A stretch of DNA of 64,000 bases, from assembly GCA_036496605.1 (NCBI GenBank), contig DASXKV010000022.1:1-64000 (forward strand). Reading direction: 5' to 3'. Below are positions 1 through 64,000 of this stretch, one piece after another. The notes beneath the pieces were generated by a model. It worked only from the letters and a program-made list of their open reading frames with translations. It had not been told where the DNA came from and did no database searches. Both the position numbers and the translations under genes were made by a program. Positions within the stretch are counted from its first letter, which is position 1, and each line of letters begins with the position of its first letter. The DNA is from Gemmatimonadaceae bacterium (GTDB taxonomy: Bacteria; Gemmatimonadota; Gemmatimonadetes; Gemmatimonadales; Gemmatimonadaceae).

Positions 1-199
1 GACGACGCTCGTTGCGCGTAACGGGTTCAAGAACTCGTCTGGTGTCGGCGTCCCAGGCGTGACCCCCGGGCCGGGCTACTGGTCGGCGACGGTTACGCAC
101 AGTCAGCTTTCTGGTTCGACCTGCGGTATCGGCGTGAACACGACGAGCCCGATCATCACCACGGCTGGCGACGGTGAACCCGCTTGCTACGTCCCGTAA
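1..199 (+). CDS. Type IV pilin-like protein, C-terminal fragment (gene starts before the window)
   Basis: An open frame enters from the left edge (codons begin at base 2) and ends at TAA 197-199, giving 65 visible residues. They include YWSATVTHS, then a cysteine in STCGIG, and a second cysteine five residues from the end (ACYVP). A Gly/Ser/Thr-rich C-terminal domain with two cysteines that could close a disulfide loop is typical of type IV pilin heads; I recall the YWSATVTHS-like motif from pilins of environmental phyla. The N-terminal methylation helix that would prove it lies outside the window. If correct, the protein is a surface pilus subunit used in motility, attachment or DNA uptake. 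Two hairpins follow the stop. The coding call is firm; the family is likely but not certain. Confidence 0.6.
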   Translation, partial: TTLVARNGFKNSSGVGVPGVTPGPGYWSATVTHSQLSGSTCGIGVNTTSPIITTAGDGEPACYVP

Positions 200-211
200 T
201 AGGACCAAGGG

Positions 212-231
212 TCTAGGCCTTAGGGCCTAGA
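212..231. repeat. Short inverted repeat downstream of the pilin-like gene
   Basis: CTAGGCC (213-219) and GGCCTAG (224-230) form a perfect stem with a 4-nt loop, extended by a T-A pair at 212/231. There is no T-run after it, so by itself it is not a terminator. It could protect the mRNA 3' end or be the first half of a tandem hairpin with the terminator at 244. Confidence 0.5.
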
Positions 232-243
232 GCTTTCGAACAG

Positions 244-273
244 CCCCGCGGATTACAATCCGCGGGGTTGTTT
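244..273 (+). terminator. Intrinsic terminator of the pilin-like gene
   Basis: CCCCGCGGAT (244-253) pairs perfectly with ATCCGCGGGG (258-267) across a 4-nt loop and is followed by TTGTTT. The 10-bp GC-rich stem plus T-rich tail, 45 bases after the stop codon at 199, is a textbook Rho-independent terminator reading on the plus strand. Confidence 0.85.
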
Positions 274-358
274 CGTTCGTGAGGCATTACGGCCGCAGGC
301 GGCCGTCTCTTCTCGAGGCCTCGCGACCATTTCTCTCCCCTAACGGGGCGGCGACACA

Positions 359-871
359 ATGACGACGAGAGTTCTGACTCTGCCACCGGCACCCGCTGCG
401 GATCAGCGGGCCATCGCTGACGTCATGGACGGCATCCGGGCCGTCGTGCGCGCACTGCGCATCAACACGCGCGCAATCGAGAAGCAACTTGGAATCAGCC
501 TCGCCCAGCTATGGGTGCTGCAGATTCTGGCCGAACATCCGGCCGAGTCGCTCAATGAGCTCGCCGTGGCAACGGCGACGCATCAGAGCTCGGTCTCGGT
601 GGTCGTGCGGCGACTGGTGGACCGTGGTCTTGCCACGCGCACCACGGCGAATCGCGACAAGCGGCGCGTGCGAATCGAGCTCACCGACTCTGGACGCGGG
701 CTCCTGGGTAAAGCGCCGCCGACGGTGCAGATGTCGTTGGTCGCGGCGTTGCGCCGACTCTCTATCGAGCAGCGACTCGATTTCGCGGGCATCATGCGCC
801 AATGGCTAAACCTCGCCGGGCTGGATCTGAACGCCGCGACGCCGATGCTCATGGAAGAAGAGATCGCCTAA
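359..871 (+). CDS. MarR-family transcriptional regulator
   Basis: A 170-residue protein, slightly longer than the usual MarR length of 140-150. A winged helix-turn-helix spans about residues 48-118: helices around LWVLQILAEH and LNELAVATATHQSSVS, and a basic wing NRDKRRVRIELTDSG. MarR proteins are dimeric cytosolic repressors that often sense phenolics or oxidants. Ten to fifteen extra N-terminal residues (APAADQRA) precede the first dimerisation helix. The ATG at 359 has no clear Shine-Dalgarno. The stop codon TAA lies inside a copy of the over-represented octamer (GCCTAACG, 866-873). The target is unknown; the two-component genes at 1126 and the RND operon at 3922 on the same strand are candidates. 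Confidence 0.88.
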   Translation: MTTRVLTLPPAPAADQRAIADVMDGIRAVVRALRINTRAIEKQLGISLAQLWVLQILAEHPAESLNELAVATATHQSSVSVVVRRLVDRGLATRTTANRDKRRVRIELTDSGRGLLGKAPPTVQMSLVAALRRLSIEQRLDFAGIMRQWLNLAGLDLNAATPMLMEEEIA

Positions 872-946
872 CGGCGTTACACACCGGTCGCGCACCGGTG
901 CCGGTAGGCTGACCGGGATCGTCCATCCGGGCCCAACGAGCAGCGC

Positions 947-1045
947 TCACGGTCGGGTGTAGCAGCTGCCGTAGCCCACCATCGCGATGAAGACCAACGC
1001 GAGAATGATGACGACGCCCCATGCCGTTGATCGGATTGCGCCCAT
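947..1045 (-). CDS. Possible 32-residue single-pass membrane peptide
   Basis: On the minus strand ATG 1045-1043 opens a 32-codon frame ending TGA 949-947. The product starts MGAIRSTAWG, continues with a hydrophobic helix (VVIILALVFIAMVGY) and ends GSCYTRP. One continuous transmembrane-length segment in so short a frame, with AAGGG just upstream, makes it plausible as a small membrane protein. It is divergent from the response regulator at 1126 and would share that intergenic region. No family is recognised. A chance frame in GC-rich DNA cannot be excluded. Confidence 0.35.
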   Translation of the reverse strand: MGAIRSTAWGVVIILALVFIAMVGYGSCYTRP

Positions 1046-1125
1046 GCCCTTGGCAGGGTGCAAGCGGCATGCGCGCGGCAGGGATCCAGAGCGAGCGGAG
1101 CAATTCGCCCGATAGATTGTCGGGC

Positions 1126-1794
1126 ATGCGCCTTCTGCTGGTGGAGGATGACCCGGAGCTCGCGTCGATTCTCGAGTCGGGACTGCGAGAACAGGGCATT
1201 CAGGTCTCTCTCGCGTCGACGATGCCCGCGGGACGCGTCGAAGCGACGCGCAACCGCTTCGACGTGATCGTGCTCGACGTGATGCTGCCGGGCGGCTCGG
1301 GAATCGATCTCTGTCGCGATCTTCGCGGTCGAGGGATCTCGACGCCGATCCTGATGCTCACCGCGCGCGATGCGATCGACGATCGCGTCGTTGGACTCGA
1401 AGTGGGTGCCGACGATTATGTGACGAAGCCCTTCGCGTTTCGCGAGCTCGTTGCACGCGTACGCGCGCTCGCGCGCCGGCGGCAGGCACTCGTCCCGCGG
1501 GTCGTCACCGTCGCCGATCTCGAGGTCGATCTCGCGTCGCGACAGGTGCGCCGCGCCGGAATCGCGATCGAGCTCACGGCCAAGGAGTTCGCGCTCCTCG
1601 AATTCTTCGTCCTCCACCGGGGCGACGTCGTCGATCGCGCAGCGATCACGGCCCACGTCTGGGACGACAACCACGATCCGTTCACGAACGTCCTCGAAGT
1701 GCTCGTTAGGCGACTGCGCCGGAAGATCGACGATGATTTCGAGCCAAAGCTCATTCACACCCTGCGCGGTGCCGGCTACCGCTTCGCCGACTAG
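1126..1794 (+). CDS. OmpR/PhoB-family response regulator
   Basis: A 222-residue regulator. Receiver domain, residues 1-118: acidic pair D8/D9, phosphoacceptor D51 (VIVLDVMLPGG), T79 and K101 (YVTKPF). C-terminal winged helix, about 125-222, with the usual GAGYRF near the end. The ATG at 1126 was chosen because the family begins MRxLLVEDD; the open frame extends upstream without homology. The sensor kinase starts 9 bases after the stop, so the two are co-transcribed. Closest subgroup by appearance is QseB/CusR/PmrA. Pho-box-like repeats at 3864 and 11080, next to efflux and PAP2 genes, are candidate binding sites, since OmpR-type dimers bind direct repeats with 11-bp phasing. Confidence 0.93.
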   Translation: MRLLLVEDDPELASILESGLREQGIQVSLASTMPAGRVEATRNRFDVIVLDVMLPGGSGIDLCRDLRGRGISTPILMLTARDAIDDRVVGLEVGADDYVTKPFAFRELVARVRALARRRQALVPRVVTVADLEVDLASRQVRRAGIAIELTAKEFALLEFFVLHRGDVVDRAAITAHVWDDNHDPFTNVLEVLVRRLRRKIDDDFEPKLIHTLRGAGYRFAD

Positions 1795-1803
1795 ACTCCT
1801 GTC

Positions 1804-3096
1804 ATGGCGCGCTCGCTTCAACCACTGGCTCGACTTCGTCTCGGGCTCACCGCCTGGTATCTCGCCACGTTCGGGGCAATTCTCGTCTTCCTTGGCGGAG
1901 GGATCTTCGTCGTCATCGGGCGCCAGTTTGCTGAGCAGCTCGATGATTCGTTGCACGACGCGACGGTGGAGCTGGAGCGCGCGGCCCGGATTCGTGAGAT
2001 GGAATCGAAGACCGCACGAGGGCAGGTCGTCGACGCGGTCGAGGAGCTCCACATCCCCGAGCGAAGCTTGTACTTGCTCGACGTGAGCGGACAGCCCGTG
2101 AGCCCCCTGGCTGCCGGCAGCTGGATCCAGCTCGCCGCTCGAGACGCGGCCCGTATCGGGACCGTGAAACGCGACCAGGACCCGCGCCGCGATCACACAC
2201 TGCGGTTGAGAGCGGAACGGTTCACGCTGGCGGGCGGCACGCCGATGGTCGCCGTCGCCGTCGCCGACAAGGTGGAGCTCGAAGACCGTTATGCATCGCT
2301 CATCGCGACTTTTGGAGCAGCGGCGGCGGCGGCGTTGCTCCTCGTCGTCGCCGGCGGCTGGTTCCTCGTGCGCAAATCGACCGCGCCCGTCGAGCTCACC
2401 ATCGACCACATGCGGCGATTCATGGCCGACGCCGCGCACGAGCTGCGAACGCCACTCACCGTGTTGCGCAGCCGTGCCGAAGTCGCCCTCCAGCAACCGC
2501 GCCACGCCGGCGAGTACGAAGACGCCCTTCGCGGCATCGAGCTCGAGGCGAAGCGACTCGGCACCATCGTTGAGGATTTGCTCATCCTCGCCCGCGCCGA
2601 TGCCGGCGAGCGCCCGATCGCACACGAGCGCGTCTACCTCGACGATCTGACGCTGGACGCCGCGGGCGCGGCGCGCGTGGTCGCGCAGGCCAAGGGCGTC
2701 GCGCTCGAGCTGGACGAATTCGGCGAAGCGCCCGTTGACGGCGACCCAACCTTGCTTCGCCAGCTCGTGATGATCCTGCTCGACAACGCAGTGAAGTTCA
2801 CCGCGCGCGGTGGCAGCGTGCGTGTCCGTGTCGGAGCGCCGAACGAGCGCCCGCTGCTCGTGGTCGAAGACACCGGCATCGGAATCGCCGCGGAGCAGTT
2901 GCCTCACGTCTTCGAGCGCTTTTATCGGGGAGATCCGGCACGCAGCCGCGGAAACGGCTCAGTGGACGGGGCCGGCCTAGGCCTATCGATCGCGAAATGG
3001 ATCGCTGACGTCCACCACGCGGAAATCGCTCTTGCCTCGGAACCCGGGCAGGGAACTCGGGTGTCGGTTCGCTTTGCGCCGGTCGCCGCAGCCTGA
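1804..3096 (+). CDS. Sensor histidine kinase, partner of the 1126 regulator
   Basis: A 430-residue inner-membrane kinase. TM1 is about residues 17-38, a periplasmic sensor region 39-165, and TM2 166-189. The H-box AHELRTPLT holds H212. ATP-binding motifs follow: N-box (LLDNAVKFT), G1 (VEDTGIGI), F-box (ERFYRGD) and G2 (GAGLGLSI). Only about 22 residues separate TM2 from the phosphoacceptor histidine, so the roughly 50-residue HAMP linker normal in this class is absent or reduced to a short basic stretch. It forms an operon with the response regulator upstream and ends 8 bases before the convergent PAP2 gene. The sensed signal is unknown; envelope or metal stress fits the neighbours. Confidence 0.92.
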   Translation: MARSLQPLARLRLGLTAWYLATFGAILVFLGGGIFVVIGRQFAEQLDDSLHDATVELERAARIREMESKTARGQVVDAVEELHIPERSLYLLDVSGQPVSPLAAGSWIQLAARDAARIGTVKRDQDPRRDHTLRLRAERFTLAGGTPMVAVAVADKVELEDRYASLIATFGAAAAAALLLVVAGGWFLVRKSTAPVELTIDHMRRFMADAAHELRTPLTVLRSRAEVALQQPRHAGEYEDALRGIELEAKRLGTIVEDLLILARADAGERPIAHERVYLDDLTLDAAGAARVVAQAKGVALELDEFGEAPVDGDPTLLRQLVMILLDNAVKFTARGGSVRVRVGAPNERPLLVVEDTGIGIAAEQLPHVFERFYRGDPARSRGNGSVDGAGLGLSIAKWIADVHHAEIALASEPGQGTRVSVRFAPVAAA

Positions 3097-3104
3097 TCGT
3101 CGCC

Positions 3105-3800
3105 CTATCTCGTTCGCAGCCAGGAATCCACTTCCCGCGCAACCTCCACGCCGAGCATTCCGCTCACCACGACATCGCTCGACCAATGCTGATCGCGATA
3201 AACGCGCTGAGCGCCGACGTACGTGATCGCTGCGACGGCAAGCACAGTGACCCACGGCCGGTTCGCCTCGAGCGCGACCGCAGACGCGAGGCTCGAGATG
3301 TGGACGACGTGCGCGGAGGGGAATGACTGGTACGTCCCGCTAGCGCTGAAGGGACGAAAGGTCAGTGGATCGTGGCCCGCGATGGGTCTTGCTTCTCCAA
3401 GCATCGGTTTGAGCACCGATTCGATCGCGTCCGCCGCCGCGTAGCTCAAACCGACGCGCAAGGTTGCCGCCGCGAAGGACTGCTGACCTAACAGGCGCGA
3501 GCCGACGTAGGTCATCACCAGCGCCGGTACGATATGACCGGCGGTTCCGAGGATGTCGGCACCAGCGGCGACGCGATCGAGCTGCGGCGAATGATTGGCG
3601 AGCGCGATCGTGCGCAACCGTTCATCGAAGGCGAACGACGCCGCGGCGAGCACAGTCGAAGCCGCCCAAACCGCGCGCTCGTGATCGGTGGAGGCACGTA
3701 CGGTGCGTAAGGACGGCTCGGTCGTTGACTGCGCGCGCGTGGGTATGGCAGCAGCGCAGAACGCGAGCGTAACGGTTAGACGATAGAGCCAGTGGGTCAT
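3105..3800 (-). CDS. PAP2-superfamily phosphatase, exported
   Basis: A 231-residue protein with a signal peptide or N-terminal anchor (LTVTLAFCAAAIPTRAQS). All PAP2 active-site elements are present: C1 KPMLGEARP, C2 SFPSAH (Ala in place of the usual Gly of PSGH) and C3 R-x5-H-x3-D in RVYRDQHWSSD. These enzymes remove phosphate from lipid substrates such as undecaprenyl pyrophosphate, phosphatidyl-glycerophosphate or lipid A at the periplasmic face. Two ATGs are adjacent (3803, 3800); AGGAGG lies 5 bases before the second, which I chose. The gene is divergent from the efflux operon at 3922, and the Pho-box-like repeat at 3864 lies between them. The specific substrate cannot be told. Confidence 0.85.
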   Translation of the reverse strand: MTHWLYRLTVTLAFCAAAIPTRAQSTTEPSLRTVRASTDHERAVWAASTVLAAASFAFDERLRTIALANHSPQLDRVAAGADILGTAGHIVPALVMTYVGSRLLGQQSFAAATLRVGLSYAAADAIESVLKPMLGEARPIAGHDPLTFRPFSASGTYQSFPSAHVVHISSLASAVALEANRPWVTVLAVAAITYVGAQRVYRDQHWSSDVVVSGMLGVEVAREVDSWLRTR

Positions 3801-3863
3801 CATCGCCTCCTGCTCTCCCCAATATGCTAGCGGGACCGCCGTGTCGCACTCAATGAACACACA

Positions 3864-3881
3864 CTGTCATCGTCCTGTCAG
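3864..3881 (+). promoter_or_regulatory. Pho-box-like direct repeat between PAP2 and efflux operon
   Basis: CTGTCAT-CGTC-CTGTCAG: two 7-bp half-sites with an 11-bp start-to-start phase, the arrangement of the E. coli Pho box (CTGTCAT N4 CTGTCAT). It lies 41 bases before the TolC start codon, in the divergent promoter region shared with the PAP2 gene at 3105. Binding by the regulator at 1126 is inferred. Confidence 0.55.
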
Positions 3882-3921
3882 GTTCGACGGATAGCGTTTA
3901 CTGAGCACTACAAACAAGGGT

Positions 3922-5142
3922 ATGGGCGCTCGATTCGCGTCAGCGAGTACTTGTTTCGTTATCGCCATAGTGTCGGCCGCCGGGGATGCGGTTGCGCAGC
4001 GACCGGTATCGCGCGCGCAGGCGATCGACGCGGCCGTCACCGTCGGTCCTCGGCTTGCCCTCGCGCAGGCCGATACGGCTGTCGCGCTGGCGGCGCTGAT
4101 CTCGGCGAGTGCGCTTCCCAATCCGACGCTCGCTGCGAGCTATACCAAAGACCTGCCGACGCGCCACGCGACGCTCGAGTTTCCTCTCGATTTTCCATGG
4201 CTTCGCGCTCCGCGCGTCGGTTCGGCAAACGCCGCACTGGCCGCGGCGCAATATCAGTACACGTTCACGCGAGCATCGGCGGCCCTCGACGCGGACACGA
4301 CGTACACGCGCGCGCTGGCTGCGCGTGAGCACGCCCGACTCTCCCGGCACAACGCTCAGGACGCGGATAGTCTCCGTCGCATGGCGGCGGTGCGCCGCGA
4401 TGCCGGCGACGCCAGTGAGCTCGACGTCGAGCTGGCGACGGTCAATGCCGGTCAACAGGCGAACCTCGCGGCGGCCGATTCGATGGAGTATGTCTCGGTC
4501 CTGCTCGACCTCCAGACGCTGATGGGGCTCGTTGCAACGGACGCTGAGGTCACCCCCACGGATTCGTTAGGCATTCCCGCCGTTGGCGACGGCGACGCCA
4601 ACGTGCCGATTGCGTCGACACTCACCGTCGTGGCCGCAGAGCAAACGCTCAAGTCGGCGCAGCTCAACGCACGACTTCAGCATCGCAGCGTATGGTCGTC
4701 CGCCAGCGTCATTGCGGGATTCGATTGGGGCGACCCGACGAATCCGGGCGCACTGCCGAACGTCGGCGTTTCACTGCCGGTGCCGCTCTTTTCCCGAGCA
4801 CGCGGGCCAATCACGCAAGCGCAAGCCGAACTGCAGCGCGCTCAGGCGGCTCTCGCACTGGCACGTGTGGAAGGCTCGGCGCGGATTGCGCGGGCGCGTC
4901 GCGAGCGGGACATCGCGCTCGCGAAAGTCAACCGCGACCGCATTCTGCTCGCGAGCGCCAATCGCGTCGCTTCGATGTCGCTGACGTCGTACCGCGAGGG
5001 TCAGTCGTCGCTGCCTAACGTGCTCGAGGCGCAGCGCAATGCGCGCGACATTCTCGGACAATACATCGACGACCTCGCGGCGGCGTTGATCGCCGCGGCG
5101 TCCCTGCGGGTTTACGTTCTCACTCCGGCGAGCGCACGGTAA
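3922..5142 (+). CDS. TolC-family outer-membrane efflux channel (first RND operon)
   Basis: A 406-residue exported protein: signal peptide about residues 1-26 (CFVIAIVSAAGDAVAQ), then the two-fold repeat of long alpha-helices and short beta segments of the outer-membrane factor family. The C-terminal half has ARxRRERDIALAKVNRDRI and SLTSYREGQSSLPNVLEAQRN, the usual periplasmic barrel helices. It provides the exit duct for the adaptor and pump encoded next. Its stop overlaps the adaptor ATG (TAATG), so translation is coupled. The start ATG has AAGGG three bases upstream. At 406 residues it resembles CzcC/CusC-like channels more than E. coli TolC. A Pho-box-like repeat lies 41 bases upstream. 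Confidence 0.88.
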   Translation: MGARFASASTCFVIAIVSAAGDAVAQRPVSRAQAIDAAVTVGPRLALAQADTAVALAALISASALPNPTLAASYTKDLPTRHATLEFPLDFPWLRAPRVGSANAALAAAQYQYTFTRASAALDADTTYTRALAAREHARLSRHNAQDADSLRRMAAVRRDAGDASELDVELATVNAGQQANLAAADSMEYVSVLLDLQTLMGLVATDAEVTPTDSLGIPAVGDGDANVPIASTLTVVAAEQTLKSAQLNARLQHRSVWSSASVIAGFDWGDPTNPGALPNVGVSLPVPLFSRARGPITQAQAELQRAQAALALARVEGSARIARARRERDIALAKVNRDRILLASANRVASMSLTSYREGQSSLPNVLEAQRNARDILGQYIDDLAAALIAAASLRVYVLTPASAR

Positions 5143-6245
5143 TGACGACATGGATTCGATGCGGCGTCCTGTTCTGGTCCGTGCTCTTCGTGACGGTCGC
5201 GGGTTGTCACGACGGCCAAGCGGCGGGCGACGCGGAGAAGGGTACGCCCGCGATCGTCGGCGTACAGACCGCTCAAGTGACGAAGGGTCCCTTCACCGAG
5301 ACGCTAGGCGCGATCGGTACGGTCGTGCCGCGGCCTGGCCACGTCGCGGCGCTGGCCGCGCCACAGGCCGCGCGCATCTCGCAGGTCTATGTCACGGCCG
5401 GCCAACACGTCACGCAGGGTGAGCCGCTCGTCGAGCTCGATCAAACTCCCTTTCGCGCTGCTACGGAAGCTGCCGAGGCGACGCTCGCCGCCGCCGAGAA
5501 GGCGAACGAGCGCCAGCAACGCCTCGCGACTGAAGGCATAGTGCCACGCAAGGACGCGGATCAGGCGGCCGCGGAGGCAGCGAAGGCGCGTGCCGACGCC
5601 GGGAACGCGCGCCGCGCGGAGCAGCTCTCGGTAGTTCGTGCGCCGTTAGGCGGTGTCGTGACGCGAATGACAGCGGTCCTCGGCTCGACAGCCGACGTCG
5701 CGCAGCCGCTCGTCGAGGTCGCCGACCCCGCCGCGCTCGACATCCTGCTCAACGTGACACCGAATGACGCCGCGCGATTGCGGCGCGGCGCGAAGGTGAC
5801 GCTCACCGCCGGGCAGAACGCCACCGGAGATGCCCTCGGCGTCGGCAGCGTCATCGACATCGGCGGAACGGTGGACACATCGAGCCGGAGCGTCAACGTG
5901 CGCGTGCAGGCGCCCACGACGCGCCGCCCGCTCCGCATCAGCGAGACGGTCTTTGGCCAGATCGCCGTCACCGTCCACCCGAACGCGATCGTCGTACCCC
6001 TCGAGGCGCTCGTCCCGGACGGCGAGGACTTCAAGGTCTTCGTTGTCGATGCAGCGGGCATGGCGCACGAGCGCAAAGTGAGCATTGGCGGACGAACCGA
6101 CAAAGTCGCCGAGATCACTCAGGGCCTAACGGGTGACGAGAGAGTCGTCACGTATGGCGCCTATGGCGTGTCGGATAGTGCGAAGGTCGTACCCGCGAAG
6201 CAGGCCGCGACGCCCGCTGCGTCAGATTCGGAGAAGAAGCCGTGA
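5142..6245 (+). CDS. RND periplasmic adaptor (membrane fusion) lipoprotein
   Basis: A 367-residue adaptor. The lipobox VAGC near residue 22 (VTVAGCHDG) indicates lipidation and inner-membrane anchoring. It is followed by a barrel-sandwich half (GTVVPRPGHVAALAAPQAAR), a helical hairpin (AAEATLAAAEKANERQQRLA) and the second lipoyl half (LSVVRAPLGGVVTRM). Beta-barrel and membrane-proximal domains follow (VVPLEALVPDGEDFKVFVVD). The adaptor bridges the pump at 6242 and the channel at 3922. It overlaps both neighbours by a few bases, so the three genes form a tight operon. It contains two copies of the over-represented octamer. Confidence 0.9.
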   Translation: MTTWIRCGVLFWSVLFVTVAGCHDGQAAGDAEKGTPAIVGVQTAQVTKGPFTETLGAIGTVVPRPGHVAALAAPQAARISQVYVTAGQHVTQGEPLVELDQTPFRAATEAAEATLAAAEKANERQQRLATEGIVPRKDADQAAAEAAKARADAGNARRAEQLSVVRAPLGGVVTRMTAVLGSTADVAQPLVEVADPAALDILLNVTPNDAARLRRGAKVTLTAGQNATGDALGVGSVIDIGGTVDTSSRSVNVRVQAPTTRRPLRISETVFGQIAVTVHPNAIVVPLEALVPDGEDFKVFVVDAAGMAHERKVSIGGRTDKVAEITQGLTGDERVVTYGAYGVSDSAKVVPAKQAATPAASDSEKKP

Positions 6246-9200
6246 GTGTGTTGGCCGAGCCAATCGATGTGACCGAGCCGCGACGCGAGGGGCGCGGCCT
6301 GTTTGGCGTCCTCAACGAACAGCGTCGCTTCGTCTATCTCGCCGTAGTGCTGTTGACCGTTGGGGGAATCTGGGCCGCGCTGCAATTGCCGTCGGCGATC
6401 TATCCGGAGCTCGTGTTCTCGCGCATAACGGTTGTCTCGCAAGGCACGTCACTTGGCGCGCGTCAGGTGCTGTTCACCGTCACGCGTCCGATCGAAGAGG
6501 CCGTGAGCATCGTCCCCGGCGTCACGCGCGTACAATCGCGGTCGATCCGAGGCGGGAGCGAGATCAATGTGACCTTCTCGCCGACAACCGACATGATTTA
6601 CGCGCTGCAACAAGTGCAGGCGCGCGTGAATCAGATACGCGCCGACTTTCCCCCCGAGCTCGACATCGAGGTGGAACGTCTCACGCCGTCGCTGTTTCCA
6701 ATCCTCTCATACAATCTCGAGGGTGGCGACGCCGCGACGCTCTACGACATCGCACGGTACCAGATCCGTCCGCTGATCTCTCGCGTGCCGGGCGTCGGGC
6801 GCGTCGACGTTCAGGGAAGCGACGTGCGCGAGATCGAGGTCGTCGCCGATCCGGCGCGACTCGCCGGGCAGGGTATGACCTACGACGATCTCGCCAACGC
6901 GATCAAGCAGTCGACGAGCGTCGCCGCGGTTGGTCGCATGCCGGCGAACTACAAACAGTATCTGATCGTCAGCGCTCAGGAAGCGCATTCGAGAGACGAT
7001 ATCGCAAACATCGTTATCGGCCATGGACTACGCGTTCGCGATGTCGCGACGGTGATGGACGGCACCGAGGATCACGTTCGCATCATCTCCGGCGATGGAC
7101 GCCCGGCCGCGCTGCTCAACATCACGCGACAGATCGGCGGCAATACCATCAGCATTGCGGACAGCGTCGCGGCGATTGCCGCGGCTCTCAAAGGCCAACT
7201 GCCGCCCGGCGTCCGACTCAAAGCGGTCTATGACCAGGCTGCTCTGGTGCGCGACGCGGTGAAGTCGGTGCGCGACGCGATGCTCATCGGCGCGGCGCTC
7301 GCGGTCATCATCCTGCTACTCTTCCTCCGCCACTATCGAATCACCGCGATCAGCGCGTCTTCGATTCCGCTGACGATGGCGATCACGGTCTTCGTGATGG
7401 CGCGGTTGGGTCAGACGTTCAACCTGATGACACTCGGCGCGATGGCGATCGCGATCGGGCTTGTGATCGACGACGCCGTCGTCATCACCGAGAACATCGT
7501 CAGGCACACGCACCTCAACCATGATCACGACGCGGCGATCCGCGATGCCGTGCAGGAGCTCATCTGGCCGGTGACGACATCGACGATCACGACCGTCGTC
7601 GTCTTTCTGCCGTTAGGGCTGCTCACGGGCGTCGAGGGTCAGTTCTTCCATGCGCTCTCGATCACGCTCACGATCGCCGTTCTGGTCTCGCTGCTCCTCG
7701 CCCTCACGATCATTCCGTTACTGAGCGCGCAGTATCTCACGCCGAGGGACACCGAGGATGCGACCACGCCAGAGGAGATTCGTCGCGAGGGCGGTATCCT
7801 GTGGCGGATCGGCCAGGGTGTCGACGCCGTTTCGCATCGTTATGAACGATCTCTCAGCACGCTGCTGAATCACGCGCGGTGGATGGTCCTCATCGCGGTC
7901 GGTCTCGTCCTCGCCGGAGTCGTCGCGCATCATTTCGTCGGCACCGGCTTCCTGCCGGAGATGGACGAAGGCGCATTCGTGATGGATTACTTCACGCCCG
8001 GCGGCACGGCCCTCGCCGAAACCGATCGCGAGCTGCACATCGCGGAAGGCATTCTTGCGCGCACGCCGGAGATCACCGGCACGTCGCGCCGAACGGGCGC
8101 GGAGCTCGGATTGTTCGCGACGCAGCAGAACACCGGCGACGTGGTCGCGCGACTCGCCCCACCGAGCCAACGAACGCGTTCGATCTTCCAGGTGATCGAC
8201 GACGTTCGCGACAAGATCAGCGCCGCGGTGCCGCGTCTTCACATCGAGTTCGTGCAGATCTTGTCGGATGTCATCAACGATCTCGCGGGGGCAGCACGGC
8301 CTGTGGAAATCCGGCTCTTCGGCCCGGATCTCAACGCGCTCGAAGCCTACGCGCAGAAACTCGCACCGCAGATCGAGAAGGTCGATGGCATCGAGGATCT
8401 CTACAACGGCGTCGCGGAACCGAGCGCCGAAATGGCCATGACGGTCAACGAGCCGGAGGCGAATCGCGTCGGATTCACGCCGGATCAGGTGCAGAACGCG
8501 GTGAGCGGCGCGTTGATGGGCGTGCCGGCGGGCGAAGTGCGTCTCGAGGACCGTTCGATAGCGGTTCGGGTGCGCGCTCCGGATTCGGTGCGCTTCAGTC
8601 CGCAGCAGCTCGGTGCGCTCCCGATCGTCGCGTCGACGACGAAGGCGGCCGTGCCGCTGTCGTCGCTCGCCGGCTTCCAAGCGCAGGACACGCGGGGCGA
8701 GCTCTTGCGACAGAACCAGCAGCAGATGATCCAGATTCACTCGGATCTCGGCGATCGATCGTTAGGCGCCGTGATGGCCGACGTCCGTTCGATTCTCACG
8801 AAGAATCCCGCGCCGGCGGGCATCCGCATCGAGATCGGCGGCCAGTACGCCAGCCAGCAGGAAGCGTTTCACGCACTGTTGCTCGTGCTCGCGCTGGCCG
8901 CCGCGAGCGTGATCTCGGTGATGGTGATTCAGTTCCAGTCCTTTGTCGAGCCGCTCGTGGTCCTGCTCGCAGCGCCATTATCGTTCGTCGGCGCGATGGT
9001 TTTGCTTCTCGTCACGGGCACGCCGCTCAACGTGTCGAGCTTCATGGGACTGATCCTGCTCGTTGGGCTGATCGTCAAGAACGGCATCATCCTGCTCGAC
9101 TTCACGCGGCATCGCATGAAGACGGATGGACTCGCACTGGAGCCGGCGATTCGCGAGGCGGCGCGGATCCGTCTGCGCCCGATTCTCATGACGACGTTGT

Positions 9201-9388
9201 GCACGCTATTCGGCCTTCTGCCGTTGGCCCTGGGACTCGGCGCGGGGAGCGAGCTTCAGAAGCCGCTTGCGCTCGCCGTCATCGGGGGATTGGCGCTGTC
9301 GACGCCGATCACGCTCTATCTGGTGCCAACGCTGCTCGTCGCGATTCGCGGCAGTGAGTATACACTCAATCAAGAGGCGATCGGATGA
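6242..9388 (+). CDS. RND efflux pump, inner-membrane transporter (first system)
   Basis: A 1048-residue transporter of normal RND length. It has TM1 near the N-terminus, a porter domain, TM2-6 with the proton-relay Asp pair in LVIDDAVVITENIVRH at about residue 400, a second periplasmic domain and TM8-12 ending LYLVPTLLVAIR. The start is GTG 6242, overlapping the adaptor TGA. The DDAVxxxEN pattern is that of drug-type (HAE/AcrB-like) pumps more than heavy-metal CzcA/CusA pumps, but the substrate is not decided by this. The next gene begins at 9385 with an ATGA overlap, so a periplasmic beta-propeller protein and a PAP2 phosphatase belong to the same transcript. Confidence 0.93.
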   Translation: MSVLAEPIDVTEPRREGRGLFGVLNEQRRFVYLAVVLLTVGGIWAALQLPSAIYPELVFSRITVVSQGTSLGARQVLFTVTRPIEEAVSIVPGVTRVQSRSIRGGSEINVTFSPTTDMIYALQQVQARVNQIRADFPPELDIEVERLTPSLFPILSYNLEGGDAATLYDIARYQIRPLISRVPGVGRVDVQGSDVREIEVVADPARLAGQGMTYDDLANAIKQSTSVAAVGRMPANYKQYLIVSAQEAHSRDDIANIVIGHGLRVRDVATVMDGTEDHVRIISGDGRPAALLNITRQIGGNTISIADSVAAIAAALKGQLPPGVRLKAVYDQAALVRDAVKSVRDAMLIGAALAVIILLLFLRHYRITAISASSIPLTMAITVFVMARLGQTFNLMTLGAMAIAIGLVIDDAVVITENIVRHTHLNHDHDAAIRDAVQELIWPVTTSTITTVVVFLPLGLLTGVEGQFFHALSITLTIAVLVSLLLALTIIPLLSAQYLTPRDTEDATTPEEIRREGGILWRIGQGVDAVSHRYERSLSTLLNHARWMVLIAVGLVLAGVVAHHFVGTGFLPEMDEGAFVMDYFTPGGTALAETDRELHIAEGILARTPEITGTSRRTGAELGLFATQQNTGDVVARLAPPSQRTRSIFQVIDDVRDKISAAVPRLHIEFVQILSDVINDLAGAARPVEIRLFGPDLNALEAYAQKLAPQIEKVDGIEDLYNGVAEPSAEMAMTVNEPEANRVGFTPDQVQNAVSGALMGVPAGEVRLEDRSIAVRVRAPDSVRFSPQQLGALPIVASTTKAAVPLSSLAGFQAQDTRGELLRQNQQQMIQIHSDLGDRSLGAVMADVRSILTKNPAPAGIRIEIGGQYASQQEAFHALLLVLALAAASVISVMVIQFQSFVEPLVVLLAAPLSFVGAMVLLLVTGTPLNVSSFMGLILLVGLIVKNGIILLDFTRHRMKTDGLALEPAIREAARIRLRPILMTTLCTLFGLLPLALGLGAGSELQKPLALAVIGGLALSTPITLYLVPTLLVAIRGSEYTLNQEAIG

Positions 9389-10220
9389 CGAACACGACAT
9401 CGATCGTCGCCGCGATCGTAGCGTTAGGTGGCGCGATGTTCGCGAGTGCGGTCGCGGCTCAAGGCACGGGCTACCATGTGGCGCTCGCGATAGCAGCGTG
9501 GTGACGTTCGATTTGAAAACGCTCAAGGTGCTGGGTCGCACGACGGCGGCCGACGACGCGGATGCGATCGCCTACGATCCGATATCCAAACGCGTCTACA
9601 CCTTCAACGGAGACGCCAACTCGTCGAGCGTCATCGATCCGGCGAGCGGGCAACGCGTCGGCACAATCACGCTCGGTGGAAAGCCGGAGTACGGCGTGTC
9701 GGCTGGTGACGGGAAAGTATACGCGAACATCGAGGACAAGGCCGAAGTCGTCGAGATCGACGCGGCGACCCAGAAGGTGGCGCGCCGCTGGTCCCTCGCG
9801 CCCTGTCAGTCACCGACAGGCCTCGCGATCGACCGAGCCCATCATCTCCTGTTCAGCGGATGCCGCAGTAAACATCTCGCGATCTCGGACATGGATAAAG
9901 GAAAATTGATCACGACATTGCCGATCGGCGCGGGAGTGGACGCCACTGCCTTCGATCTCGGCACCGAGAATGCATTCGCCTCGAACGGCGATGGCACGCT
10001 TACTGTCGTGCACGAAGACTCGCCGGATCGTTTTCGCGTTGTGCAGACAGTGACGACGATGCCCGGCGCGCGCACGATGGCGCTCGATCCACGATCGCAT
10101 CGTCTGTTTCTCGTGAGCGCGCAATTCGGGCCGGCACCGACGGAGTCGACCGCGGCGAGTCCGCGGCGGCGGCCGCCGGTGATTCCTGGCTCATTCACTC
10201 TTCTCGTCGTGGAGCAATGA
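9385..10220 (+). pseudogene. YncE-like beta-propeller protein, broken by a frameshift/deletion
   Basis: ATG 9385 opens a clean signal peptide (IVALGGAMFASAVAAQGTGYHV) but the frame stops at TGA 9502-9504. From about 9480 a different frame encodes a typical periplasmic YncE/NHL-type propeller: RDSSVVTFDLKTLKVLG, YDPISKRVYTFNGD, KVYANIEDKAEVVEID and so on, ending TGA 10218-10220. Such proteins normally have about one more blade (about 45 residues) between the signal peptide and DSSVVTF, so a deletion that is not a multiple of three is the simplest reading. The downstream part could be translated from internal GTGs (9498, 9501) but without export. An assembly collapse of repeated blades is the alternative. 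The gene sits in the efflux operon and overlaps the next ATG. Confidence 0.75.
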
Positions 10221-11077
10221 TTCGATCGATTCGCCTGCACCCGATTATAAGTGTTCTAACGTACGCGGCGACCGGAGTGACGGCGCTTGCTCCCGTGGCA
10301 CGCTCGCAGCCGGCGCTTCCGCCGAAGGCGAAGGCCGACAGCGCGAAGACGCCGGCGGCGTTGTTCACCACCAAGGACTACCTGATTGGCGGCGCCTTCG
10401 TCGTCGGGACGTTCGCGATGTTTCCGTTCGACCAGCGCCTCGCGAAGCACCTCACCAACCCCGGGGCGCAGGCAAACAAGTTCTTCAAGAACGCATCGAC
10501 GGGGGTCGAGTGGATCGCGAGTCCCGGTGCGTACGTCATCGGCGGTTCACTCTACGCCGTGGGCCGCATCGGGCACTTCGAGCGCGTCGCAGACCTCGGC
10601 TGGCACGGGACCGAAGCGGTGTTCGTCGCCGACGCCGTGACGTATGCGCTCAAGGGCCTCGCTGGCCGAGCACGCCCCTTCTTCGCGGGCGATACCCTGC
10701 CCAACGATTTCAAGTTTGCTAAAGGGTTCCGGGACGGCAACCGGCAATCGTTCCCGTCAGGCCACGCGACGTCGGCGTTTGCTGCGGCGGCAGCCGTGAC
10801 GGCCGAGACCGGCACGTGGTGGCCGAAGTCGACGTGGGTGATCGGGCCGCTCATGTATGGTGGCGCGACGATGGTCGGACTCTCGCGCATGTATCACAAC
10901 AAGCACTGGGCCTCGGACGTCGTGCTGGGCGCCGCGATCGGGACCTTCAGTGGTCAGAAAATCGTGCAGTACTCTCACGCGCACCCAACGCGTCTCGACA
11001 AGGTCATGCTGCATGTCTCGGCGTTGCCCGACGGAAATGGCGGTTGGGCGCTGGCCTGGTCGGGAACGCTGCCCTAG
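10217..11077 (+). CDS. PAP2-superfamily phosphatase, last gene of the first efflux operon
   Basis: A 286-residue protein with an N-terminal signal or anchor (ISVLTYAATGVTALAPVARSQ). PAP2 motifs are complete: C1 KGLAGRARP, C2 QSFPSGHATS and C3 SRMYHNKHWASD. Hydrophobic stretches around TTKDYLIGGAFVVGTFAM and LGAAIGTFSGQKIV suggest membrane association. The start overlaps the propeller gene stop (ATGA), so it is cotranscribed with the pump. It is similar in layout to the protein encoded at 12141 (same spacing, same C-terminal extension with a WALAWSGTLP-like end), so the two are probably paralogues. The substrate is unknown; a phosphorylated envelope lipid is likely from the family. Confidence 0.88.
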   Translation: MIRSIRLHPIISVLTYAATGVTALAPVARSQPALPPKAKADSAKTPAALFTTKDYLIGGAFVVGTFAMFPFDQRLAKHLTNPGAQANKFFKNASTGVEWIASPGAYVIGGSLYAVGRIGHFERVADLGWHGTEAVFVADAVTYALKGLAGRARPFFAGDTLPNDFKFAKGFRDGNRQSFPSGHATSAFAAAAAVTAETGTWWPKSTWVIGPLMYGGATMVGLSRMYHNKHWASDVVLGAAIGTFSGQKIVQYSHAHPTRLDKVMLHVSALPDGNGGWALAWSGTLP

Positions 11078-11079
11078 GG

Positions 11080-11097
11080 CTGTCATCGTGCCGTCAG
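11080..11097 (+). promoter_or_regulatory. Second Pho-box-like direct repeat
   Basis: CTGTCAT-CGTG-CCGTCAG, the same first half-site and nearly the same spacer as the site at 3864, with one mismatch in the second half. It starts 3 bases after the PAP2 stop and precedes the small secreted peptide at 11158 and the PAP2 gene at 11280, suggesting a separate promoter for them under the same regulator. Confidence 0.5.
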
Positions 11098-11157
11098 GTA
11101 CGCTGCCTACGTTCAGAAGCGGGAAGAGAATACTGAACTTCTAGCGCGGGCTGGATC

Positions 11158-11265
11158 ATGAAGTTTGTCACGTACGCGACGTTGTTCGCGGCAATGTTGA
11201 CCGTCGGCCCGGCCGCGACCGCGCAGGCGCAAGAGACCAAGGCGTTAGCAAAGAAGAAGCCGTAA
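11158..11265 (+). CDS. 35-residue secreted peptide
   Basis: ATG 11158 to TAA 11263-11265. The product is MKFVTYATLF, then a hydrophobic stretch AAMLTVGPAAT, a probable signal peptidase site AQAQ, and a lysine-rich tail ETKALAKKKP. It is thus nearly all signal peptide plus a short basic mature tail of about ten residues. It lies 14 bases before the GTG of the PAP2 gene at 11280 and 60 bases after a Pho-box-like repeat. It may be a small envelope peptide, or its translation may serve to load ribosomes onto the next gene. No family is recognised. Confidence 0.5.
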   Translation: MKFVTYATLFAAMLTVGPAATAQAQETKALAKKKP

Positions 11266-11279
11266 CGAGACTGAGCGTT

Positions 11280-12011
11280 GTGGCGGACGATTCAAGTAGC
11301 GGCGAGCTGTCGCCGGTGGAACGCGCGAGGAGATTCCTCGCTGCCCGGTTCGATCCGAGATCCCACCTCGGCCTGGGACTGACGGCGAGTCTCGTCCTCT
11401 CGGCGCTTGCCATATGGGCACTCGGCGGATTGCTCGACGCGATCCTCGACAACGATTTGCTGGTGCGCGTCGACATGCGTGTGGAGTCGTGGCTCCATGC
11501 GCACGCGACGGCGACCGGGCTGGCGATTTTCGACGCGGTGACGCAACTCGGATCGACGGTCGTCGACGTCGTGACGGTTCTCGTCGCGATCTATTTCTGG
11601 CGCAAGAGGAATTCCGTCCTCCTCTGGAGCTGGATCGGCGCCAATCTCGGCGGCAAGGTTGTTGAGTATGTGCTCAAGTACACCGTGCACCGGTCGCGGC
11701 CCCAGTACGGCGCGGCTTTCCTGAACGGACACTCGTACAGTTTTCCGAGCGGGCACACGATGGGGGCTACCGTGTGCTATCTGCTCCTGGCCTATTTCAT
11801 CACCGCGCGTGCGACCGCGACGCACAGGGCTCGCATCGTCGTATTCATGTCGGCGATGACGATCATCGTCGCCGTGGCATTCAGCAGGCTGTATCTGGGC
11901 GTCCACTATCCGAGCGACGTACTCGGAGGATTCGTCGCGGGCGTCGCGTGGCTCGCTGTCTGTGGAGCGACGCGGCGCATCGTTGCGGGCCGTTATCGAT
12001 TCGCGACGTAG
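11280..12011 (+). CDS. PAP2-superfamily membrane phosphatase (PgpB/BcrC-like)
   Basis: A 243-residue polytopic protein with about six membrane helices (LTASLVLSALAIWALGGLLD; FDAVTQLGSTVVDVVTVLVA; RIVVFMSAMTIIVAVAFSRL). The motifs are canonical: C1 KYTVHRSRP, C2 YSFPSGHTMG and C3 SRLYLGVHYPSD. This is the integral-membrane class that includes undecaprenyl-diphosphate and phosphatidylglycerol-phosphate phosphatases, recycling lipid carriers at the outer face of the inner membrane. The GTG at 11280 gives the start; no strong Shine-Dalgarno is visible, and translation may be coupled to the peptide gene ending at 11265. It differs from its three PAP2 neighbours, which look like exported proteins rather than six-helix enzymes. 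Confidence 0.9.
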   Translation: MADDSSSGELSPVERARRFLAARFDPRSHLGLGLTASLVLSALAIWALGGLLDAILDNDLLVRVDMRVESWLHAHATATGLAIFDAVTQLGSTVVDVVTVLVAIYFWRKRNSVLLWSWIGANLGGKVVEYVLKYTVHRSRPQYGAAFLNGHSYSFPSGHTMGATVCYLLLAYFITARATATHRARIVVFMSAMTIIVAVAFSRLYLGVHYPSDVLGGFVAGVAWLAVCGATRRIVAGRYRFAT

Positions 12012-12140
12012 CCACCGGCAGAAAGACTCTTAGCGACTTCTTTGTCGCGGCGAGAGGGACTCGGTACTGTCTCCGCTGTAACACACGCGGTATCCGACAA
12101 GTCATGGTGAGTTTGATCCCGAACAGCGGCCGGCCGACGA

Positions 12141-13025
12141 ATGTCAGATAAGACGAGAAGACTTCGCACAGCCCTCGCGTGGATGGCACTGCTCGCCGCC
12201 GCGTCGCCCTTCCTCTTGCCGGCCGATGCGAGCGGTCAAGATACGAGCTCGTCGGCGCTCGCGACCGACACGAGCAGAACCGCCTCGTCCTCGCGTCAGT
12301 ACATCTCGCGCCGCGAGATGATCTTCGGTGGCGTCGCCGTCGTGGCGACCGGACTACTCGCTCCGCTGGATCGACCGATTCAGCGGAACTTGCAAGCCGA
12401 GGATCTTCAGGACGACCGAGGTCTGCGTCGAACCGCGAACGCGCTCGGATTCTCCGGAGGGCCCGGGCCCTTTATCGCGGGCGGCGCGATGTACTTCGTG
12501 GGCCTGGGTATGAGCTCTCCGAGGCTCGCTGCACTTGGAGTGCATCTGACGGAAGGTGTCGTCGTTGCCGCGGCGCTCAATGGACTCGTCAAAGGCCTCT
12601 CCGGTCGTGAGCTCCCGAATGCCACTTCGGGGAAGCCAGGACACTTCTCTTTTGGTCGCGGATTCCACGATGACAATGGACCGTTCGTGTCTTTTCCCTC
12701 GGGACATACCGCGGCCAGCTTTGCGGCGGCAGCGGTTCTGACCGACGAGGTGTCGAGTTGGGACTCGACGAAGGCACGCGTTGTCGGTCCGATCGCGTAC
12801 TCCTCGGCAACGCTTGTTGCCTTATCGCGCCTCTATTCGAACGTGCACTGGGCGAGTGACCTACCGCTCGGCGCGGCCATTGGCGTCTTGAGTGGAAAGG
12901 GGGTCGTGTTGTGGGAGCAGCGCCATCCATCGAACTGGCTCGACCGGCATCTCGTCGGCCTGACGATTGCACCCGCTGGCCGCGGCATGGTGCTCGCCGG
13001 ATCGATCCCGCTCGGCATGCGTTGA
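12141..13025 (+). CDS. PAP2-like protein with an altered C1 motif
   Basis: A 294-residue exported protein (signal ALAWMALLAAASPFLLPADASG). C2 (VSFPSGHTAAS) and C3 (SRLYSNVHWASD) are intact, but C1 reads KGLSGRELP where the family has K-x6-RP: the catalytic-pocket arginine is replaced by leucine. In the paralogue at 10217 the same stretch is KGLAGRARP. The change should weaken phosphate binding, so this copy may have altered specificity or be inactive; the arginine two residues earlier might compensate. The gene ends before a convergent lipoprotein gene. The 129-base upstream gap holds no clear operator, only a 15-codon frame (12104) overlapping the start. Confidence 0.82.
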   Translation: MSDKTRRLRTALAWMALLAAASPFLLPADASGQDTSSSALATDTSRTASSSRQYISRREMIFGGVAVVATGLLAPLDRPIQRNLQAEDLQDDRGLRRTANALGFSGGPGPFIAGGAMYFVGLGMSSPRLAALGVHLTEGVVVAAALNGLVKGLSGRELPNATSGKPGHFSFGRGFHDDNGPFVSFPSGHTAASFAAAAVLTDEVSSWDSTKARVVGPIAYSSATLVALSRLYSNVHWASDLPLGAAIGVLSGKGVVLWEQRHPSNWLDRHLVGLTIAPAGRGMVLAGSIPLGMR

Positions 13026-13074
13026 TAGTTTGCTGAACAAGCGGCGGATTCTTGCCAGGCCGTCGGTCGTCGAG

Positions 13075-14124
13075 TTACTGTCGGACTCCGCTCGATGGCG
13101 TAGGTGCTGCGCCGCCCATTTTCTCGACGCCCATATCGAGCGCCATGGAGCGCCACTCTTCGCGCGAGACCACCTCGGTCGTCGAATCGCGGAAGGCCGC
13201 CAAGGCATGAAGAATGGCGGCTCGCTTGTCGCGATCGGCGACGACCGGCGACGCGAGAATGTCGGCGACGACGTCGTGCAGCGAATGCAGGTTGTCGAAG
13301 ATGATCGCGGCGTCCGGGTAGCGAGCGGCGAATCGAGGCGCGACGGCCGCGGCGAGCGGCATCGTCGTCGGCATGTGCGACGGCGCGTCGCTGATGAGTG
13401 TCCAGAAACGCGCGGTGGCGGCGTCGACGTTGCGGTGTCGGCCGGCGACGTCGTTCGTCGCGAGCAATGCGTCGTACAACACCATCTGATACCAGTGGTA
13501 CGACCAGAGCAGGCCGTTGAACTTGGGATCCTGACGACGAAAAACGAGCGAGTACGGCGCGCCTTCCATGAGCATCATGCTCTTTGGTCGGATGCTCAAC
13601 GCGATGTCCGACCGGCTCTCATAGTACCGCACGAGCTGACCAACTCGCGCGTCGCGCGCCGCGCTATCCAGCTTCTCGTCGGCCAGCACATCGTAGATCT
13701 GCCGGTGCAACACGTGCGCCCAATCGAACACCGCCGCGAGCTCGGGAACGAGCGTCGTGTAGCGCGGGCCAATCGCGTGCTCCTCGAGGGGAAGCTCGGG
13801 CGGATGCACGAGTAGCTGCGTGGTGATGAACCTGAACTCGCGGCCATCGATCTCGCGTGCAGCGACTTCCGGACGCCCCTCGTCGCTCAGGAGGCGCTCG
13901 TAGAGGATGGCGTGCCCATAATCGAATGCGTTGAAGAGCCGGTCAGAATGAGGGTAATTGTTCCGAAAGGCCCAATTGTATGACGCGCCGAGGTAGGTCT
14001 GCTCGGGTACGCGCGAAAACGAGCTGCAGCTCGCGAGTCCCGCGCTGACCGCGAAGAGCACCCCGAGCCCGGAAGCCCGGCCAGAGCCGAACAAGACATG
14101 CGTAGTCGTTCCGCATCCACTCAT
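13075..14124 (-). CDS. Orphan lipoprotein of unknown function
   Basis: A 349-residue product. The ATG at 14124 was chosen because it places a lipobox about 30 residues in (VSAGLASCSS); the frame remains open upstream but that part does not look like protein. The mature part is mostly helical and rich in Trp/Tyr/His: FRNNYPHSDRLFNAFDYGHA, FDWAHVLHRQIYDVLADE, LLWSYHWYQMVLYDALLA, FDNLHSLHDVVADILASP. Several histidines spaced for helix faces could bind metal or haem, but no known motif is visible. It faces the POTRA-protein gene at 14244 across a 119-base divergent promoter region. I do not recognise the family. Confidence 0.7.
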   Translation of the reverse strand: MSGCGTTTHVLFGSGRASGLGVLFAVSAGLASCSSFSRVPEQTYLGASYNWAFRNNYPHSDRLFNAFDYGHAILYERLLSDEGRPEVAAREIDGREFRFITTQLLVHPPELPLEEHAIGPRYTTLVPELAAVFDWAHVLHRQIYDVLADEKLDSAARDARVGQLVRYYESRSDIALSIRPKSMMLMEGAPYSLVFRRQDPKFNGLLWSYHWYQMVLYDALLATNDVAGRHRNVDAATARFWTLISDAPSHMPTTMPLAAAVAPRFAARYPDAAIIFDNLHSLHDVVADILASPVVADRDKRAAILHALAAFRDSTTEVVSREEWRSMALDMGVEKMGGAAPTPSSGVRQ

Positions 14125-14243
14125 CGTTTGCCGGGCCTCGTTATCGCTTGTCGCACACTCTGAAACAATAGCACCCGCCACGGCCGAGTCACACCGAGAA
14201 CGCCTCACCCTGCTCGGGTTGATTTTTGCATAGGCGGAGGCCG

Positions 14244-15968
14244 ATGACTTTGGCCTCCGCGTGGGATTCCACACTTCGCCTCGCCGGCACTGGCCTGCTT
14301 CTCGTCGTCACGGCAAGCGTCGCTCACGCGCAGGACAGCGTGGCCACGGCGAGCTGCGACGGCAAGATTGTCCATGAAATTCGCGTGGACGCGCAGCGAC
14401 CACCTTTCAAGGGCGAGATCGCCTACTGGCGTCGCGTCGCGCGGAAGGTCGGTTTGCACCACGCCACCACGGACACGGTCATCATCCGGCGCTTCCTCGC
14501 GCTCGCGACCGGCCAGGAATGCTCCGACTTCCGCGTGCGCGAATCGGCCCGCCTGCTACGTGCGCAGCCGTATCTCACCGACGTCAGAGTCAGAGCGGTG
14601 CGCGACGATTCGGGCGGCGTCAGCATCGAGGTCAACACAACCGACGAAATCTCTGCGCTCGCGTCTGCATCCGTTGGACGCGGTCGTGTTTCGTACCTCG
14701 AGATCGGAAACGACAACATGTTCGGCGATGCATGGCTCCTCGCGGTGCACGGCGCCAATCAGCAAGTCGCGGGACACTCCGCCGGATTTCGCATGAGCGA
14801 TTACCAGTTTCTACGAAAACCATATCAGCTCGATGTGGAGGCGGATTGGGGACAACATGCGTCGTCGTGGCTGATCGACGCGTTCCACGGATACCTCACC
14901 AATTTGCAGCGGCTCGCCTGGGAAGTCGGCGTCGCGCGTACGAACCCACAGCTCGTCGAATTGAGCCGGGGCGAGGATCTCGACGATCTCGCGCTGGAAT
15001 TCCGGAGCGTCGGCGCCGATATCGGCGGCATCGTCAAGCTCGGCAATCTGAAAACGCCGATTCTCGTCGGCGGCGTCGTCACACTTGTTAGGCGCGAGGT
15101 CGTCGGCGGTCTCGCCGTGACCGATCACGGCCTCGAGTCGGACACCACGCTCGATAGTCGCTATCCAAGGGTATCGCGCGCGCGCTATGCCGGTATTCTC
15201 GCCTGGCGCAACCTCAACTTCATCGCCATCGAGGGGTTCAATTCACTCGCGGGCACCGAGGACGTTCCGACGGGCGCACAGCTCTTCGGCCAACTCGGCC
15301 GGGGAACGCATAGCCTGAGTGGCGCGAGCGACGTCTTCACGCTCGGAGATATTCTCGCCGGCGTCGGTTCGCAGAAAACCTACGCCGAGCTCCACCTCAT
15401 CTCCGAGGGACGACATCAGATCGGTCTGTCAGCGTGGGATGGTGTCGTCACGAGTGGCCTCCTCGGGGTCTATCTGAAGCCGACGAAGCTGAATCTCGTG
15501 CGCGCCTGGACCGAGTTCGCTGGGGGCTGGCGCCTGCAAACGCCATTTCAGCTCGGTCTCAACACCGAAAGTCAACGATTGCTCGGTTATCACGCTGCCT
15601 TATTTGGAGGACGTCGCGTTTCTGCTGGGCTGTTGGCCCGACACATCGTTCCCGGCGTAACGCCCCGCGGTGACGTGGCATTCGGGGCGTTCATCAACGC
15701 GTCACGGTTGTGGGCGGGCGACGCACCTTTCGGCATGAACACACCGCTCTTGCCGAGTGCGGGCGTGAGTCTGTTTGCCGCGGCGCCGAAGGGTTCGCAA
15801 CGGACGCTGCGCATCGACTTCGGCACGGCGCTGCGCACCGGCGTCGGGCACGCAGGGTGGGAAGTGCGTTTGATCTATACCGACTTCACGCGCACTGTGT
15901 TTACCGAGCCTGGCGACATCCGCGGCGCGCGCGAACAGCTCGTGGGTCCCAACGTCTTCCGTCCATGA
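14244..15968 (+). CDS. POTRA-domain outer-membrane beta-barrel protein (Omp85/BamA-like)
   Basis: A 574-residue protein with a signal peptide ending SVAHAQ. The ATG at 14244 has GGAGG three bases upstream and is preferred over a TTG at 14226. Residues about 40-150 look like POTRA folding: IVHEIRVDAQRPPF, then FLALATGQECSDFRVRESAR, then LRAQPYLTDVRVRAVRDDSG. The remaining 400 residues are alternating hydrophobic/polar strands ending in FRP. The protein is therefore in the Omp85 superfamily, which inserts or exports outer-membrane proteins or lipids, or a POTRA-barrel cousin with unknown cargo. It is shorter than BamA (about 800) with probably one or two POTRA units. It is not the essential BamA, which usually sits with lpx genes. 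Confidence 0.72.
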   Translation: MTLASAWDSTLRLAGTGLLLVVTASVAHAQDSVATASCDGKIVHEIRVDAQRPPFKGEIAYWRRVARKVGLHHATTDTVIIRRFLALATGQECSDFRVRESARLLRAQPYLTDVRVRAVRDDSGGVSIEVNTTDEISALASASVGRGRVSYLEIGNDNMFGDAWLLAVHGANQQVAGHSAGFRMSDYQFLRKPYQLDVEADWGQHASSWLIDAFHGYLTNLQRLAWEVGVARTNPQLVELSRGEDLDDLALEFRSVGADIGGIVKLGNLKTPILVGGVVTLVRREVVGGLAVTDHGLESDTTLDSRYPRVSRARYAGILAWRNLNFIAIEGFNSLAGTEDVPTGAQLFGQLGRGTHSLSGASDVFTLGDILAGVGSQKTYAELHLISEGRHQIGLSAWDGVVTSGLLGVYLKPTKLNLVRAWTEFAGGWRLQTPFQLGLNTESQRLLGYHAALFGGRRVSAGLLARHIVPGVTPRGDVAFGAFINASRLWAGDAPFGMNTPLLPSAGVSLFAAAPKGSQRTLRIDFGTALRTGVGHAGWEVRLIYTDFTRTVFTEPGDIRGAREQLVGPNVFRP

Positions 15969-15984
15969 CGCCTAACGAATTGCT

Positions 15985-16737
15985 TCAGTGTGGCGTCCGT
16001 GACGTCTCGACGATGTTGAATCGATAGCCGACACCGGGTTCCGTCACGATGTACCGCGGCCTAACGACATCCTCCTCGATCTTTCGGCGCAGATGCGCGA
16101 CCTGGACGCGCAAATATTGTTGCGCGTCCCCGTACGTCCGCCCGCTCCACACCTGGTTAAACAGCTGCTGGTGCGTCAGCGTCCGGCCGGCCTGCGTCGC
16201 GAGCGCCCGAAGCACCTCCCACTCCGTTCTCGTGAGGTGCACGTACTTGCCTCGTACCGTCACCGAGCGCGCGACGAGGTCGATCAGGAGATCACCAGAC
16301 TCGATGCGCGTGTCGGCGTCTGCCGTCTCGCTGCGCGCGGCGCGACGGAGCAGAGCGCGAACCCGCGCTTGCAGCTCCGTCGTGCTGAATGGCTTCGTCA
16401 CGTAATCGTCCGCGCCGGCATCGAGGAGCGCGACCTTTTCCGTGTCCGAGTGTCGCGCCGAAAGCACGAGGATCGGCGCGCGTGTCCATTCGCGGAGGCC
16501 GCGGCACACCGCTTCGCCCGACATGTCCGGGAGGCCGAGATCGAGAATGATGAGCTGTGGCCGTTCCGCCGCCGCGGCGTCCAGACCGCTCGAGCCTTCC
16601 TTCGCCTCGATGACTCGAGTCGACGGCCCCTGCAACGCCGAGCGCACGATGCGACGAATCTGTGGCTCGTCATCGATGACCAGCACCGTCAACGGCGTTG
16701 CGGATTGAGGTAGCGGCGGGGACTCTGACGAGGGCAC
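15985..16737 (-). CDS. KdpE-like response regulator
   Basis: About 250 residues. The receiver begins TPLTVLVIDDEPQIRRIVR, the KdpE signature, with phosphoacceptor Asp in IILDLGLPDMSG, Thr/Ser in LVLSARHS and Lys in YVTKPFSTTEL. The C-terminal winged helix has LTRTEWEVLRALATQAGRTL and YLRVQVAHLRRKIE, again KdpE-like. The start is uncertain: GTG 16737 gives 15 residues before the receiver, ATG 16794 gives 34. No good Shine-Dalgarno is seen for either. KdpE normally activates kdpFABC; here the nearby potassium gene is a KimA-type importer (17958) and the KdpD-like kinase is at 19899 on the same strand. The gene is divergent from 16869. Confidence 0.85.
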   Translation of the reverse strand: MPSSESPPLPQSATPLTVLVIDDEPQIRRIVRSALQGPSTRVIEAKEGSSGLDAAAAERPQLIILDLGLPDMSGEAVCRGLREWTRAPILVLSARHSDTEKVALLDAGADDYVTKPFSTTELQARVRALLRRAARSETADADTRIESGDLLIDLVARSVTVRGKYVHLTRTEWEVLRALATQAGRTLTHQQLFNQVWSGRTYGDAQQYLRVQVAHLRRKIEEDVVRPRYIVTEPGVGYRFNIVETSRTPH

Positions 16738-16868
16738 GGTACGCTGGTCGGCGGTGTGGAAGAACGTTAACGCGCACCACGCCACTCTACCCATGCTTGA
16801 CAGTTGCACCGGCAGACCGCAGTTCTCATGAGGGGTTCTGACGACAACTCGGAATAGGAGCGTGGCCA

Positions 16869-17825
16869 ATGCGGCGTTCCACGACAGTTGTCGAAGGTGC
16901 TGTAGGCGGCCTACTCGCGGGCGCAGTGGTCGCCGCTTGGTTTTTCGTGCTCGACCTCGCGTCGGGTCAGGCATTTCACACTCCTCGAGTGCTCGCCGCG
17001 GCGGTGCTCGGCCACGAGCCGACGCTCGCAACGGTCCGCGTCGTCGCGGTGTACACGCTCCTGCACCTCGGCGTGTTCGCGGTCCTCGGGATTGGGGCTG
17101 CTTGGCTCATGCGCGTGACCGGGGAAGCGCCACGCGTTCTCACCGGCGCACTCTTTGGAGTGGGAGCCTTGAGCGCGACCCACTATGGTGGGTTGCTGTT
17201 GCTCGGTGTGCCCGTGCTCACGCTCCTGCCGCCGGTGCAGGTGCTCGCCGCAAGCCTCGTCGGTGGGATTGCGATGATGCTGTTTCTGCATCGGGCGACG
17301 AAGGATTCGATGCCCTTCGGCCCAGCGATGCTCAAGAATTATCCGATGGTCGCAAAGGGTCTGCTCACCGGCACGATTGGCGCCGCAGTCATAGCGCTTT
17401 GGTTCCTCGTCATCGATGCGGTGTCGGGACGCCCACTCTTTACGCCTGCGGCGTTAGGCTCGGCGATCATGCTCGGGGCTCAATCGCCCGACGAAGTGCA
17501 CGTCACGGTTGGAATCGTCGGCGCGTACACCTTGATACACCTCCTCGCGTTTTTCGCGGTCGGTATCGGGATCGAGTGGGGCGCGCGCCAACTCGAACGA
17601 TTCCCCGCGTTCTGGCTCATCGCGCTACTGGCGGTGATCATGCTCGACGTGCTGTTCGTCGGCATCGTCGGCAGCCTGGCACTCTGGGTGGTGGGTGCGG
17701 TTGGCCTGTGGGCAGTAGTCACCAGCAACCTGTTGTCGGTCGCGGCAATGGGCTATTGGGTGTGGCGTGAACGGCCGGCGCTGCGAGCGCAATTCACGCA
17801 TGTACCCGAGGGGACGCACGCGTAG
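16869..17825 (+). CDS. Membrane protein with two tandem copies of one domain
   Basis: A 318-residue protein with about eight membrane helices. The halves repeat: the first has GGLLAGAVVAAWFFVLDLAS and YTLLHLGVFAVLGIGAAWL, the second GLLTGTIGAAVIALWFLVID and YTLIHLLAFFAVGIGIEWG. Shared features are Trp-Phe-x3-Asp, Ser-Gly-x2-Phe-x-Thr-Pro, and Tyr-Thr-Leu-x-His-Leu followed by Gly-Ile. The conserved Asp and His inside membrane segments are unusual and may be functional. AGGAG lies 8 bases before ATG 16869. It sits between a KdpE-like regulator and a potassium importer, so a role in ion homeostasis is a reasonable guess, no more. I do not recognise a named family. Confidence 0.8.
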   Translation: MRRSTTVVEGAVGGLLAGAVVAAWFFVLDLASGQAFHTPRVLAAAVLGHEPTLATVRVVAVYTLLHLGVFAVLGIGAAWLMRVTGEAPRVLTGALFGVGALSATHYGGLLLLGVPVLTLLPPVQVLAASLVGGIAMMLFLHRATKDSMPFGPAMLKNYPMVAKGLLTGTIGAAVIALWFLVIDAVSGRPLFTPAALGSAIMLGAQSPDEVHVTVGIVGAYTLIHLLAFFAVGIGIEWGARQLERFPAFWLIALLAVIMLDVLFVGIVGSLALWVVGAVGLWAVVTSNLLSVAAMGYWVWRERPALRAQFTHVPEGTHA

Positions 17826-17857
17826 ACGAGTACCCGGCAGATCGATCCATGGGTAGC

Positions 17858-17884
17858 CGCATAAAAAATTCATGAAAAACTGAC
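17858..17884. promoter_or_regulatory. AT-rich stretch upstream of the KimA-type gene
   Basis: ATAAAAAATTCATGAAAAAC (17861-17880) is an abrupt AT island in GC-rich DNA, with a loose direct repeat of ATxAAAAA. It lies about 80 bases before the chosen KimA start. KdpE sites in other bacteria are AT-rich, so this may be the regulator's operator or simply promoter DNA. No c-di-AMP (ydaO-type) riboswitch fits in the 132 bases available. Confidence 0.35.
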
Positions 17885-17957
17885 GGCCGTACTGTCCGGG
17901 GTGCGGCGGATGCGCGTCGTTCATACGTACCCTCCGCGCTCACGCCGCACCCGTCGG

Positions 17958-19928
17958 ATGCCCACCGCAATCAAACGCGTCAAGAATTTGCTCGTCGGCA
18001 GGCCGTTGCCGAGCGAGCGACTCGAGCACGAACGGCTGAGTAAGAAGACCGCGCTCGCCGTCCTGTCCTCGGACGCGATCTCGTCGGTCGCCTACGCCAC
18101 CGATCAGATTTTGTTCGTCGTCGGCGGCGCGGTCGGCGTTGCCGCGATCAACTACGTCGTTCCCATTTCGGCAGTCATCGTTGGGCTGCTGGTGCTCGTT
18201 GCCCTCTCGTATCGGCAGACGATCTTCGCGTACCCCGGCGGTGGCGGATCGTACACGGTGGCGAAGGACAACCTCGGGGTTCGAACGGGGCTCGTCGCCG
18301 CGTCAGCGCTGTTGACGGATTACATCCTCACCGTCGCGGTCTCGATCTCGTCAGGCGTCGCGGCGATCACGTCCGCGTACCCGGTGCTCTTCAAGCACAC
18401 CGTGCTCCTGTGCGTCGTGTCGATCGTGATCTTGACGATGGTCAACCTTCGGGGCGTGCGCGAATCCGGTATCGCGTTCAGCCTACCGACGTATGCGTTC
18501 ATTCTGGTTATGCTCGCGCTCATCGGCATCGGTATCTATCGCGGGTACTCGGGGCACGAGCTGGCGCCGATCGGCGGGCCGATCAAGGTCGATCCGACGT
18601 CGGCGAGATCACTGCTGCACTCGACCACCGGTTTCGCATTCTTTTATCTGATGTTGCGAGGCTTCGCCGAAGGGTGCGCGGCGATGACGGGTACGGAGGC
18701 GATATCCAATGGCATCTCCGCCTTCAAGAAGCCGGCGCCGAAGAACGCGTCGATCACGCTGGTGTGGATGGTCACCATCCTCGCGGCGTTCTTCCTCGGC
18801 ACGAGCGCACTTGCACAACACTATGGCGTGATGCCAACCACCGAGCAGACGGTGCTATCGCAGCTCGGCCATCATATTTTCGGCACGAACGCGTTGTACT
18901 ACTTCTTCCAGTACGCGACGTTCGCCGTCCTCGTGCTCGCGGCCAACACCGCGTTCGCCGATTTTCCGCGCCTCGCCGGCATCCTCGCGAACGATCGCTT
19001 CATGCCGCGCCAGTTCTCTGCCCGCGGCGACCGGCTCGCCTTCTCGAATGGCATCATCACACTGGCGGTTATCGCGATGGTGCTCGTCGCTGTTTTCCAT
19101 GGCGACACCAACGCGCTCGTTCCGCTCTATGCGATCGGCGTCTTCATCTGCTTCACCCTGTCGCAGGCCGGGATGGTGATTCACTGGGTGCGCACGAAGG
19201 AGCCGGGCTGGCGGTGGCGCGCGTCGCTGAACGGTGTCGGCGCGCTGGCAACAGCGGTGGTGTCCCTCATCCAGATCGTGACCAAGTTCACGAGCGGTGG
19301 TTGGATTGTCGCGCTGATCATCCCCGTGATCATCGTCATCCTGCGGAAGATTCACCGGCATTACGAGGAGTTCTCGCGCGAAATCAAATTCGACGGCCTG
19401 AGCCCGATCACGCCGCTCCATCACACCGTCATCGTACCGGTTCATGGCATCACGAAGGCGGTGGCCGGTGCGCTCGTGTACGCGACGACGATCTCCGACG
19501 AGGTGCTCGCGCTGTACGTCGAAGTCGACAAACGCGAGACAGCAGCACTGGAGAAGGCTTGGGAAGAGTGGGACATCGGCGTCCCGCTCGTTGTGCTCCC
19601 GTCACCATACCGCTCCGTGCTTCGACCGCTCGTCGAGTACGTTGAGAATCTACGAATGGTGACGCCGGGTGAGCTGGTGACGGTCGTCGTCCCTGAAGTC
19701 GTGCCGCGTCGGTGGTGGGAACACTTTCTCCACAACAAGACCGCACTCTACATCCGTACGGCATTCCTCTTCAAGGCCAACGTCGTCGTCACGAGCGTTC
19801 CGTATCTTCTTGGTCACTCGTACCGTTTGCGCGACCTGCTGGAGTACGACGACGACCTCGAGGACGCGACCCCGGTGCCGCGGATCCCGTTTCGCAACTC
19901 AGGTCCGCGACGCGCGATCAACGAATAG
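17958..19928 (+). CDS. kimA: KimA-type potassium importer (APC superfamily)
   Basis: About 656 residues: 12 membrane helices, then a cytosolic C-terminal domain. The N-terminus (IKRVKNLLVGRPLPSERLEH, KKTALAVLSSDAISSVAYAT) closely resembles Bacillus subtilis KimA (IKRFLIGKPL, ALAMLSSDALSSVAYGTEQI), and helices carry YAYPGGGGSYTVAKDNLG and DYILTVAVSISSG. KimA is a high-affinity proton-coupled K+ importer inhibited by c-di-AMP in Firmicutes. The start at ATG 17958 matches the family; earlier in-frame starts at 17901 and 17910 would add a basic leader. The 3' end overlaps the convergent KdpD-like gene by 30 bases. The KdpE/KdpD-like flanks support potassium as substrate; the usual kdpFABC pump is absent here. 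Confidence 0.85.
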   Translation: MPTAIKRVKNLLVGRPLPSERLEHERLSKKTALAVLSSDAISSVAYATDQILFVVGGAVGVAAINYVVPISAVIVGLLVLVALSYRQTIFAYPGGGGSYTVAKDNLGVRTGLVAASALLTDYILTVAVSISSGVAAITSAYPVLFKHTVLLCVVSIVILTMVNLRGVRESGIAFSLPTYAFILVMLALIGIGIYRGYSGHELAPIGGPIKVDPTSARSLLHSTTGFAFFYLMLRGFAEGCAAMTGTEAISNGISAFKKPAPKNASITLVWMVTILAAFFLGTSALAQHYGVMPTTEQTVLSQLGHHIFGTNALYYFFQYATFAVLVLAANTAFADFPRLAGILANDRFMPRQFSARGDRLAFSNGIITLAVIAMVLVAVFHGDTNALVPLYAIGVFICFTLSQAGMVIHWVRTKEPGWRWRASLNGVGALATAVVSLIQIVTKFTSGGWIVALIIPVIIVILRKIHRHYEEFSREIKFDGLSPITPLHHTVIVPVHGITKAVAGALVYATTISDEVLALYVEVDKRETAALEKAWEEWDIGVPLVVLPSPYRSVLRPLVEYVENLRMVTPGELVTVVVPEVVPRRWWEHFLHNKTALYIRTAFLFKANVVVTSVPYLLGHSYRLRDLLEYDDDLEDATPVPRIPFRNSGPRRAINE

Positions 19929-21467
19929 GCCGCCATCCGCTTCATCAATCGCCGGCAGGAACAGCGAGAACACACTCCCACCGCCATCGCGAGGCGCGTA
20001 AACGAGGCGGCCCTTTTGCGCCTCCGCCACGCGACGCGCGATCGATAACCCGAGGCCCGCACCTCCAGCGTCCGGCTGCGACCCGTTAGGCCGCTGGAAA
20101 GGCTCGAACAAGCGAGGCACGCCCTCCGCCGGAACGCCCGGTCCGCGATCCGACACGTGAATCGCGATCTCGCCATTCAGGCGCTCTGCCGTCACCTCGA
20201 TCGCGGCGCTCGTGCGATCGTACTTCTTCGCGTTCTCGACCAGGTTGGCCAGCGCCCGCAACGCCTGGACGAAATCGAAGCGGCCAAAGAGCAGTGCGTC
20301 GCCCGGCGGAAGCGTCACCACCAGCCGCTTCGCACCTAACGAGCCTTCCACGCGTTGTACCAGCGCGCCGAGCAGGTCGTCGACGGCGTTGAGCTCGAGG
20401 TGTACCGGCAGCGCGCCGGCGTTGAGACGCGACAGATCGAGCAGGTCCGCGACGAACCGGTTCAACCGGTCCGCCTCCTGTTCGATGATCTCGCTCCGCT
20501 CGTCCCCGAGCGCGCCGAGATCGTGCGCCATCGCTTTGATCGTCGTCAGCGGAGTGCGGAGGTCGTGCGAGACCGACGCGAGCAACGCATCCTTCAGTCG
20601 ATCCGCTTCGCGCAGTGCTTCGGCGTGCTCTGCTTCGGCCGCGAGACGAACCCGCTCGACGCCTAGCGCCGCATAGTACGAAATGGCGTCGAGAAACCGC
20701 CACCGTTCGGGATCGAGGCGGATCCCGCTGCTCTTGGCCACGCGCAGCACGCCCACGGTGCGATCGCGAGCTCGCAGCGGAAGGAGCAGCGCCAGTGCGG
20801 TGCCGTCTTCGAGCAATGCCAGCTCGCTTGTCGCTGGTCGAGCCGTGGCGAGATGCGTCGTTCCGTCGCGCCGCTCGATGACGGCGACCCCGCTCTCGTT
20901 CACCCACTCCGCCAAACGATCCGTTGACCCCGTGACCGCCCGCGGGTCGCGGCGCGATCCCGCGGCAACGCCGACGCCGCTCGATGCACGCATGAGAATC
21001 TCACACGCGTCGACATCGATGCTCGACCGGATGACTCCAGCAATCGCCTGCAGTGCGTCGGTCGCATGCGCAGCGCTCAGCGTCTCGGCGCCGAGTGTCG
21101 CCAATCGATCGATCTCTTCGGCTCGCTCGCGCGCCATCCGAGCTTCCTCTTGAGCGCGATACAACAGTTGTGCTGCGACGACGCTCGTCACGAGGAATGC
21201 GAAGAGCACAATCCAATCGAGTGGATTGGCAACGACGAGGGTATTGTACGGCGGAAGGAAAAGCACGTCGAAAATGACGAACGACACTGCGGCCGTAGCG
21301 AGTCCAAGCATTCGACCGCCCGCCGCGCTCGCTCCGAGCACGACGAGGAGGAGAATGAGCGCGACGTGTACTTCCTTGAGCATGGGACGCACGGCAACCA
21401 TACCCAAGGTGCAGATCGCCAAAGCTGCGGCCGCCAGTACGGCAGGCCGAACTCTACTGGCCCGCAT
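19899..21467 (-). CDS. Short KdpD-like sensor histidine kinase
   Basis: About 522 residues. The ATG at 21467 has AAAGG five bases upstream. Four clustered membrane helices (about 1-115: VRPAVLAAAALAICTLGMVA; VALILLLVVLGASAAGG; AAVSFVIFDVLFLPPYNT) form the DUF4118 domain of KdpD. A GAF-like region (130-290), H-box (ASVSHDLRTPLTTIKAMAHD), N-box (LVENAKKYD), G1 (SDRGPGVP) and G2 (GAGLGLSIARRV) follow. The normal KdpD is about 890 residues and begins with a cytosolic KdpD/Usp sensor half that is missing here. The kinase presumably pairs with the KdpE-like regulator at 15985. It overlaps the 3' end of the potassium importer tail to tail. Confidence 0.87.
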   Translation of the reverse strand: MRASRVRPAVLAAAALAICTLGMVAVRPMLKEVHVALILLLVVLGASAAGGRMLGLATAAVSFVIFDVLFLPPYNTLVVANPLDWIVLFAFLVTSVVAAQLLYRAQEEARMARERAEEIDRLATLGAETLSAAHATDALQAIAGVIRSSIDVDACEILMRASSGVGVAAGSRRDPRAVTGSTDRLAEWVNESGVAVIERRDGTTHLATARPATSELALLEDGTALALLLPLRARDRTVGVLRVAKSSGIRLDPERWRFLDAISYYAALGVERVRLAAEAEHAEALREADRLKDALLASVSHDLRTPLTTIKAMAHDLGALGDERSEIIEQEADRLNRFVADLLDLSRLNAGALPVHLELNAVDDLLGALVQRVEGSLGAKRLVVTLPPGDALLFGRFDFVQALRALANLVENAKKYDRTSAAIEVTAERLNGEIAIHVSDRGPGVPAEGVPRLFEPFQRPNGSQPDAGGAGLGLSIARRVAEAQKGRLVYAPRDGGGSVFSLFLPAIDEADGGLFVDRASRT

Positions 21468-21511
21468 TTCGCCTTTCTGAGTAGGAACGACTGCAACGAT
21501 CACACACTCGA

Positions 21512-23239
21512 ATGAAAAGTATGCAGCGATATAGACGTTACGCGATGCTTGCGCTCGCTTTGACCACATTCGGCGCGTGCAAGGCCTCGCGTCGCGCCGA
21601 AGCCGGGGGAGAAGTGAGCGAATGGACGCCCCCGAAACCTGATGAAATCGATGGTGTCCCTGTCGATGCGGTAAAGAGCGCGATTCAGGAACGTCTCACT
21701 GGCGCGACGCCCAAGGGCGTACCCGCCGACACGTGGCGCCACGTCCGCTCGCTGTACGCGGCGTACGCTGGCGCGCCGCTCTGGCTGGACAAGGAAGGAC
21801 TCTCGAGCGACCGAGTGAGCGAGCTCGCCAACGCGCTCGCCTCGGCAGACAGCGACGCGATTCGCGTCGACAGCTATCCTATCGGGAGCCTTGCGCACGC
21901 TGTCGACACGATGCGCGCGAACAAGACGCCGACTGCCGAACAGCTCGCGGACGCCGATGTGCTGATGACGAGCACGTTTGCCGCGCTCGGTGAGGATTTG
22001 CTCACTGGGCAGATCGATCCGCGCACCGTCTCGCAAAGCTGGTACATCAATCCTCGCGAAGAGCACATCGACAGCGCGCTCGTCCGCACGCTCCGCGAAG
22101 GGCCGCTCGATCGCTCGATTCAGCTCATTCGCCCGCAGAACCCCGAGTACGACTCGCTGCGCGTTCAGCTCATGCACTACCGCGAGCTCGCGGCGAAGGG
22201 CGACTGGCCGACGATCCCCAAGGGGCCGCAACTCAAACCAGGCGAGACGGACTCACGCGCGCGCCTAACGGCGCTCGCCGAGCGACTGCGCGCAGAAGGA
22301 TATCTGCCGGCGGATTCGACGGTGGCAGCGGATTCGACGTCCACTCGTTCGGAACGAATGAAGTACGACCGAAGCCTCGCCGGGGCCGTCGCCGACTTCC
22401 AGGCGCATCACGACATTGGCGTCGACAGCATGCTCGGCCCCGAGACGATCGATGCGCTCAACCAGCCGGTGAGCTTCCGTCTGGGCCAGATCGCCGCGAA
22501 TCTCGAGCGCTATCGCTGGCTGCCGCGCACGCTGGGCGATCGATACATCCTCGTGAACGTCCCGGCTTTCGAACTTCAGGCGTTCGATCAGGGCAAGCCG
22601 GCGCTGCAAATGAAAGTGATCGTCGGCCAGGATTATCAGGGCAAAGCGACGCCGGTGTTCAGCGACTCCATGGAGTTCGTGGTATTCCGACCGTACTGGA
22701 TCGTCCCCGACAGCATCGCGGCGAAGGAGATCTACCCGAAGGCCGCCGCCGATCCAACGTATCTCGATCGCAACAACTACGAGATCGTCACCATCGATCG
22801 CCGAAAGCGTGTGCGTCAGAAGCCGGGCGACAAGAATTCGCTCGGGCTGATCAAGTTCATGTTCCCGAACGATTTTAACATTTACTTACACGACACGCCG
22901 CAGGGCGAGCTCTTCAACAAGGACGTGCGCGCGTTCAGTCACGGCTGTATCCGGCTTCAGCATCCCGACTCGCTTGCCCATTTCGTGCTCGGGTGGCCGA
23001 TGGAGCGTATACATCAGCAGATGGAGCAGGGGCCCGACAACCGCACCGTGAACCTGCCTTCGAAAATCCCGGTGTACATCGTGTACTTCACGACCTATGT
23101 GAAGAACGATCGACTCTACTTCGGCAACGATCTGTATAGTCGCGACGACAAGTTGGTGGTGTCCGTTGCCTCGGCGGCTGCCGGGGACTCGGCAAGCGCC
23201 CGCGCGGTACAGACGCTCAGACAGGCCCGCGCTGAGTAG
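21512..23239 (+). CDS. L,D-transpeptidase (YcbB/LdtD-like) lipoprotein
   Basis: A 575-residue protein. A lipobox FGAC (LALTTFGACKAS) about 22 residues in indicates anchoring. Middle region: a peptidoglycan-binding helix bundle (LAGAVADFQAHHDIGVDSML, LGPETIDALN). Catalytic YkuD domain, about residues 340-520: RYILVNVPAFELQAF, the catalytic His/Cys block FSHGCIRLQHPD with Cys at about 479. Such enzymes make 3-3 crosslinks in peptidoglycan or attach proteins to it, independently of penicillin-binding proteins. The size and domain order match the long YcbB/LdtD class. The gene is divergent from the KdpD-like kinase, with 44 bases between start codons, so promoters must overlap. Confidence 0.92.
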   Translation: MKSMQRYRRYAMLALALTTFGACKASRRAEAGGEVSEWTPPKPDEIDGVPVDAVKSAIQERLTGATPKGVPADTWRHVRSLYAAYAGAPLWLDKEGLSSDRVSELANALASADSDAIRVDSYPIGSLAHAVDTMRANKTPTAEQLADADVLMTSTFAALGEDLLTGQIDPRTVSQSWYINPREEHIDSALVRTLREGPLDRSIQLIRPQNPEYDSLRVQLMHYRELAAKGDWPTIPKGPQLKPGETDSRARLTALAERLRAEGYLPADSTVAADSTSTRSERMKYDRSLAGAVADFQAHHDIGVDSMLGPETIDALNQPVSFRLGQIAANLERYRWLPRTLGDRYILVNVPAFELQAFDQGKPALQMKVIVGQDYQGKATPVFSDSMEFVVFRPYWIVPDSIAAKEIYPKAAADPTYLDRNNYEIVTIDRRKRVRQKPGDKNSLGLIKFMFPNDFNIYLHDTPQGELFNKDVRAFSHGCIRLQHPDSLAHFVLGWPMERIHQQMEQGPDNRTVNLPSKIPVYIVYFTTYVKNDRLYFGNDLYSRDDKLVVSVASAAAGDSASARAVQTLRQARAE

Positions 23240-23248
23240 ATAAAGGCT

Positions 23249-23265
23249 CTGACAACTCGCTGACA
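23249..23265 (-). promoter_or_regulatory. Third TGTCAG direct repeat with 11-bp phase
   Basis: On the plus strand CTGACA at 23249-23254 and again at 23260-23265; read on the minus strand this is TGTCAG repeated with the same 11-bp phase as the sites at 3864 and 11080. It lies just after the L,D-transpeptidase stop and about 70 bases before padR. It may be an OmpR-type regulator site or coincidence. Confidence 0.25.
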
Positions 23266-23291
23266 CCCGGCTGGTTACGCGGACATTGCTT

Positions 23292-23336
23292 CATATGTCG
23301 ATAGGCTACACGTTACCGGTAGTCTATCGACATATG
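23292..23336. promoter_or_regulatory. PadR operator: long perfect palindrome over the padR start
   Basis: CATATGTCGATAG (23292-23304) and CTATCGACATATG (23324-23336) are perfect 13-bp inverted arms; the spacer adds GCTAC/GTAGT, extending the symmetry to 17 of 18 positions around a 9-base centre. The right arm contains the first possible padR start codon. PadR dimers bind ATGT-N-ACAT type palindromes, so this is very likely the autoregulatory operator of padR and of the permease operon. Confidence 0.8.
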
Positions 23337-23681
23337 CCTCCGATGCCACGCGTTCCATCCACGTCCGAGCTCCTCCCCGGCACCCTCGACATGCTCGTGC
23401 TGCAAACGCTCACGTTGCAGCCGATGCATGGCTACGCCATCGCGCAGCACATCCGGCGGCTCTCGGACAGTGTGCTCAAAGTCGAACAGGGCTCGCTGTA
23501 TCCGGCGCTCGAGCGTCTTCAGCACAAGGGATGGGTGACCTCGAAGTGGGGCGAGACGCCAACCAAGCGCCGCGCGCGCTACTACACCATCACCGCCGCG
23601 GGACGGAAGCAACTCGGCCATGAGAAGACGAGCTTCGACCGCGTCCTCACCGCCATCCAGCGCGTGATGGCTGGAGCCTAA
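23334..23681 (+). CDS. PadR-family transcriptional repressor
   Basis: About 115 residues: a winged helix (LLPGTLDMLVLQTLTLQPMH, GYAIAQHIRRLSDSVLKVEQ, GSLYPALERLQHKGWVTSKW) plus a basic wing TKRRARYYTITAAGRKQL and a short dimerisation helix. GSLYPALxRLE/Q is the PadR signature. The start is ATG 23334 or 23343; the first lies inside the operator palindrome and neither has a Shine-Dalgarno, so the mRNA may be leaderless. The stop TAA is part of an octamer copy (23676-23683). The ADOP permease starts 5 bases later. PadR-ADOP pairs are widespread in Acidobacteria and Gemmatimonadota; the signal is unknown. Confidence 0.92.
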   Translation: MPPMPRVPSTSELLPGTLDMLVLQTLTLQPMHGYAIAQHIRRLSDSVLKVEQGSLYPALERLQHKGWVTSKWGETPTKRRARYYTITAAGRKQLGHEKTSFDRVLTAIQRVMAGA

Positions 23682-23686
23682 CGACG

Positions 23687-26398
23687 ATGTCCTTCTTCGA
23701 CGCGCTTCGCCACCGGCTCACTATTCTCGTCAAGGGCGACGCCTACGCTCGCGAGCTCGCCGACGAGATGCACTTTCACCTCGCGATGGACGCCGAGCAG
23801 GAACAGGCGAATGGCCTTTCGGCCAGTGCCGCGCGCGAGAGAGCGCATCGCCATTTCGGCAACGTTACGTACCATCGCGAGGACACGCGCCGCGAGACGA
23901 GCCTCGGCGTCCTCGACGACTTCGGTCAGGACATCCGCTACGCCGCGCGCACCTTTCGCCGCGCTCCAGGCTTCACGATTGCGGCGACGCTGACGCTCGC
24001 GTTAGGCATCGGCGCGGCGACGGCGATCTTCAGCATCGTCGACGGAGTTCTCGTGCGAGGGCTCCCCTATCGCGATGCCGATCGCGTCGTCGACGTCTGG
24101 GAGACGAGCGACAACGGTGGCTATCGGCTTCCATCCTATCCCACGTTCAAGGACTGGCAGCAGCAAAGCCGCTCGTGGAGCGACGCTTTCGAGGAGATGG
24201 CCTTCGTGAAAGGGGCAGAGGCGATCTATGTCGGTGACAAAGGTCCCGAGCGCCTCCTGTCGAGCTTCGTATCCCCAGGGTTCTTTCACTTGTTAGGCGT
24301 TGCTCCGCTGCTCGGCCGTACGTTCCTGCCCGACGAGGAGCAGCGCGGAGCAAACAGCGTCGCGGTCCTGTCGTACGACGAGTGGCGGCGTCGATTCGGA
24401 GGCGATCCAGCCATCATTGGCAAGTCGATTCGCTACAGCGGATCGCCGACGACGATCGTGGGCGTCATGCCGCGCGACTTCGCCTACCCAATCTGGTCGC
24501 CTCAATCCAATCTGACGTCCGCACTCTGGCAGCCCATCGCGCTCATCGAGGACACGAATTCGTCACTGAGCAAGCGGGGTGTGCATACCGACAGCCGTAC
24601 GATCGCTCGCTTGCGGCTCTCAGCCGATTCGGCCCGCGTCGCCACGGTCATGCGCACGGTCGAGCAACGCCTCGCCCAGGCGTATCCCGACGAGCAAGCG
24701 CATTGGACGTCGACCGTCATGCAGCCTATTCGCGCCGAAGTCCTCGGCAACGTCAAGTCGACGCTGCTGATGTTGGCGGGCGCGGTCCTGCTCGTTCTCC
24801 TGCTCGCCTGTGCCAACGTCGCCAACCTGCTGCTGGTCCGCGCATCGGCGCGCGACCGCGAGCTGGGGGTTCGCGCGGCTCTTGGCGCCGACCGCTCACG
24901 TCTCGTGCGTCAGCTTCTCGTCGAGAGCCTAACGCTGGCCGGAATCGGCGGCGTTTTCGGCTTTGCTCTGGCAGTGGCGATCGTTCGAATCGTTCGCCTG
25001 ACCGCGACCGACCGACTGCCTCGCGCCAACGAAATTGTCGTCGAGCCGCGAGCCCTGCTGTTTGCCGCGGGCATGACCGTTCTTGCTGCGCTCCTTGCCG
25101 GTATCGCGCCGGCCTTGCGTGCGACGCGTGCGGCGGCACTGGCCCGTCTGCGCAGCGGCGTCCACGGCTCGATCGGCACCCGCAATGACGCTCGTCTTCG
25201 CGGAATGCTCGTCGCCTCGCAATTCGCGCTCGCACTCGTGCTGCTCATCGGTTCCGGTCTTCTCGTGCGCAGCTTCGTCAAGCTGCAGTCCGTTGATCTC
25301 GGCTTCGACCCCGACAACCGCGTCGCCATCGGTGTCTCTCCGCCCGCGGGGAAATACGACGATCCCGTCGCGGCATCCGTGCTCTATCGCCGGCTCCTCG
25401 AGAGCATGTCCGCGGTGCCAGGCGTGATGGACGTCGGGCTCGTCAACCACCTGCCGATCGGTGGCGGCTGGGTGACATCACCGGTCCAAGTCGAAGGCCG
25501 CACCGATGACGTAACCCGACAACCGCACGTGCTCTACCGAACAGCATCCGAGAGCTATCTGCGCACCATGGCCATGCACGTCGCTCGCGGACGCTGGTTC
25601 ACCGACGCAGACATTCGTGACAAGACAGGATTCGTCATCAACGAGACGCTCGCCAAGTTGATCTGGCCTGGCGCGGACCCGGTCGGTAAAGGCATCTCGT
25701 TGCGTCGCTCGTCGCAACTGCGGTCGGACTACGGCCAGCCTATCAGCGGCGTGGTCATCGGTGTGATTCGAGACGTTAGGCAGCAGGCCGTCGGCGACAA
25801 ACCGTCGCCCGAGGTCTTCGTTCCTTGGACGCTCGAGGTGTGGCCGTGGATCACGCTCGTCGCCCATGTTCAGAACCCGGCGCGAGAAATTCCATTGCTG
25901 CGACGCGCGATTCTGAATGTGGATCCGACCATTCCCGTCGGCGGCAACTATCTGCAAGGCGGATTCGTGACAATCGAGAGCACGCTAGCGGACTCCGAGG
26001 GGCAGCGTCGGCTGGCAACCTCACTCGTCGGCGCGTTCGCGGTTGTGGCGCTGCTTCTCGCGGCGATCGGCATGTACGGCGTGATTGCCTATGGCATCGC
26101 GCAACGTACGCGAGAGATGGGCGTGCGCATGGCGTTAGGCGCGAGCGATCGGCGTATCCTTCGCCTCATACTCGGCGAAGGCGTCCGGCTCGCCGCCCTT
26201 GGCGCCGCGCTCGGGATCGTCGGCGCGTTCGCATCGACACGACTCATCCGCTCGTTACTCTTCGAGACCGTACCGACCGATCCGCTCACTTTCATCGTCA
26301 CGCCGCTGCTGCTGGCGGGCGTCGCGTTGCTCGCGACGTACATCCCCGCACGCCGCGCGACGCGCCTCGATCCAACGCTGGCGATTCGAGGGGACTGA
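23687..26398 (+). CDS. ADOP-type ABC permease (duplicated MacB/FtsX-like, no ATPase)
   Basis: A 903-residue protein. N-terminal cytosolic cap, residues 1-85 (ELADEMHFHLAMDAEQEQAN; RAHRHFGNV), then FRRAPGFTIAATLTLALGIG, the standard start of the first FtsX-like half, a MacB periplasmic domain, four central helices including LLMLAGAVLLVLLLACANVA and NLLLVRASARDRELGVRAAL, a second periplasmic domain, and a last set ending ARRATRLDPTLAIRGD. This is the acidobacterial duplicated orphan permease family; no ATPase gene lies nearby, as usual. Function is poorly known; MacB-like mechanotransmission of peptides or lipoproteins is inferred. Regulated by PadR upstream. The gene carries four octamer copies. 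Confidence 0.92.
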   Translation: MSFFDALRHRLTILVKGDAYARELADEMHFHLAMDAEQEQANGLSASAARERAHRHFGNVTYHREDTRRETSLGVLDDFGQDIRYAARTFRRAPGFTIAATLTLALGIGAATAIFSIVDGVLVRGLPYRDADRVVDVWETSDNGGYRLPSYPTFKDWQQQSRSWSDAFEEMAFVKGAEAIYVGDKGPERLLSSFVSPGFFHLLGVAPLLGRTFLPDEEQRGANSVAVLSYDEWRRRFGGDPAIIGKSIRYSGSPTTIVGVMPRDFAYPIWSPQSNLTSALWQPIALIEDTNSSLSKRGVHTDSRTIARLRLSADSARVATVMRTVEQRLAQAYPDEQAHWTSTVMQPIRAEVLGNVKSTLLMLAGAVLLVLLLACANVANLLLVRASARDRELGVRAALGADRSRLVRQLLVESLTLAGIGGVFGFALAVAIVRIVRLTATDRLPRANEIVVEPRALLFAAGMTVLAALLAGIAPALRATRAAALARLRSGVHGSIGTRNDARLRGMLVASQFALALVLLIGSGLLVRSFVKLQSVDLGFDPDNRVAIGVSPPAGKYDDPVAASVLYRRLLESMSAVPGVMDVGLVNHLPIGGGWVTSPVQVEGRTDDVTRQPHVLYRTASESYLRTMAMHVARGRWFTDADIRDKTGFVINETLAKLIWPGADPVGKGISLRRSSQLRSDYGQPISGVVIGVIRDVRQQAVGDKPSPEVFVPWTLEVWPWITLVAHVQNPAREIPLLRRAILNVDPTIPVGGNYLQGGFVTIESTLADSEGQRRLATSLVGAFAVVALLLAAIGMYGVIAYGIAQRTREMGVRMALGASDRRILRLILGEGVRLAALGAALGIVGAFASTRLIRSLLFETVPTDPLTFIVTPLLLAGVALLATYIPARRATRLDPTLAIRGD

Positions 26399-26541
26399 TT
26401 GGTGGCTGGCGGTTGGTGGGTAGTCGGTTGTTGGTGGTAGTCGGTTGTTGGTGATTGGTTGTCGGTGGTTCAAAGGAAAGCCGGCGAGCAGAGCTCGCCG
26501 GCTACGGAATCCAATCACCAATCACCCAACACCAACGACCG
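26399..26541. repeat. Intergenic inverted element with GCCGGCGAG hairpin
   Basis: Between the convergent genes ending at 26398 and 26542. The left part is GT-rich with tandem GTCGGTTGTTGGTG units (about 26421-26450). The centre is a perfect 10-bp hairpin, AGCCGGCGAG (26479-26488) and CTCGCCGGCT (26494-26503). The right part is CA-rich (CCAATCACCAATCACC) and complementary to the left. The whole can fold into one long hairpin and probably acts as a bidirectional terminator. The same core hairpin recurs at 45611. Confidence 0.6.
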
Positions 26542-27309
26542 CTAGTGCCCGGGAATTACTAGCGTCTGCCCCGGACGAATCTTCGTGTGTGCGAGTCGAT
26601 TCGCGGCGATGAGCTCCAGGACGCTCGTCGAATGCTGCTGCGCGATGCTCGAGAGCGAATCCCCAGCGCGCACGGTGTACCGTGTCGCTACCGACGACCG
26701 CGTGCGCGCCACAGCGACGATCATCGCCGTCGGCCGCTCCTCCGGCATTGCGCCAGCGAAGCGCAGATACTCGGGTCCGAACACCGCGACGTGGAAGTGT
26801 GCCGGGTGATGCTCTTCGGTTGCTTCGACCACACCGTCCCCTTCGAGCGTCAGCAGCTCGCGCCGCAGCCACGTTAGGCACGGGCCGGTCGGTTTGCGCA
26901 GGTCCACCGCCATGCCGGTCGGATGGACCGAGCGCAGCGAGCTGTTCGACGGCTGCCGGCTTTCGGGGCGCACCCCACTCGTAACGACGAGCTCCTCGCG
27001 GCAGGCGTGATCGTAGTCCGCCGCCAGCCGCTCGATGAAGGTCGACGTCGCCGGCCGGACGAACGGAAAGGCAACACGGTGCAGCTCGTATCCGCGGTCG
27101 GTGCGGAGCTGAACAAGCTCGCCGCGCGCCGCCGCCCAGCGGACGTCGTTGCTGTTCTCATAGAACGGCAACCCGTCGCTGACGGCGTGATCGTACATGC
27201 GCTCGACGCTTTCCAGCGAGCCGCGCAGCGATTGCGCGGCCGCGCGGCCAGGCTGACCGGCGACTATAACGAATGCGACAAAAGCCGCCTGGAGACGGAA
27301 ACGAGTCAT
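26542..27309 (-). CDS. DUF5715-type M15-like wall enzyme with C-terminal LysM
   Basis: A 255-residue exported protein (signal ending GQPGRAAAQ). The central domain has SVHPTGMAVDLRKP and HHPAHFHVAVFGPEY, giving the His, Asp and His expected of a zinc DD-carboxypeptidase of the M15/VanY fold. C-terminal LysM, about residues 205-252 (YTVRAGDSLSSIAQQHSTSV, IRPGQTLVIPGH), binds peptidoglycan. It probably trims or binds cell-wall peptides in the periplasm. It is convergent with the ADOP permease; the L,D-transpeptidase 3 kb away is another wall enzyme. The assignment to DUF5715 is from remembered layout and is moderately sure. Confidence 0.78.
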   Translation of the reverse strand: MTRFRLQAAFVAFVIVAGQPGRAAAQSLRGSLESVERMYDHAVSDGLPFYENSNDVRWAAARGELVQLRTDRGYELHRVAFPFVRPATSTFIERLAADYDHACREELVVTSGVRPESRQPSNSSLRSVHPTGMAVDLRKPTGPCLTWLRRELLTLEGDGVVEATEEHHPAHFHVAVFGPEYLRFAGAMPEERPTAMIVAVARTRSSVATRYTVRAGDSLSSIAQQHSTSVLELIAANRLAHTKIRPGQTLVIPGH

Positions 27310-27402
27310 GACAACATCAATACGATTCAGTGCCGTAATTGGAAACGGACTTTTCGCCCGGGGGAACTAATTGCCCGATTGCGGAGCGTTGTCCTCCGAC
27401 CT

Positions 27403-27807
27403 TCAGCCCGCGACGCCGCCCGTCAAACTGTAGATCAGTATCGCGAGGACGATCGATGTCACGACGATGTAGACGCGATCGCGTTGCAGAATGAAGGCAA
27501 CGAGTGACATGGCGACCCGCGCGACGGGCGTGGCGATCAGGAGCACGAGACCAAGTTGAACGATCGCGGCGGTGTGCAGACTGAGTGCGCCGCGAACGAT
27601 GCTCCCAACGTGTCTCAGCTCCGCCGGCTCGCCGTGAAACACGCGATGATCGGTCGGCTCGAGGCCGTGCTGCGCGAGATACAGCACGCCGCCGATCGCG
27701 GCGACGACCGTCGCGACGATCACGCCGATCCGCAGCAGGTTGCCGAGCAGCTGATCGACCTCGTCGTCCGTCCAACGCTCACGGTGCTCGCTGTTGGCGG
27801 TCATCAC
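27403..27807 (-). CDS. DUF1634 membrane protein, partner of the TSUP exporter
   Basis: 134 residues, three to four helices: LLRIGVIVATVVAAIGGVLY, LHTAAIVQLGLVLLIATPVA, VYIVVTSIVLAILIYSL. The N-terminus is cytosolic and acidic (RERWTDDEVDQLLGN). DUF1634 proteins nearly always accompany a TauE/SafE-type transporter, and here the start codon overlaps the stop of that gene (27804-27807). It is probably an accessory subunit of the exporter; the mechanism is unknown. Confidence 0.85.
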   Translation of the reverse strand: MMTANSEHRERWTDDEVDQLLGNLLRIGVIVATVVAAIGGVLYLAQHGLEPTDHRVFHGEPAELRHVGSIVRGALSLHTAAIVQLGLVLLIATPVARVAMSLVAFILQRDRVYIVVTSIVLAILIYSLTGGVAG

Positions 27808-28640
27808 ACGCCTCCCCGAATGCCCTTGTAGAGCATCTCGACAGCAAGTACCACCACGACAGCCGCGAAGATCCGGCGGAGGACTTTTGTGTTCGCGCCC
27901 GCGAGCACGCGTGCGCCCGTGAGCGCGCCGGCGAGGACGCCGAGCATCACCGGCAGCGCGAGCGGCGGGTCGACTTGACCACGAGCGAGGTAGATCCCGG
28001 CGCTCGCCGCCGCAGTCACGCCGATCATGAAGTTGCTCGTCGTCGTCGAGACCTTGAATGGCAGGTGCATCATCTGATCCATCGCGAGCACCTTGAGCGC
28101 GCCAGAGCCGATGCCTAACAGGCCGGAGAGAATGCCAGCGAGGAACATCAGCCCGAACCCCGCCGGCACGGCCTGTACGGCATACGGCTGAAAGCCGTTA
28201 GGCGTCGGATATGTGGAGTTCAGACGCAGCGTTACCGCCAACGGATCCGCGTTCTCGGTCGAGACATGTTCGGCGAGCGGCTTCGTCGAGCGATAGGCCG
28301 AGTAGAGTAGCACGAGGCCGAAGATCACCATGATCGCCGCCGTGCCGACCCGTCCGGCGAGGTATGCGCCGCCTAACGCGCCGACGGTCGTTGCGATCTC
28401 GAGGAGCATGCCGACGCGCACGTTGGTGAATCCTTCCTTGACGTACGCGGCGGCGGCACCTGACGACGTCGCGATCACGGAGACGAGCGATGCACCGATC
28501 GCGTACCGCAGATCGACGCCGAAGAGAAGCGTCAACATCGGAACGATGACGATGCCGCCGCCGAGCCCCGTCAACGCGCCGAGAAGGCCCGCAGAGAAAG
28601 ACCCCACTGCGACAAGCAGCGTGAAAAGGAGGATAGACAT
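27804..28640 (-). CDS. TSUP-family (TauE/SafE) anion exporter
   Basis: 278 residues, about eight helices in two repeats. The first begins SFSAGLLGALTGLGGGIVIV followed by PMLTLLFGVDLRYAIGASL; the second has LAGILSGLLGIGSGALKVLA. The paired GLGGG/GIGSG loops are the family signature. TSUP proteins move sulfite, sulfoacetate, sulfonates or related organic anions across the inner membrane. First gene of a two-gene operon with DUF1634. No sulfur-metabolism gene is near, so the substrate is open. Confidence 0.88.
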   Translation of the reverse strand: MSILLFTLLVAVGSFSAGLLGALTGLGGGIVIVPMLTLLFGVDLRYAIGASLVSVIATSSGAAAAYVKEGFTNVRVGMLLEIATTVGALGGAYLAGRVGTAAIMVIFGLVLLYSAYRSTKPLAEHVSTENADPLAVTLRLNSTYPTPNGFQPYAVQAVPAGFGLMFLAGILSGLLGIGSGALKVLAMDQMMHLPFKVSTTTSNFMIGVTAAASAGIYLARGQVDPPLALPVMLGVLAGALTGARVLAGANTKVLRRIFAAVVVVLAVEMLYKGIRGGV

Positions 28641-28738
28641 TGACTGAATACTATCGAAACGGCAGGCAATGTCTCGGTACTGCGGGCGCCTTCCAATGCG
28701 CCACTAACGACTTCGCCACAGCGTCGCTGTCGATGCGG

Positions 28739-31700
28739 CTAATCGTCTCCCACACCCACGAGCTGCGGCCTCTCGCTCTCGATCTCTTCCGGCTCGTCCT
28801 CCGCCGTCCGCGCCAGCCAACGATCGATCCGATCACTCACGCCGGCGAGATACGTATACACCACCGGCGTCACGAACAGCGTAATCAACTGCGAGAACGC
28901 CAAGCCGCCCACCACGGCGATGCCTAACGGTCGACGCGACTCGGCGCCCGCTCCCATCGACAGTGCAATGGGCAGTGTGCCCATCAAGGCCGCGACCGTC
29001 GTCATCATGATCGGCCGGAAGCGCACCAATGACGCGTGCACGATGGCGTCCGCGGGCTCACGTCCTTCCTTGCGCTCGGCCTCGAGCGCGAAGTCGATCA
29101 TCATGATCGCGTTCTTCTTCACCAGACCGACGAGCAACACGATACCAACGAACGCATACACGCTGAGATCGACGTGGAAGATCAGCAACGTCAACAGCGC
29201 GCCGAACGCGGCAAACGGTAAACCCGACAGAATGGTGATCGGATGAATGAAGCTCTCGTACAGCACGCCGAGCACGACGTAGATGACAAAGATGGCAATC
29301 ACGAGCAGCGCGAGCAGTCCAGCCTGCGCGGCCTGGAACGCCTGCGCCGTGCCCGAGAAGTTCGTCGCGATCGACGACGGCAATACGTTGCGCGCAATAT
29401 GCTGCACCTCGGTTACGGCGTCGCCGAGTGCGACACCGGGCCGCAGGTTGAACGAGAGCGTCACCGACGGCAGCTGGCCAGCGTGATTGATCGCGACCGG
29501 CCCGGTGCTTTGCGTTACCGTCGCGACGGCACTGAGCGGAATGAGCGTACCGTTGTTCGCCTGGATGTGCAACAACGACAGCGCCGAGAGATCCTGCTGA
29601 TACGCCGGCAGGAGCTCCATCACGACCCAGTATTCGTTGTTCGGCGTATAGATCGTCGACACCTGCCGCGATCCGTACGCGTCGTACAGCGCCGTCTCGA
29701 TCTGCGACGCGCTCACGCCTAACGACGCAGCACGCTCCCGGTCGATCTCGATGCTCGCCTGCGGGTTCCCGAGCTGCAAGTCGCTTGTGACATCCTGCAG
29801 GAACGTAGACTTCTTCGCCTCGTCCACGAGCTTCTGTGCCGCCGGATACAGCGAGGCGATGTCCGAGCTCTGCATCGTGAACTGGTAGAGACTCTTCGCG
29901 ACACGGCCGCCGATCTGGATCGCCGGCGGATTCTGCATGAACACGACCATGCCCGGTACGCGCGCGAGCTTCGGCCGCAGCTCGGCGATGATCTCATCGG
30001 CAGTCTTCCGCTCATCGCGCGGTTTGAGACCAATCAGAAAGCGACCCTGATTGAGCGACTGATTGGAGCCGCCGCCGCCGCCCACCGCCGACATGAAGCC
30101 GTCGATGTTCGGATCCTGCTGAATGATCGACGCGACCTCTCGCTGGTGCGCGATCATGTCCAGGAACGATGTCCCCATCGCTGCTTCCGTCGTGACCGAG
30201 AGACTCCCGTTGTCCTGGCTCGGGATGAATCCCTTCGGCACGAGCACGAACAGAATGACCGTACCGACGAGAATTCCTCCCGAGAACACCAACGTCGAGC
30301 GGCGATGCTCCATCACCCAGTGCAGCGACTTGGAGTACCAGCCGAGTAGCGACTCCCAGCCGCGCTCGGTGACATTGTACAGACGGCCATGCTCCTCCTG
30401 GCCGTGCGCGCGTAGTACGCGGCTCGACAGCATCGGCGTCAACGTCAGCGATACGACGCCGGACATCAGGATCGCCACTGCGATCACGACGGCGAATTCG
30501 TGGAACAACCGGCCGATGATCCCGCCGAGGAAGAGGATCGGGATGAAGACAGCGACCAGCGAGATCGTCATCGAGAGAATGGTAAAACCGACCTCCGCCG
30601 ACCCATCGAACGCGGCCTTCAGCGGCGGTTTCCCCATCTCCATATGCCTAACGATATTCTCGAGCATGACGATCGCGTCGTCCACCACGAATCCGACCGC
30701 GAGCGTCAACGCCATGAGCGACAAATTGTCGAGGCTATAGTCCAGCAGATACATCACCGCGAATGTCCCGATGACGGAAATCGGCAGCGCCAGACTCGGA
30801 ATGATCGTCGCGGAAACGTTACGCAGGAACAAGAAAATGACCGCGACGACAAGACAGAGCGTCAGGAGCAGCGTCATCTTGACATCGCGCACCGACTCCT
30901 CGATCGGAACCGTACGGTCGATCAGCGTCGTCAGATGTACGCTGCCAGGAATCTGCGATCGCAGTTTTGCAACCAGATCCTTCACTCCGGTCGCCACGGC
31001 CACGGTGTTCGAACCCGGCTGCCGCTGAATCGCGAGGACGATCGAACGCTCGCCGTTGTACCAGCTCGCCACTTTGTTGCTCTGTACGTCGTCCAGTACG
31101 TGGCCGATGTCGCCGAGCCTAACGGGCGCACCGTTGCGATACGTCACCACCATGCGCGAGAACGACGCCGCGTTCTGCAGCTGGCCATTCGCCTGAACCG
31201 TGAATGCCTTGTTCGGTCCCCAGAGGACGCCGGTCGGCAAATTCACGTTCTGATTGTTGATCGCGTTCGCGACTTCGTCGATACCGATCTTTCGATAGGC
31301 GAGGGCCGTCGGATCGAGCTGCACTCGCACCGCGTATTTCTGCGAGCCATACACGACGACTTGCGCAACTCCAGGCACCATCGACATGCGCTGTGCGAGC
31401 ACCGTCTCGCCGTATTCGTCGAGCTGCGACAACGGCATCAGCTTCGACGTCAGCGCAAAGAGGAGGATCGATTGATCGGCGGGATTGACCTTTTGATACG
31501 ACGGCGGAATGATGCCCGGCGGCAAATCACGTAACGTCTTCGCAATCATCGCCTGCACGTCCTGCGCGGCGGCGTCGATGTTGCGATCGAGCGCAAACTG
31601 AATCGTGATCGACGTCGAACCAAGGTTCGAAATCGACGTCATGTTGTCGATGCCCGCGATCGTCGAGAACTGCTTCTCGAGTGGTGTCGCCACTGCGGCC

Positions 31701-31879
31701 GCCATCGTTTCGGGGCTCGCGCCCGGCAGCGACGCCGAGACCTGAATCGTTGGAAAATCGACGGTCGGCAAGTCGCTCACCGGCAGCCGGCGGTACGCCG
31801 TGATGCCGAAAACGATGAGTCCGACCATGAACAACACGGTCGTGACCGGCCGCCGGATGAACAGCGCAGAGAGATTCAT
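28739..31879 (-). CDS. RND multidrug efflux pump (HAE1, MdtB/MdtC/MuxB-like)
   Basis: A 1046-residue transporter. N-terminus MNLSALFIRRPVTTVLFMVG; porter domain with LPGASPETMAAAVATPLEKQ and GIDNMTSISNLGSTSITIQF; proton relay VVDDAIVMLENIVRHMEMGK near residue 396; C-terminal helices include GLVKKNAIMMIDFALEAERK and FSQLITLFVTPVVYTYL. These are the patterns of the MdtB/MdtC/MuxB branch, which exports bile salts, novobiocin and similar drugs. Its start overlaps the adaptor stop (31876-31879). It is the last gene of a transcript that begins with an ECF sigma factor at 37239. Four octamer copies lie inside it. Confidence 0.94.
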   Translation of the reverse strand: MNLSALFIRRPVTTVLFMVGLIVFGITAYRRLPVSDLPTVDFPTIQVSASLPGASPETMAAAVATPLEKQFSTIAGIDNMTSISNLGSTSITIQFALDRNIDAAAQDVQAMIAKTLRDLPPGIIPPSYQKVNPADQSILLFALTSKLMPLSQLDEYGETVLAQRMSMVPGVAQVVVYGSQKYAVRVQLDPTALAYRKIGIDEVANAINNQNVNLPTGVLWGPNKAFTVQANGQLQNAASFSRMVVTYRNGAPVRLGDIGHVLDDVQSNKVASWYNGERSIVLAIQRQPGSNTVAVATGVKDLVAKLRSQIPGSVHLTTLIDRTVPIEESVRDVKMTLLLTLCLVVAVIFLFLRNVSATIIPSLALPISVIGTFAVMYLLDYSLDNLSLMALTLAVGFVVDDAIVMLENIVRHMEMGKPPLKAAFDGSAEVGFTILSMTISLVAVFIPILFLGGIIGRLFHEFAVVIAVAILMSGVVSLTLTPMLSSRVLRAHGQEEHGRLYNVTERGWESLLGWYSKSLHWVMEHRRSTLVFSGGILVGTVILFVLVPKGFIPSQDNGSLSVTTEAAMGTSFLDMIAHQREVASIIQQDPNIDGFMSAVGGGGGSNQSLNQGRFLIGLKPRDERKTADEIIAELRPKLARVPGMVVFMQNPPAIQIGGRVAKSLYQFTMQSSDIASLYPAAQKLVDEAKKSTFLQDVTSDLQLGNPQASIEIDRERAASLGVSASQIETALYDAYGSRQVSTIYTPNNEYWVVMELLPAYQQDLSALSLLHIQANNGTLIPLSAVATVTQSTGPVAINHAGQLPSVTLSFNLRPGVALGDAVTEVQHIARNVLPSSIATNFSGTAQAFQAAQAGLLALLVIAIFVIYVVLGVLYESFIHPITILSGLPFAAFGALLTLLIFHVDLSVYAFVGIVLLVGLVKKNAIMMIDFALEAERKEGREPADAIVHASLVRFRPIMMTTVAALMGTLPIALSMGAGAESRRPLGIAVVGGLAFSQLITLFVTPVVYTYLAGVSDRIDRWLARTAEDEPEEIESERPQLVGVGDD

Positions 31880-33009
31880 TCGTCGATTCCCGATCCCACC
31901 GGACGCGCCGCGACCGGCGTCGCTTGCTCCTTCGCGTCGACCTTTGCGCCAGGCACGAGACGCGACTGCCCGTCGACGACGACGTGCTCTCCCGGCTCGA
32001 CGCCGTGCTCGATGACCGTAAAATCACCGACCGCCTGTCCCAACGAGACTGTGCGCACGTGAGCGTTCTTCTCGCTGTCGACGACGTAGACGTATGTGCC
32101 CTCTTGTCCAGTCAATACAGCGGTCGTCGGAACGGCGATCGCTCCACTGCGAACATCGAGCTGCACCGACACACGCACATACTCTCCCGGCCACAACGCG
32201 CGCGACGAATTCAAAAACCGAGCCTTCGCCGTCACAGTGCCTGTCAGGCTGTCGACAGCATTGTCGAGGAACGAGAGCGAGCCCAGCTCCGGTAACACGG
32301 TACTATCAGACGCGGTAACGCGCACTGGCACCGCACCGGTCGCCGCGCGCCGCCTGAGCGCAAGAAAATCACGCGCCGTCACCGGAAATCGAACGAAGAT
32401 TGGCTGCAGCTGGTTGATCACGACCAGTGGGCCGCCACTCGGCTTCACGAGATTGCCGCGCTTGACCAACAAGCTTCCCGTGCGCCCGCCGATGGGTGCG
32501 CGGATTGTCGTGTAGTCCAGATTCAGCCGCGCATTCTCGACCGCCGCGCTATCCGACTGCACCGTTGCCAGCGTGGACGTTGCTTGAGCCTGCGCTTGCT
32601 CTGCCTGCGATTGCGTGACGTAATCCTTCGCGACGAGTGCCTTGTATCGCACCGCGTCGCTCTGAGCGCTCGAGGCCTGCGCCTTGTCGCGAGCCAGCAT
32701 GCCCTCTGCCTGACGCAGCGCGGCTGCGAATGGCCGTGGATCGATGCGGAACAGAACTTGGCCTTCCGTGACTTCCTCCCCTTCCTGGAAGCTTACTTCC
32801 GTCAGCGTGCCTCCCACTTGGGCCTCGACCGCCACGGTCTGTACGGGCTCGACGACGCCATTCGCCGCCACGAGCGCCGGCGCGTCGATGCGTACCGCCG
32901 GCGCCACGGAAACGGGAATGGTCGGCGAGCGCTCGGGCGCCTTGCCGCCACACGCCACGACCGCCGCAACTGCGGCGCCGGCGACCAGCCGTGAATGTCC
33001 AACAACCAT
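31876..33009 (-). CDS. RND adaptor lipoprotein (MdtA-like), second adaptor of the operon
   Basis: 377 residues. The start at ATG 33009 is chosen because it gives a short signal with lipobox VVAC (AVAAVVACGGK); longer frames upstream run into the preceding gene. Domains: lipoyl halves (ANGVVEPVQTVAVEAQVGGT; YTTIRAPIGGRTGSLLVKRG), helical hairpin with ARDKAQASSAQSDAVRYK, beta-barrel and membrane-proximal end. The layout matches MdtA/AcrA partners of MdtBC-type pumps. It starts 12 bases after the outer-membrane channel gene and overlaps the pump gene, so it is the adaptor most likely bound to the pump. Confidence 0.9.
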   Translation of the reverse strand: MVVGHSRLVAGAAVAAVVACGGKAPERSPTIPVSVAPAVRIDAPALVAANGVVEPVQTVAVEAQVGGTLTEVSFQEGEEVTEGQVLFRIDPRPFAAALRQAEGMLARDKAQASSAQSDAVRYKALVAKDYVTQSQAEQAQAQATSTLATVQSDSAAVENARLNLDYTTIRAPIGGRTGSLLVKRGNLVKPSGGPLVVINQLQPIFVRFPVTARDFLALRRRAATGAVPVRVTASDSTVLPELGSLSFLDNAVDSLTGTVTAKARFLNSSRALWPGEYVRVSVQLDVRSGAIAVPTTAVLTGQEGTYVYVVDSEKNAHVRTVSLGQAVGDFTVIEHGVEPGEHVVVDGQSRLVPGAKVDAKEQATPVAARPVGSGIDE

Positions 33010-33020
33010 ATAGTTCAGTC

Positions 33021-34484
33021 TCACCGATGCGTTCGTGATGCGTCGGCGCCTAACGGCGCCAGAGTCTCTCCGTGAAGTCCAAGAATGCCCACGTCGTGAG
33101 CGAGCTGCGCCACCGAACCGCGCCACTGCCACCTCGCCTGTGCATCCTGCGCGCGCGCATCCGCAAGCGCCGACTGCGCGATGAGCAAATCGACAATGCT
33201 GCCAACACCCTCACGGTAGCGTCCGCGTGCGACACTCTCCGATTCCGTCGCGCTTGCGAGCAGATCCGCTGCCGTACGTACGCGCTCCGTGGCCGTTTGC
33301 AAATTGTAATAGGCCGTGAACACCTGCAGCGCGATCTGCTGACGCGTTTGTTCCGTCCGCGCATTGGCCGCGTCGAGCTGATCGGCCGCCGAACGCAGCG
33401 AATACTGTCTCGCCAGACCGGTGAATGCCGGAAGATCGAAGGTCAAGCCAATGCTGTATGTCCGACCACGAAAGCCCGGAAGACTCGACGATGTGTAGCC
33501 GCTGTTTGCGTTGAGGGACACGGTGGGGTAGAGCCCGGATCTGGCGACGTGGACCTGCGCGACGGCGGCCGCCGCCTCCGCGCGCGCCGCTTCGAGATCC
33601 GGCCGCTGGCGGGTCGCCACTACGATCATCGTGTCGATGGACTGTGTGATGAATTGCAGCGAGTCGGGGCACAGAGAATCCGTTAGAACCGGCGGCTCGA
33701 AGGCGGCGTTCGCGGGAATCCCCATCGCCACCGCCAGCGTGCCTTGCGCGACATGCACTGCGCCCTCGAGCGATTCGAGGGTGAGCTGCGCCTGCGAGCG
33801 GAAGGTGCGCGCCTGCAGCACGTCGGCGATGGTCGCCAAGCCAACGCGATGCCGCTCCTCGGCCGCGTTGAGATTTGCCGTTGCCTCTTCGACTGCCGTG
33901 CGTTCCGCGTCCCGCTGTGCGCGCGCGGCTTGATAATCGAAGAGCGCCTGCTCGGCGGTGAGGATGGTGTTCTGCACCGCGACGTTGTGCGCGAGGTCGG
34001 CGGCTACTGCCGTCTGCCGAGCGACGTCGACGTTGCCGGCGCGCCCACCGAAGTCGAGCACCAGGTAGTTGAGGCTCAGCGTCGGTCCGTACTGAACGCG
34101 TTGCGACAGCACTCCGCTCGGAGCGAGCGGCTGCGCCTGTGATCCGCCGACGTCGATCGAGAGGCTCGGGAAGAACTGGCCTCGGCTCGCGCCGAACGCG
34201 TCGGCGGCCGCGCGCGCCTGTGCCCACGACAGACGCGTCGTCGGGTTATTGCGGAGCGCGAGGTCGACGACATCGCCCATGCTGAGATGGCCAGTCGCCG
34301 CCGGTATCGCGACAGGAGCGGTCGTCGGATTCGGGCGCTGAACCCGCGCCTTGACATCGGGCGACGGGTTCCAGTACTCGTTAGGCTGCGTTGGCGCGCC
34401 GGGAACGCCGTCGATCGACGGCGGCCGGTGTGGCGTGCAGGCGGCCGTGACGAGGAGCGCGGCGCCAATCCCCAGGCGCCTCAC
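33021..34484 (-). CDS. Outer-membrane efflux channel, NodT/OprM-like lipoprotein
   Basis: 487 residues with lipobox VTAAC (ALLVTAACTPHRPPS), as in OprM-type channels. A Pro-rich linker is followed by the two-fold TolC repeat: MGDVVDLALRNNPTTRLSWA, QALFDYQAARAQRDAERTAV, RHRVGLATIADVLQARTFRS, and its C-terminal counterpart ARGRYREGVGSIVDLLIAQS. It is flanked by two adaptor genes on the same strand, overlapping the upstream one by 4 bases. It provides the outer-membrane exit for the pump at 28739. Confidence 0.9.
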   Translation of the reverse strand: MRRLGIGAALLVTAACTPHRPPSIDGVPGAPTQPNEYWNPSPDVKARVQRPNPTTAPVAIPAATGHLSMGDVVDLALRNNPTTRLSWAQARAAADAFGASRGQFFPSLSIDVGGSQAQPLAPSGVLSQRVQYGPTLSLNYLVLDFGGRAGNVDVARQTAVAADLAHNVAVQNTILTAEQALFDYQAARAQRDAERTAVEEATANLNAAEERHRVGLATIADVLQARTFRSQAQLTLESLEGAVHVAQGTLAVAMGIPANAAFEPPVLTDSLCPDSLQFITQSIDTMIVVATRQRPDLEAARAEAAAAVAQVHVARSGLYPTVSLNANSGYTSSSLPGFRGRTYSIGLTFDLPAFTGLARQYSLRSAADQLDAANARTEQTRQQIALQVFTAYYNLQTATERVRTAADLLASATESESVARGRYREGVGSIVDLLIAQSALADARAQDAQARWQWRGSVAQLAHDVGILGLHGETLAPLGADASRTHR

Positions 34485-35722
34485 TGCACCGTCCTCGACT
34501 GCGTTGACGCGCGCGTCGACGAGCGCGCGACGCCTTGTGCAAGACGCAGCGACGGCGGCGTCGTCGAACGTGTCCGCGCGGCATCGCCGAGCAATACCAC
34601 CTTCTCGCCCTCACGAACACCGCCACGCACCTCGACCCATTCGAGGTCAGTAGCGCCCGGCTGTATCGCCCGCAGCTCGTAGCAGCCGCCGGCGAGTGCG
34701 ACGACGGCGAATCGCGACCCGGTCCCGGTCGTGGATGTTGCTGTCGGAAGAAGGGCAGGGCTGATCGCTTCCCGCAGCGAGTCGGCTGACTGCTGGAAGA
34801 CACGCGCGATCGCGACGAGCTCGTTGCTCGCGCGAACGGCATCGACGGGAATCGCGAGCACGCCCGACTCTCGCGCGGCGACGATCGTGACTTCACCGTT
34901 CATGCCCGGCATGAGCAAACGCTCATGATTATCGATCGTTACGAGAACGGGGAAGAACGTCACACCCTGATTGACGACGGCCGATGGCTCGACCTTCTCG
35001 ACGACTCCATCGAACGTTCGGGAAGGAACGGCGTCGACGCGGATTGTCGCCGGCTCGCCCGGCTTCACGTTCGCCAAATCGGCCTCGTCCACGTTCACCC
35101 GCATGCGGACGCGGAGCAGGTTGGCCATCGTGACGATCGACGTATCCCGGCCGAAGGACCCGGTCGCCGAGGCCACGAGTTGGCCGAGCGAGACGCTCTT
35201 CGAGAGAATCGTTCCGTCAACGGGCGCGCGAACCGTCGCGTCTTCGAGCTTCTGGCGTGCGAGATCCAGATCCGCACGGTCCTCGGCGACGAGCGAAACC
35301 GCGTGCACATAGCTCGCGGCGACGCTATCGTGCTCCGCTGGCGTGATGACGTGCTGGGCCAGCATCTCTTCAGCGCGGTTCTTCTGCAGCCCTGCGTTAT
35401 GCATCGCCGCAACGGATGCGACGTCGTCCGCCACCGCTTCGTCGAATTCGTTCTTCACGTCCCGCGGGTCGATTTGCACGATGAGGTCGCCCGCTTTGAC
35501 GTCGCTGCCGATGTCCACGGGCATCTTTTGCACGAGCCCGGAGGCCTTCGAGCGAATGGCAACAAGATCGATTGGCTCCAGTGTGCCAGTGGCCTGAACG
35601 CGAACGACGATGTCGCGACGCGCGGCGACCGCGCTTGGCAGCGGCACCGGCCGGTCGGGCGCGCGATGGCAGGCGGCGCTGACCGCAAGGCAGACGATCG
35701 AAAGCACGGGACGCGTTGACAT
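34481..35722 (-). CDS. MacA/HlyD-like adaptor lipoprotein, first adaptor of the operon
   Basis: 413 residues from ATG 35722 (eight codons below an earlier ATG), which gives the lipobox SAAC (IVCLAVSAACHRAPD). Domains: RVQATGTLEPIDLVAIRSKA and DIGSDVKAGDLIVQIDPRDV (first lipoyl half), a helical hairpin, DATVRAPVDGTILSKSVSLG (second half), and a long C-terminal region. GTILSKSVSLGQLVAS is the MacA type, whose usual partner is a MacB ABC permease rather than an RND pump. Having both a MacA-like and an MdtA-like adaptor with one pump is unusual. It may serve another permease, such as the ADOP protein at 23687, but this is speculation. Confidence 0.87.
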   Translation of the reverse strand: MSTRPVLSIVCLAVSAACHRAPDRPVPLPSAVAARRDIVVRVQATGTLEPIDLVAIRSKASGLVQKMPVDIGSDVKAGDLIVQIDPRDVKNEFDEAVADDVASVAAMHNAGLQKNRAEEMLAQHVITPAEHDSVAASYVHAVSLVAEDRADLDLARQKLEDATVRAPVDGTILSKSVSLGQLVASATGSFGRDTSIVTMANLLRVRMRVNVDEADLANVKPGEPATIRVDAVPSRTFDGVVEKVEPSAVVNQGVTFFPVLVTIDNHERLLMPGMNGEVTIVAARESGVLAIPVDAVRASNELVAIARVFQQSADSLREAISPALLPTATSTTGTGSRFAVVALAGGCYELRAIQPGATDLEWVEVRGGVREGEKVVLLGDAARTRSTTPPSLRLAQGVARSSTRASTQSRTVQ

Positions 35723-35762
35723 CCGCGCGCGAAGAAAAACGGTCATGAAAGAAAGAAAATCG

Positions 35763-36218
35763 TTAGGGAGTGCTGCTCATCCGGCGCGCATCGTCGCCGC
35801 GCAGCTGCAGACGGCGAAAGCGCTCGCGTTGGTCGGGCGTTAGCACCTGCTCCATATCGCTGCGAACGTCGGAGACGAGCCGCTCGACGCGCGGTCGGAT
35901 CTCCTCGCGAAGTGCGCCGAACTCGCCGGCGCGATGCATCATGATCGCATCGATGGCGCTATCCTGTGCCGGCGTGAGGCTGAGCTCCCGCGCCAATTCA
36001 CCTCGAATCCGACGCCGCTCTTCTGGCGTCGGCGATCGCAAGGCGGAGGAAAGGGGATGAAATCCGGTATCCGGGAACATCGCCGGCGCCACGAGAGGTC
36101 GCAATAACACGCGATCGACCGCAATGCCGGCGACGACGCTCGCGACGATGATTGCCCCGATGACGATGATGGCCATCGCCCGCGCCGGCAGGTACGCGTT
36201 ATAGAACCTCCGCATCAT
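35763..36218 (-). CDS. Spy/CpxP-like periplasmic sensor, membrane anchored
   Basis: 151 residues. One N-terminal membrane helix (MAIIVIGAIIVASVVAGIAV), then a helical periplasmic domain with LSLTPAQDSAIDAIMMHRAG and VLTPDQRERFRRLQ, the paired L-T-x-x-Q motifs of the LTXXQ/Spy/CpxP and zinc-resistance (ZraP-like) superfamily. Such proteins are chaperones or negative feedback sensors of envelope or metal stress. It lies between the candidate anti-sigma gene and the efflux genes, with an ATGA overlap upstream, so it is part of the sigma-efflux operon and may pass the stress signal to it. Confidence 0.82.
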   Translation of the reverse strand: MMRRFYNAYLPARAMAIIVIGAIIVASVVAGIAVDRVLLRPLVAPAMFPDTGFHPLSSALRSPTPEERRRIRGELARELSLTPAQDSAIDAIMMHRAGEFGALREEIRPRVERLVSDVRSDMEQVLTPDQRERFRRLQLRGDDARRMSSTP

Positions 36219-36622
36219 CGCTGCGTCTCCACGTGTCCGGCGCCGGCGCTTTCGGCTGCGGGCGCGTCGAGCACGAAGTCAATCAGCTCGCGCGACGGAG
36301 CTTTGTTGGTGACGGCGCGCAGCAACGCCGTTCGCTCGCTCGCGTGCGCACGTGATGGTGTCCGAACCGCAGAGCTCCACGCCAGGCAGACGGTCGCGAC
36401 GAACGCCGCAGCGACGCCGAGTGGCAAGAGCGTTCCGGCCCATGCAGCTGCGTACTCCCACCACGGCGACGCACCCCGACGCCGCGCGTCGAGCAGCGGC
36501 GCCGCGCGCCGCACGATGCGCTGCGCCAACGCCGCCATCTGAGTCGTCGTGGGAGCCGGAGGGTCGAGACGGCGCAGCTCTCTCGCCAACTCGCGATCCG
36601 ACCGTGAATCGTTAGGTCTCAT
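36215..36622 (-). CDS. Single-pass membrane protein, candidate anti-sigma factor
   Basis: 135 residues: a cytosolic N-terminal region of about 65 residues (RELARELRRLDPPAPTTTQM, then a basic helix RIVRRAAPLLDARRR), one membrane helix (TLLPLGVAAAFVATVCLAW) and a 45-residue periplasmic tail. Topology and its place directly after an ECF sigma gene fit a membrane anti-sigma factor. It lacks the zinc-binding HxxxCxxC motif of the ZAS class, so the assignment rests on context. It overlaps the Spy-like gene by 4 bases. Confidence 0.65.
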   Translation of the reverse strand: MRPNDSRSDRELARELRRLDPPAPTTTQMAALAQRIVRRAAPLLDARRRGASPWWEYAAAWAGTLLPLGVAAAFVATVCLAWSSAVRTPSRAHASERTALLRAVTNKAPSRELIDFVLDAPAAESAGAGHVETQR

Positions 36623-36627
36623 TCAAA

Positions 36628-37239
36628 TCAACCTCGACGGAGCGGCGTCAGCGCATTCCGTAGCTGTCGACGCGCCATGTGCAGATGCCAGCGAATCGTC
36701 GCTGGCGAAGAATCCAGAAGCTTCGCGATCTCGGCGACCGAGAAGCCGTCCACCTCGAAGAGCTGAACCACCAACCGCCGTCGCTCAGGCAAGTCCGCGA
36801 GCGTCCGCCGAAACTCGTCCCGGATCTCGGCGCGTTCCGCCGCATCCGCGAGCGACGGTCTCATGTCGCTCAGATCGTCCGGCAACTCCTCGGCGGCACG
36901 CGCCGACCGGGACGCTGCGACGTCCAGCCCTCGATTGACTATGATCCGCGACAACCACGGCCAGAATGGTCGCGACAGATCGAAGCGATCGATGTGCTGA
37001 AGCGCCGCTAGAAAGGCATCCTGAACGAGATCCTCGGCGTCCTCGCGATGCCGTAACACGCGCATCGCGAGCGACATCGCCCGAGGCAAATACAGCTCGA
37101 CGACACGCCCGAACGCATCACGCTCCCCGTTCCGGACGCGAGTAAGAAGCTCGCGCTCTTCCTGAGCCGCATCGTTGGCATGTAGCACCAACGAGGCGCG
37201 CGAAATATCGTGCGCAGTCGCCGTGTACGTATCCCTCAC
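36628..37239 (-). CDS. ECF-type RNA polymerase sigma factor
   Basis: 203 residues. Sigma region 2, about residues 30-100: AFGRVVELYLPRAMSLAMRV, HREDAEDLVQDAFLAALQHI, PFWPWLSRIIVNRGLD. Region 4, about 135-195: LADLPERRRLVVQLFEVDGF, SVAEIAKLLDSSPATIRWHL. No region 3 lies between, as expected for the ECF class. It is followed 5 bases later by the candidate anti-sigma gene, then a Spy-like sensor, two adaptors, a channel and an RND pump, all on one strand. It probably drives its own operon in response to envelope stress. Confidence 0.93.
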   Translation of the reverse strand: MRDTYTATAHDISRASLVLHANDAAQEERELLTRVRNGERDAFGRVVELYLPRAMSLAMRVLRHREDAEDLVQDAFLAALQHIDRFDLSRPFWPWLSRIIVNRGLDVAASRSARAAEELPDDLSDMRPSLADAAERAEIRDEFRRTLADLPERRRLVVQLFEVDGFSVAEIAKLLDSSPATIRWHLHMARRQLRNALTPLRRG

Positions 37240-37308
37240 CTCGAATTTGGAGCCGGTGTGCTCGCTCCAAAGGATGTACGGGCGACAGGGCCGGACCGTT
37301 TGAGCGTC

Positions 37309-38574
37309 TCAACTCTCGGCGATAATACCCTTCTGGATGTAGATAGGTCGAAGGAGTGCCCGGAGGGACGGAAGGCGGGAACCGAACCAAACCCCCGCAA
37401 TCACGCACGCCACACCGCCCAGCAGAATGGTCATGGGCGCGCCGATGCGATCGGCGAGGATCCCGGCGAGAAGGCTGCCGAGCGGGGCGGTGCCGAGGAA
37501 AGCCATTGTATAGAAGGACATTACTCGGCCACGCATCCGCTCTTCGACAATGGTCTGAAGGATGGTGTTCGTGGACGCCGTCTCGACCATCATGCCGCCA
37601 CCGACTACGGGCAACAGGAGCAGCGAGAGCCAGAGAAGCCGCGACTGCGAGAAGGCGGCCAGTCCAACACCGAAGGCCATCGTCGCGAGAACCATTGCCC
37701 GTCCGAGACCGAGGACCGAGTTGCGCGAGGCGAGGTAGAGCGCTCCTGCAAGTGCCCCCAGACCAGACGCCGTCATGAGGAAGCCGAGCGTGTGCGCGCC
37801 CCCATGCAACCGGTCCGTCGCTATCGCCGGCATCAGCACGGTGTAGGGCATCCCCATCGTCGCAACGAGCGCGAGGAGGAGCAGAGAAGATCGCATCGGT
37901 ACAGAGCGCGATACGTATAAGAGACCCTCGCGGAGCTCTTCGAGGACCTTAGTCTGCGCTTGCCGACGCGGTCGCTTTTCGACCCGCATCGCTAACAGGG
38001 ATGCGATCACGGCGACGTAGGAGATCGCGTCGATCATGAAGCACCAGCCCTCTCCTACCGCGGCGATGATGACGCCGCCAATTGACGGCCCGATGATCCG
38101 GCTGCCGTTCACCATCGTCGAATTGAGCGCAATCGCGTTCGGCAGGTCAGCGCGGTCCTCGATCATGTCGACGATGAAGGACTGCCGTGCGGGCGTGTCG
38201 AAGGCATTGATCACACCTTGCACGACCTGAAGGACGAGGATTTCGCGAACGGTGATGATGCCGGGCAGCGCCAACAAAGCGAGCGCCAGCGACTGCAACA
38301 TCGAAAAGAACTGAGTGATGACGAGGATTCGATGCCGGTCGTGACGGTCGACCAGAACGCCAGCGAAGGGTGAGAGTACGAGCGTTGGGATCTGACCGCA
38401 GAATCCGACGACACCGAGCAGCAGCGCCGATCCGGTGAGGCGATAGACGAGCCAGCTCGTCGCGATGCGCGTGATCCAGGTGCCCACGAGCGACACGCTC
38501 TGTCCGCCGAAGAACAGGCGGTAGTTCCGGTGTCGAAGTGCGCGCAGCAGCCTCGGGCCTTGCTCGTCGGGCAT
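37309..38574 (-). CDS. MFS exporter (enterobactin-exporter-like, MFS_3 type)
   Basis: 421 residues, 12 predicted helices in two halves. LRHRNYRLFFGGQSVSLVGT begins the protein and SPFAGVLVDRHDRHRILVIT is the loop 2-3 MFS signature. DTPARQSFIVDMIEDRADLP and NAIALNSTMVNGSRIIGPSI are typical of the EntS-like group. These exporters move siderophores or drugs; no siderophore genes are present here, so the substrate is unknown. It is a monocistronic gene on the minus strand between the sigma operon and topoisomerase IB. No clear Shine-Dalgarno precedes the ATG at 38574. Confidence 0.9.
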   Translation of the reverse strand: MPDEQGPRLLRALRHRNYRLFFGGQSVSLVGTWITRIATSWLVYRLTGSALLLGVVGFCGQIPTLVLSPFAGVLVDRHDRHRILVITQFFSMLQSLALALLALPGIITVREILVLQVVQGVINAFDTPARQSFIVDMIEDRADLPNAIALNSTMVNGSRIIGPSIGGVIIAAVGEGWCFMIDAISYVAVIASLLAMRVEKRPRRQAQTKVLEELREGLLYVSRSVPMRSSLLLLALVATMGMPYTVLMPAIATDRLHGGAHTLGFLMTASGLGALAGALYLASRNSVLGLGRAMVLATMAFGVGLAAFSQSRLLWLSLLLLPVVGGGMMVETASTNTILQTIVEERMRGRVMSFYTMAFLGTAPLGSLLAGILADRIGAPMTILLGGVACVIAGVWFGSRLPSLRALLRPIYIQKGIIAES

Positions 38575-38659
38575 GGCGAAAGAAAGGGATAGCCGGGGGG
38601 CTAGAGCTAGGGCCAGGACTGAGGGAAAAATCGCACCAGGAACGTGCGTCGCGCTTTCG

Positions 38660-39817
38660 TTACGCAGCCCGTCCGCCTGTCTGCGCGGTGTCGTTACTCG
38701 GGCGATCGCTCGCGAGCTTGAGCGGCTCGGTCTTGCCGCGTACGCGCAGCATCTCGATCACCGCGACTTCGTCGCGCCGCAGTGCGGCGGGGCCGTTTGT
38801 CGTCCGGAGTTGACGTGCACCGTCATCTGGAGTCGGCGGGATTGTTATCCCCTGCATGTACGCTTCGATGATCGCCGGATGGACGTAATACTTGCGACAC
38901 ACCGCGCGCGTGTTTCCCAACCGCCTGGAGATCTGATCGATTGCGGCGACGACGTTGGCCTTTCCCTTCTTCTCGGCGGTGAACGCGCCGAAGTCGCGGA
39001 GCGCGGTCGCGGCGAGCGTTGTGCCGGCCCACGTTCGAAAATCCTTCGCCGTCACTTGACGCCCCGTGATGCGCCGCAGATAGTCGTTGATGTCGCCGGC
39101 GTCGACGGACTGGCGACGTCCGTCGCCGTCCAGATACTGAAAGAGCTCCTGGCCGGGGAGCTCTTGACAATGCTGAACGATTCGCGCGATGCGGCGATCC
39201 GTCACCGCAACCGAATGGGCAATGCCACTCTTGCCGCGAAACTCGAAGCGCAATTTCGCGCCGGAAACGGTCACGTGACGCCGCCGGAGTGTCGTTAGGC
39301 CGAACGAGCCATTGTCACGCGCGTACTCGTCGTTGCCGACGCGAATGAGCGTTCGCTCGAGGAGCCAGACCACTGTTGCCAAGACCTTGTCGCGCGAGAG
39401 CTCGGGAAGCGCGATGTCGCGCTCGACGCGTTCGCGAATACTTGGCAGGATCTCACTGAACGCGACCATCCGTCCGAACTTCGTCTCGTCACGGACGGCG
39501 CGATAGCGCGGATGATAGCGATACTGCTTGCGGCCGCGCGCATCGCGCGCTGTCACCTGCAAGTGACCAGCGGGATTGGGGCAGATCCACACCTCGTTCC
39601 AACGGGGTGGGATGACGAGCTTGCGGATGCGCTCCAGTTCCGTCCGGTCGCGAATGACCGCTCCGTCGACACCGATGTACGCAAAGCCACGCCCGTGCCG
39701 CTTGCGACGGATGCCTGGTGCTGCATCCGTCACATAGCGAAGGCCGGCTGCTTCCGCGGATTCGACGTGTTCGTCAGAGGGAATCATCGGGCGTTCGAGG
39801 GTCCCGGGCACGGCCAT
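38660..39817 (-). CDS. Type IB DNA topoisomerase (bacterial, poxvirus-like)
   Basis: 385 residues from ATG 39817, preceded by GAGGG at good spacing; longer frames upstream are not conserved. N-terminal domain has RLRKLVIPPRWNEVWICP-like sequence (IRKLVIPPRWNEVWICPNPA) and AVRDETKFGRMVAF. The catalytic domain has LLERTLIRVGNDEYARDNGS with the first active arginine, AKDFRTWAGTTLAA and CRKYYVHPAIIEAY carrying the nucleophile Tyr. The enzyme relaxes supercoils through a 3'-phosphotyrosine and needs no ATP. Orphan bacterial copies are scattered in soil bacteria. It is divergent from the GGDEF/EAL gene with 38 bases between starts. Confidence 0.92.
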   Translation of the reverse strand: MAVPGTLERPMIPSDEHVESAEAAGLRYVTDAAPGIRRKRHGRGFAYIGVDGAVIRDRTELERIRKLVIPPRWNEVWICPNPAGHLQVTARDARGRKQYRYHPRYRAVRDETKFGRMVAFSEILPSIRERVERDIALPELSRDKVLATVVWLLERTLIRVGNDEYARDNGSFGLTTLRRRHVTVSGAKLRFEFRGKSGIAHSVAVTDRRIARIVQHCQELPGQELFQYLDGDGRRQSVDAGDINDYLRRITGRQVTAKDFRTWAGTTLAATALRDFGAFTAEKKGKANVVAAIDQISRRLGNTRAVCRKYYVHPAIIEAYMQGITIPPTPDDGARQLRTTNGPAALRRDEVAVIEMLRVRGKTEPLKLASDRPSNDTAQTGGRAA

Positions 39818-39855
39818 CGGCGCCGCCCTCGGGTGTTCCGTTCGTACCCTGACGG

Positions 39856-41862
39856 ATGAAGCCCAACGAAGGGCACGTCGCGCGGAGAATGGTCGACACG
39901 TTCGAGAAGTCGATTCGCGGCAATCCGGGAGACATTCTGGCTGCCGGCAACGACAAGGCAAACATCCAGTTACGCATCCGCTGGGTGTCCGTCCTCACAC
40001 AGATGCCTGCCCACCAACATGACACGTCAGCGGGGACGCGGCCCGCTGGTGCAGAACGGCTCCGGGCCGGCGCGGAACGCGCGCACGGATTGGACGGCGC
40101 GCTCGCCGCGGCACTCGAGCGCGTGGCTCGTATCATCGCGACGAGTCTTCGCGCGCCCTCAGCAGCTGTCGTCCTTCTCGGTCAGGATCGCCGCTGCTTT
40201 GGCGGTGGGAGCGAGGTGCACTCATGGCTCGCGCGCGATCCGGGTGCGCTGTTCCGCTCCGGCCTCGCGAATCGGGTACTCGAGTCCCAGCAAGCCGTGG
40301 CGGTCGCGGATGCGAGCGCCATACTCAACGCCGATTCCGACTCGGCCAAATCGTTAGGCATCGGCGCCTTTCTCGGCATCGCTGTCGCGGGCACCTCCGG
40401 CGAGCCATTGGCTCTCGTCGTTGCCATCGACGAATCGACGAGGCAGTGGAGCGATGACGAGATCGAGCACTTCACGGAGATGGCCGCTTCTGCCATCACT
40501 GAGATCGAGCTGCAACGTCGCACGGTCGAGGCAGAGCGAATCGAGCGACAGCTGCGTCACGACGCCTTGCACGACGGTCTCACTGGCCTGCCCAACAGGG
40601 CATGCTTCGTCGAGCGGTTGCGGCATGCGGGCGAGCGTGCGCGACGCAACGCCGACGATTCCTTCGCCGTGCTATTCGTCGATCTCGATCATTTCAAGAT
40701 CATCAACGACTCCTTCGGCCACCTCGTCGGCGACGAATTGCTCATCGAAGTCTCGCGCCGGCTTGCCGCGTGCCTGCGCTCCGTGGATACACTTGCTCGC
40801 CTGGGCGGCGACGAATTCGCGCTCCTCCTCGAGGAGGTCCGCGACCCGAGCGACGCCGCCCGTGTCGCTGAGCGATTACAAGTCGCCCTTCGCACACCGA
40901 TCGCGGTCCGCGACTCCGAGGTCTTCACATCGGCCAGCATCGGGATCGCGCTCTCCGGTCGCGCGGATGACGCGTCGCAGCATCTGCTCCGAAGCGCAGA
41001 TCTCGCGATGTATCGCGCCAAGGAACATGGGCGTGGCCGATTCGAGGTATTCGATCCTGCCATGCACACCGCGGCGATGGACCGCCTGCGACTCGAGACG
41101 GACCTCCGCCGCGCGATCGAGCGCGACCAGTTGATACTGCACTACCAGCCGGTCTTCTCGCTAACCACAGGTGGAGTCGTCGCAGTGGAGGCGCTCATTC
41201 GCTGGCAGCACCCCGAGCGCGGATTGATACCGCCACTCGACTTCATACCCGTTGCCGAGCGCACGGGGATGATCAAGGAGATCGGATACTGGGTGCTCGC
41301 GCGTGCGTGCGAGCAGCTGAAGCGGTGGGAGCGCGAATTTGGTTACGGGGCTCCACAATCCGTGTGGATCAACGTCTCGCCCAAGCAGTTCGCGCAGTGT
41401 GATCTCGCCCAGCAAGTCGAGGAGCTGTTCGAGTCGCTCTCGTTCGAGCCGCGCCGGATCAAGTTCGAGATTACGGAAAGCATCATGCTCGAGGACATCG
41501 AGCTGGCCATGCGCACCCTTGGCGATCTGCGACGACTCGGTGTACAGGTCTTCATGGACGACTTTGGAACGGGCTACTCCTCTCTCACCTATCTCGGCCG
41601 TCTACCCCTCGATGGTATCAAGGTTGACCGCAGCTTTGTGAGCCAGATGGGAACGGATGTCCGCCAGGCGCAGTTGGTTGGGACAATCATCACGCTCATT
41701 CGAAATCTCGGTCTCGAGCCAATAGCCGAAGGCGTCGAGACGGATCATCAGGCGAAACTTCTGCGGGAAATGGGCTGCGCCTTCGCGCAGGGATTCATGT
41801 TCTGCCGGCCCGTTCCACCGCGCGAGATCGACGCCATGCTTCGGAGCTCAGCCGCTCACTAA
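39856..41862 (+). CDS. GAF-GGDEF-EAL cyclic-di-GMP turnover protein
   Basis: Up to 668 residues, cytosolic. A GAF-like domain, about residues 75-225 (VARIIATSLRAPSAAVVLLG), a GGDEF domain with intact GGDEF at about 317 and DHFKIINDSFGHLVGDELL, then an EAL domain with VEALIRWQHPERGLIPP at about 445, NVSPKQFAQ, MDDFGTGYSSLTYL and AEGVETDHQ. Both catalytic halves look intact, so it can be a diguanylate cyclase, a phosphodiesterase, or switch between the two. The first 49 codons look little like protein; ATG 40003 is an alternative start. The GAF domain may sense a small ligand. It connects to pilus or biofilm control only by general knowledge of c-di-GMP. Confidence 0.93.
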   Translation: MKPNEGHVARRMVDTFEKSIRGNPGDILAAGNDKANIQLRIRWVSVLTQMPAHQHDTSAGTRPAGAERLRAGAERAHGLDGALAAALERVARIIATSLRAPSAAVVLLGQDRRCFGGGSEVHSWLARDPGALFRSGLANRVLESQQAVAVADASAILNADSDSAKSLGIGAFLGIAVAGTSGEPLALVVAIDESTRQWSDDEIEHFTEMAASAITEIELQRRTVEAERIERQLRHDALHDGLTGLPNRACFVERLRHAGERARRNADDSFAVLFVDLDHFKIINDSFGHLVGDELLIEVSRRLAACLRSVDTLARLGGDEFALLLEEVRDPSDAARVAERLQVALRTPIAVRDSEVFTSASIGIALSGRADDASQHLLRSADLAMYRAKEHGRGRFEVFDPAMHTAAMDRLRLETDLRRAIERDQLILHYQPVFSLTTGGVVAVEALIRWQHPERGLIPPLDFIPVAERTGMIKEIGYWVLARACEQLKRWEREFGYGAPQSVWINVSPKQFAQCDLAQQVEELFESLSFEPRRIKFEITESIMLEDIELAMRTLGDLRRLGVQVFMDDFGTGYSSLTYLGRLPLDGIKVDRSFVSQMGTDVRQAQLVGTIITLIRNLGLEPIAEGVETDHQAKLLREMGCAFAQGFMFCRPVPPREIDAMLRSSAAH

Positions 41863-41941
41863 GAAAGCCTTCCCTGGGAACGATCCGAGCCACCGCCTGA
41901 TTCGAAATGGCGAACTCTATCGTTTTCCCTTTGGAGGTATC

Positions 41942-42346
41942 ATGCGGCACGCCGCTCAACTCGCGCTGCTCCTGCTGCTCGCCGTGGCAGGATGTGGCGG
42001 GTCAAGCACTGCACCCAGCACCAGCAACAACAACAGTGGTAACCCGCCACCTCAGAACAATCCGCCGTCAACGAGCAGCGACATCAGCGTCACGAATGAT
42101 TATTTCGATCCGATTTCGACGACAGTTGCCGTCGGAACGAAAGTGACGTGGACGTGGAACACGTGCTCGAGCGACGGCTACGGCGGCCAGACCTGCGTGA
42201 GCCACAGCGTTCTTTTCGACGACGGTGCGTCTGCTCCAACGCAGCAGCAGGGAACGTGGGCTCGGACGTTCACGGTGGCTGGCACGTATAAGTACCACTG
42301 CACCATTCACGGACAGGCCATGGCGGGGACGATCGTCGTGCAGTGA
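41942..42346 (+). CDS. Cupredoxin lipoprotein
   Basis: 134 residues. GGAGGT lies 3 bases before ATG 41942. Lipobox AVAGC with Cys18, then a low-complexity Ser/Asn/Pro linker (20-45), then a plastocyanin-like domain. Type 1 copper ligands are visible: His88 (CVSHSV), Cys120, His123 and Met127 in YHCTIHGQAM. It is a small electron carrier or copper-binding protein tethered to the outer or inner membrane on the periplasmic side. The two additional cysteines (75, 85) may form a disulfide. No oxidase gene is next to it, so its redox partner is unknown. Confidence 0.9.
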   Translation: MRHAAQLALLLLLAVAGCGGSSTAPSTSNNNSGNPPPQNNPPSTSSDISVTNDYFDPISTTVAVGTKVTWTWNTCSSDGYGGQTCVSHSVLFDDGASAPTQQQGTWARTFTVAGTYKYHCTIHGQAMAGTIVVQ

Positions 42347-42348
42347 GC

Positions 42349-42837
42349 CTAACGGCGAGTCGTGTCGCGTGACGAGGTGTTCCGCCGCGACGTATCTCGC
42401 CGCGATGTATCGCGCCGTGAGTCCACAGTCACGTGACCCATGGCGTCAACGCGGAAGCGCGCGCGCCGGCCATCGGTGACGAAGACATCGTAGCAGCCGG
42501 CGTGCAGAGGTGTAGGGCCGAGGTTCACGGCGTAGCCGGTCGGCGCCACACCATACTCGATTCTGGGCGGCGGTGTATTCGACCCCGTCGCCGCGATCTG
42601 CCATAAGACGGTCTCGCTGCCGCAGGCAACGACGGATATTCCGTAGATGGTCCCGGCGGGGCCGTGTCCCGTGGTGTCAGAGAGTACGAACACCGGCTTG
42701 AGGGGCGTGCTGCCGGGCTCGACGCGAATCTCATTTACGAGCGTCTCGCAGGCGAGCACGAGCGCGACAGTCACGCTCGCGATACACAATCGTGCCAGTG
42801 TAGTGACCTGACTCACAGCGTGAACTGAGATATGCAC
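42349..42837 (-). CDS. Small lipoprotein with RRDTS repeat tail, unknown function
   Basis: 162 residues. Lipobox LVLAC with Cys30; a compact middle with three to four cysteines (VVACGSETVLWQIA, LHAGCYDVFVTDGRRARFRV); and a C-terminal tail of tandem pentapeptides RRDTS, RRDTS, RRNTS, SRDTTRR. The tail is encoded by 15-bp repeats and is strongly basic, suited to binding nucleic acid, LPS or peptidoglycan. It is convergent with the cupredoxin gene, 2 bases apart. I do not recognise the family. Confidence 0.65.
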   Translation of the reverse strand: MHISVHAVSQVTTLARLCIASVTVALVLACETLVNEIRVEPGSTPLKPVFVLSDTTGHGPAGTIYGISVVACGSETVLWQIAATGSNTPPPRIEYGVAPTGYAVNLGPTPLHAGCYDVFVTDGRRARFRVDAMGHVTVDSRRDTSRRDTSRRNTSSRDTTRR

Positions 42838-43112
42838 ACAGAGTGTGCGGTCGTTGTGGATTGCTGACTTTCAGCCGCGCATTCGACCACGCGGCTTTGA
42901 ATATCGAGATTGTTGCCCCACAGGCACGGTGAATGCACTGCAATGGCTTGCCGCGCGATGCAACGTAGCGCAGTAGGTGGGGGCGCGGCGAGGGAGTGTG
43001 GGGCATACCGAGTTGGGGAGGGGCTTATCGCTCCTCCCCGCTCGATTTTTCGGCCGATGCCGGCCTCAGCTGGCGTTCGCACTACTGACATCGCGGCTCG
43101 AGGAGTAGACCG
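42838..43112. other. 275-bp gap with G-rich stretch, hairpin and divergent promoters
   Basis: No protein-coding frame is convincing. It must hold promoters for the divergent genes at 42837 and 43113. From about 42976 the plus strand becomes G-rich (GGTGGGGGCGCGGCGAGGGA) and leads into the terminator-like hairpin at 43015. GAGGAG at about 43098-43103 is the ribosome binding site for the GTG at 43113. Confidence 0.5.
43015..43050 (+). terminator. Terminator-like hairpin in the gap before 43113
   Basis: GGGGAGG (43015-43021) pairs with CCTCCCC (43033-43039), followed six bases later by TTTTT (43046-43050). No plus-strand gene ends nearby: the cupredoxin gene ends 670 bases upstream with a minus-strand gene between. 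It may end a small RNA or act as an attenuator of the gene at 43113. Confidence 0.45.
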
Positions 43113-43577
43113 GTGCAAGACTTGGATGAGCAAGCTTTGGTCGATCGAGTCATGGTCGAATGGTGGGACTCCGCCGCGCACGCGCTCCCCTGGGCAGGAA
43201 TGCCGCTCGACGATCGGTATGGTGACCTTCGACGTCTTGCGACGGCGTTGGTCTCGGCGGCGATCGTTACCGGGGGCCACTCACGAGATCCCCAGGAGTC
43301 CGGCGCGAGAAACGGCGTCATAGCCGCGGCGATCGACCATGGGCGCTACCGCGGCCACCAAGGGGGCACGTGGGAGTTGCTCCTTTTCGAGCTGACCTTC
43401 CTCAGCGACGCGCTGCGGGTCGCCGTTCGTGGGTCCGCGTTGCCGCCGATCGTGAGCGCACAATTCGAGCGAGAGCTCGCTGCTGGGCTTCGGGTGGCCA
43501 AGCCGGCGTGCTCGCTGGGGCTGCGCGAGGCGATTCACGAACAAAGCTCGCATCGCGCGATCGACGCCGACAGCTGA
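43113..43577 (+). CDS. Stand-alone RsbRD-like sensor domain protein
   Basis: 154 residues, all helical, start GTG 43113 with GGAG about 7 bases upstream. The central segment (GVIAAAIDHGRYRGHQGGTW, ELLLFELTFLSDALRVAVRG) resembles the N-terminal four-helix domain of RsbR/RsbRD co-antagonists (H-G-x-x-R-x-x-Q-G ... L-x-E-x-x-x-L). Usually a STAS domain follows; here the protein ends after the helical domain. It may be a cytosolic sensor or a diverged partner in a partner-switch pathway. The similarity is judged by pattern only. Confidence 0.55.
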   Translation: MQDLDEQALVDRVMVEWWDSAAHALPWAGMPLDDRYGDLRRLATALVSAAIVTGGHSRDPQESGARNGVIAAAIDHGRYRGHQGGTWELLLFELTFLSDALRVAVRGSALPPIVSAQFERELAAGLRVAKPACSLGLREAIHEQSSHRAIDADS

Positions 43578-43609
43578 GCCGCACCTAACAATCAGATACC
43601 AGCCGCCGA

Positions 43610-44599
43610 TCAGTCTGTGAGCGCGGCCGAGGGAGAAGGTGTGGCCGCGACGCTGACGTCAATCGGCAACCGATGGCCATTACGCTCCTCGACGTGGTCG
43701 ATGACGCCCTGCCAGACGGCGGCGAAGGCATGGCCAACGTCCGTCGGTGCCTTGCCGGCCGCGAATTCGGCGGTGTTGCCGGCTACCCAGAACGGCGGCT
43801 CACCGTTGACGTTGAGTGAATCATAAACGCTCTTCACGTCGTCGTAGATCAGCGCGGCATTCGCGGTATGAGCGTAGAAGCCGGGACGGTACCGACCGTC
43901 CGCCAACACGTGCGCCGTCCACTCTTTGTAGTAGTCGCGCATTGCCCGCGGCACGACGTTCATGTGCTCGATGTCGAGAAAGATGACCGTGCCGGCCGGG
44001 AAGCCTTGGGCCTGCGTTCGCGAAATGGCATCCTCGGCTTCGCTGGCTCCGCGCGCGGCGCCTACGAAATGCGCGGAACACGTCGATCCCGGCTCGGCGC
44101 GCGGCTGGACCACGACCTTCATGGCCACTCGCTTGGTGACGTAGCTGATGACGGTGCGCCCGTGGCGTTTCTTCACCTGCCTAACGCGGTGCTTCACGTA
44201 CTTCGTGACGACTTCTGCCTTTCCAGGAGTCTTGCCCCAGGTCTGCTGGCCGACGTAGACCACGGCAAGTCCCCATCCCATGCGCGAGAGTTCATCGCGC
44301 TTGCCAGACCAACTCGCGTCACGATGACAGGGCGCAGATGGCAGATAGTAGCCGACCCACTCGTACGATCCGTCGTCACGCCATGCCTGCATGGCGTCGT
44401 CGCCAGGATACTTGCTCGTGTCGAACCCGAGATGTCGCCCCGTCGCCGACGAAATATTTTCCGTGGCGGACGCGAGCTCGGTCGACGCAAAGGCAAGCGG
44501 ATTCGACAAATCGTCGAGCGCCGAACCTTCGCGACCCCCGACACCGAAAACAACAGCGCCGGCAAGCAGAAGCGTCAGCAAGTCACGGGGCTTGAACAA
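43610..44599 (-). CDS. Secreted DUF1906 protein (glycoside-hydrolase-like, Rv2525c type)
   Basis: 329 residues with an N-terminal signal (LLTLLLAGAVVFGVGG). The DUF1906 pattern is clear: LGFDTSKYPGDDAMQAW, then VGYYLPSAPCHRDASW, GWGLAVVYVGQQTWG, GFPAGTVIFLDIEHMN and GFYAHTANAALIYDD. The fold is a TIM barrel like GH25 muramidases; acidic residues in DIE and DTSK may be catalytic. Family members are exported to the cell surface and thought to act on wall glycans. A basic insertion (YVKHRVRQVKKRHGRTVISY) is unusual. It stands alone, convergent with 43113. Confidence 0.82.
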   Translation of the reverse strand: MFKPRDLLTLLLAGAVVFGVGGREGSALDDLSNPLAFASTELASATENISSATGRHLGFDTSKYPGDDAMQAWRDDGSYEWVGYYLPSAPCHRDASWSGKRDELSRMGWGLAVVYVGQQTWGKTPGKAEVVTKYVKHRVRQVKKRHGRTVISYVTKRVAMKVVVQPRAEPGSTCSAHFVGAARGASEAEDAISRTQAQGFPAGTVIFLDIEHMNVVPRAMRDYYKEWTAHVLADGRYRPGFYAHTANAALIYDDVKSVYDSLNVNGEPPFWVAGNTAEFAAGKAPTDVGHAFAAVWQGVIDHVEERNGHRLPIDVSVAATPSPSAALTD

Positions 44600-44908
44600 C
44601 GGCTCCTCCAGATGCGCTCGTCAGCGACGCCCGAACCAATGAGCGTCCTTGGCGCTACCCATAGTTAGGCGGAAGGTTCCGGCAATTCGACTGGGCAGCC
44701 GGGGTGCCCAGCCCCGATCGTCACGTGGCGGGCTCGTGTTTGTGTTGGGAGGCGGATGCGCTTGGCGATACTTCCACTCCCGAACACCGCAAGTGATCCC
44801 AAACTCTCTGCCTCTCAGTGCCGGTCTCGGCTGATCGGGGATTGACCGCAGTGCAGGCGCAATCCTTGTAATGATGAGCGATGCAGGCACTTCTGATGGG
44901 GAGGAGCT
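44600..44908. other. 309-bp gap with one hairpin
   Basis: Divergent promoter region between genes at 44599 (-) and 44909 (+). It holds CTGGGCA (44691-44697) and TGCCCAG (44705-44711), a 7-bp hairpin with a G-rich loop, and one off-consensus octamer (AGTTAGGC, 44663). GGGAGGAG just before 44909 is the ribosome binding site of the lipoprotein gene. I see no gene or known riboswitch. Confidence 0.5.
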
Positions 44909-45148
44909 ATGAAAGGGTCAGCATTGCGCGTCGCATCATTGGTGGGAATCGCGGTGGCGCTGGCGGCGTGCAGCGGCAAACCCAAGGACAAGGCAAGCTT
45001 TCAAGCGTCGGTTGACTCGATGACGCCTCATCTCGACAGCACGAAGGCGGCGCTCGATTCGTCGAAGGTTGGCGTGCAGGTCGATACGACGAAACTCGGT
45101 GCCGCGAAAACGGAGAGCATTCTCTCGAAGGCGCGCAAATCGCCGTGA
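44909..45148 (+). CDS. Small helical lipoprotein
   Basis: 79 residues. GGGAGGAG three bases before ATG 44909 predicts strong translation. Lipobox LAAC (VGIAVALAACSGKPKDK) with Cys at about 21. The mature 58 residues form one amphipathic helix with regularly spaced Asp/Ser/Lys (FQASVDSMTPHLDSTKAALD), resembling Lpp-like or stress-induced small lipoproteins in style but without clear homology. Its TGA overlaps the GTG start of the NYN-domain gene. Confidence 0.75.
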   Translation: MKGSALRVASLVGIAVALAACSGKPKDKASFQASVDSMTPHLDSTKAALDSSKVGVQVDTTKLGAAKTESILSKARKSP

Positions 45149-45570
45149 CTACGAGTATCGTCCTCGTCGACGGGTCGAACGTCGCGCATTCGACGGAGGG
45201 CGAGAAGGCGCAGCTTGTGAACATTCTCGCCGTGCGCGAGAAGCTTGCTGAAGAGGGGTTGGAACCGGTCGTGGTCGTCGATGCGGCACTTCGCCATCAA
45301 ATCGACGATCGGGCCGGGTACGAGCAGCTCGTGGAGCAGGGCGTCGTGAAGCAGGCGCCAGCCGGCACCGATGCCGACTATTTCATTCTCACCTTCGCGC
45401 GTGAGCTCGACGCGCGGATCGTTTCGAACGATCGGTTCCGTGACCGACTCCGTGATTTTCCGGACGCGACGGACCGCTTGATCCGATTTATGATCGTCGG
45501 CAGAGAAGTGGTACTCGAGCGAAGAGCTGGGAAACGCGAGCCCGGCCGAAAGCGAAGCGGAAGAAAATAG
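45145..45570 (+). CDS. NYN/PIN-like ribonuclease domain protein (Zc3h12a type)
   Basis: 141 residues, start GTG 45145 overlapping the previous TGA by 4 bases. PIN-fold acidic residues are placed as expected: IVLVDGSNVAHS (first Asp and Asn), VVVVDAALRHQIDD (second), GTDADYFILTFARELDARIV and SNDRFRD (third and fourth). This is the arrangement of the RNase_Zc3h12a/NYN group of metal-dependent endoribonucleases. The C-terminal tail is very basic (RRAGKREPGRKRSGRK), suited to RNA binding. No antitoxin-like gene is adjacent except the lipoprotein, so it is not an obvious toxin-antitoxin pair. Confidence 0.82.
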   Translation: MTTSIVLVDGSNVAHSTEGEKAQLVNILAVREKLAEEGLEPVVVVDAALRHQIDDRAGYEQLVEQGVVKQAPAGTDADYFILTFARELDARIVSNDRFRDRLRDFPDATDRLIRFMIVGREVVLERRAGKREPGRKRSGRK

Positions 45571-45610
45571 GTTCTTGGTCGCTGATTGTTCGTCACCGGT
45601 GAATCGGTTT

Positions 45611-45641
45611 GCCGGCGAGCCCCCCTCGCCGGCTTTTCTTT
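45611..45641 (+). terminator. Intrinsic terminator after the NYN gene
   Basis: GCCGGCGAG (45611-45619) and CTCGCCGGC (45625-45633) form a 9-bp stem with a 5-base C loop, followed by TTTTCTTT. It is 40 bases after the stop codon. The stem sequence is nearly the same as in the element at 26479, and it is likewise flanked by a GT-rich left side and CA-rich right side (CCAACAACCAACAACGAG). Confidence 0.85.
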
Positions 45642-45738
45642 ACCGCGTTCCAACAACCAACAACGAGCTACCACGGTAACCTTTGCACTGCGCCGAGCGT
45701 CCTAACAACCGGCGCAGTGTACCCCTTCCAGAGGTCGT

Positions 45739-48516
45739 ATGCCCTCCACGCATGTCCTGCGCACGCTCGCCGCCGCTGCTGGTGTCGTCGTGCTCACCTC
45801 ATCGTCCGCATTCGCTCAGGCTCCGGCTGCCGGCTCGTCCCTCGTGAAGGGGCCGAGCGTCGAGGGCATCACCGAGTACCGACTTACCAACGGCCTCCGC
45901 GTTCTGCTTTTCCCGGATAAGTCCAAGCCGCAAACGACGGTGAACATCACCTATCTCGTCGGCTCGCGGCACGAGGGCTACGGCGAGACAGGCATGGCGC
46001 ACTTGTTAGAGCACATGCAGTTCAAGGGGACGCCGAGACACCGCCATCCATCGGATGAGATTACGCAACATGGCGCGACGTTCGACGCGACCACGTCGTT
46101 CGATCGCACGAATTATTTCGAGACGTTCACGGCCGCCGATTCAAATCTCGCCTGGGCGCTCGATCTCGAAGCGGACCGCATGACGAACAGCTTCGTTGCG
46201 CGCGAGGATCTCGACAAGGAGATGCCCGTCGTGCGTAACGAGTTCGAGAAGGGTGAGGACAGTCCGTTCATCGTCACACTCAAGCGTGTGTTAGGCTCCG
46301 CCTATCTCTTTCACGCTTACAGTCACCTGCCCATCGGTGCACAGAGCGACATCGAGAACGTCCCGATCGAGAAGTTGCAGGCGTTCTATCACGAGCACTA
46401 TCAGCCTGACAACGCTATCCTGATGATCGCCGGTAACTTCGACGATCAGCGCGCGCTGGCTCTCGTTCAAGAGAAGTTCAGCCCGATCCCGCGTCCCACG
46501 CGCGTGCTGGACCAGACGTACACGGTGGAACCAACGCAGGACGGCGAGCGAATGGCTGCGATTCGCCGCACTGGCAGCGCGCAGCTCGTGATGTCGTTCT
46601 ATCACGTTCCCGCCGGAACGCATCCCGATTTTCCGGCGATCGACGTGCTCACGCGCGTGCTCGGCGATCCGGCGTCCGGCCGTCTACAGAAAGCGCTCGT
46701 GGAAACGAAGAAGGCCTCCACCATACAGGCGGACAATCTCCAGCAGCACGACCCGGGCGGACTTTTCCTCGCTGCGTTGCTTCAGAAGACACAATCGATC
46801 GATAGCGCCGAAGCGGCGATCTTCAGCGTGGCGACCGAGATTGCCACGACGAAGCCGCCGACCAGTGAAGAGGTCGAGCGCGCGAAGACCCAAGTGCTCA
46901 AAGGCTTCGAGCTCGCGCCGACGAATACTGGCCGCTTCGGGTTGGAGCTGAGCGAGTGGATGGCGATGGGAGACTGGCGACTCTTCTTCTATCACCGCGA
47001 TCAGGTGAAGAGGGTGACCGTACAGGACGTCCAGCGCGTCGCGAGCACATATCTGAAGGAGTCGAACCGGACGGTTGGTCTCTTCATTCCCACGGAGAAG
47101 CCCGATCGCACCGAGATTGCCGCGGCGCCGAGCGCTGATTCACTGCTCAAGGGGTACAGGAGCAGCGTGATCGTAGCGACGGGAGAGTCTTTCGATCCGT
47201 CGCCGACGAACATCGAATCGCGCCTGCATCGCAGCGCATTGAAATCAGGGCTCCGACTCGCGCTCCTGCCTAAGAAGAATCGGGGCGAAGCCGTTTCCGC
47301 GCTGGTGAGTTTGCGAATCGGCAACGAGAAGGCGCTCACGAATCGCGGCATGTTGCCGAATCTCACCGCGCAAATGCTCATGCGGGGGACGAAGTCGCTC
47401 AACCGCCAGCAACTTACTGATTCGCTCAACAAACTGACGGCGAAGGTCGCCGTCTCGATGGGGACGGTGGGGAACGTGCGGGCTACCATCGAGACGACGC
47501 GGCCGAACTTCGCGGCAACGCTGAAGCTGGTGGCGGACATGCTGCGTCAGCCGGCGTTCGACGCGACGGAGTTCGAGCAGGTGCAGCGTGAGGCCGTTGC
47601 GGGCGTCGAGGCCCAACGCGGTGAGCCCGTGATGCTGGGCCAGATCACGTTTGCGCGCGAGATCGGCCGCTACCAGAAGGGTCACCCGCGCTACGTGCCA
47701 ATGCCGGAAGAGCAGATCGAAGCGTACAAGGCGGCGACGATCGCCGATGTTCGCAAGTTCTATACTGAGCTCTATGGTGCGTCGACAGGTGAACTTGTGG
47801 TCGTCGGTGACTTCGATGACGCGGAAATCGCGCGCGTGGCCGCCGATGCCTTTGGGGGCTGGAAAAGCGCGACCGCGTTCAAGTCAATCCCGGTTACGCT
47901 CGTGGCGACGAGCACGGGCAAGCGCACGGTGGAGACACCGGACAAGGCGAACGCATTGTTCGTCGCTGGCGAGACATTCCAGATGAAGGACACCGATCCG
48001 GATTACGCGGCGCTGCTCCTCATCAACTACATGCTTGGCGAGAATCCGCTCGACAGCCGACTCCCGGCACGCATCCGCGTGAAGGAGGGACTGAGCTACG
48101 CGGTGCAGTCGGCGCTGAATGTCAGCGCCCTGGACCGCGCGGGCCAATGGGTCGCGCTCGCGATTTCCAACCCGTCGAACGCGGACAAAGTAAGCACCGC
48201 GTTCTTCGACGAGATGAGCAAGCTCGTGAAGGAAGGTTTCTCGGCGGACGAAGTGGAGAAGGGGAAGGTGACCTATCTCCAGCGGCGCTCGATGGCGCGT
48301 GTGAACGATCTGGCGCTCGCTGGACAACTGGCAAACGGCCTCTACCTCGGTCGCACGATGACGTTCGATGGTACGATCGAGCAGAAAATTAAAGCGCTGA
48401 CCGCGAATGAGGTGAACGCGGCGCTGCGGCGGCTGTTCGATCCGGCGAAGATGACCGTCGTTATGGCAGGAGATTTTTCAAAGGTCACGCAGGCGGGAAA
48501 GCCCCAAGAGCGCTGA
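45739..48516 (+). CDS. M16-family zinc protease (insulinase/pitrilysin-like), two-domain
   Basis: 925 residues, signal peptide ending SSSAFAQAP. The N-terminal half holds the inverted zinc motif HxxEH in TGMAHLLEHMQFKGTPR (about residue 88) and the distal Glu in VVRNEFEKGED. The second half (from about 500: LHRSALKSGLRLALLPKKNR) lacks a zinc motif, as in the beta-type or inactive half of M16 proteases. Both halves are fused in one chain. The enzyme degrades peptides in the periplasm. The start ATG at 45739 follows AGAGG. Confidence 0.93.
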   Translation: MPSTHVLRTLAAAAGVVVLTSSSAFAQAPAAGSSLVKGPSVEGITEYRLTNGLRVLLFPDKSKPQTTVNITYLVGSRHEGYGETGMAHLLEHMQFKGTPRHRHPSDEITQHGATFDATTSFDRTNYFETFTAADSNLAWALDLEADRMTNSFVAREDLDKEMPVVRNEFEKGEDSPFIVTLKRVLGSAYLFHAYSHLPIGAQSDIENVPIEKLQAFYHEHYQPDNAILMIAGNFDDQRALALVQEKFSPIPRPTRVLDQTYTVEPTQDGERMAAIRRTGSAQLVMSFYHVPAGTHPDFPAIDVLTRVLGDPASGRLQKALVETKKASTIQADNLQQHDPGGLFLAALLQKTQSIDSAEAAIFSVATEIATTKPPTSEEVERAKTQVLKGFELAPTNTGRFGLELSEWMAMGDWRLFFYHRDQVKRVTVQDVQRVASTYLKESNRTVGLFIPTEKPDRTEIAAAPSADSLLKGYRSSVIVATGESFDPSPTNIESRLHRSALKSGLRLALLPKKNRGEAVSALVSLRIGNEKALTNRGMLPNLTAQMLMRGTKSLNRQQLTDSLNKLTAKVAVSMGTVGNVRATIETTRPNFAATLKLVADMLRQPAFDATEFEQVQREAVAGVEAQRGEPVMLGQITFAREIGRYQKGHPRYVPMPEEQIEAYKAATIADVRKFYTELYGASTGELVVVGDFDDAEIARVAADAFGGWKSATAFKSIPVTLVATSTGKRTVETPDKANALFVAGETFQMKDTDPDYAALLLINYMLGENPLDSRLPARIRVKEGLSYAVQSALNVSALDRAGQWVALAISNPSNADKVSTAFFDEMSKLVKEGFSADEVEKGKVTYLQRRSMARVNDLALAGQLANGLYLGRTMTFDGTIEQKIKALTANEVNAALRRLFDPAKMTVVMAGDFSKVTQAGKPQER

Positions 48517-48577
48517 GCGCAGAGGTGGCGCGCAGAGCGTGGCGATGACGACACTCCACGCTCTGCGCTCTGCACCT

Positions 48578-51500
48578 TCACTCTCCGCGCCTTCGCTCCT
48601 GATCGAGCAGATACGCAGCGAGGACACGCGCCGTAAAGGGATCTTCGTCGACGTTGCGTGAGTAGGCTTTGAACGCTGCACGCGCGCCCTCGAAATCGCC
48701 GAGCTGGATGCGAGCAACGACGACGCCGTTACGCACGAGCGAGATCGGCAGCCAATCCACCGAGTCGCGGAGACGAGCGTCGATCAGCGTTTGACCAGCT
48801 CGCGACGCTTCCTCGAAATTCCACGAAGCGAGGCCGTGCAAGAAGTCGATCGCCGCGCGCGCGGGAGCGGGCGCGTTCGCGCGAGTCGCGTACGCGCGCA
48901 ACGCCGAGTAGAAACTCTCGTCGACGGCGCCGGCGGTGCCCCCGTGCACGAGTCGTTCGGACTCGCGCATGTCTTCTGCCCACACACGCCAATCGGCCGG
49001 GGGTGCCGAACCCACGATTTGGCGGGTGAGCTGGTCGAGCCGGACGCGCGCTTTCGCATCGTCGTCGTCACGCCTAACGTTGGTGTTCGCCAGTCGCCCG
49101 GCGGCCAGCAGCAGACGGAGACGCGCGCCATGAGCGAGCTCGTCGACGTGCGTAATCTCCGGCAAGACGGACAGCGTCGTGGTCCCGAATGCGCGCTTGC
49201 GTCCCGAGAGTGCCGCGGCGATGTCGAAGCGACTCTCGCCAAGGCCACTCACGCCATCCGCGTTGTCCTTCAGATATCGCGTGCGCTCCGCGCCCAGATC
49301 GAGGGCAGGAAAGTAGTCGGAGTTCGGCGTCACCTGCGTGGAGAGATACGGATGAAGGAGCTGGCGGCCGGCGAGGCGTGTTGCCTCGAGCGCCTCTGGG
49401 GTAAGCGGGATCGCGCGGCGTAGATCGTCGGAGAGCCCAGGGAAGTCGACGACGCGCCAATCGGGTGCGGGAAGCACATGGTCGTTGCTCGCGACGATGA
49501 GAATGTCCGCATTCGAGGTGAAGAAAATCTCATACGACGCAAAATTCTGATCGAGGGCGGCGAGCACCTGCGTCGCGAGCCTATCATCCAACTCGTAGAG
49601 GTGCAGCCACTGCCCGAACACGCCGCCATCGGCGAGGTGCGTGCGGACGCGTCGATAGAACTCGGTTGTGAACAGACCGGACACGCCGCTCACCCACGGG
49701 TTCGAGGGCTCGCTGAGAATGAGATCGAAGCGGCGGCCGCTGGCGGCGAAATACGACTTCGCATCGTCGAGCACGAAATGGGCGCGCGGATCTTCGAACA
49801 CGCGTCTGTTGGCGGGAAAAAAGAAGCGCGACGCCTTGATCATTTCCGGCTCGATCTCGATCGTCGCAAGGTGCCTAACGTTTGGACTGCCGAGCAACAA
49901 GTGCGACGTCATGCCCGAGCCCTGGCCGATGACGGCGACCTCCCGGGCGTTGGGATGGTGCGCGAGGGTGACGATCGGGAGGAGAACCTGCGTTGCGATG
50001 TCGTCCGCGAGCGGCCGTGGCGGTCCGGAGCGCGACGGATTCTTCCAGAACTCGTCCATCGATGCGTCGGGCTTGCCATTCGTCGAAAGCGTGATGAAAC
50101 CGCTCTGCATCCGGCGGATGCTTACCGTTGCGGTGCGGCCGTCACGGTAAAAGGGGACCGTGTATTCGCCCTTCTTCGGCAAGACCGCATAGCGATAGAC
50201 GCCACTCGTCAGGCGCATTGGGTCGAAGTCGACGACGATGATATTGAGTGCGACGAAGCCGGCGAGCAGGACGGTGACGCCCATCAGCCGCGAGGTCGAC
50301 GGCGGCCGGAGGCGTGTCGAGGGGCGCGTCATGTCGCCTTCCCCAGCGCGCGCCACGACGAGCAGCAGGGCGAGTCCCAGCGCGATGTCGACCAGGGCGC
50401 CGGTGATGAGCAGCAGCTTGAGGCCGAGCACCGGCATGAGAATGAGTCCGGCAATCAATACGCCCGCGATGGAGCCAAGCGTGTTGACGCCGTAGACGGC
50501 GCCGATCGCCCGCTCCCCGCGGACACGCCCACCGTCGTCCATCAGCATCTTGGTAATGAGCGGGAGCGTGATGCCAGCGCAGAACGTTGCCGGGAGCATC
50601 ACGAGGAGACAGATCGCATAACGAGCGACGAGAAAGCCACGGTATCCGGCGTTACTCTGCTTGAATGTGTCGAGCAGGGTAGCCACCCAGCTGAACGACG
50701 CGACATAGAGCGGCAGCGTCGCGATGGCCAGCATACCCATGATGCACTGCACCACTCCGAGCAGTGACAGCGGACTGGCTGCTCGATCGGCGCGACCGCG
50801 AATCCAGAAGGCGCCCAATGCGAGACCGAGGATGAACGCCGACAGCATCAGCTCGAACGAATGGGTCGCGCTGCCGAGGACGAGCGAGAGCATGCGGATC
50901 CAGGCGATCTCGTAGATAAACGACGCGACGGCGGTTCCGAACGAGACGGCGAGCAGCAGCGCGACCGGCGTGGGGCTCGCTGGGATCGCGTGCCCGTTAG
51001 GCAGAACGGGAGTGACGGCCGCGGCTTCCTCCGCGGGAGCCGACGCCATGAGCCGTGCGCCGAGCGCGACGACGCCGGCAGCGATGAAGTTGAGAATCGC
51101 CGCGGTGATGAGCGTTCCGGGCAGCCCAACGCGATCGAGCAGGACAAAGCCCGCGAGCAGGACGCCTCCAGCCGCGCCGAAACTGTTGGCGAAATACAGC
51201 AGGCCGAGGACGCGACCGGCGCGTTCGCGAAGCAGGCGAATCGCGCCCGCGCTCATGAGCGGGAACGTGGTCCCGAGCAGGATGGACTGCGGCAGGATCA
51301 TGAGCCCGGCGAGGAGCCATTTGACCGCCACCAGCGACCAGCCGCCGGCCAGCGCGGGGAAGATCGAGTCGTACGCAACGTTGGAGATGTCGACGTAGAC
51401 GTAGTTGAAGGCGAGGCCAATCAAGCCAATGCCCGCCTCGATGCCCGCGTACCAGAGCAAGGGATGGCGAAGGCGCTCCGAGCGCTGCCCAACGAGGAGG

Positions 51501-51658
51501 GATCCTAGCGACATCCCTCCGAGGAAGATCACGAGGACGATGATCTGCGCATACGCGCTGTGGCCGACAAGGAGGCTGAGGTAGCGGCTCCAGATCGACT
51601 CGTAGATGAGTCCCGCGGCGCCAGAAATGACGAAAACGAGAGTGAGGAGCGCGAGCAC
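48578..51658 (-). CDS. Transporter-like membrane domain fused to spermidine synthase-like domain
   Basis: 1026 residues. Residues 1-470 are about 14 membrane helices of MFS-like type (LVFVISGAAGLIYESIWSRY, YFANSFGAAGGVLLAGFVLL). Residues 540-790 are a SAM-binding polyamine-synthase fold: VAVIGQGSGMTSHLLLG, TIEIEPEMI, DDAKSYFA and DLILSEPSNPWVSGVSGLFT. The tail is helical. Such fusions are frequent in environmental bacteria, and activity is unproven. The nucleotide loop reads GQGSGM, close to the normal GGGDG but changed, so catalysis may be altered. It starts at GTG 51658, next to the GA/CT repeat region. Confidence 0.87.
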   Translation of the reverse strand: MLALLTLVFVISGAAGLIYESIWSRYLSLLVGHSAYAQIIVLVIFLGGMSLGSLLVGQRSERLRHPLLWYAGIEAGIGLIGLAFNYVYVDISNVAYDSIFPALAGGWSLVAVKWLLAGLMILPQSILLGTTFPLMSAGAIRLLRERAGRVLGLLYFANSFGAAGGVLLAGFVLLDRVGLPGTLITAAILNFIAAGVVALGARLMASAPAEEAAAVTPVLPNGHAIPASPTPVALLLAVSFGTAVASFIYEIAWIRMLSLVLGSATHSFELMLSAFILGLALGAFWIRGRADRAASPLSLLGVVQCIMGMLAIATLPLYVASFSWVATLLDTFKQSNAGYRGFLVARYAICLLVMLPATFCAGITLPLITKMLMDDGGRVRGERAIGAVYGVNTLGSIAGVLIAGLILMPVLGLKLLLITGALVDIALGLALLLVVARAGEGDMTRPSTRLRPPSTSRLMGVTVLLAGFVALNIIVVDFDPMRLTSGVYRYAVLPKKGEYTVPFYRDGRTATVSIRRMQSGFITLSTNGKPDASMDEFWKNPSRSGPPRPLADDIATQVLLPIVTLAHHPNAREVAVIGQGSGMTSHLLLGSPNVRHLATIEIEPEMIKASRFFFPANRRVFEDPRAHFVLDDAKSYFAASGRRFDLILSEPSNPWVSGVSGLFTTEFYRRVRTHLADGGVFGQWLHLYELDDRLATQVLAALDQNFASYEIFFTSNADILIVASNDHVLPAPDWRVVDFPGLSDDLRRAIPLTPEALEATRLAGRQLLHPYLSTQVTPNSDYFPALDLGAERTRYLKDNADGVSGLGESRFDIAAALSGRKRAFGTTTLSVLPEITHVDELAHGARLRLLLAAGRLANTNVRRDDDDAKARVRLDQLTRQIVGSAPPADWRVWAEDMRESERLVHGGTAGAVDESFYSALRAYATRANAPAPARAAIDFLHGLASWNFEEASRAGQTLIDARLRDSVDWLPISLVRNGVVVARIQLGDFEGARAAFKAYSRNVDEDPFTARVLAAYLLDQERRRGE

Positions 51659-51686
51659 GGCGTAGGGCGTTGGGCGTGGAACGTAC

Positions 51687-51893
51687 AGGGTAGAGGGCGG
51701 AGGGTCGCGGGCGGAGGGTAGAGGGTATTGGGTAGAGGGCGGAGGGTGGAGGATAGAGCGTATTCCGTGAAGTTCTGGGTGGTGAGGGCTCCCGTTTTGA
51801 CCCCTCCACGCTCTCCTCAGCGACCCTCCACCCGCTGCCCTCTACCCTCTACTCTCCGCCCTCTACCCTCTACCCCTCTACCCTCTACCCTCT
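51687..51893. repeat. GA-rich and CT-rich inverted microsatellite arms
   Basis: The plus strand is built of TAGAGGG/CGGAGGG heptad-like units from about 51687 to 51759 and of complementary CCCTCTA units from about 51800 to 51893. The arms are imperfect inverted repeats of roughly 70-90 bases around a 40-base centre. The strand asymmetry favours G-quadruplex, triplex or long-hairpin forms. It lies between the start of 51658 (-) and the TetR operator. Confidence 0.75.
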
Positions 51894-51927
51894 ACGCATA
51901 CGCTGAAACCTGGACAATGATTGGGCC

Positions 51928-51978
51928 GATATATCCGCAGATATATCGTACTGTCGACAGATATATCTGCGGCATATC
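51928..51978. promoter_or_regulatory. TetR operator: nested GATATATC palindromes
   Basis: CCGCAGATATAT (51935-51946) and ATATATCTGCGG (51961-51972) are perfect 12-bp inverted arms; the centre holds the perfect palindrome CTGTCGACAG (51951-51960). GATATATC occurs on its own at 51928 and again within the arms. It lies about 75-120 bases before the TetR start, the usual place for an autoregulated operator of a TetR-controlled efflux operon. Confidence 0.7.
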
Positions 51979-52048
51979 ACAAACGTCGGCGAATTGAAAG
52001 CAAGTAACTACTTGCATTCACCTGAATCCCCATCTAGAATCCGCCGCC

Positions 52049-52687
52049 ATGGATACTCGTGAACGAATCCTCCAAGCGGCAGCGCGTGTCTACGCGCAGC
52101 ACGGATTTCGCGGCGCGACCACCCGCCTGATTGCCATAGAAGCCGGCGTCAATGAAGTCAGCTTGTTCCGTACCTTCGGATCCAAGGCGTCGCTGTTCGA
52201 GGCGATGATGCAGTCGCATGCGTCTTCGTTGCCCGCCCCGACGCTCCCTGAGAATCCCGGGGACCCACAGACCGAGATCACGCCGTGGTGTGCCGCGGTT
52301 CTCGCACACATGCGGCAGTGGCGCTCGATCATCCGGAAGTCCTTCGGCGAGCTCGAGGAGCGACCCGAGGCCGCAATCGTGATGTGCGAAGGCCCCAACT
52401 GTGCCGCCGTCGCGCTCACCACCTACGTGGAGCGCCTGCAGGCAGCAGGATTCGCGGATGACACCGCGGACGTAGCAACCGCCGTTTCCATGTTCATGTC
52501 GTCGATGTTCGGGGATGCGATCGGCCGTGACGTCTTGCCGCCGCAGGCGTTCCCGCAGCCGGAGGAAGAGGCGCCGGCGAAGTACGTCAGCGTGTTCCTG
52601 CGCGCCGTCGGTGCGTTAGGCGCGGGCGATGCCGTCCCGCTCAGGACCGCGTACGACGCGAGCGGCCGTCGGGCGGCATCGCAGTAA
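52049..52687 (+). CDS. TetR-family repressor of the third RND operon
   Basis: 212 residues. N-terminal helix-turn-helix, about residues 5-50 (RILQAAARVYAQHGFRGATT, RLIAIEAGVNEVSLFRTFGS), with KASLFEAMM leading into the ligand domain (60-200), which is diverse as usual. It precedes tolC/adaptor/RND genes by 35 bases on the same strand, so it probably represses itself and the pump and releases DNA on binding a pump substrate. The ATG at 52049 starts MDTRERILQA, standard for the family. An octamer copy lies at 52614. Confidence 0.9.
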   Translation: MDTRERILQAAARVYAQHGFRGATTRLIAIEAGVNEVSLFRTFGSKASLFEAMMQSHASSLPAPTLPENPGDPQTEITPWCAAVLAHMRQWRSIIRKSFGELEERPEAAIVMCEGPNCAAVALTTYVERLQAAGFADDTADVATAVSMFMSSMFGDAIGRDVLPPQAFPQPEEEAPAKYVSVFLRAVGALGAGDAVPLRTAYDASGRRAASQ

Positions 52688-52722
52688 GCCGCCAAACAAT
52701 CACCATCATCACCGTAGGGATC

Positions 52723-54468
52723 ATGTCTCGGACCCACAGCCGAGGTGTCACCATCGCCGCCGTCAGCACGCTCGTTGCGCTCACGGTTCAGGCCCCGCGA
52801 CCCCTTGGAGCACAGCAGGACACCGTTCGTCAAGCACCAGCGGTCGCGGGGCGCCGCCTCTCGCTCCAGGATGCACTCAAGGCGGCCGAAGCGCAGAGCG
52901 AGGCGGTCCAGATCGCACGCGCCGGCCTAACGAGGGCGGAGGGCCAGCGCTACCAGGCGCGGAGTCAGTACATGCCGCAGGTCAGCGCGGTCGCGATCTA
53001 TCAGCGAACGCTCAACTCGCAGTTCCAGGGCGTCAGCTTCGGCGCGCCGGCCGATACGTCGACCACGCCACGACCGCAGGCGCTCTGCGCGCCGTCGATT
53101 GCCGCCAACGCGAAGCCGGCGGATATCCAGGCCGCGCTGGCGCAGGCGAGTACGTGTCAGGCGGCGTCGGGTGGCTTCAACTTTCAGAGCGTGGGCTTCG
53201 GCGCGCCGAACCAGTACACGGCTGGTCTGAACTTCTCACAGAACGTCTACACCGGCGGACGCGTGTCCGGTCAGTACCAGGCGGCGAAGTCCGGACGCAA
53301 CTCGGCCGCCATCGAGGTTGCGGCGCAGCGAGCGCAGCTCGCGCTCGATGTGACGCAGGCGTACTACGACGCCGCGCTCGCCGATCGGCTCGTGTCCATT
53401 CAGGAGTCTGCGCTCTCCCAAACGGAGGAGATCCTCCGGCAGACGCGCGTCGCGAAGCAAGTCGGCAATCAAGCCGAGTTCGACCTGCTGCGCGCCCAAG
53501 TCACGCGGGACAACCAGGTTCCCGTCGTGCTCCAGGCGCGGAACACGCGCGAGGTCGCGTATTACCGGCTTAAGCAGTTGCTCAACTTACCGATGGACGG
53601 TGCCTTGGCACTCACGACTCAGCTCGACGACTCGACGGCGACGTCGAGCACCGTGCTCGCGGCCGTGAACGCTGGCAGCTCGCGCGCGATCTCACCCGCG
53701 GCGGCGACCGTCGCGTCGATGGTCGTCGATACGAACGTCAGCAGTCGCGCGCCCGTCCGGGAGCTGGAGGAGAACGTTCGTGCGCAGGAGGGACTGCTCA
53801 AAGCAGCGCATGGCGAGCGTTTGCCCTTCGTGCAGATCACGTCCGGATACCAGCGACTGTACTTCCCGACGAATCTGGTCCTGCAACTCAACAATGCGCG
53901 CATCAACTGGACGGTCGGCATCACGGCATCGTTGCCGATCTTTGACGGAGGCAAGATCAAGGGCGATGAGCTGATTGCTCAGGCGAACCTTGACCAGGCG
54001 CGCGCGCAACTGCAGCAGACGCGCGAGGTCGCGGCGCTCGATGGACGTGTCGCACTCAGCGCACTGCAGCAGGCCGAAGCAACGTGGCAAGCGAGTGCGG
54101 GAACGGCCCAGCAGGCCGAACGCGCGTACAACATCGATCAGATCCGATATCGCGAGGGGATCTCGACGCAGACGGATCTTTCGCAGTCGCGAATTCTGCT
54201 CGAACAGGCGCAGGCGAATCGAGCGCAAGCCGCTCGTGACCTGGCGGTGGCGCGAGTGAAGATCGCGCTCTTGAGGGACCTCCCGCTCCAGGCAGCAGGA
54301 GCAGGCGCGCAGGCGCAGTCGCAGTCACAAACGCAATCGGGCAGTGCGGTGAACGGTTCGGCGCCAGGAGCGCAGAGCGGTGGCGCAACACAGCAAACGC
54401 CCACACGAACGCAGACACAAGCCGCCGCGAGCGCGAGCGGAGTTTCCGGGGGAGGTATCACGCCATGA
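52723..54468 (+). CDS. TolC-family outer-membrane channel (third RND operon)
   Basis: 581 residues, signal peptide ending PRPLGAQQ. Two TolC repeats: LSLQDALKAAEAQSEAVQIA, YEAALADRLVSIQESAL-like first half, and DGGKIKGDELIAQANLDQAR with YREGISTQTDLSQSRILLEQ in the second. The last 70 residues are a low-complexity Gln/Ser/Thr/Ala tail (QSQSQTQSGSAVNGS, TRTQTQAAASASG) absent from standard TolC proteins. The tail is probably disordered in the periplasm. The start follows GTAGGGATC. It overlaps the adaptor gene by 4 bases. Confidence 0.9.
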   Translation: MSRTHSRGVTIAAVSTLVALTVQAPRPLGAQQDTVRQAPAVAGRRLSLQDALKAAEAQSEAVQIARAGLTRAEGQRYQARSQYMPQVSAVAIYQRTLNSQFQGVSFGAPADTSTTPRPQALCAPSIAANAKPADIQAALAQASTCQAASGGFNFQSVGFGAPNQYTAGLNFSQNVYTGGRVSGQYQAAKSGRNSAAIEVAAQRAQLALDVTQAYYDAALADRLVSIQESALSQTEEILRQTRVAKQVGNQAEFDLLRAQVTRDNQVPVVLQARNTREVAYYRLKQLLNLPMDGALALTTQLDDSTATSSTVLAAVNAGSSRAISPAAATVASMVVDTNVSSRAPVRELEENVRAQEGLLKAAHGERLPFVQITSGYQRLYFPTNLVLQLNNARINWTVGITASLPIFDGGKIKGDELIAQANLDQARAQLQQTREVAALDGRVALSALQQAEATWQASAGTAQQAERAYNIDQIRYREGISTQTDLSQSRILLEQAQANRAQAARDLAVARVKIALLRDLPLQAAGAGAQAQSQSQTQSGSAVNGSAPGAQSGGATQQTPTRTQTQAAASASGVSGGGITP

Positions 54469-55601
54469 GTACGATACGGCAGGCGAGACGGGGGGCACGC
54501 GGAATCATTGGTTTGACGCTGCTGGCGGCAACGACCATCGGCGCGGCCGCATGTCGCCGCGGCGATGCGAACGCGGAGCCGGCAACGACCGAGTCCGTGG
54601 TCATTGGCCCCGAGAACATCGTGATTGTCTCGGAGCAGGATATTCGAACGGGGCCGGCGTTGTCCGGTTCGCTCGCTCCCGAGCGCGAAGCGACCGTGCG
54701 ATCGGAGCTGTCGGCGCCGGTCGTCGAGACGATGATCGATCAGGGTCAGCACGTCAACGCGGGACAGCTCCTCATGCGTCTGGACGACACTGCGATTCGC
54801 GATCAAGCGACATCGGCGCGGTCGGCGGTGACAACGGCGCAGGCGAATCTGACCGTTGCCCAGCACGAGCAGAGTCGCAACGAAGCGCTCTTGAAGGCAG
54901 GCGCGATCGCCGAGCGCGCGGTAGAGCAGTCGCGGGCGCAGGTGACTGCCGCGCAGGCGCAATTGGCGACGGCGCAGGCGCAGCAGGCGTCGGCGGAAAA
55001 GATGTTATCGAACACGCGCATCACCGCACCCTTTACGGGCATCGTGAGCGCGAGGTCGGTGAACGCGGGTGACGTCGTGTCATCGGGGACGGCTCTCGTG
55101 ACGGTGGTCGATCCATCGACGATGCGACTCGAAGCGTCGGTCCCTGCCGAGGCGTTAGGCGCGATTCGCCTCGGCGCGCCAGTTGATTTTTCAGTGACGG
55201 GCTACCCCAACCGTCATTTCACCGGTCGCGTGACGCGGATCAACCCAATCGCAGATCCGGCGACGCGACAGGTGCGCATCATCGCTTCGCTGCCGAACAC
55301 CGGTGGGACGCTCGTCGGTGGCCTCTTTGCCGAGGGGCGCGTGTCGAGCGAGTCTCATCGCGCGGCGGTCGTGCCGCAGAGCGCGGTGGACGAACGCGGA
55401 CTGCGGCCGAGTGTCGTTAGGCTGAAGAGCGGCCGGACGGAAAAGACGGAAGTCTCCCTGGGCCTTCGCGACGCCGCGACGGAGACGGTTGAGATCACGC
55501 AGGGCCTCTCGGCGGGTGACACGGTGTTGTTAGGCGCCGCGCGCGGCATCAGCGTGGGAACGCCGGTTCGTGTCTCGACGCCGAATGACGTGAAGAAATG
55601 A
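54465..55601 (+). CDS. RND adaptor lipoprotein (third system)
   Basis: 378 residues, lipobox GAAAC (TIGAAACRRGD) near residue 30. Domains: SGSLAPEREATVRSELSAPV and DQGQHVNAGQLLMRLDD (lipoyl half 1), helical hairpin with QHEQSRNEALLKAGAIAERA, TRITAPFTGIVSARSVNAGD (lipoyl half 2), beta-barrel, membrane-proximal end with AVVPQSAVDERG. Typical AcrA/MexA-like length and order. It overlaps the channel gene upstream by 4 bases; the pump gene begins 66 bases after its stop. Three octamer-like sites (55153, 55415, and a variant at 55528) fall in it. Confidence 0.91.
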   Translation: MSTIRQARRGARGIIGLTLLAATTIGAAACRRGDANAEPATTESVVIGPENIVIVSEQDIRTGPALSGSLAPEREATVRSELSAPVVETMIDQGQHVNAGQLLMRLDDTAIRDQATSARSAVTTAQANLTVAQHEQSRNEALLKAGAIAERAVEQSRAQVTAAQAQLATAQAQQASAEKMLSNTRITAPFTGIVSARSVNAGDVVSSGTALVTVVDPSTMRLEASVPAEALGAIRLGAPVDFSVTGYPNRHFTGRVTRINPIADPATRQVRIIASLPNTGGTLVGGLFAEGRVSSESHRAAVVPQSAVDERGLRPSVVRLKSGRTEKTEVSLGLRDAATETVEITQGLSAGDTVLLGAARGISVGTPVRVSTPNDVKK

Positions 55602-55667
55602 TGATGGCTGTTGGCGGCAATCGACTACCAGCCACCAGTCACGGACAATAGACCAAACGCTAAGGCC

Positions 55668-58600
55668 ATGTTCATCTCAGATTTCGCCATCAAGCGCCCA
55701 CTGATCACCGTGGTGTCGATGCTCGCGCTGGTGGTCTTCGGCATCTTCGCGCTGCTCAAGCTGAAGACCGACGAGTTTCCGGACGTCGCGCCGCCGTTCG
55801 TGTCAGTGGGGATCGTGTATCCCGGCGCCTCGCCGGACATCGTCGAGAAGCAAGTCCTCGATCCCGTCGAGGAACAGATCCAGGCCATCTCCGGCGTGAA
55901 GCAGGTGATGGGCAAGGCGTACGACGGTTATGCGCTGATCCTCGTCGAGTTCCTGTTTGAAAAAGATCTTAACGAGGCAACGCAGGATATCAGAGACGGG
56001 ATCTCGACCATTCGATCCGATCTTCCCATTGAAATGAAGGAACCGATCATCAAGAAGGAAAATGATACGGACCGGCCCATCGTCTCGCTCGCCCTCTCGT
56101 CGACGACATTGTCGCCGGCGGAGATGACGAGGCTGGTCGATCCCGGCATTACGCGCGAGCTGCGCTCGCTGCCGGGCGTCGCCGACGTGCTGGTATTCGG
56201 AAAGCAGGAGCGCGAGCTCACGGTCGAGCTCAAGCCGCAAGCCTTACAAGCCGTCGGTGTGAGCGTCGGGCAAGTTGTGCAGGCGTTGGAGCTGCAGAAC
56301 CTGGCGTCACCGGTCGGCCACGTCACGGGCTCGCTCGACGAGCGCTCGATCCGACTCAAGGGACGGCTCGAGAATCCCGAGGAGTTCACGCATCTCGTGG
56401 TCGCCGAACGAAACGGCCAGCTCATTCGTCTTGGCCAGGTCGCGGAGATCAAAGACGGCACGATCGAGCCGCGCACGCTCGGGCTCTATGAGAGCCGTGA
56501 AGCGGTCGGCATCGACGTCAAGAAGTCGAAGGGCTACAGCACGACCGATGTTGCCAGTCGATTGATCACGCGCGTGGACGAGATCAAGAAGCGACTGCCG
56601 CCGGGCACGACGATCGAGGTCGTCAAGAACTCCGGCGTTCGCGTCGACCACGCCGTTCACAACGTTCAGGAAGCGCTGATCGAGGGCGCCATCCTCACGG
56701 TGCTCGTCGTATTCCTGTTCCTGAACTCGTGGCGCTCGACGGTGATCACTGGGCTCGCGTTGCCGGTGTCCGTTCTTGCCTCCTTCATCGCCGTCTGGGT
56801 GCTCGGGTTCAAGCTCGAGACGATGTCGCTCCTCGGACTCTCGCTCGCGATCGGTATTCTGATCGACGACGCCATCGTCGTCCGCGAGAACATCGTTAGG
56901 CACGTGGAGATGGGGAAGGATCACTACACGGCGTCTCGCGAGGGCACCGACGAGATCGGTCTCGCCGTGGCGGCGACGACCTTCTCGATTCTCGCTGTAT
57001 TCGTGCCCATCGGCTTCATGCCCGGTATCGGCGGACAGTGGTTCAAGCCATTTGCATTGACGATCGCGTGCTCGGTGCTCGTGTCGCTGTTCGTGTCGTT
57101 CTCACTCGATCCGATGCTCTCGGCATACTGGGCGGATCCGCATCGACCGGAGCACGAGAAGTGGTGGATCACGAAGCAGCTCGATCGCTTCAATCACTGG
57201 TTCAATCGGCAGGCGCAGAACTACAGGACGATCATTGCATGGGCGCTGGATCATCGTGCGGCGATGATCACGATCGCCAGCGGCGCGTTCTTCTCGGCCT
57301 TCGTACTGCCGTCCAAGGGTCTCACGGGACTCGCGGGGGCCATCGCCGGCGTCGCGATCGTCGCGTATGCCTTCAGCAAAGAAGGCCTGGAGTGGTGGGG
57401 ACGCACCCTGATGGCGCTCGGCGGAGTCTTCGCCGGTGTCGTGCTCGTGAGCGTTGCCAATCCGGTTCGGACCGTTGGCGTTGGATTCTTCCCCGAGGAT
57501 GACCGCGCCGAGATGACGATTGCGCTTGAGACACCGCCAGGCTCGAACCTCGAGTACACGCGGCTCAAGGCAGAGGAGGCCGCGCGGGTTGCGCGATCGC
57601 ACAAGGAAGTTCTCTACACGTATACGACGTTAGGCAACGGCGCGACCGGCACCGTCGACGAGGGGAACATCTACGTTCGTCTCGTGCCGAAGGACAAACG
57701 CTCCATCAGTGCCGAACAGTTCGCCAACGTTCTACGCGCCGAAACGAAGCGCGTCGCAGGCGTGACGCTGTCCGTGTTCACGAGCGACTTCGGTGGTGGA
57801 CGCAAGCAGTTGCAGATGCAGCTTCGCGGCAACGACCTCGTCGCGTTGAACCAGGCGGCGGAGATGGTGCGCGAGGAGGTGCGAAGGGTTCCGGGCGCCG
57901 TCGACATCGGCCTCTCGACCAAGGGACAGAAACCCGAGCTCAACGTCGAATTGAATCGCGGCGTCGCTGGCAGCATGGGCATCACCGTCGGCGAAGTCGC
58001 GCAGGCGTTGCGCCCTGCGTTCGCGGGCCTCAAGTCTGGCGATTGGGTGGACCCGAGCGGTGAGACGCGCGACGTGGAAGTTCGACTCTCGCCCGAGTCA
58101 CGTCGGCGAGCGTCCGACCTCGCGGCGCTGCCACTCGTCGTCGCCGGACCGAATGGGCTGCCGAGTACTCTGCCACTCGGCCAGGTGGCGACGATTCGCG
58201 AGAGCACGGGTCCCGCGATCATCGACCACCTCGATCGCGAGCTTGTCGTTACCGTCGAGGCAAACACGTCGGGCCGCGCGTCGGGCGACGTATCCGCCGA
58301 TATCGAATCGCGCATCAAGAAGCTGACCTTGCCGCCCGGCGTGCGCTACACGTTGGGCGGTGAGTCGAAGGATCAGAACGAGGTGTTCGGGCAGATCTTC
58401 TTTGCGCTCGGCGTCGCGTTGATGTTGATGTACCTGATCCTCGTCGTGCAGTTCGGATCGTTCCTCGACCCGGTCGCGATCATGATCTCGCTGCCGCTCT
58501 CGTTGATCGGTGTGATGGTGTCCCTGGCGATCACCGGCAACACCATCAACATCATGACCCTCATCGGGGTGATGATGCTCATGGGAATCGTGGCGAAGAA

Positions 58601-58955
58601 CGCGATTCTGCTGATCGATTTCGCGAAGTGGGCGCGTGAAAAGGACGGCAAACCCCTTCGTGAGGCGCTCATCGAGGCGGGCGCGATCCGGTTGCGTCCG
58701 ATTCTCATGACGACGTTCGCGCTGATCGCCGGCATGATTCCCGTGGCACTCGGTCGTGGCGAGGGCGCGCAGTTCCGCGCTCCGCTCGGAATCGCGGTTA
58801 TCGGCGGCGTGATCACGTCGACGTTTCTGACGCTGCTCGTGATTCCGACGGGCTACGAGATCCTCGACGAGTGGCGTCGGGCATTTGCCCGGTTGACTGG
58901 GTATCGGCCGCGTCAGATGACGGCAGAGCACCCGGTGCCGGCGATGGGAGACTGA
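55668..58955 (+). CDS. RND efflux pump with extra membrane segments (third system)
   Basis: 1095 residues from ATG 55668 (MFISDFAIKRP, the family start; an open frame begins at 55611 without homology). Porter domain with YPGASPDIVEKQVLDPVEEQ, proton relay GILIDDAIVVRENIVRHVEM near residue 397, and C-terminal GIVAKNAILLIDFAKWAREK. It is about 55 residues longer than AcrB. The surplus lies where TM7 should be (about residues 545-610): FSAFVLPSKGLTGLAGAIAG, VAIVAYAFS and TLMALGGVFAGVVLVSVANP give two or three hydrophobic stretches instead of one. Two extra helices would keep the topology. Close to the HAE1 drug pumps otherwise. Confidence 0.92.
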   Translation: MFISDFAIKRPLITVVSMLALVVFGIFALLKLKTDEFPDVAPPFVSVGIVYPGASPDIVEKQVLDPVEEQIQAISGVKQVMGKAYDGYALILVEFLFEKDLNEATQDIRDGISTIRSDLPIEMKEPIIKKENDTDRPIVSLALSSTTLSPAEMTRLVDPGITRELRSLPGVADVLVFGKQERELTVELKPQALQAVGVSVGQVVQALELQNLASPVGHVTGSLDERSIRLKGRLENPEEFTHLVVAERNGQLIRLGQVAEIKDGTIEPRTLGLYESREAVGIDVKKSKGYSTTDVASRLITRVDEIKKRLPPGTTIEVVKNSGVRVDHAVHNVQEALIEGAILTVLVVFLFLNSWRSTVITGLALPVSVLASFIAVWVLGFKLETMSLLGLSLAIGILIDDAIVVRENIVRHVEMGKDHYTASREGTDEIGLAVAATTFSILAVFVPIGFMPGIGGQWFKPFALTIACSVLVSLFVSFSLDPMLSAYWADPHRPEHEKWWITKQLDRFNHWFNRQAQNYRTIIAWALDHRAAMITIASGAFFSAFVLPSKGLTGLAGAIAGVAIVAYAFSKEGLEWWGRTLMALGGVFAGVVLVSVANPVRTVGVGFFPEDDRAEMTIALETPPGSNLEYTRLKAEEAARVARSHKEVLYTYTTLGNGATGTVDEGNIYVRLVPKDKRSISAEQFANVLRAETKRVAGVTLSVFTSDFGGGRKQLQMQLRGNDLVALNQAAEMVREEVRRVPGAVDIGLSTKGQKPELNVELNRGVAGSMGITVGEVAQALRPAFAGLKSGDWVDPSGETRDVEVRLSPESRRRASDLAALPLVVAGPNGLPSTLPLGQVATIRESTGPAIIDHLDRELVVTVEANTSGRASGDVSADIESRIKKLTLPPGVRYTLGGESKDQNEVFGQIFFALGVALMLMYLILVVQFGSFLDPVAIMISLPLSLIGVMVSLAITGNTINIMTLIGVMMLMGIVAKNAILLIDFAKWAREKDGKPLREALIEAGAIRLRPILMTTFALIAGMIPVALGRGEGAQFRAPLGIAVIGGVITSTFLTLLVIPTGYEILDEWRRAFARLTGYRPRQMTAEHPVPAMGD

Positions 58956-59007
58956 TGGCTGCGCGCCGGCCCCTGTACGCGTCAGGCGCGAAAGTGTACG
59001 CTTTGGG

Positions 59008-59883
59008 ATGCTCGTGTATCTCAATGGCCAATACGGTCCCGCGGGTGAGGCGACGGTCTCGGCGCTCGATCGCGGATTCATCTTCGGCGACGGCGTTTAC
59101 GAAGTGTGGCGGGTGGTGCGCGGCCAACTGTTCGAGGCGGCGCGCCATCAGGCCCGTCTGGAGCGAGGGTTACGCGAGTTGCGGATCGCGCGTCCCGCAG
59201 ACGGATCGCTAGAGCGCATCACGGCGATCGCCGCACGGCTGTTGAAGGAGAACAGACTCACCGACGGGGACGCGACTCTGTACGTCGAGATCACCAGAGG
59301 GACGGCACCACGAACGCACTACTTCCCCCCGGCCGCCACGGCGCCGACGCTGCTCGTGACGGCGAACACGTTCACGCCGAGCGACGCGCGGTTCACGGGG
59401 ACGCGCGTCATCACTCAACCGGACGTGCGGTGGCTACGGTGCGACCTCAAGACCGTCCAGCTCCTGCCTAACGTCTTGGCTCGTCAGGTGGCAACGGAGG
59501 CTGGCGCGAGCGAGGCGATCTTCGTGCGAGACGGAAACATCACCGAAGGAACGCACACAACCGTATTTGCCGTCGTCGACGGTGTGCTCCGGACGCATCC
59601 GGCGAGTCATCTCGTGCTGCCCGGTGTGACTCGCGACGTCGTGATCGAGCTCGCGCCTGACGCTGGGATCCGAGTGGACGAAAAGCCGATCGGCGTCGAG
59701 GAGCTTTCGCGTGCGACTGAACTGTTCCTCACCGGCACGACGACCGATGTAACGCCAGTCATCTCCGTAGACGGCCGACCGATTGGGGACGGGTCGCCGG
59801 GACCGATTGCGCGTGCCTTGCTCGAACGATTGCTGGAGCGGATGGGCATGCGCGCCGCGGCGTTCGCGACGTCACGGGATTGA
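59008..59883 (+). CDS. Class IV aminotransferase, D-amino-acid transaminase-like
   Basis: 291 residues. Class IV signatures: LDRGFIFGDGVYEVWRVVRG at the N-terminus, PLP lysine about residue 148 in CDLKTVQLLPNVLARQ, SEAIFVRDGNITEGTHTTVF (phosphate-binding loop), and LFLTGTTTDVTPVISVDG at the C-terminus. CDLKTVQLLPN matches D-amino acid transaminases (DIKSLNLLPN-like) better than branched-chain enzymes. It would interconvert D-Ala, D-Glu and their keto acids, supplying wall precursors. The ATG at 59008 begins 52 bases after the pump gene; the next gene overlaps its stop. Confidence 0.88.
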   Translation: MLVYLNGQYGPAGEATVSALDRGFIFGDGVYEVWRVVRGQLFEAARHQARLERGLRELRIARPADGSLERITAIAARLLKENRLTDGDATLYVEITRGTAPRTHYFPPAATAPTLLVTANTFTPSDARFTGTRVITQPDVRWLRCDLKTVQLLPNVLARQVATEAGASEAIFVRDGNITEGTHTTVFAVVDGVLRTHPASHLVLPGVTRDVVIELAPDAGIRVDEKPIGVEELSRATELFLTGTTTDVTPVISVDGRPIGDGSPGPIARALLERLLERMGMRAAAFATSRD

Positions 59884-60533
59884 GGGCAGGGGGCATTCTG
59901 CTTTCCACGCTGCTCATCGTGATCCCGCGTGCGGGTGACTCGCTCACCGCGCTGCAGCGGCTGTGGGCGTACATAACGCTGGGCGCGACCGGGATCGTGA
60001 CGGAAGAGGCCGCGCCCCTCGTCGGCGGTCTGATGGCGCACGATGGGCATCTGAAGCTCGTCGCGGTGGGTCTCTGGATCACCGGTGGCACCTGGGTGGC
60101 GGACATCCTCTTGTACTACCTGGGCCGTTGGCGGGGCGACTGGGTGCGCCAGCGTTGGCCAAAGCTGCGGGAATTCATGCTGCGCGTGTTCAGTCTGGTG
60201 CGTCGCCATCCATGGCGCTGCTCGATGGCCGTTCGATACGCGTACGGCTTGCGCCTAACATTGCCGCTGGCATGTGGTGCGGCGCGCGTGCCCTTCTGGC
60301 TCTACCTGATCGGGAGCGGGATCAGCGCGCTGTCGTGGGCGTTCCTGTTCACGTTCGCCGGTTGGGGCTTCGGAGAAGCAGCGCTTCGCATCCTCGGGCA
60401 CGTGCGACGTTACGAAGTGAAGATCGCGCTCGGCATCGTCGTCGCCGTGATCATCATGTTCTATCTGATGCGCAAGCGACACGTCGGTGAGGAGGTCGTG
60501 GACGCGCTGGAGCGCGAAAGGACTGTCCGGTAG
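59880..60533 (+). CDS. DedA-family membrane protein
   Basis: 217 residues, start TTG 59880 overlapping the previous TGA by 4 bases. Features of DedA/VTT proteins: TGIVTEEAAPLVGGLMA near residue 45 (acidic re-entrant loop), GTWVADILLYYLGRWRGDWV, and the second half RRHPWRCSMAVRYAYGLRLT and LACGAARVPFWLYLIGSGIS. DedA proteins act in membrane lipid (undecaprenyl-phosphate or phosphatidylethanolamine) flipping. The operon with a D-amino acid transaminase would fit cell-wall precursor recycling. Two to three helices are at the C-terminus. Confidence 0.87.
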   Translation: MRAGGILLSTLLIVIPRAGDSLTALQRLWAYITLGATGIVTEEAAPLVGGLMAHDGHLKLVAVGLWITGGTWVADILLYYLGRWRGDWVRQRWPKLREFMLRVFSLVRRHPWRCSMAVRYAYGLRLTLPLACGAARVPFWLYLIGSGISALSWAFLFTFAGWGFGEAALRILGHVRRYEVKIALGIVVAVIIMFYLMRKRHVGEEVVDALERERTVR

Positions 60534-60551
60534 ACCCTGGATGGCCGCTCG

Positions 60552-62024
60552 TCAGTCGTGTCGTGCGGCGGATTCCTGCAGCAATTCCCAGGCTCGCCTA
60601 ACGTGCCTCTCTTCCGTTCGGATATTCCCGACCGCGAGACGCAGTACATACCGCCCATCGAGCTTCGTGTGCGAGAGAAACACTTCGCCGCTCGCGTTGA
60701 CCCGCTCGAGGATCCGCGCATTTCGGTCATTTAGCACTTCCTCATGAATACCGGCCGGGGCATATCGGAAACAGACGAGCGAGAACGGCACCGGCGCCAC
60801 GACTTCCCACTCCGTCTCGGCGCGCACCCAGTCGGCAAATTCACGTGCAAGGGCGCAGTGCGTGCGTATGCGCGCCGCGAGGCCGGCGGTGCCAAAGCCA
60901 CGAATCACCATCCAGAGCTTGAGCGCGCGGAAGCGGCGGCCGAGCTGAACGCCATAGTTCATGAAGTCGACGACCGACTCGCGCTCGGGCGTGACCAGAT
61001 ACTCGTGCACCAGCGAGAACGCGCGCTCGAGGACGTCGGGCCGCGTCGTGAAGAAGGCCGAGCAATCGAATGGCGTAAAGAGCCACTTGTGAGGATTCAC
61101 CACGAGCGAATCCGCGTGCTCGACGCCGGTAAGAATGCTGCGCATCTCGGGAACGATCGCGGCAATGCCCCCATAGGCGCCGTCCACGTGCAGCCAGATC
61201 TTCTCACGCCGACAGATCTCGGCGATGTGCGGAACGGGATCGATACTCGTCGTGCTCGTCGTGCCCACGGTCGCGACGCAGGCGAGCGGGAGGAAGCCGC
61301 ACGCGTTGTCGTCGGCGATCGCCGCGGCGAGGGCGCCGGGGCGCATCTGGTAGTCGGCGTCGACGTCGATATGGACGACGTTATCGAGTCCGAAGCCTAA
61401 CGCGAGCGCCGCCTTGTCGATCGACGAGTGAGCGTGCGTCGACGTGTAGATGCGAAGGCGCGGCAAGTCGGTGCGACCAGCCATGCCGCGCGCGCGGATG
61501 TCGAGCTCGGGCTTCGCCTCGCGCGCCGCGGCGAGGGCGAGCATGGACGAAATGGAGGCCGTGTCGTTCAGAAAACCGAACCATCCACCGGGCAGGCCGA
61601 GCATCTGGCGCAGCCAGTCGGTCGTGACCTGTTCGAGCTCCGTCGCGGCAGGCGACGTACGCCAGAGCATGGCCTTCACGTCGATCGCTGCGACGAGGAG
61701 TTCGCCGATGATTCCGGGTACGGACGAGGAGGTCGCGAAATAGCCGAAGAATCCCGGATGATTCCAATGCGTGATCCCCGGAACGATCTGCGACTCGAAA
61801 TCGCGAAGGATCTCGCCTAACGGCTCGGCGAGCTCGGGCGGCGACGCTGGCAGCATCTCACGGATCTCACCCGGAACGGCACGTGACAAAACGCTCACGC
61901 GCTCGGGGTGATCCAGGTACTGCGCGATCCACTCGAGCGCGGCACGGCCGTGCGTCAGTAGCTCGGCCGTCGGGAGATCTCCGAGGTCCGACGCCGAATG
62001 GAGCAGCGGTTCCGTAGAGGACAT
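60552..62024 (-). CDS. PLP-dependent aromatic L-amino acid decarboxylase
   Basis: 490 residues from ATG 62024 (MSSTEPLLHSASDLG); longer frames upstream are not supported. Group II decarboxylase features: ITHWNHPGFFGYFATSSSVP, WRTSPAATELEQVTTDWLRQ, DTASISSMLALAAARE (DTASISS in place of GGTAAN), LHVDGAYGGIAAIVPE, and the PLP-lysine block NPHKWLFTPFDCSAFF near residue 310. The enzyme class makes tyramine, tryptamine, dopamine or phenethylamine from amino acids. Which one cannot be told. It is convergent with the DedA gene, 18 bases apart. Five octamer-like sites lie in the gene or its ends. Confidence 0.9.
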   Translation of the reverse strand: MSSTEPLLHSASDLGDLPTAELLTHGRAALEWIAQYLDHPERVSVLSRAVPGEIREMLPASPPELAEPLGEILRDFESQIVPGITHWNHPGFFGYFATSSSVPGIIGELLVAAIDVKAMLWRTSPAATELEQVTTDWLRQMLGLPGGWFGFLNDTASISSMLALAAAREAKPELDIRARGMAGRTDLPRLRIYTSTHAHSSIDKAALALGFGLDNVVHIDVDADYQMRPGALAAAIADDNACGFLPLACVATVGTTSTTSIDPVPHIAEICRREKIWLHVDGAYGGIAAIVPEMRSILTGVEHADSLVVNPHKWLFTPFDCSAFFTTRPDVLERAFSLVHEYLVTPERESVVDFMNYGVQLGRRFRALKLWMVIRGFGTAGLAARIRTHCALAREFADWVRAETEWEVVAPVPFSLVCFRYAPAGIHEEVLNDRNARILERVNASGEVFLSHTKLDGRYVLRLAVGNIRTEERHVRRAWELLQESAARHD

Positions 62025-62112
62025 GCCAGCGTTCCTTGCGATCGACGAATGGAAAATGTAGCGTCCGGCCACTCGATACCTTCGCGACTCCGCCTGCTCA
62101 TGAGCGTGTCGC

Positions 62113-63189
62113 CTAGCGCCACCGGAACCACTTGAGGGCCAACCAGAGCGTCGCGATCGCCCACGCCAGCAACAACAGGATCTCCGGACCAACCACGGTC
62201 CATCCCTCGCCGCGCAGCATACTCGCTCGTAAGGCATTGTTCGTTGCGGTGAGCGGCAGCGCCTGAATCAATGGCTGGAACGCCTTCGGGAAATTCTCCG
62301 ACGAGAAGAACACACCGGACAAGACCCACATCGGCATCATCGTCACATTCATCAGCCCAGACGCGCCTTCGATCGTTTGCGCGCGCGACGCGATCAAGAG
62401 ACCGAGTCCGCCAAAGGCGAACACGCTAGCGAGAATAATGAGCGACAGCTGAATGAACGACCCGCGGACGGGCACGCCGAAAAACACCGCGGCAAAGTCG
62501 AGCAGCACGATGACCTCGGCAACGAGCAGCACGAGCCGCGAAATCAGATACGCCAACAGATACTCCACCCGCGACATCGGTGTCGCGACGAGGCGTTTGA
62601 GCAACTTCTTACGGCGCGCGTCGACGATGGTGAATCCAAGTCCCCAGATGCTGCTCCCCATGATGTTCATGCCGAGGAGGCCTGGAATGACGAAGTCGAT
62701 GTAGCGGGAGCCACGTTCGCGCACGTGCGTCTCGCTCACGCCTACCGTGTTGGCGCGGCCATACCCACGCTGGATCGCGTTGTCGACGAGCAGCCGCGCG
62801 CTGCGAGCATCGGGTCGCGTTTCATCGAACTGATATTCCACCGTTCCGTCGGCGCGAGGGACAACGACGAGGGCGACGCGTCCGATGCGCAGCGCACCGG
62901 ACGCGCTGTCGGCCGGGAGCTGCTCGACGGCGAGCCCCGAATCGGCGCGCGCGGCCGCTGTCACGCGTGTCGCCGCCGCCGACGGACCGACCACGGCGAT
63001 ATGCACGACTTCCGCGGGTCGGTTCCGAAACGCGATGCCGAGCCCGATCGCGAGGATGATCGGGAACGCGAATGTCCAGAACACGGCCTCCGGCTCCCGC
63101 AGATATTCCTTGAAGCGGACGGACGACAATTGCACGAGCGATGGCGAGATGCCAAAGCGCCGCGGGGTGGACGATGCGAATTCACTCAT
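62113..63189 (-). CDS. ABC-2 type transporter permease
   Basis: 358 residues. One helix after the N-terminus (VFWTFAFPIILAIGLGIAFR), a periplasmic domain of about 130 residues (LLVDNAIQRGYGRANTVGVS), and five C-terminal helices including PGLLGMNIMGSSIWGLGFTI, LLAYLISRLVLLVAEVIVLL and SGVFFSSENFPKAFQPLIQA. ABC-2 permeases (DrrB/YhhJ group) export drugs, polysaccharides or lipids. It overlaps the ATPase gene by 8 bases, so the two form one exporter. The ATG at 63189 is well placed. Confidence 0.9.
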   Translation of the reverse strand: MSEFASSTPRRFGISPSLVQLSSVRFKEYLREPEAVFWTFAFPIILAIGLGIAFRNRPAEVVHIAVVGPSAAATRVTAAARADSGLAVEQLPADSASGALRIGRVALVVVPRADGTVEYQFDETRPDARSARLLVDNAIQRGYGRANTVGVSETHVRERGSRYIDFVIPGLLGMNIMGSSIWGLGFTIVDARRKKLLKRLVATPMSRVEYLLAYLISRLVLLVAEVIVLLDFAAVFFGVPVRGSFIQLSLIILASVFAFGGLGLLIASRAQTIEGASGLMNVTMMPMWVLSGVFFSSENFPKAFQPLIQALPLTATNNALRASMLRGEGWTVVGPEILLLLAWAIATLWLALKWFRWR

Positions 63190-64000
63190 CGCGCAGCTGC
63201 CTCCCCGTCAGGTGGACGAACACGTCCTCGAGGGTCGCCGAGTGCGTGCGCAGTGCGGCGAGCTGGAGGTCGTGCCGCGTCAGCTCGGCCAACAGCGCCG
63301 GCACACTGCGATGGAGCTCGCTCGAGCGCAGCTCCCACGCGTTGCCGTTGTTCCCGGCGCCGGAGCGCCGCACGCCGCGGACGCCGTCCATCGCGCGCAG
63401 CGTCTGTTCGTTCAGGTCGCCGCCGTCGTGAACGAGCACGAACTCGACCACGTGGTCGGCGCCTAACGACGATATCAGCTCACGAGGTGTGCCAAGCGCG
63501 ATCACGCGGCCGTGATCGACGATCGCCACGCGATCGCAGAGGCGCTCCGCTTCGTCCATGTAGTGCGTCGTGAGCAGAATCGAGCGACCCATCGACTTGA
63601 ATTCCTCTACCAATTCCCAGATCTGGCGACGCGACTGCGGATCGAGTCCGGTCGTCGGCTCGTCGAGGAATAGCAGGTCCGGATCGCCCACGATCGCGCA
63701 TGCCAGCGCGAGCCGCTGCTTCTGTCCACCCGAGAGCTTGCCGACCCGACCGTCGCGCTTTTCGTCGAGCTGCACGAGCCGAATCACATCATCGACCGCA
63801 CGACCGCGTTGGTAGAAGCTGCGAAAGAGCTCGAGCGTTTCGGCGACAGTCAGCTTCTCCGCCAGCTGTGTCTCCTGGAGTTGGATGCCAAGTCGCTCGC
63901 GGAGCTCGCGCTCGTCGCTCGACCACCGGCGGCCGAGCACGACGACCTCCCCTTCGTCTGGCGCGGTAAGCCCCTCGCAGATCTCGACGGTCGTCGTCTT
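63182..64000 (-). CDS. ABC exporter ATPase subunit, N-terminus beyond the window
   Basis: 273 residues are visible and the frame is open at the right edge. The first residues read KTTTVEICEGLTAPDEGEVV, so the window cuts inside Walker A (the G-x-x-G-x-G part is outside). Q-loop LQETQLAEKLTVAETL, signature LSGGQKQRLALACAIV, Walker B LLFLDEPTTGLDPQS and H-loop LLTTHYMDEAERLCDRV are present. C-terminal extension of about 70 residues with a HSATLEDVFVHLTGRQLRD end, as in DrrA/CcmA-type ATPases. Partner of the permease at 62113. The closest apparent start, GTG at 63940, would remove Walker A and is rejected. Confidence 0.93.
   Translation of the reverse strand, partial: KTTTVEICEGLTAPDEGEVVVLGRRWSSDERELRERLGIQLQETQLAEKLTVAETLELFRSFYQRGRAVDDVIRLVQLDEKRDGRVGKLSGGQKQRLALACAIVGDPDLLFLDEPTTGLDPQSRRQIWELVEEFKSMGRSILLTTHYMDEAERLCDRVAIVDHGRVIALGTPRELISSLGADHVVEFVLVHDGGDLNEQTLRAMDGVRGVRRSGAGNNGNAWELRSSELHRSVPALLAELTRHDLQLAALRTHSATLEDVFVHLTGRQLRDE

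Follow-up and report, generated by a model that had tools for sequence, protein, structure and literature searches.

Four PAP2 phosphatase genes beside an RND efflux operon in a Gemmatimonadaceae bacterium

Why should four genes for PAP2 phosphatases lie within 10 kb of one another, interleaved with an efflux operon? This arrangement is found in the window, a 64,000-nucleotide stretch of DNA from a Gemmatimonadaceae bacterium. The initial annotation, made from the letters alone, took the clustering to suggest that envelope lipids are dephosphorylated in coordination with efflux, for example for resistance to cationic peptides. The four PAP2 reading frames that it listed, here P1 to P4, are all present and score above the PF01569 gathering score of 27.2 bits, and the efflux operon is real as well (Table 1). 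The two-component system (1126-3096) and the broken YncE gene had been left out of that annotation.

Table 1. Features of the PAP2-efflux locus, in positions of the window
Feature	Coordinates	Strand	Basis or remark
RR, OmpR-family response regulator	1126..1794	+	ORF listed from 1021; gene call
HK, sensor histidine kinase, partner of RR	1804..3096	+	HisKA + HATPase_c (Pfam)
P1, PAP2, signal-like N-terminus	3105..3860	-	PF01569, 57.8 bits
OEP, TolC-type outer membrane efflux protein	3922..5142	+	PF02321, 71.4 bits
MFP, HlyD-type periplasmic adaptor	5142..6245	+	TIGR01730 RND_mfp, 167.6 bits (cut-off 94.9, passed)
RND permease	6242..9388	+	PF00873, 762.6 bits
YncE-type beta-propeller, broken gene	9385..10220	+	sequence, gene call, alignment with intact homolog
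P2, PAP2, signal-like N-terminus, full catalytic set	10217..11077	+	PF01569, 78.0 bits
Mini-ORF, 35 aa, signal peptide and AKKKP tail	11158..11265	+	translation
P3, membrane PAP2, PgpB/YodM type, full catalytic set	11280..12011	+	PF01569, 75.3 bits
P4, PAP2, signal-like N-terminus, C1 = KGLSGRELP	12141..13025	+	PF01569, 67.6 bits
X, conserved protein, no family assigned, syntenic marker	13075..14061	-	79% in G001; no Pfam match

Adjoining genes of the efflux operon (3922-9388) overlap. Stop and start codons also overlap between the RND gene and the YncE-like frame (9385-9388) and again between that frame and P2 (10217-10220), so that inclusion of P2 in the pump transcript is plausible. The claim that one PAP2 gene belongs to this transcript is thus tenable for P2. 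It does not extend to P1: this gene sits between HK and OEP on the opposite strand, runs convergently with HK and divergently from the pump operon, and is therefore outside the pump transcript. A consensus scan returned 0 sigma-70-like promoters against 1.9 expected, and terminator-like sites gave a weak signal (14 against 8.0 expected).

The genome contains 19 PAP2 matches, the highest count among 179 genomes of the family. When these were placed uniformly at random, four of the 19 fell within such a span in 16 of 300,000 placements; so tight a grouping of four PAP2 genes goes far beyond what chance would give. In the phylogeny, one of the checks proposed by the initial annotation, each of the four proteins falls into a different PAP2 clade. 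This was a quick tree with SH-aLRT support only and several long-branched rows, built from 91 of the 96 PAP2 proteins found, five having been excluded for an E-value above 1e-20 or a domain shorter than 110 residues. The clade of P2 has 3 rows (support 99) and that of P4 has 10 rows (support 100); P2 and P4 are 38% identical, and P1 and P3 are more distant. Tandem duplication or amplification was considered as the origin of the cluster and ruled out, since P2 and P4 sit in separate supported clades with P1 and P3 further off.

Canonical PAP2 enzymes carry the motifs C1 (KxxxxxxRP), C2 (PSGH) and C3 (SRxxxxxHxxxD). At the aligned positions P2 and P3 keep the canonical catalytic residues (KRRPSGHRHD). 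P1 reads KERPSAHRHD, with E at C1 position 6 and PSAH instead of the canonical PSGH at C2, a variant also found in several relatives of its clade. P4 reads KRLPSGHRHD, with leucine replacing the arginine at C1 position 8. This leucine is present in 10 of 10 rows of the P4 clade and in no other row of the 91, and because the ten rows come from four genera (g1, g5, g15 and g37) the change is an old feature. That P4 is a damaged copy of P2 was ruled out, the R-to-L change being common to its whole clade. Lacking the C1 arginine, P4 would count as an altered member of the superfamily or one of weak catalysis.

On sequence likeness and retained catalytic residues, P3 is clearly classed as a predicted PgpB/YodM-type membrane lipid phosphatase, with an E-value of 2.6e-19 against Bacillus subtilis PgpB/YodM (PDB 5jki; a further PgpB/YodM entry is 6fmx) and five hydrophobic segments above the hydropathy threshold. 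Sequence matches of P2 to the PDB are marginal (E 0.055 or worse); its predicted structure (m2a5fbb0f72bb, VIA fold search) has the same fold as B. subtilis PgpB (5jki, Z 18.2) and Aquifex LpxE (6ebu, Z 15.8). P2 and P4 differ from these enzymes by a signal-like N-terminus and an extension at the C-terminus, and P4 (predicted model, pLDDT 71.5) also by its missing C1 arginine. The description of some of the PAP2 proteins as exported holds as far as the signal-like N-terminus goes, but hydropathy and models indicate helical PAP2 folds that are not obviously soluble. None of P1 to P4 reaches the cut-off of a named NCBIfam equivalog, and against the undecaprenyl-PP phosphatase and PgpB equivalogs they score at most 37.8 bits (cut-offs 229-261).

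One explanation for this gene set is a cationic-peptide resistance island, in which PAP2 enzymes strip phosphates from lipid A or recycle undecaprenyl-PP and the pump exports peptides. The PAP2 superfamily includes LpxE and undecaprenyl-PP phosphatases, the model of P2 resembles LpxE (a likeness of fold, which says nothing on substrate), and LpxC is encoded elsewhere in the genome, so that lipid A is probably made. However, BacA is also encoded elsewhere in the genome, and no EptA/Arn-type enzyme turned up when neighbouring proteins were compared with Pfam or NCBIfam, in a general profile search not dedicated to these enzymes. A published parallel is the mcr-1-hpap2 cassette of colistin-resistance plasmids: its PAP2 gene is likewise linked to a determinant of resistance to envelope stress, can be transcribed with it, and is mobile and auxiliary to it; in the accessible part of its description, hpap2 co-transcribed with mcr-1 slightly raises the colistin resistance of E. 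coli, but alone confers neither colistin nor bacitracin resistance (PMC7559476). The determinant that it accompanies encodes a phosphoethanolamine transferase, and in the same accessible part neither a pump nor a propeller, a PepSY protein or a two-component system is described as belonging to the cassette (PMC7559476). The two-component system of the window also scores highest against metal-type models, not PmrAB-type ones: TIGR01387 (cztR/silR/copR) for RR, with 241.5 bits (cut-off 279.2), and TIGR01386 for HK, with 192.8 bits (cut-off 292.55), both falling below cut-off. We consider a peptide resistance island unlikely.

The same scores favour a metal-stress locus, in which a metal or multidrug RND pump is controlled by a CusRS/CzcRS-like system while PAP2 enzymes free phosphate or repair lipids during exposure to metals. 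In the RND loci controlled by CusRS or CzcRS, an OmpR-type two-component system adjoins OEP-MFP-RND. The window has this arrangement too, but differs in that RR, HK and RND miss the cut-offs of the metal RR, HK and CusA/CzcA models and in that PAP2, YncE and PepSY genes are added. The permease scores 517.8 bits against CusA/CzcA (TIGR00914, cut-off 701.45), with ZneA as its second PDB match, and a related gene cluster on a Spirosoma plasmid has an ArsR regulator and a gene for heavy-metal transport/detoxification nearby. The permease scores more, however, on the multidrug model NF033617 (600.5 bits, below the cut-off of 1250), its best PDB match is MdtB, and its TM4 sequence VIDDAVV contains what we take to be the Asp pair of drug pumps. 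We regard a role in metal stress as doubtful.

Whether the PAP2 genes belong with the pump can be judged from related genomes. RND-P2(-P3) and HK-P1 recur in two same-genus genomes, G001 and G002, which are incomplete (79% and 81%). Linkage to the pump or HK is kept for P1 in G002, for P2 in both, and for P3 in G001 and, more distantly, in other genera; P1 adjoins HK in the window and G002 only. In G001, which has the sole contig covering the matching site, no P4 lies between P3 and X. Gene order, the second check proposed by the initial annotation, is therefore conserved beyond the strain for P1, P2 and P3 and not for P4, while the four proteins do belong to different subfamilies.

RND orthologs are present in 71 and HK orthologs in 57 of the 179 family genomes. 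A PAP2 gene lies within 8 kb of the orthologous RND gene at 20 of 72 loci, compared to 1.42 expected and a maximum of 10 in 100,000 simulation runs, under a density null that ignores shared descent beyond genus; leaving out the window's own locus gives 19 of 71. Counted by genus, the adjacency occurs in 9 of 21 against 1.33 expected. With PAP2 proteins restricted to 200-350 aa, 14 of 72 loci and 8 of 21 genera remain, a result reached in 0 of 200,000 simulations; L156, one of the 14, in fact belongs to the short type. The arrangements vary: G138 has YncE-P3-PepSY-MacB-RR-HK-OEP-MFP-RND on one strand, G136 has PAP2 between HK and OEP, and in G052 and G055 PAP2 is directly 3' of RND with overlapping ends. 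Within 10 kb of the HK ortholog, a P3-type PAP2 is found at 8 of 57 places and P2/P4-type PAP2 at 9 of 57 (10 gene pairs). That several PAP2 subfamilies are enriched beside orthologous pumps speaks for a functional connection of PAP2 with the pump.

Some of the positive loci may owe their linkage to other reasons: six of the 20 (g20 and g40) have a short PAP2, in some cases beside a glycosyltransferase-like gene, and L125 has only a 450-aa fusion-type PAP2. Moreover, at 52 of the 72 pump loci no PAP2 gene comes within 8 kb, and outside the family only 2 of 20 YncE loci examined have one. PAP2 is therefore not a core part of the locus.

Pump loci of the family often contain a YncE-type beta-propeller, with small PepSY proteins recurring alongside. 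In the window as assembled, the YncE gene starts with a signal-peptide frame (9385-9504) and the propeller continues in another frame from about 9490, lacking its N-terminal part; only residues 95-346 of the 347 in the homolog are aligned, at 69% identity, and intact homologs exist elsewhere. Relatives have a PepSY gene beside P2 or the P3 paralog (in G001, L033 9475-9840, PF03413 36.2 bits; a similar gene at L191 18274-18654), which is missing or degenerate in the window. The mini-ORF is a possible remnant of it.

Comparable gene sets are found on plasmids. A Hymenobacter plasmid (NZ_CP141185.1) has the order PAP2-DUF347-YncE-PAP2-PepSY-like-RR-HK-TolC-MFP-RND, and Spirosoma and Sphingomonas plasmids combine PAP2 and YncE with a two-component system. 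A search of the plasmid collection with P2 itself gave no match. A literature search, with subscription papers mostly outside its reach, found no description of this gene set. That a PAP2-rich genome merely gathered unrelated PAP2 genes near a pump would fit its top-ranking PAP2 count, the four different clades and the absence of P4 from the syntenic site in G001, but is disfavoured and very improbable, since such clusters are rare among random placements and the adjacency is seen both in 9 of 21 genera and on plasmids from other phyla.

We favour, with a probability of roughly 60%, a two-component-controlled tripartite RND locus (RR-HK-OEP-MFP-RND) to which membrane or periplasmic PAP2 phosphatases were joined as accessories on repeated occasions; four of them, from four clades, accumulated here. 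The presence of three of the four beside the pump or sensor in some relatives suggests that the phosphatases are interchangeable accessories of a pump serving in envelope stress. In such a locus HK would sense envelope stress and RR would switch on the pump and neighbouring genes; the pump would export an amphiphile, an antibiotic or a lipid-linked product. The phosphatases themselves (P3 clearly PgpB/YodM-like, P2 close in fold) may hydrolyse lipid phosphates or pyrophosphates at the outer surface of the inner membrane, which would keep carrier lipid or phospholipid turnover running under the stress. The observations cover the genes present, their order and distribution, the enrichment, the motifs and the folds; from these we infer the co-regulation, the stress signal, the substrate and the physiological link between PAP2 and the pump.

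It is conceivable, though we rate it as a long shot, that RR-HK, TolC/MFP/RND, YncE, PepSY and paired PAP2 together form an unnamed envelope module moving horizontally among Gemmatimonadota, Bacteroidota and Sphingomonas. In that case a lipid-linked phosphate compound would be moved by the pump or coupled to it, with the propeller supporting the pump; the P4 clade, having lost or changed its catalysis, would act as a sensor or decoy that binds lipid phosphates. The model for the propeller is the mycobacterial seven-bladed beta-propeller MSMEG_5308, which, in the available portion of the source, stabilises the RND transporter complex MmpL3/TtfA (PMC6593404). Pairing of a propeller with an RND transporter is an analogy only: the phylum is another, and that portion describes neither a TolC-type tripartite pump nor a PAP2 protein (PMC6593404). 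The YncE fragment of the window matches the NCBIfam model of the MSMEG_5308 family weakly (22.2 bits, cut-off 600).

Returning to the accessory reading, RND pumps are often studied as self-contained drug exporters. Even if the PAP2-pump association were a mere quirk of genome organisation, it would show that peptide resistance does not follow from PAP2 genes lying close to a pump. If the recurrent link across phyla of one pump lineage with its two-component system, a periplasmic propeller and lipid phosphatases is real, it would suggest that this pump works together with carrier-lipid or phospholipid turnover. In the P4 clade, nature itself supplies a test of the role of PAP2 without the C1 arginine.

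The four PAP2 genes (P1 to P4) lie where the initial annotation placed them and all of them are confirmed by Pfam. That annotation also assigned one of the four to the pump transcript. This fits P2, as stop and start codons overlap from the RND permease gene to the frame of a YncE-type beta-propeller gene and from there to P2. P1, encoded on the other strand, cannot belong to the pump transcript, which leaves P2 as a candidate and perhaps also P3 and P4.

Features of the PAP2 and pump locus and of a similar plasmid locus
Feature	Positions	Strand	Remark
Response regulator (RR), OmpR-type	1126-1794
Histidine kinase (HK)	1804-3096
P1, PAP2	3105-3860	-	above Pfam PF01569 gathering score
TolC/HlyD/RND operon	3922-9388
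YncE-type beta-propeller gene	9385-10220		frame break, N-terminal part missing
P2, PAP2	10217-11077		above Pfam PF01569 gathering score
35-aa ORF between P2 and P3	11158-11265		signal peptide and lysine-rich tail
P3, PAP2	11280-12011		above Pfam PF01569 gathering score
P4, PAP2	12141-13025		above Pfam PF01569 gathering score
L222, Hymenobacter plasmid NZ_CP141185.1 (another phylum)	7097-18741		PAP2-DUF347-YncE-PAP2-PepSY-like-RR-HK-TolC-MFP-RND

Two genes of the locus appear damaged. The signal-peptide frame of the YncE gene spans 9385-9504, the propeller follows in another frame and only residues 95-346 of 347 align; intact homologs adjoin the same pump in many relatives. The 35-aa ORF looks like a signal peptide fused to a PepSY-type tail and may be the remnant of a PepSY gene that has lost its domain. 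Both may reflect real decay or an assembly fault. Further on, at 13075-15968, are two neighbouring conserved genes without a Pfam match, the first (X) serving as syntenic marker and the second resembling an outer-membrane beta-barrel protein.

The initial annotation had proposed a phylogeny of the four proteins as a check. In a tree of 91 rows, built with a quick method and with SH-aLRT as the only support, the four are spread over separate groups, all supported: P1 (11 rows, support 96), P2 (10 rows, 95), P3 (24 rows, 98) and P4 (10 rows, 100). P2 and P4 are the closest pair, inside a 39-row group (91), with an identity of only 38 %. These separate groups and the low identity rule out a recent tandem amplification of the cluster. 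The genome contains 19 PAP2 matches, the highest number among the 179 family genomes searched, and when 19 genes were placed at random 300,000 times, four fell this close together in only 16 cases.

P3 is similar in sequence to Bacillus subtilis YodM/PgpB (5jki, E 2.6e-19). The predicted model of P2 (pLDDT 70.8) has its best matches, among the chains compared, to 5jki (Z 18.2, rmsd 3.7, 189 residues) and LpxE (Z 15.8, rmsd 2.9, 158 residues), and P2 is therefore predicted to have a membrane-type PAP2 fold, a match that carries no substrate information. P2 and P3 have the complete set KRRPSGHRHD at the aligned motif positions, which we take from the PAP2/haloperoxidase literature to be catalytic. 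P1 has E at position 6 of the C1 motif and A in PSGH, and in P4 a leucine replaces the C1 arginine at position 8. This leucine is found in 10/10 P4-clade rows and in no other row of the 91; seven rows outside the clade, all proteins of ~450-470 aa for which the motif alignment is less sure, have another residue there. A further clade (L049, L050, L051, L092, L100, L024) carries Arg in place of the C1 lysine, and its PSGH glycine is replaced by Leu, Ile or Met. Genus g15 (L123, L124, L125, L126, L131) has proteins of ~450-465 aa with a PAP2 domain near the pump and an altered C1 motif; we presume from their start that they are DedA-PAP2-like.

To estimate how often PAP2 genes accompany the pump, we located RND orthologs (E <= 1e-290), which form 72 loci in 71 of the 179 genomes, and counted PAP2 genes (HMM E < 1e-20) up to 8 kb away in both directions, as far as the contig reached. 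At least one was found at 20 of the 72 loci, compared to 1.42 expected from each genome's own density with shared descent above genus uncorrected (100,000 simulations, maximum 10). Leaving out the window gives 19/71 loci (1.38 expected), and counting by genus gives 9/21 (1.33 expected). Limited to PAP2 of 200-350 aa, the count is 14/72 loci and 8/21 genera, 8 being reached in none of 200,000 simulations; L156 in this set is really of a short type, and without it 13 loci and 7 genera remain. Short PAP2 are found in six of the 20 positive loci (g20 and g40), and L125 has only a fusion-type PAP2. In five g20 genomes (L138, L147, L156, L172, L186) the short PAP2 (~176 aa), a separate subfamily, adjoins a glycosyltransferase-like gene near the pump. 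The other 52 of the 72 loci have no PAP2 within this span, so PAP2 is accessory to the pump. In one Gemmatimonadaceae MAG (L024, 6268-8743), RR/HK homologs are followed downstream by three PAP2 genes that overlap at their ends and belong to different clades.

Linked order extends beyond this strain in part, judging by two genomes of the same genus (completeness 79 % and 81 %). G001 has OEP-MFP-RND-PepSY-P2(78 %)-P3(60 %)-X-BAM-like on one 14.6-kb contig, without YncE or P4, and P1 on a separate contig not near a kinase. G002 has OEP-MFP-RND-P2(80 %) on one contig and HK(84 %)-P1(61 %)-OEP on another. Linkage of P1 and P2 is thus common to the window and G002, and that of P2 and P3 to the window and G001. 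For P4, either a gain in the lineage of the window or a loss in G001 accounts for the difference.

The association is wider than PAP2. Within 8 kb of the pump, 24/72 loci have a YncE-type gene and 44/72 a gene with the HK as its best match, and G138 has YncE-P3-PepSY-MacB-RR-HK-OEP-MFP-RND in order on one strand. Small PepSY or PepSY-like genes, by annotation or Pfam, recur beside YncE/pump loci, the protein of Hymenobacter GOD-10R being below the Pfam cut-off. In 20 of 28 listed YncE places outside the family, a two-component system is found in 8, an RND in 9, both in 7 and PAP2 in 2. For the top-ranked 7 of 47 plasmid records with a YncE match, raw counts without chance control are 4/7 for PAP2 (Hymenobacter GOD-10R, Hymenobacter NBH84, Spirosoma, Sphingomonas), 4/7 for a two-component system and 3/7 for RND, all together with YncE in GOD-10R and Sphingomonas.

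We found no published description of PAP2, pump, YncE, PepSY and two-component system as a set in the literature searched; it is a new combination of known parts. In the mcr-1-hpap2 cassette, the closest published parallel found, a PAP2 gene accompanies a resistance determinant; colistin resistance rose slightly when both were expressed but not with hpap2 alone (PMC7559476). In the MmpL3 complex, a beta-propeller protein stabilises an RND transporter (PMC6593404).

The pump itself reaches neither the multidrug nor the metal subfamily cut-off, its best PDB matches being MdtB and then ZneA. The genome has BacA, so P1 to P4 are not the sole possible undecaprenyl-PP phosphatases, and also LpxC, so that it probably makes lipid A. 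What the analysis establishes is the gene content and order, the enrichment, the fold and the motifs. The locus is most likely a two-component-controlled envelope-stress pump that recruits lipid phosphatases. The PAP2 enzymes would keep carrier-lipid or phospholipid turnover going; the signal, what the pump exports and what the PAP2 enzymes act on are inferred. The initial proposal that envelope lipid dephosphorylation is coordinated with efflux is partly supported. The link of PAP2 to the pump is statistically strong and similar sets are found in other phyla, but PAP2 is missing from most pump loci.
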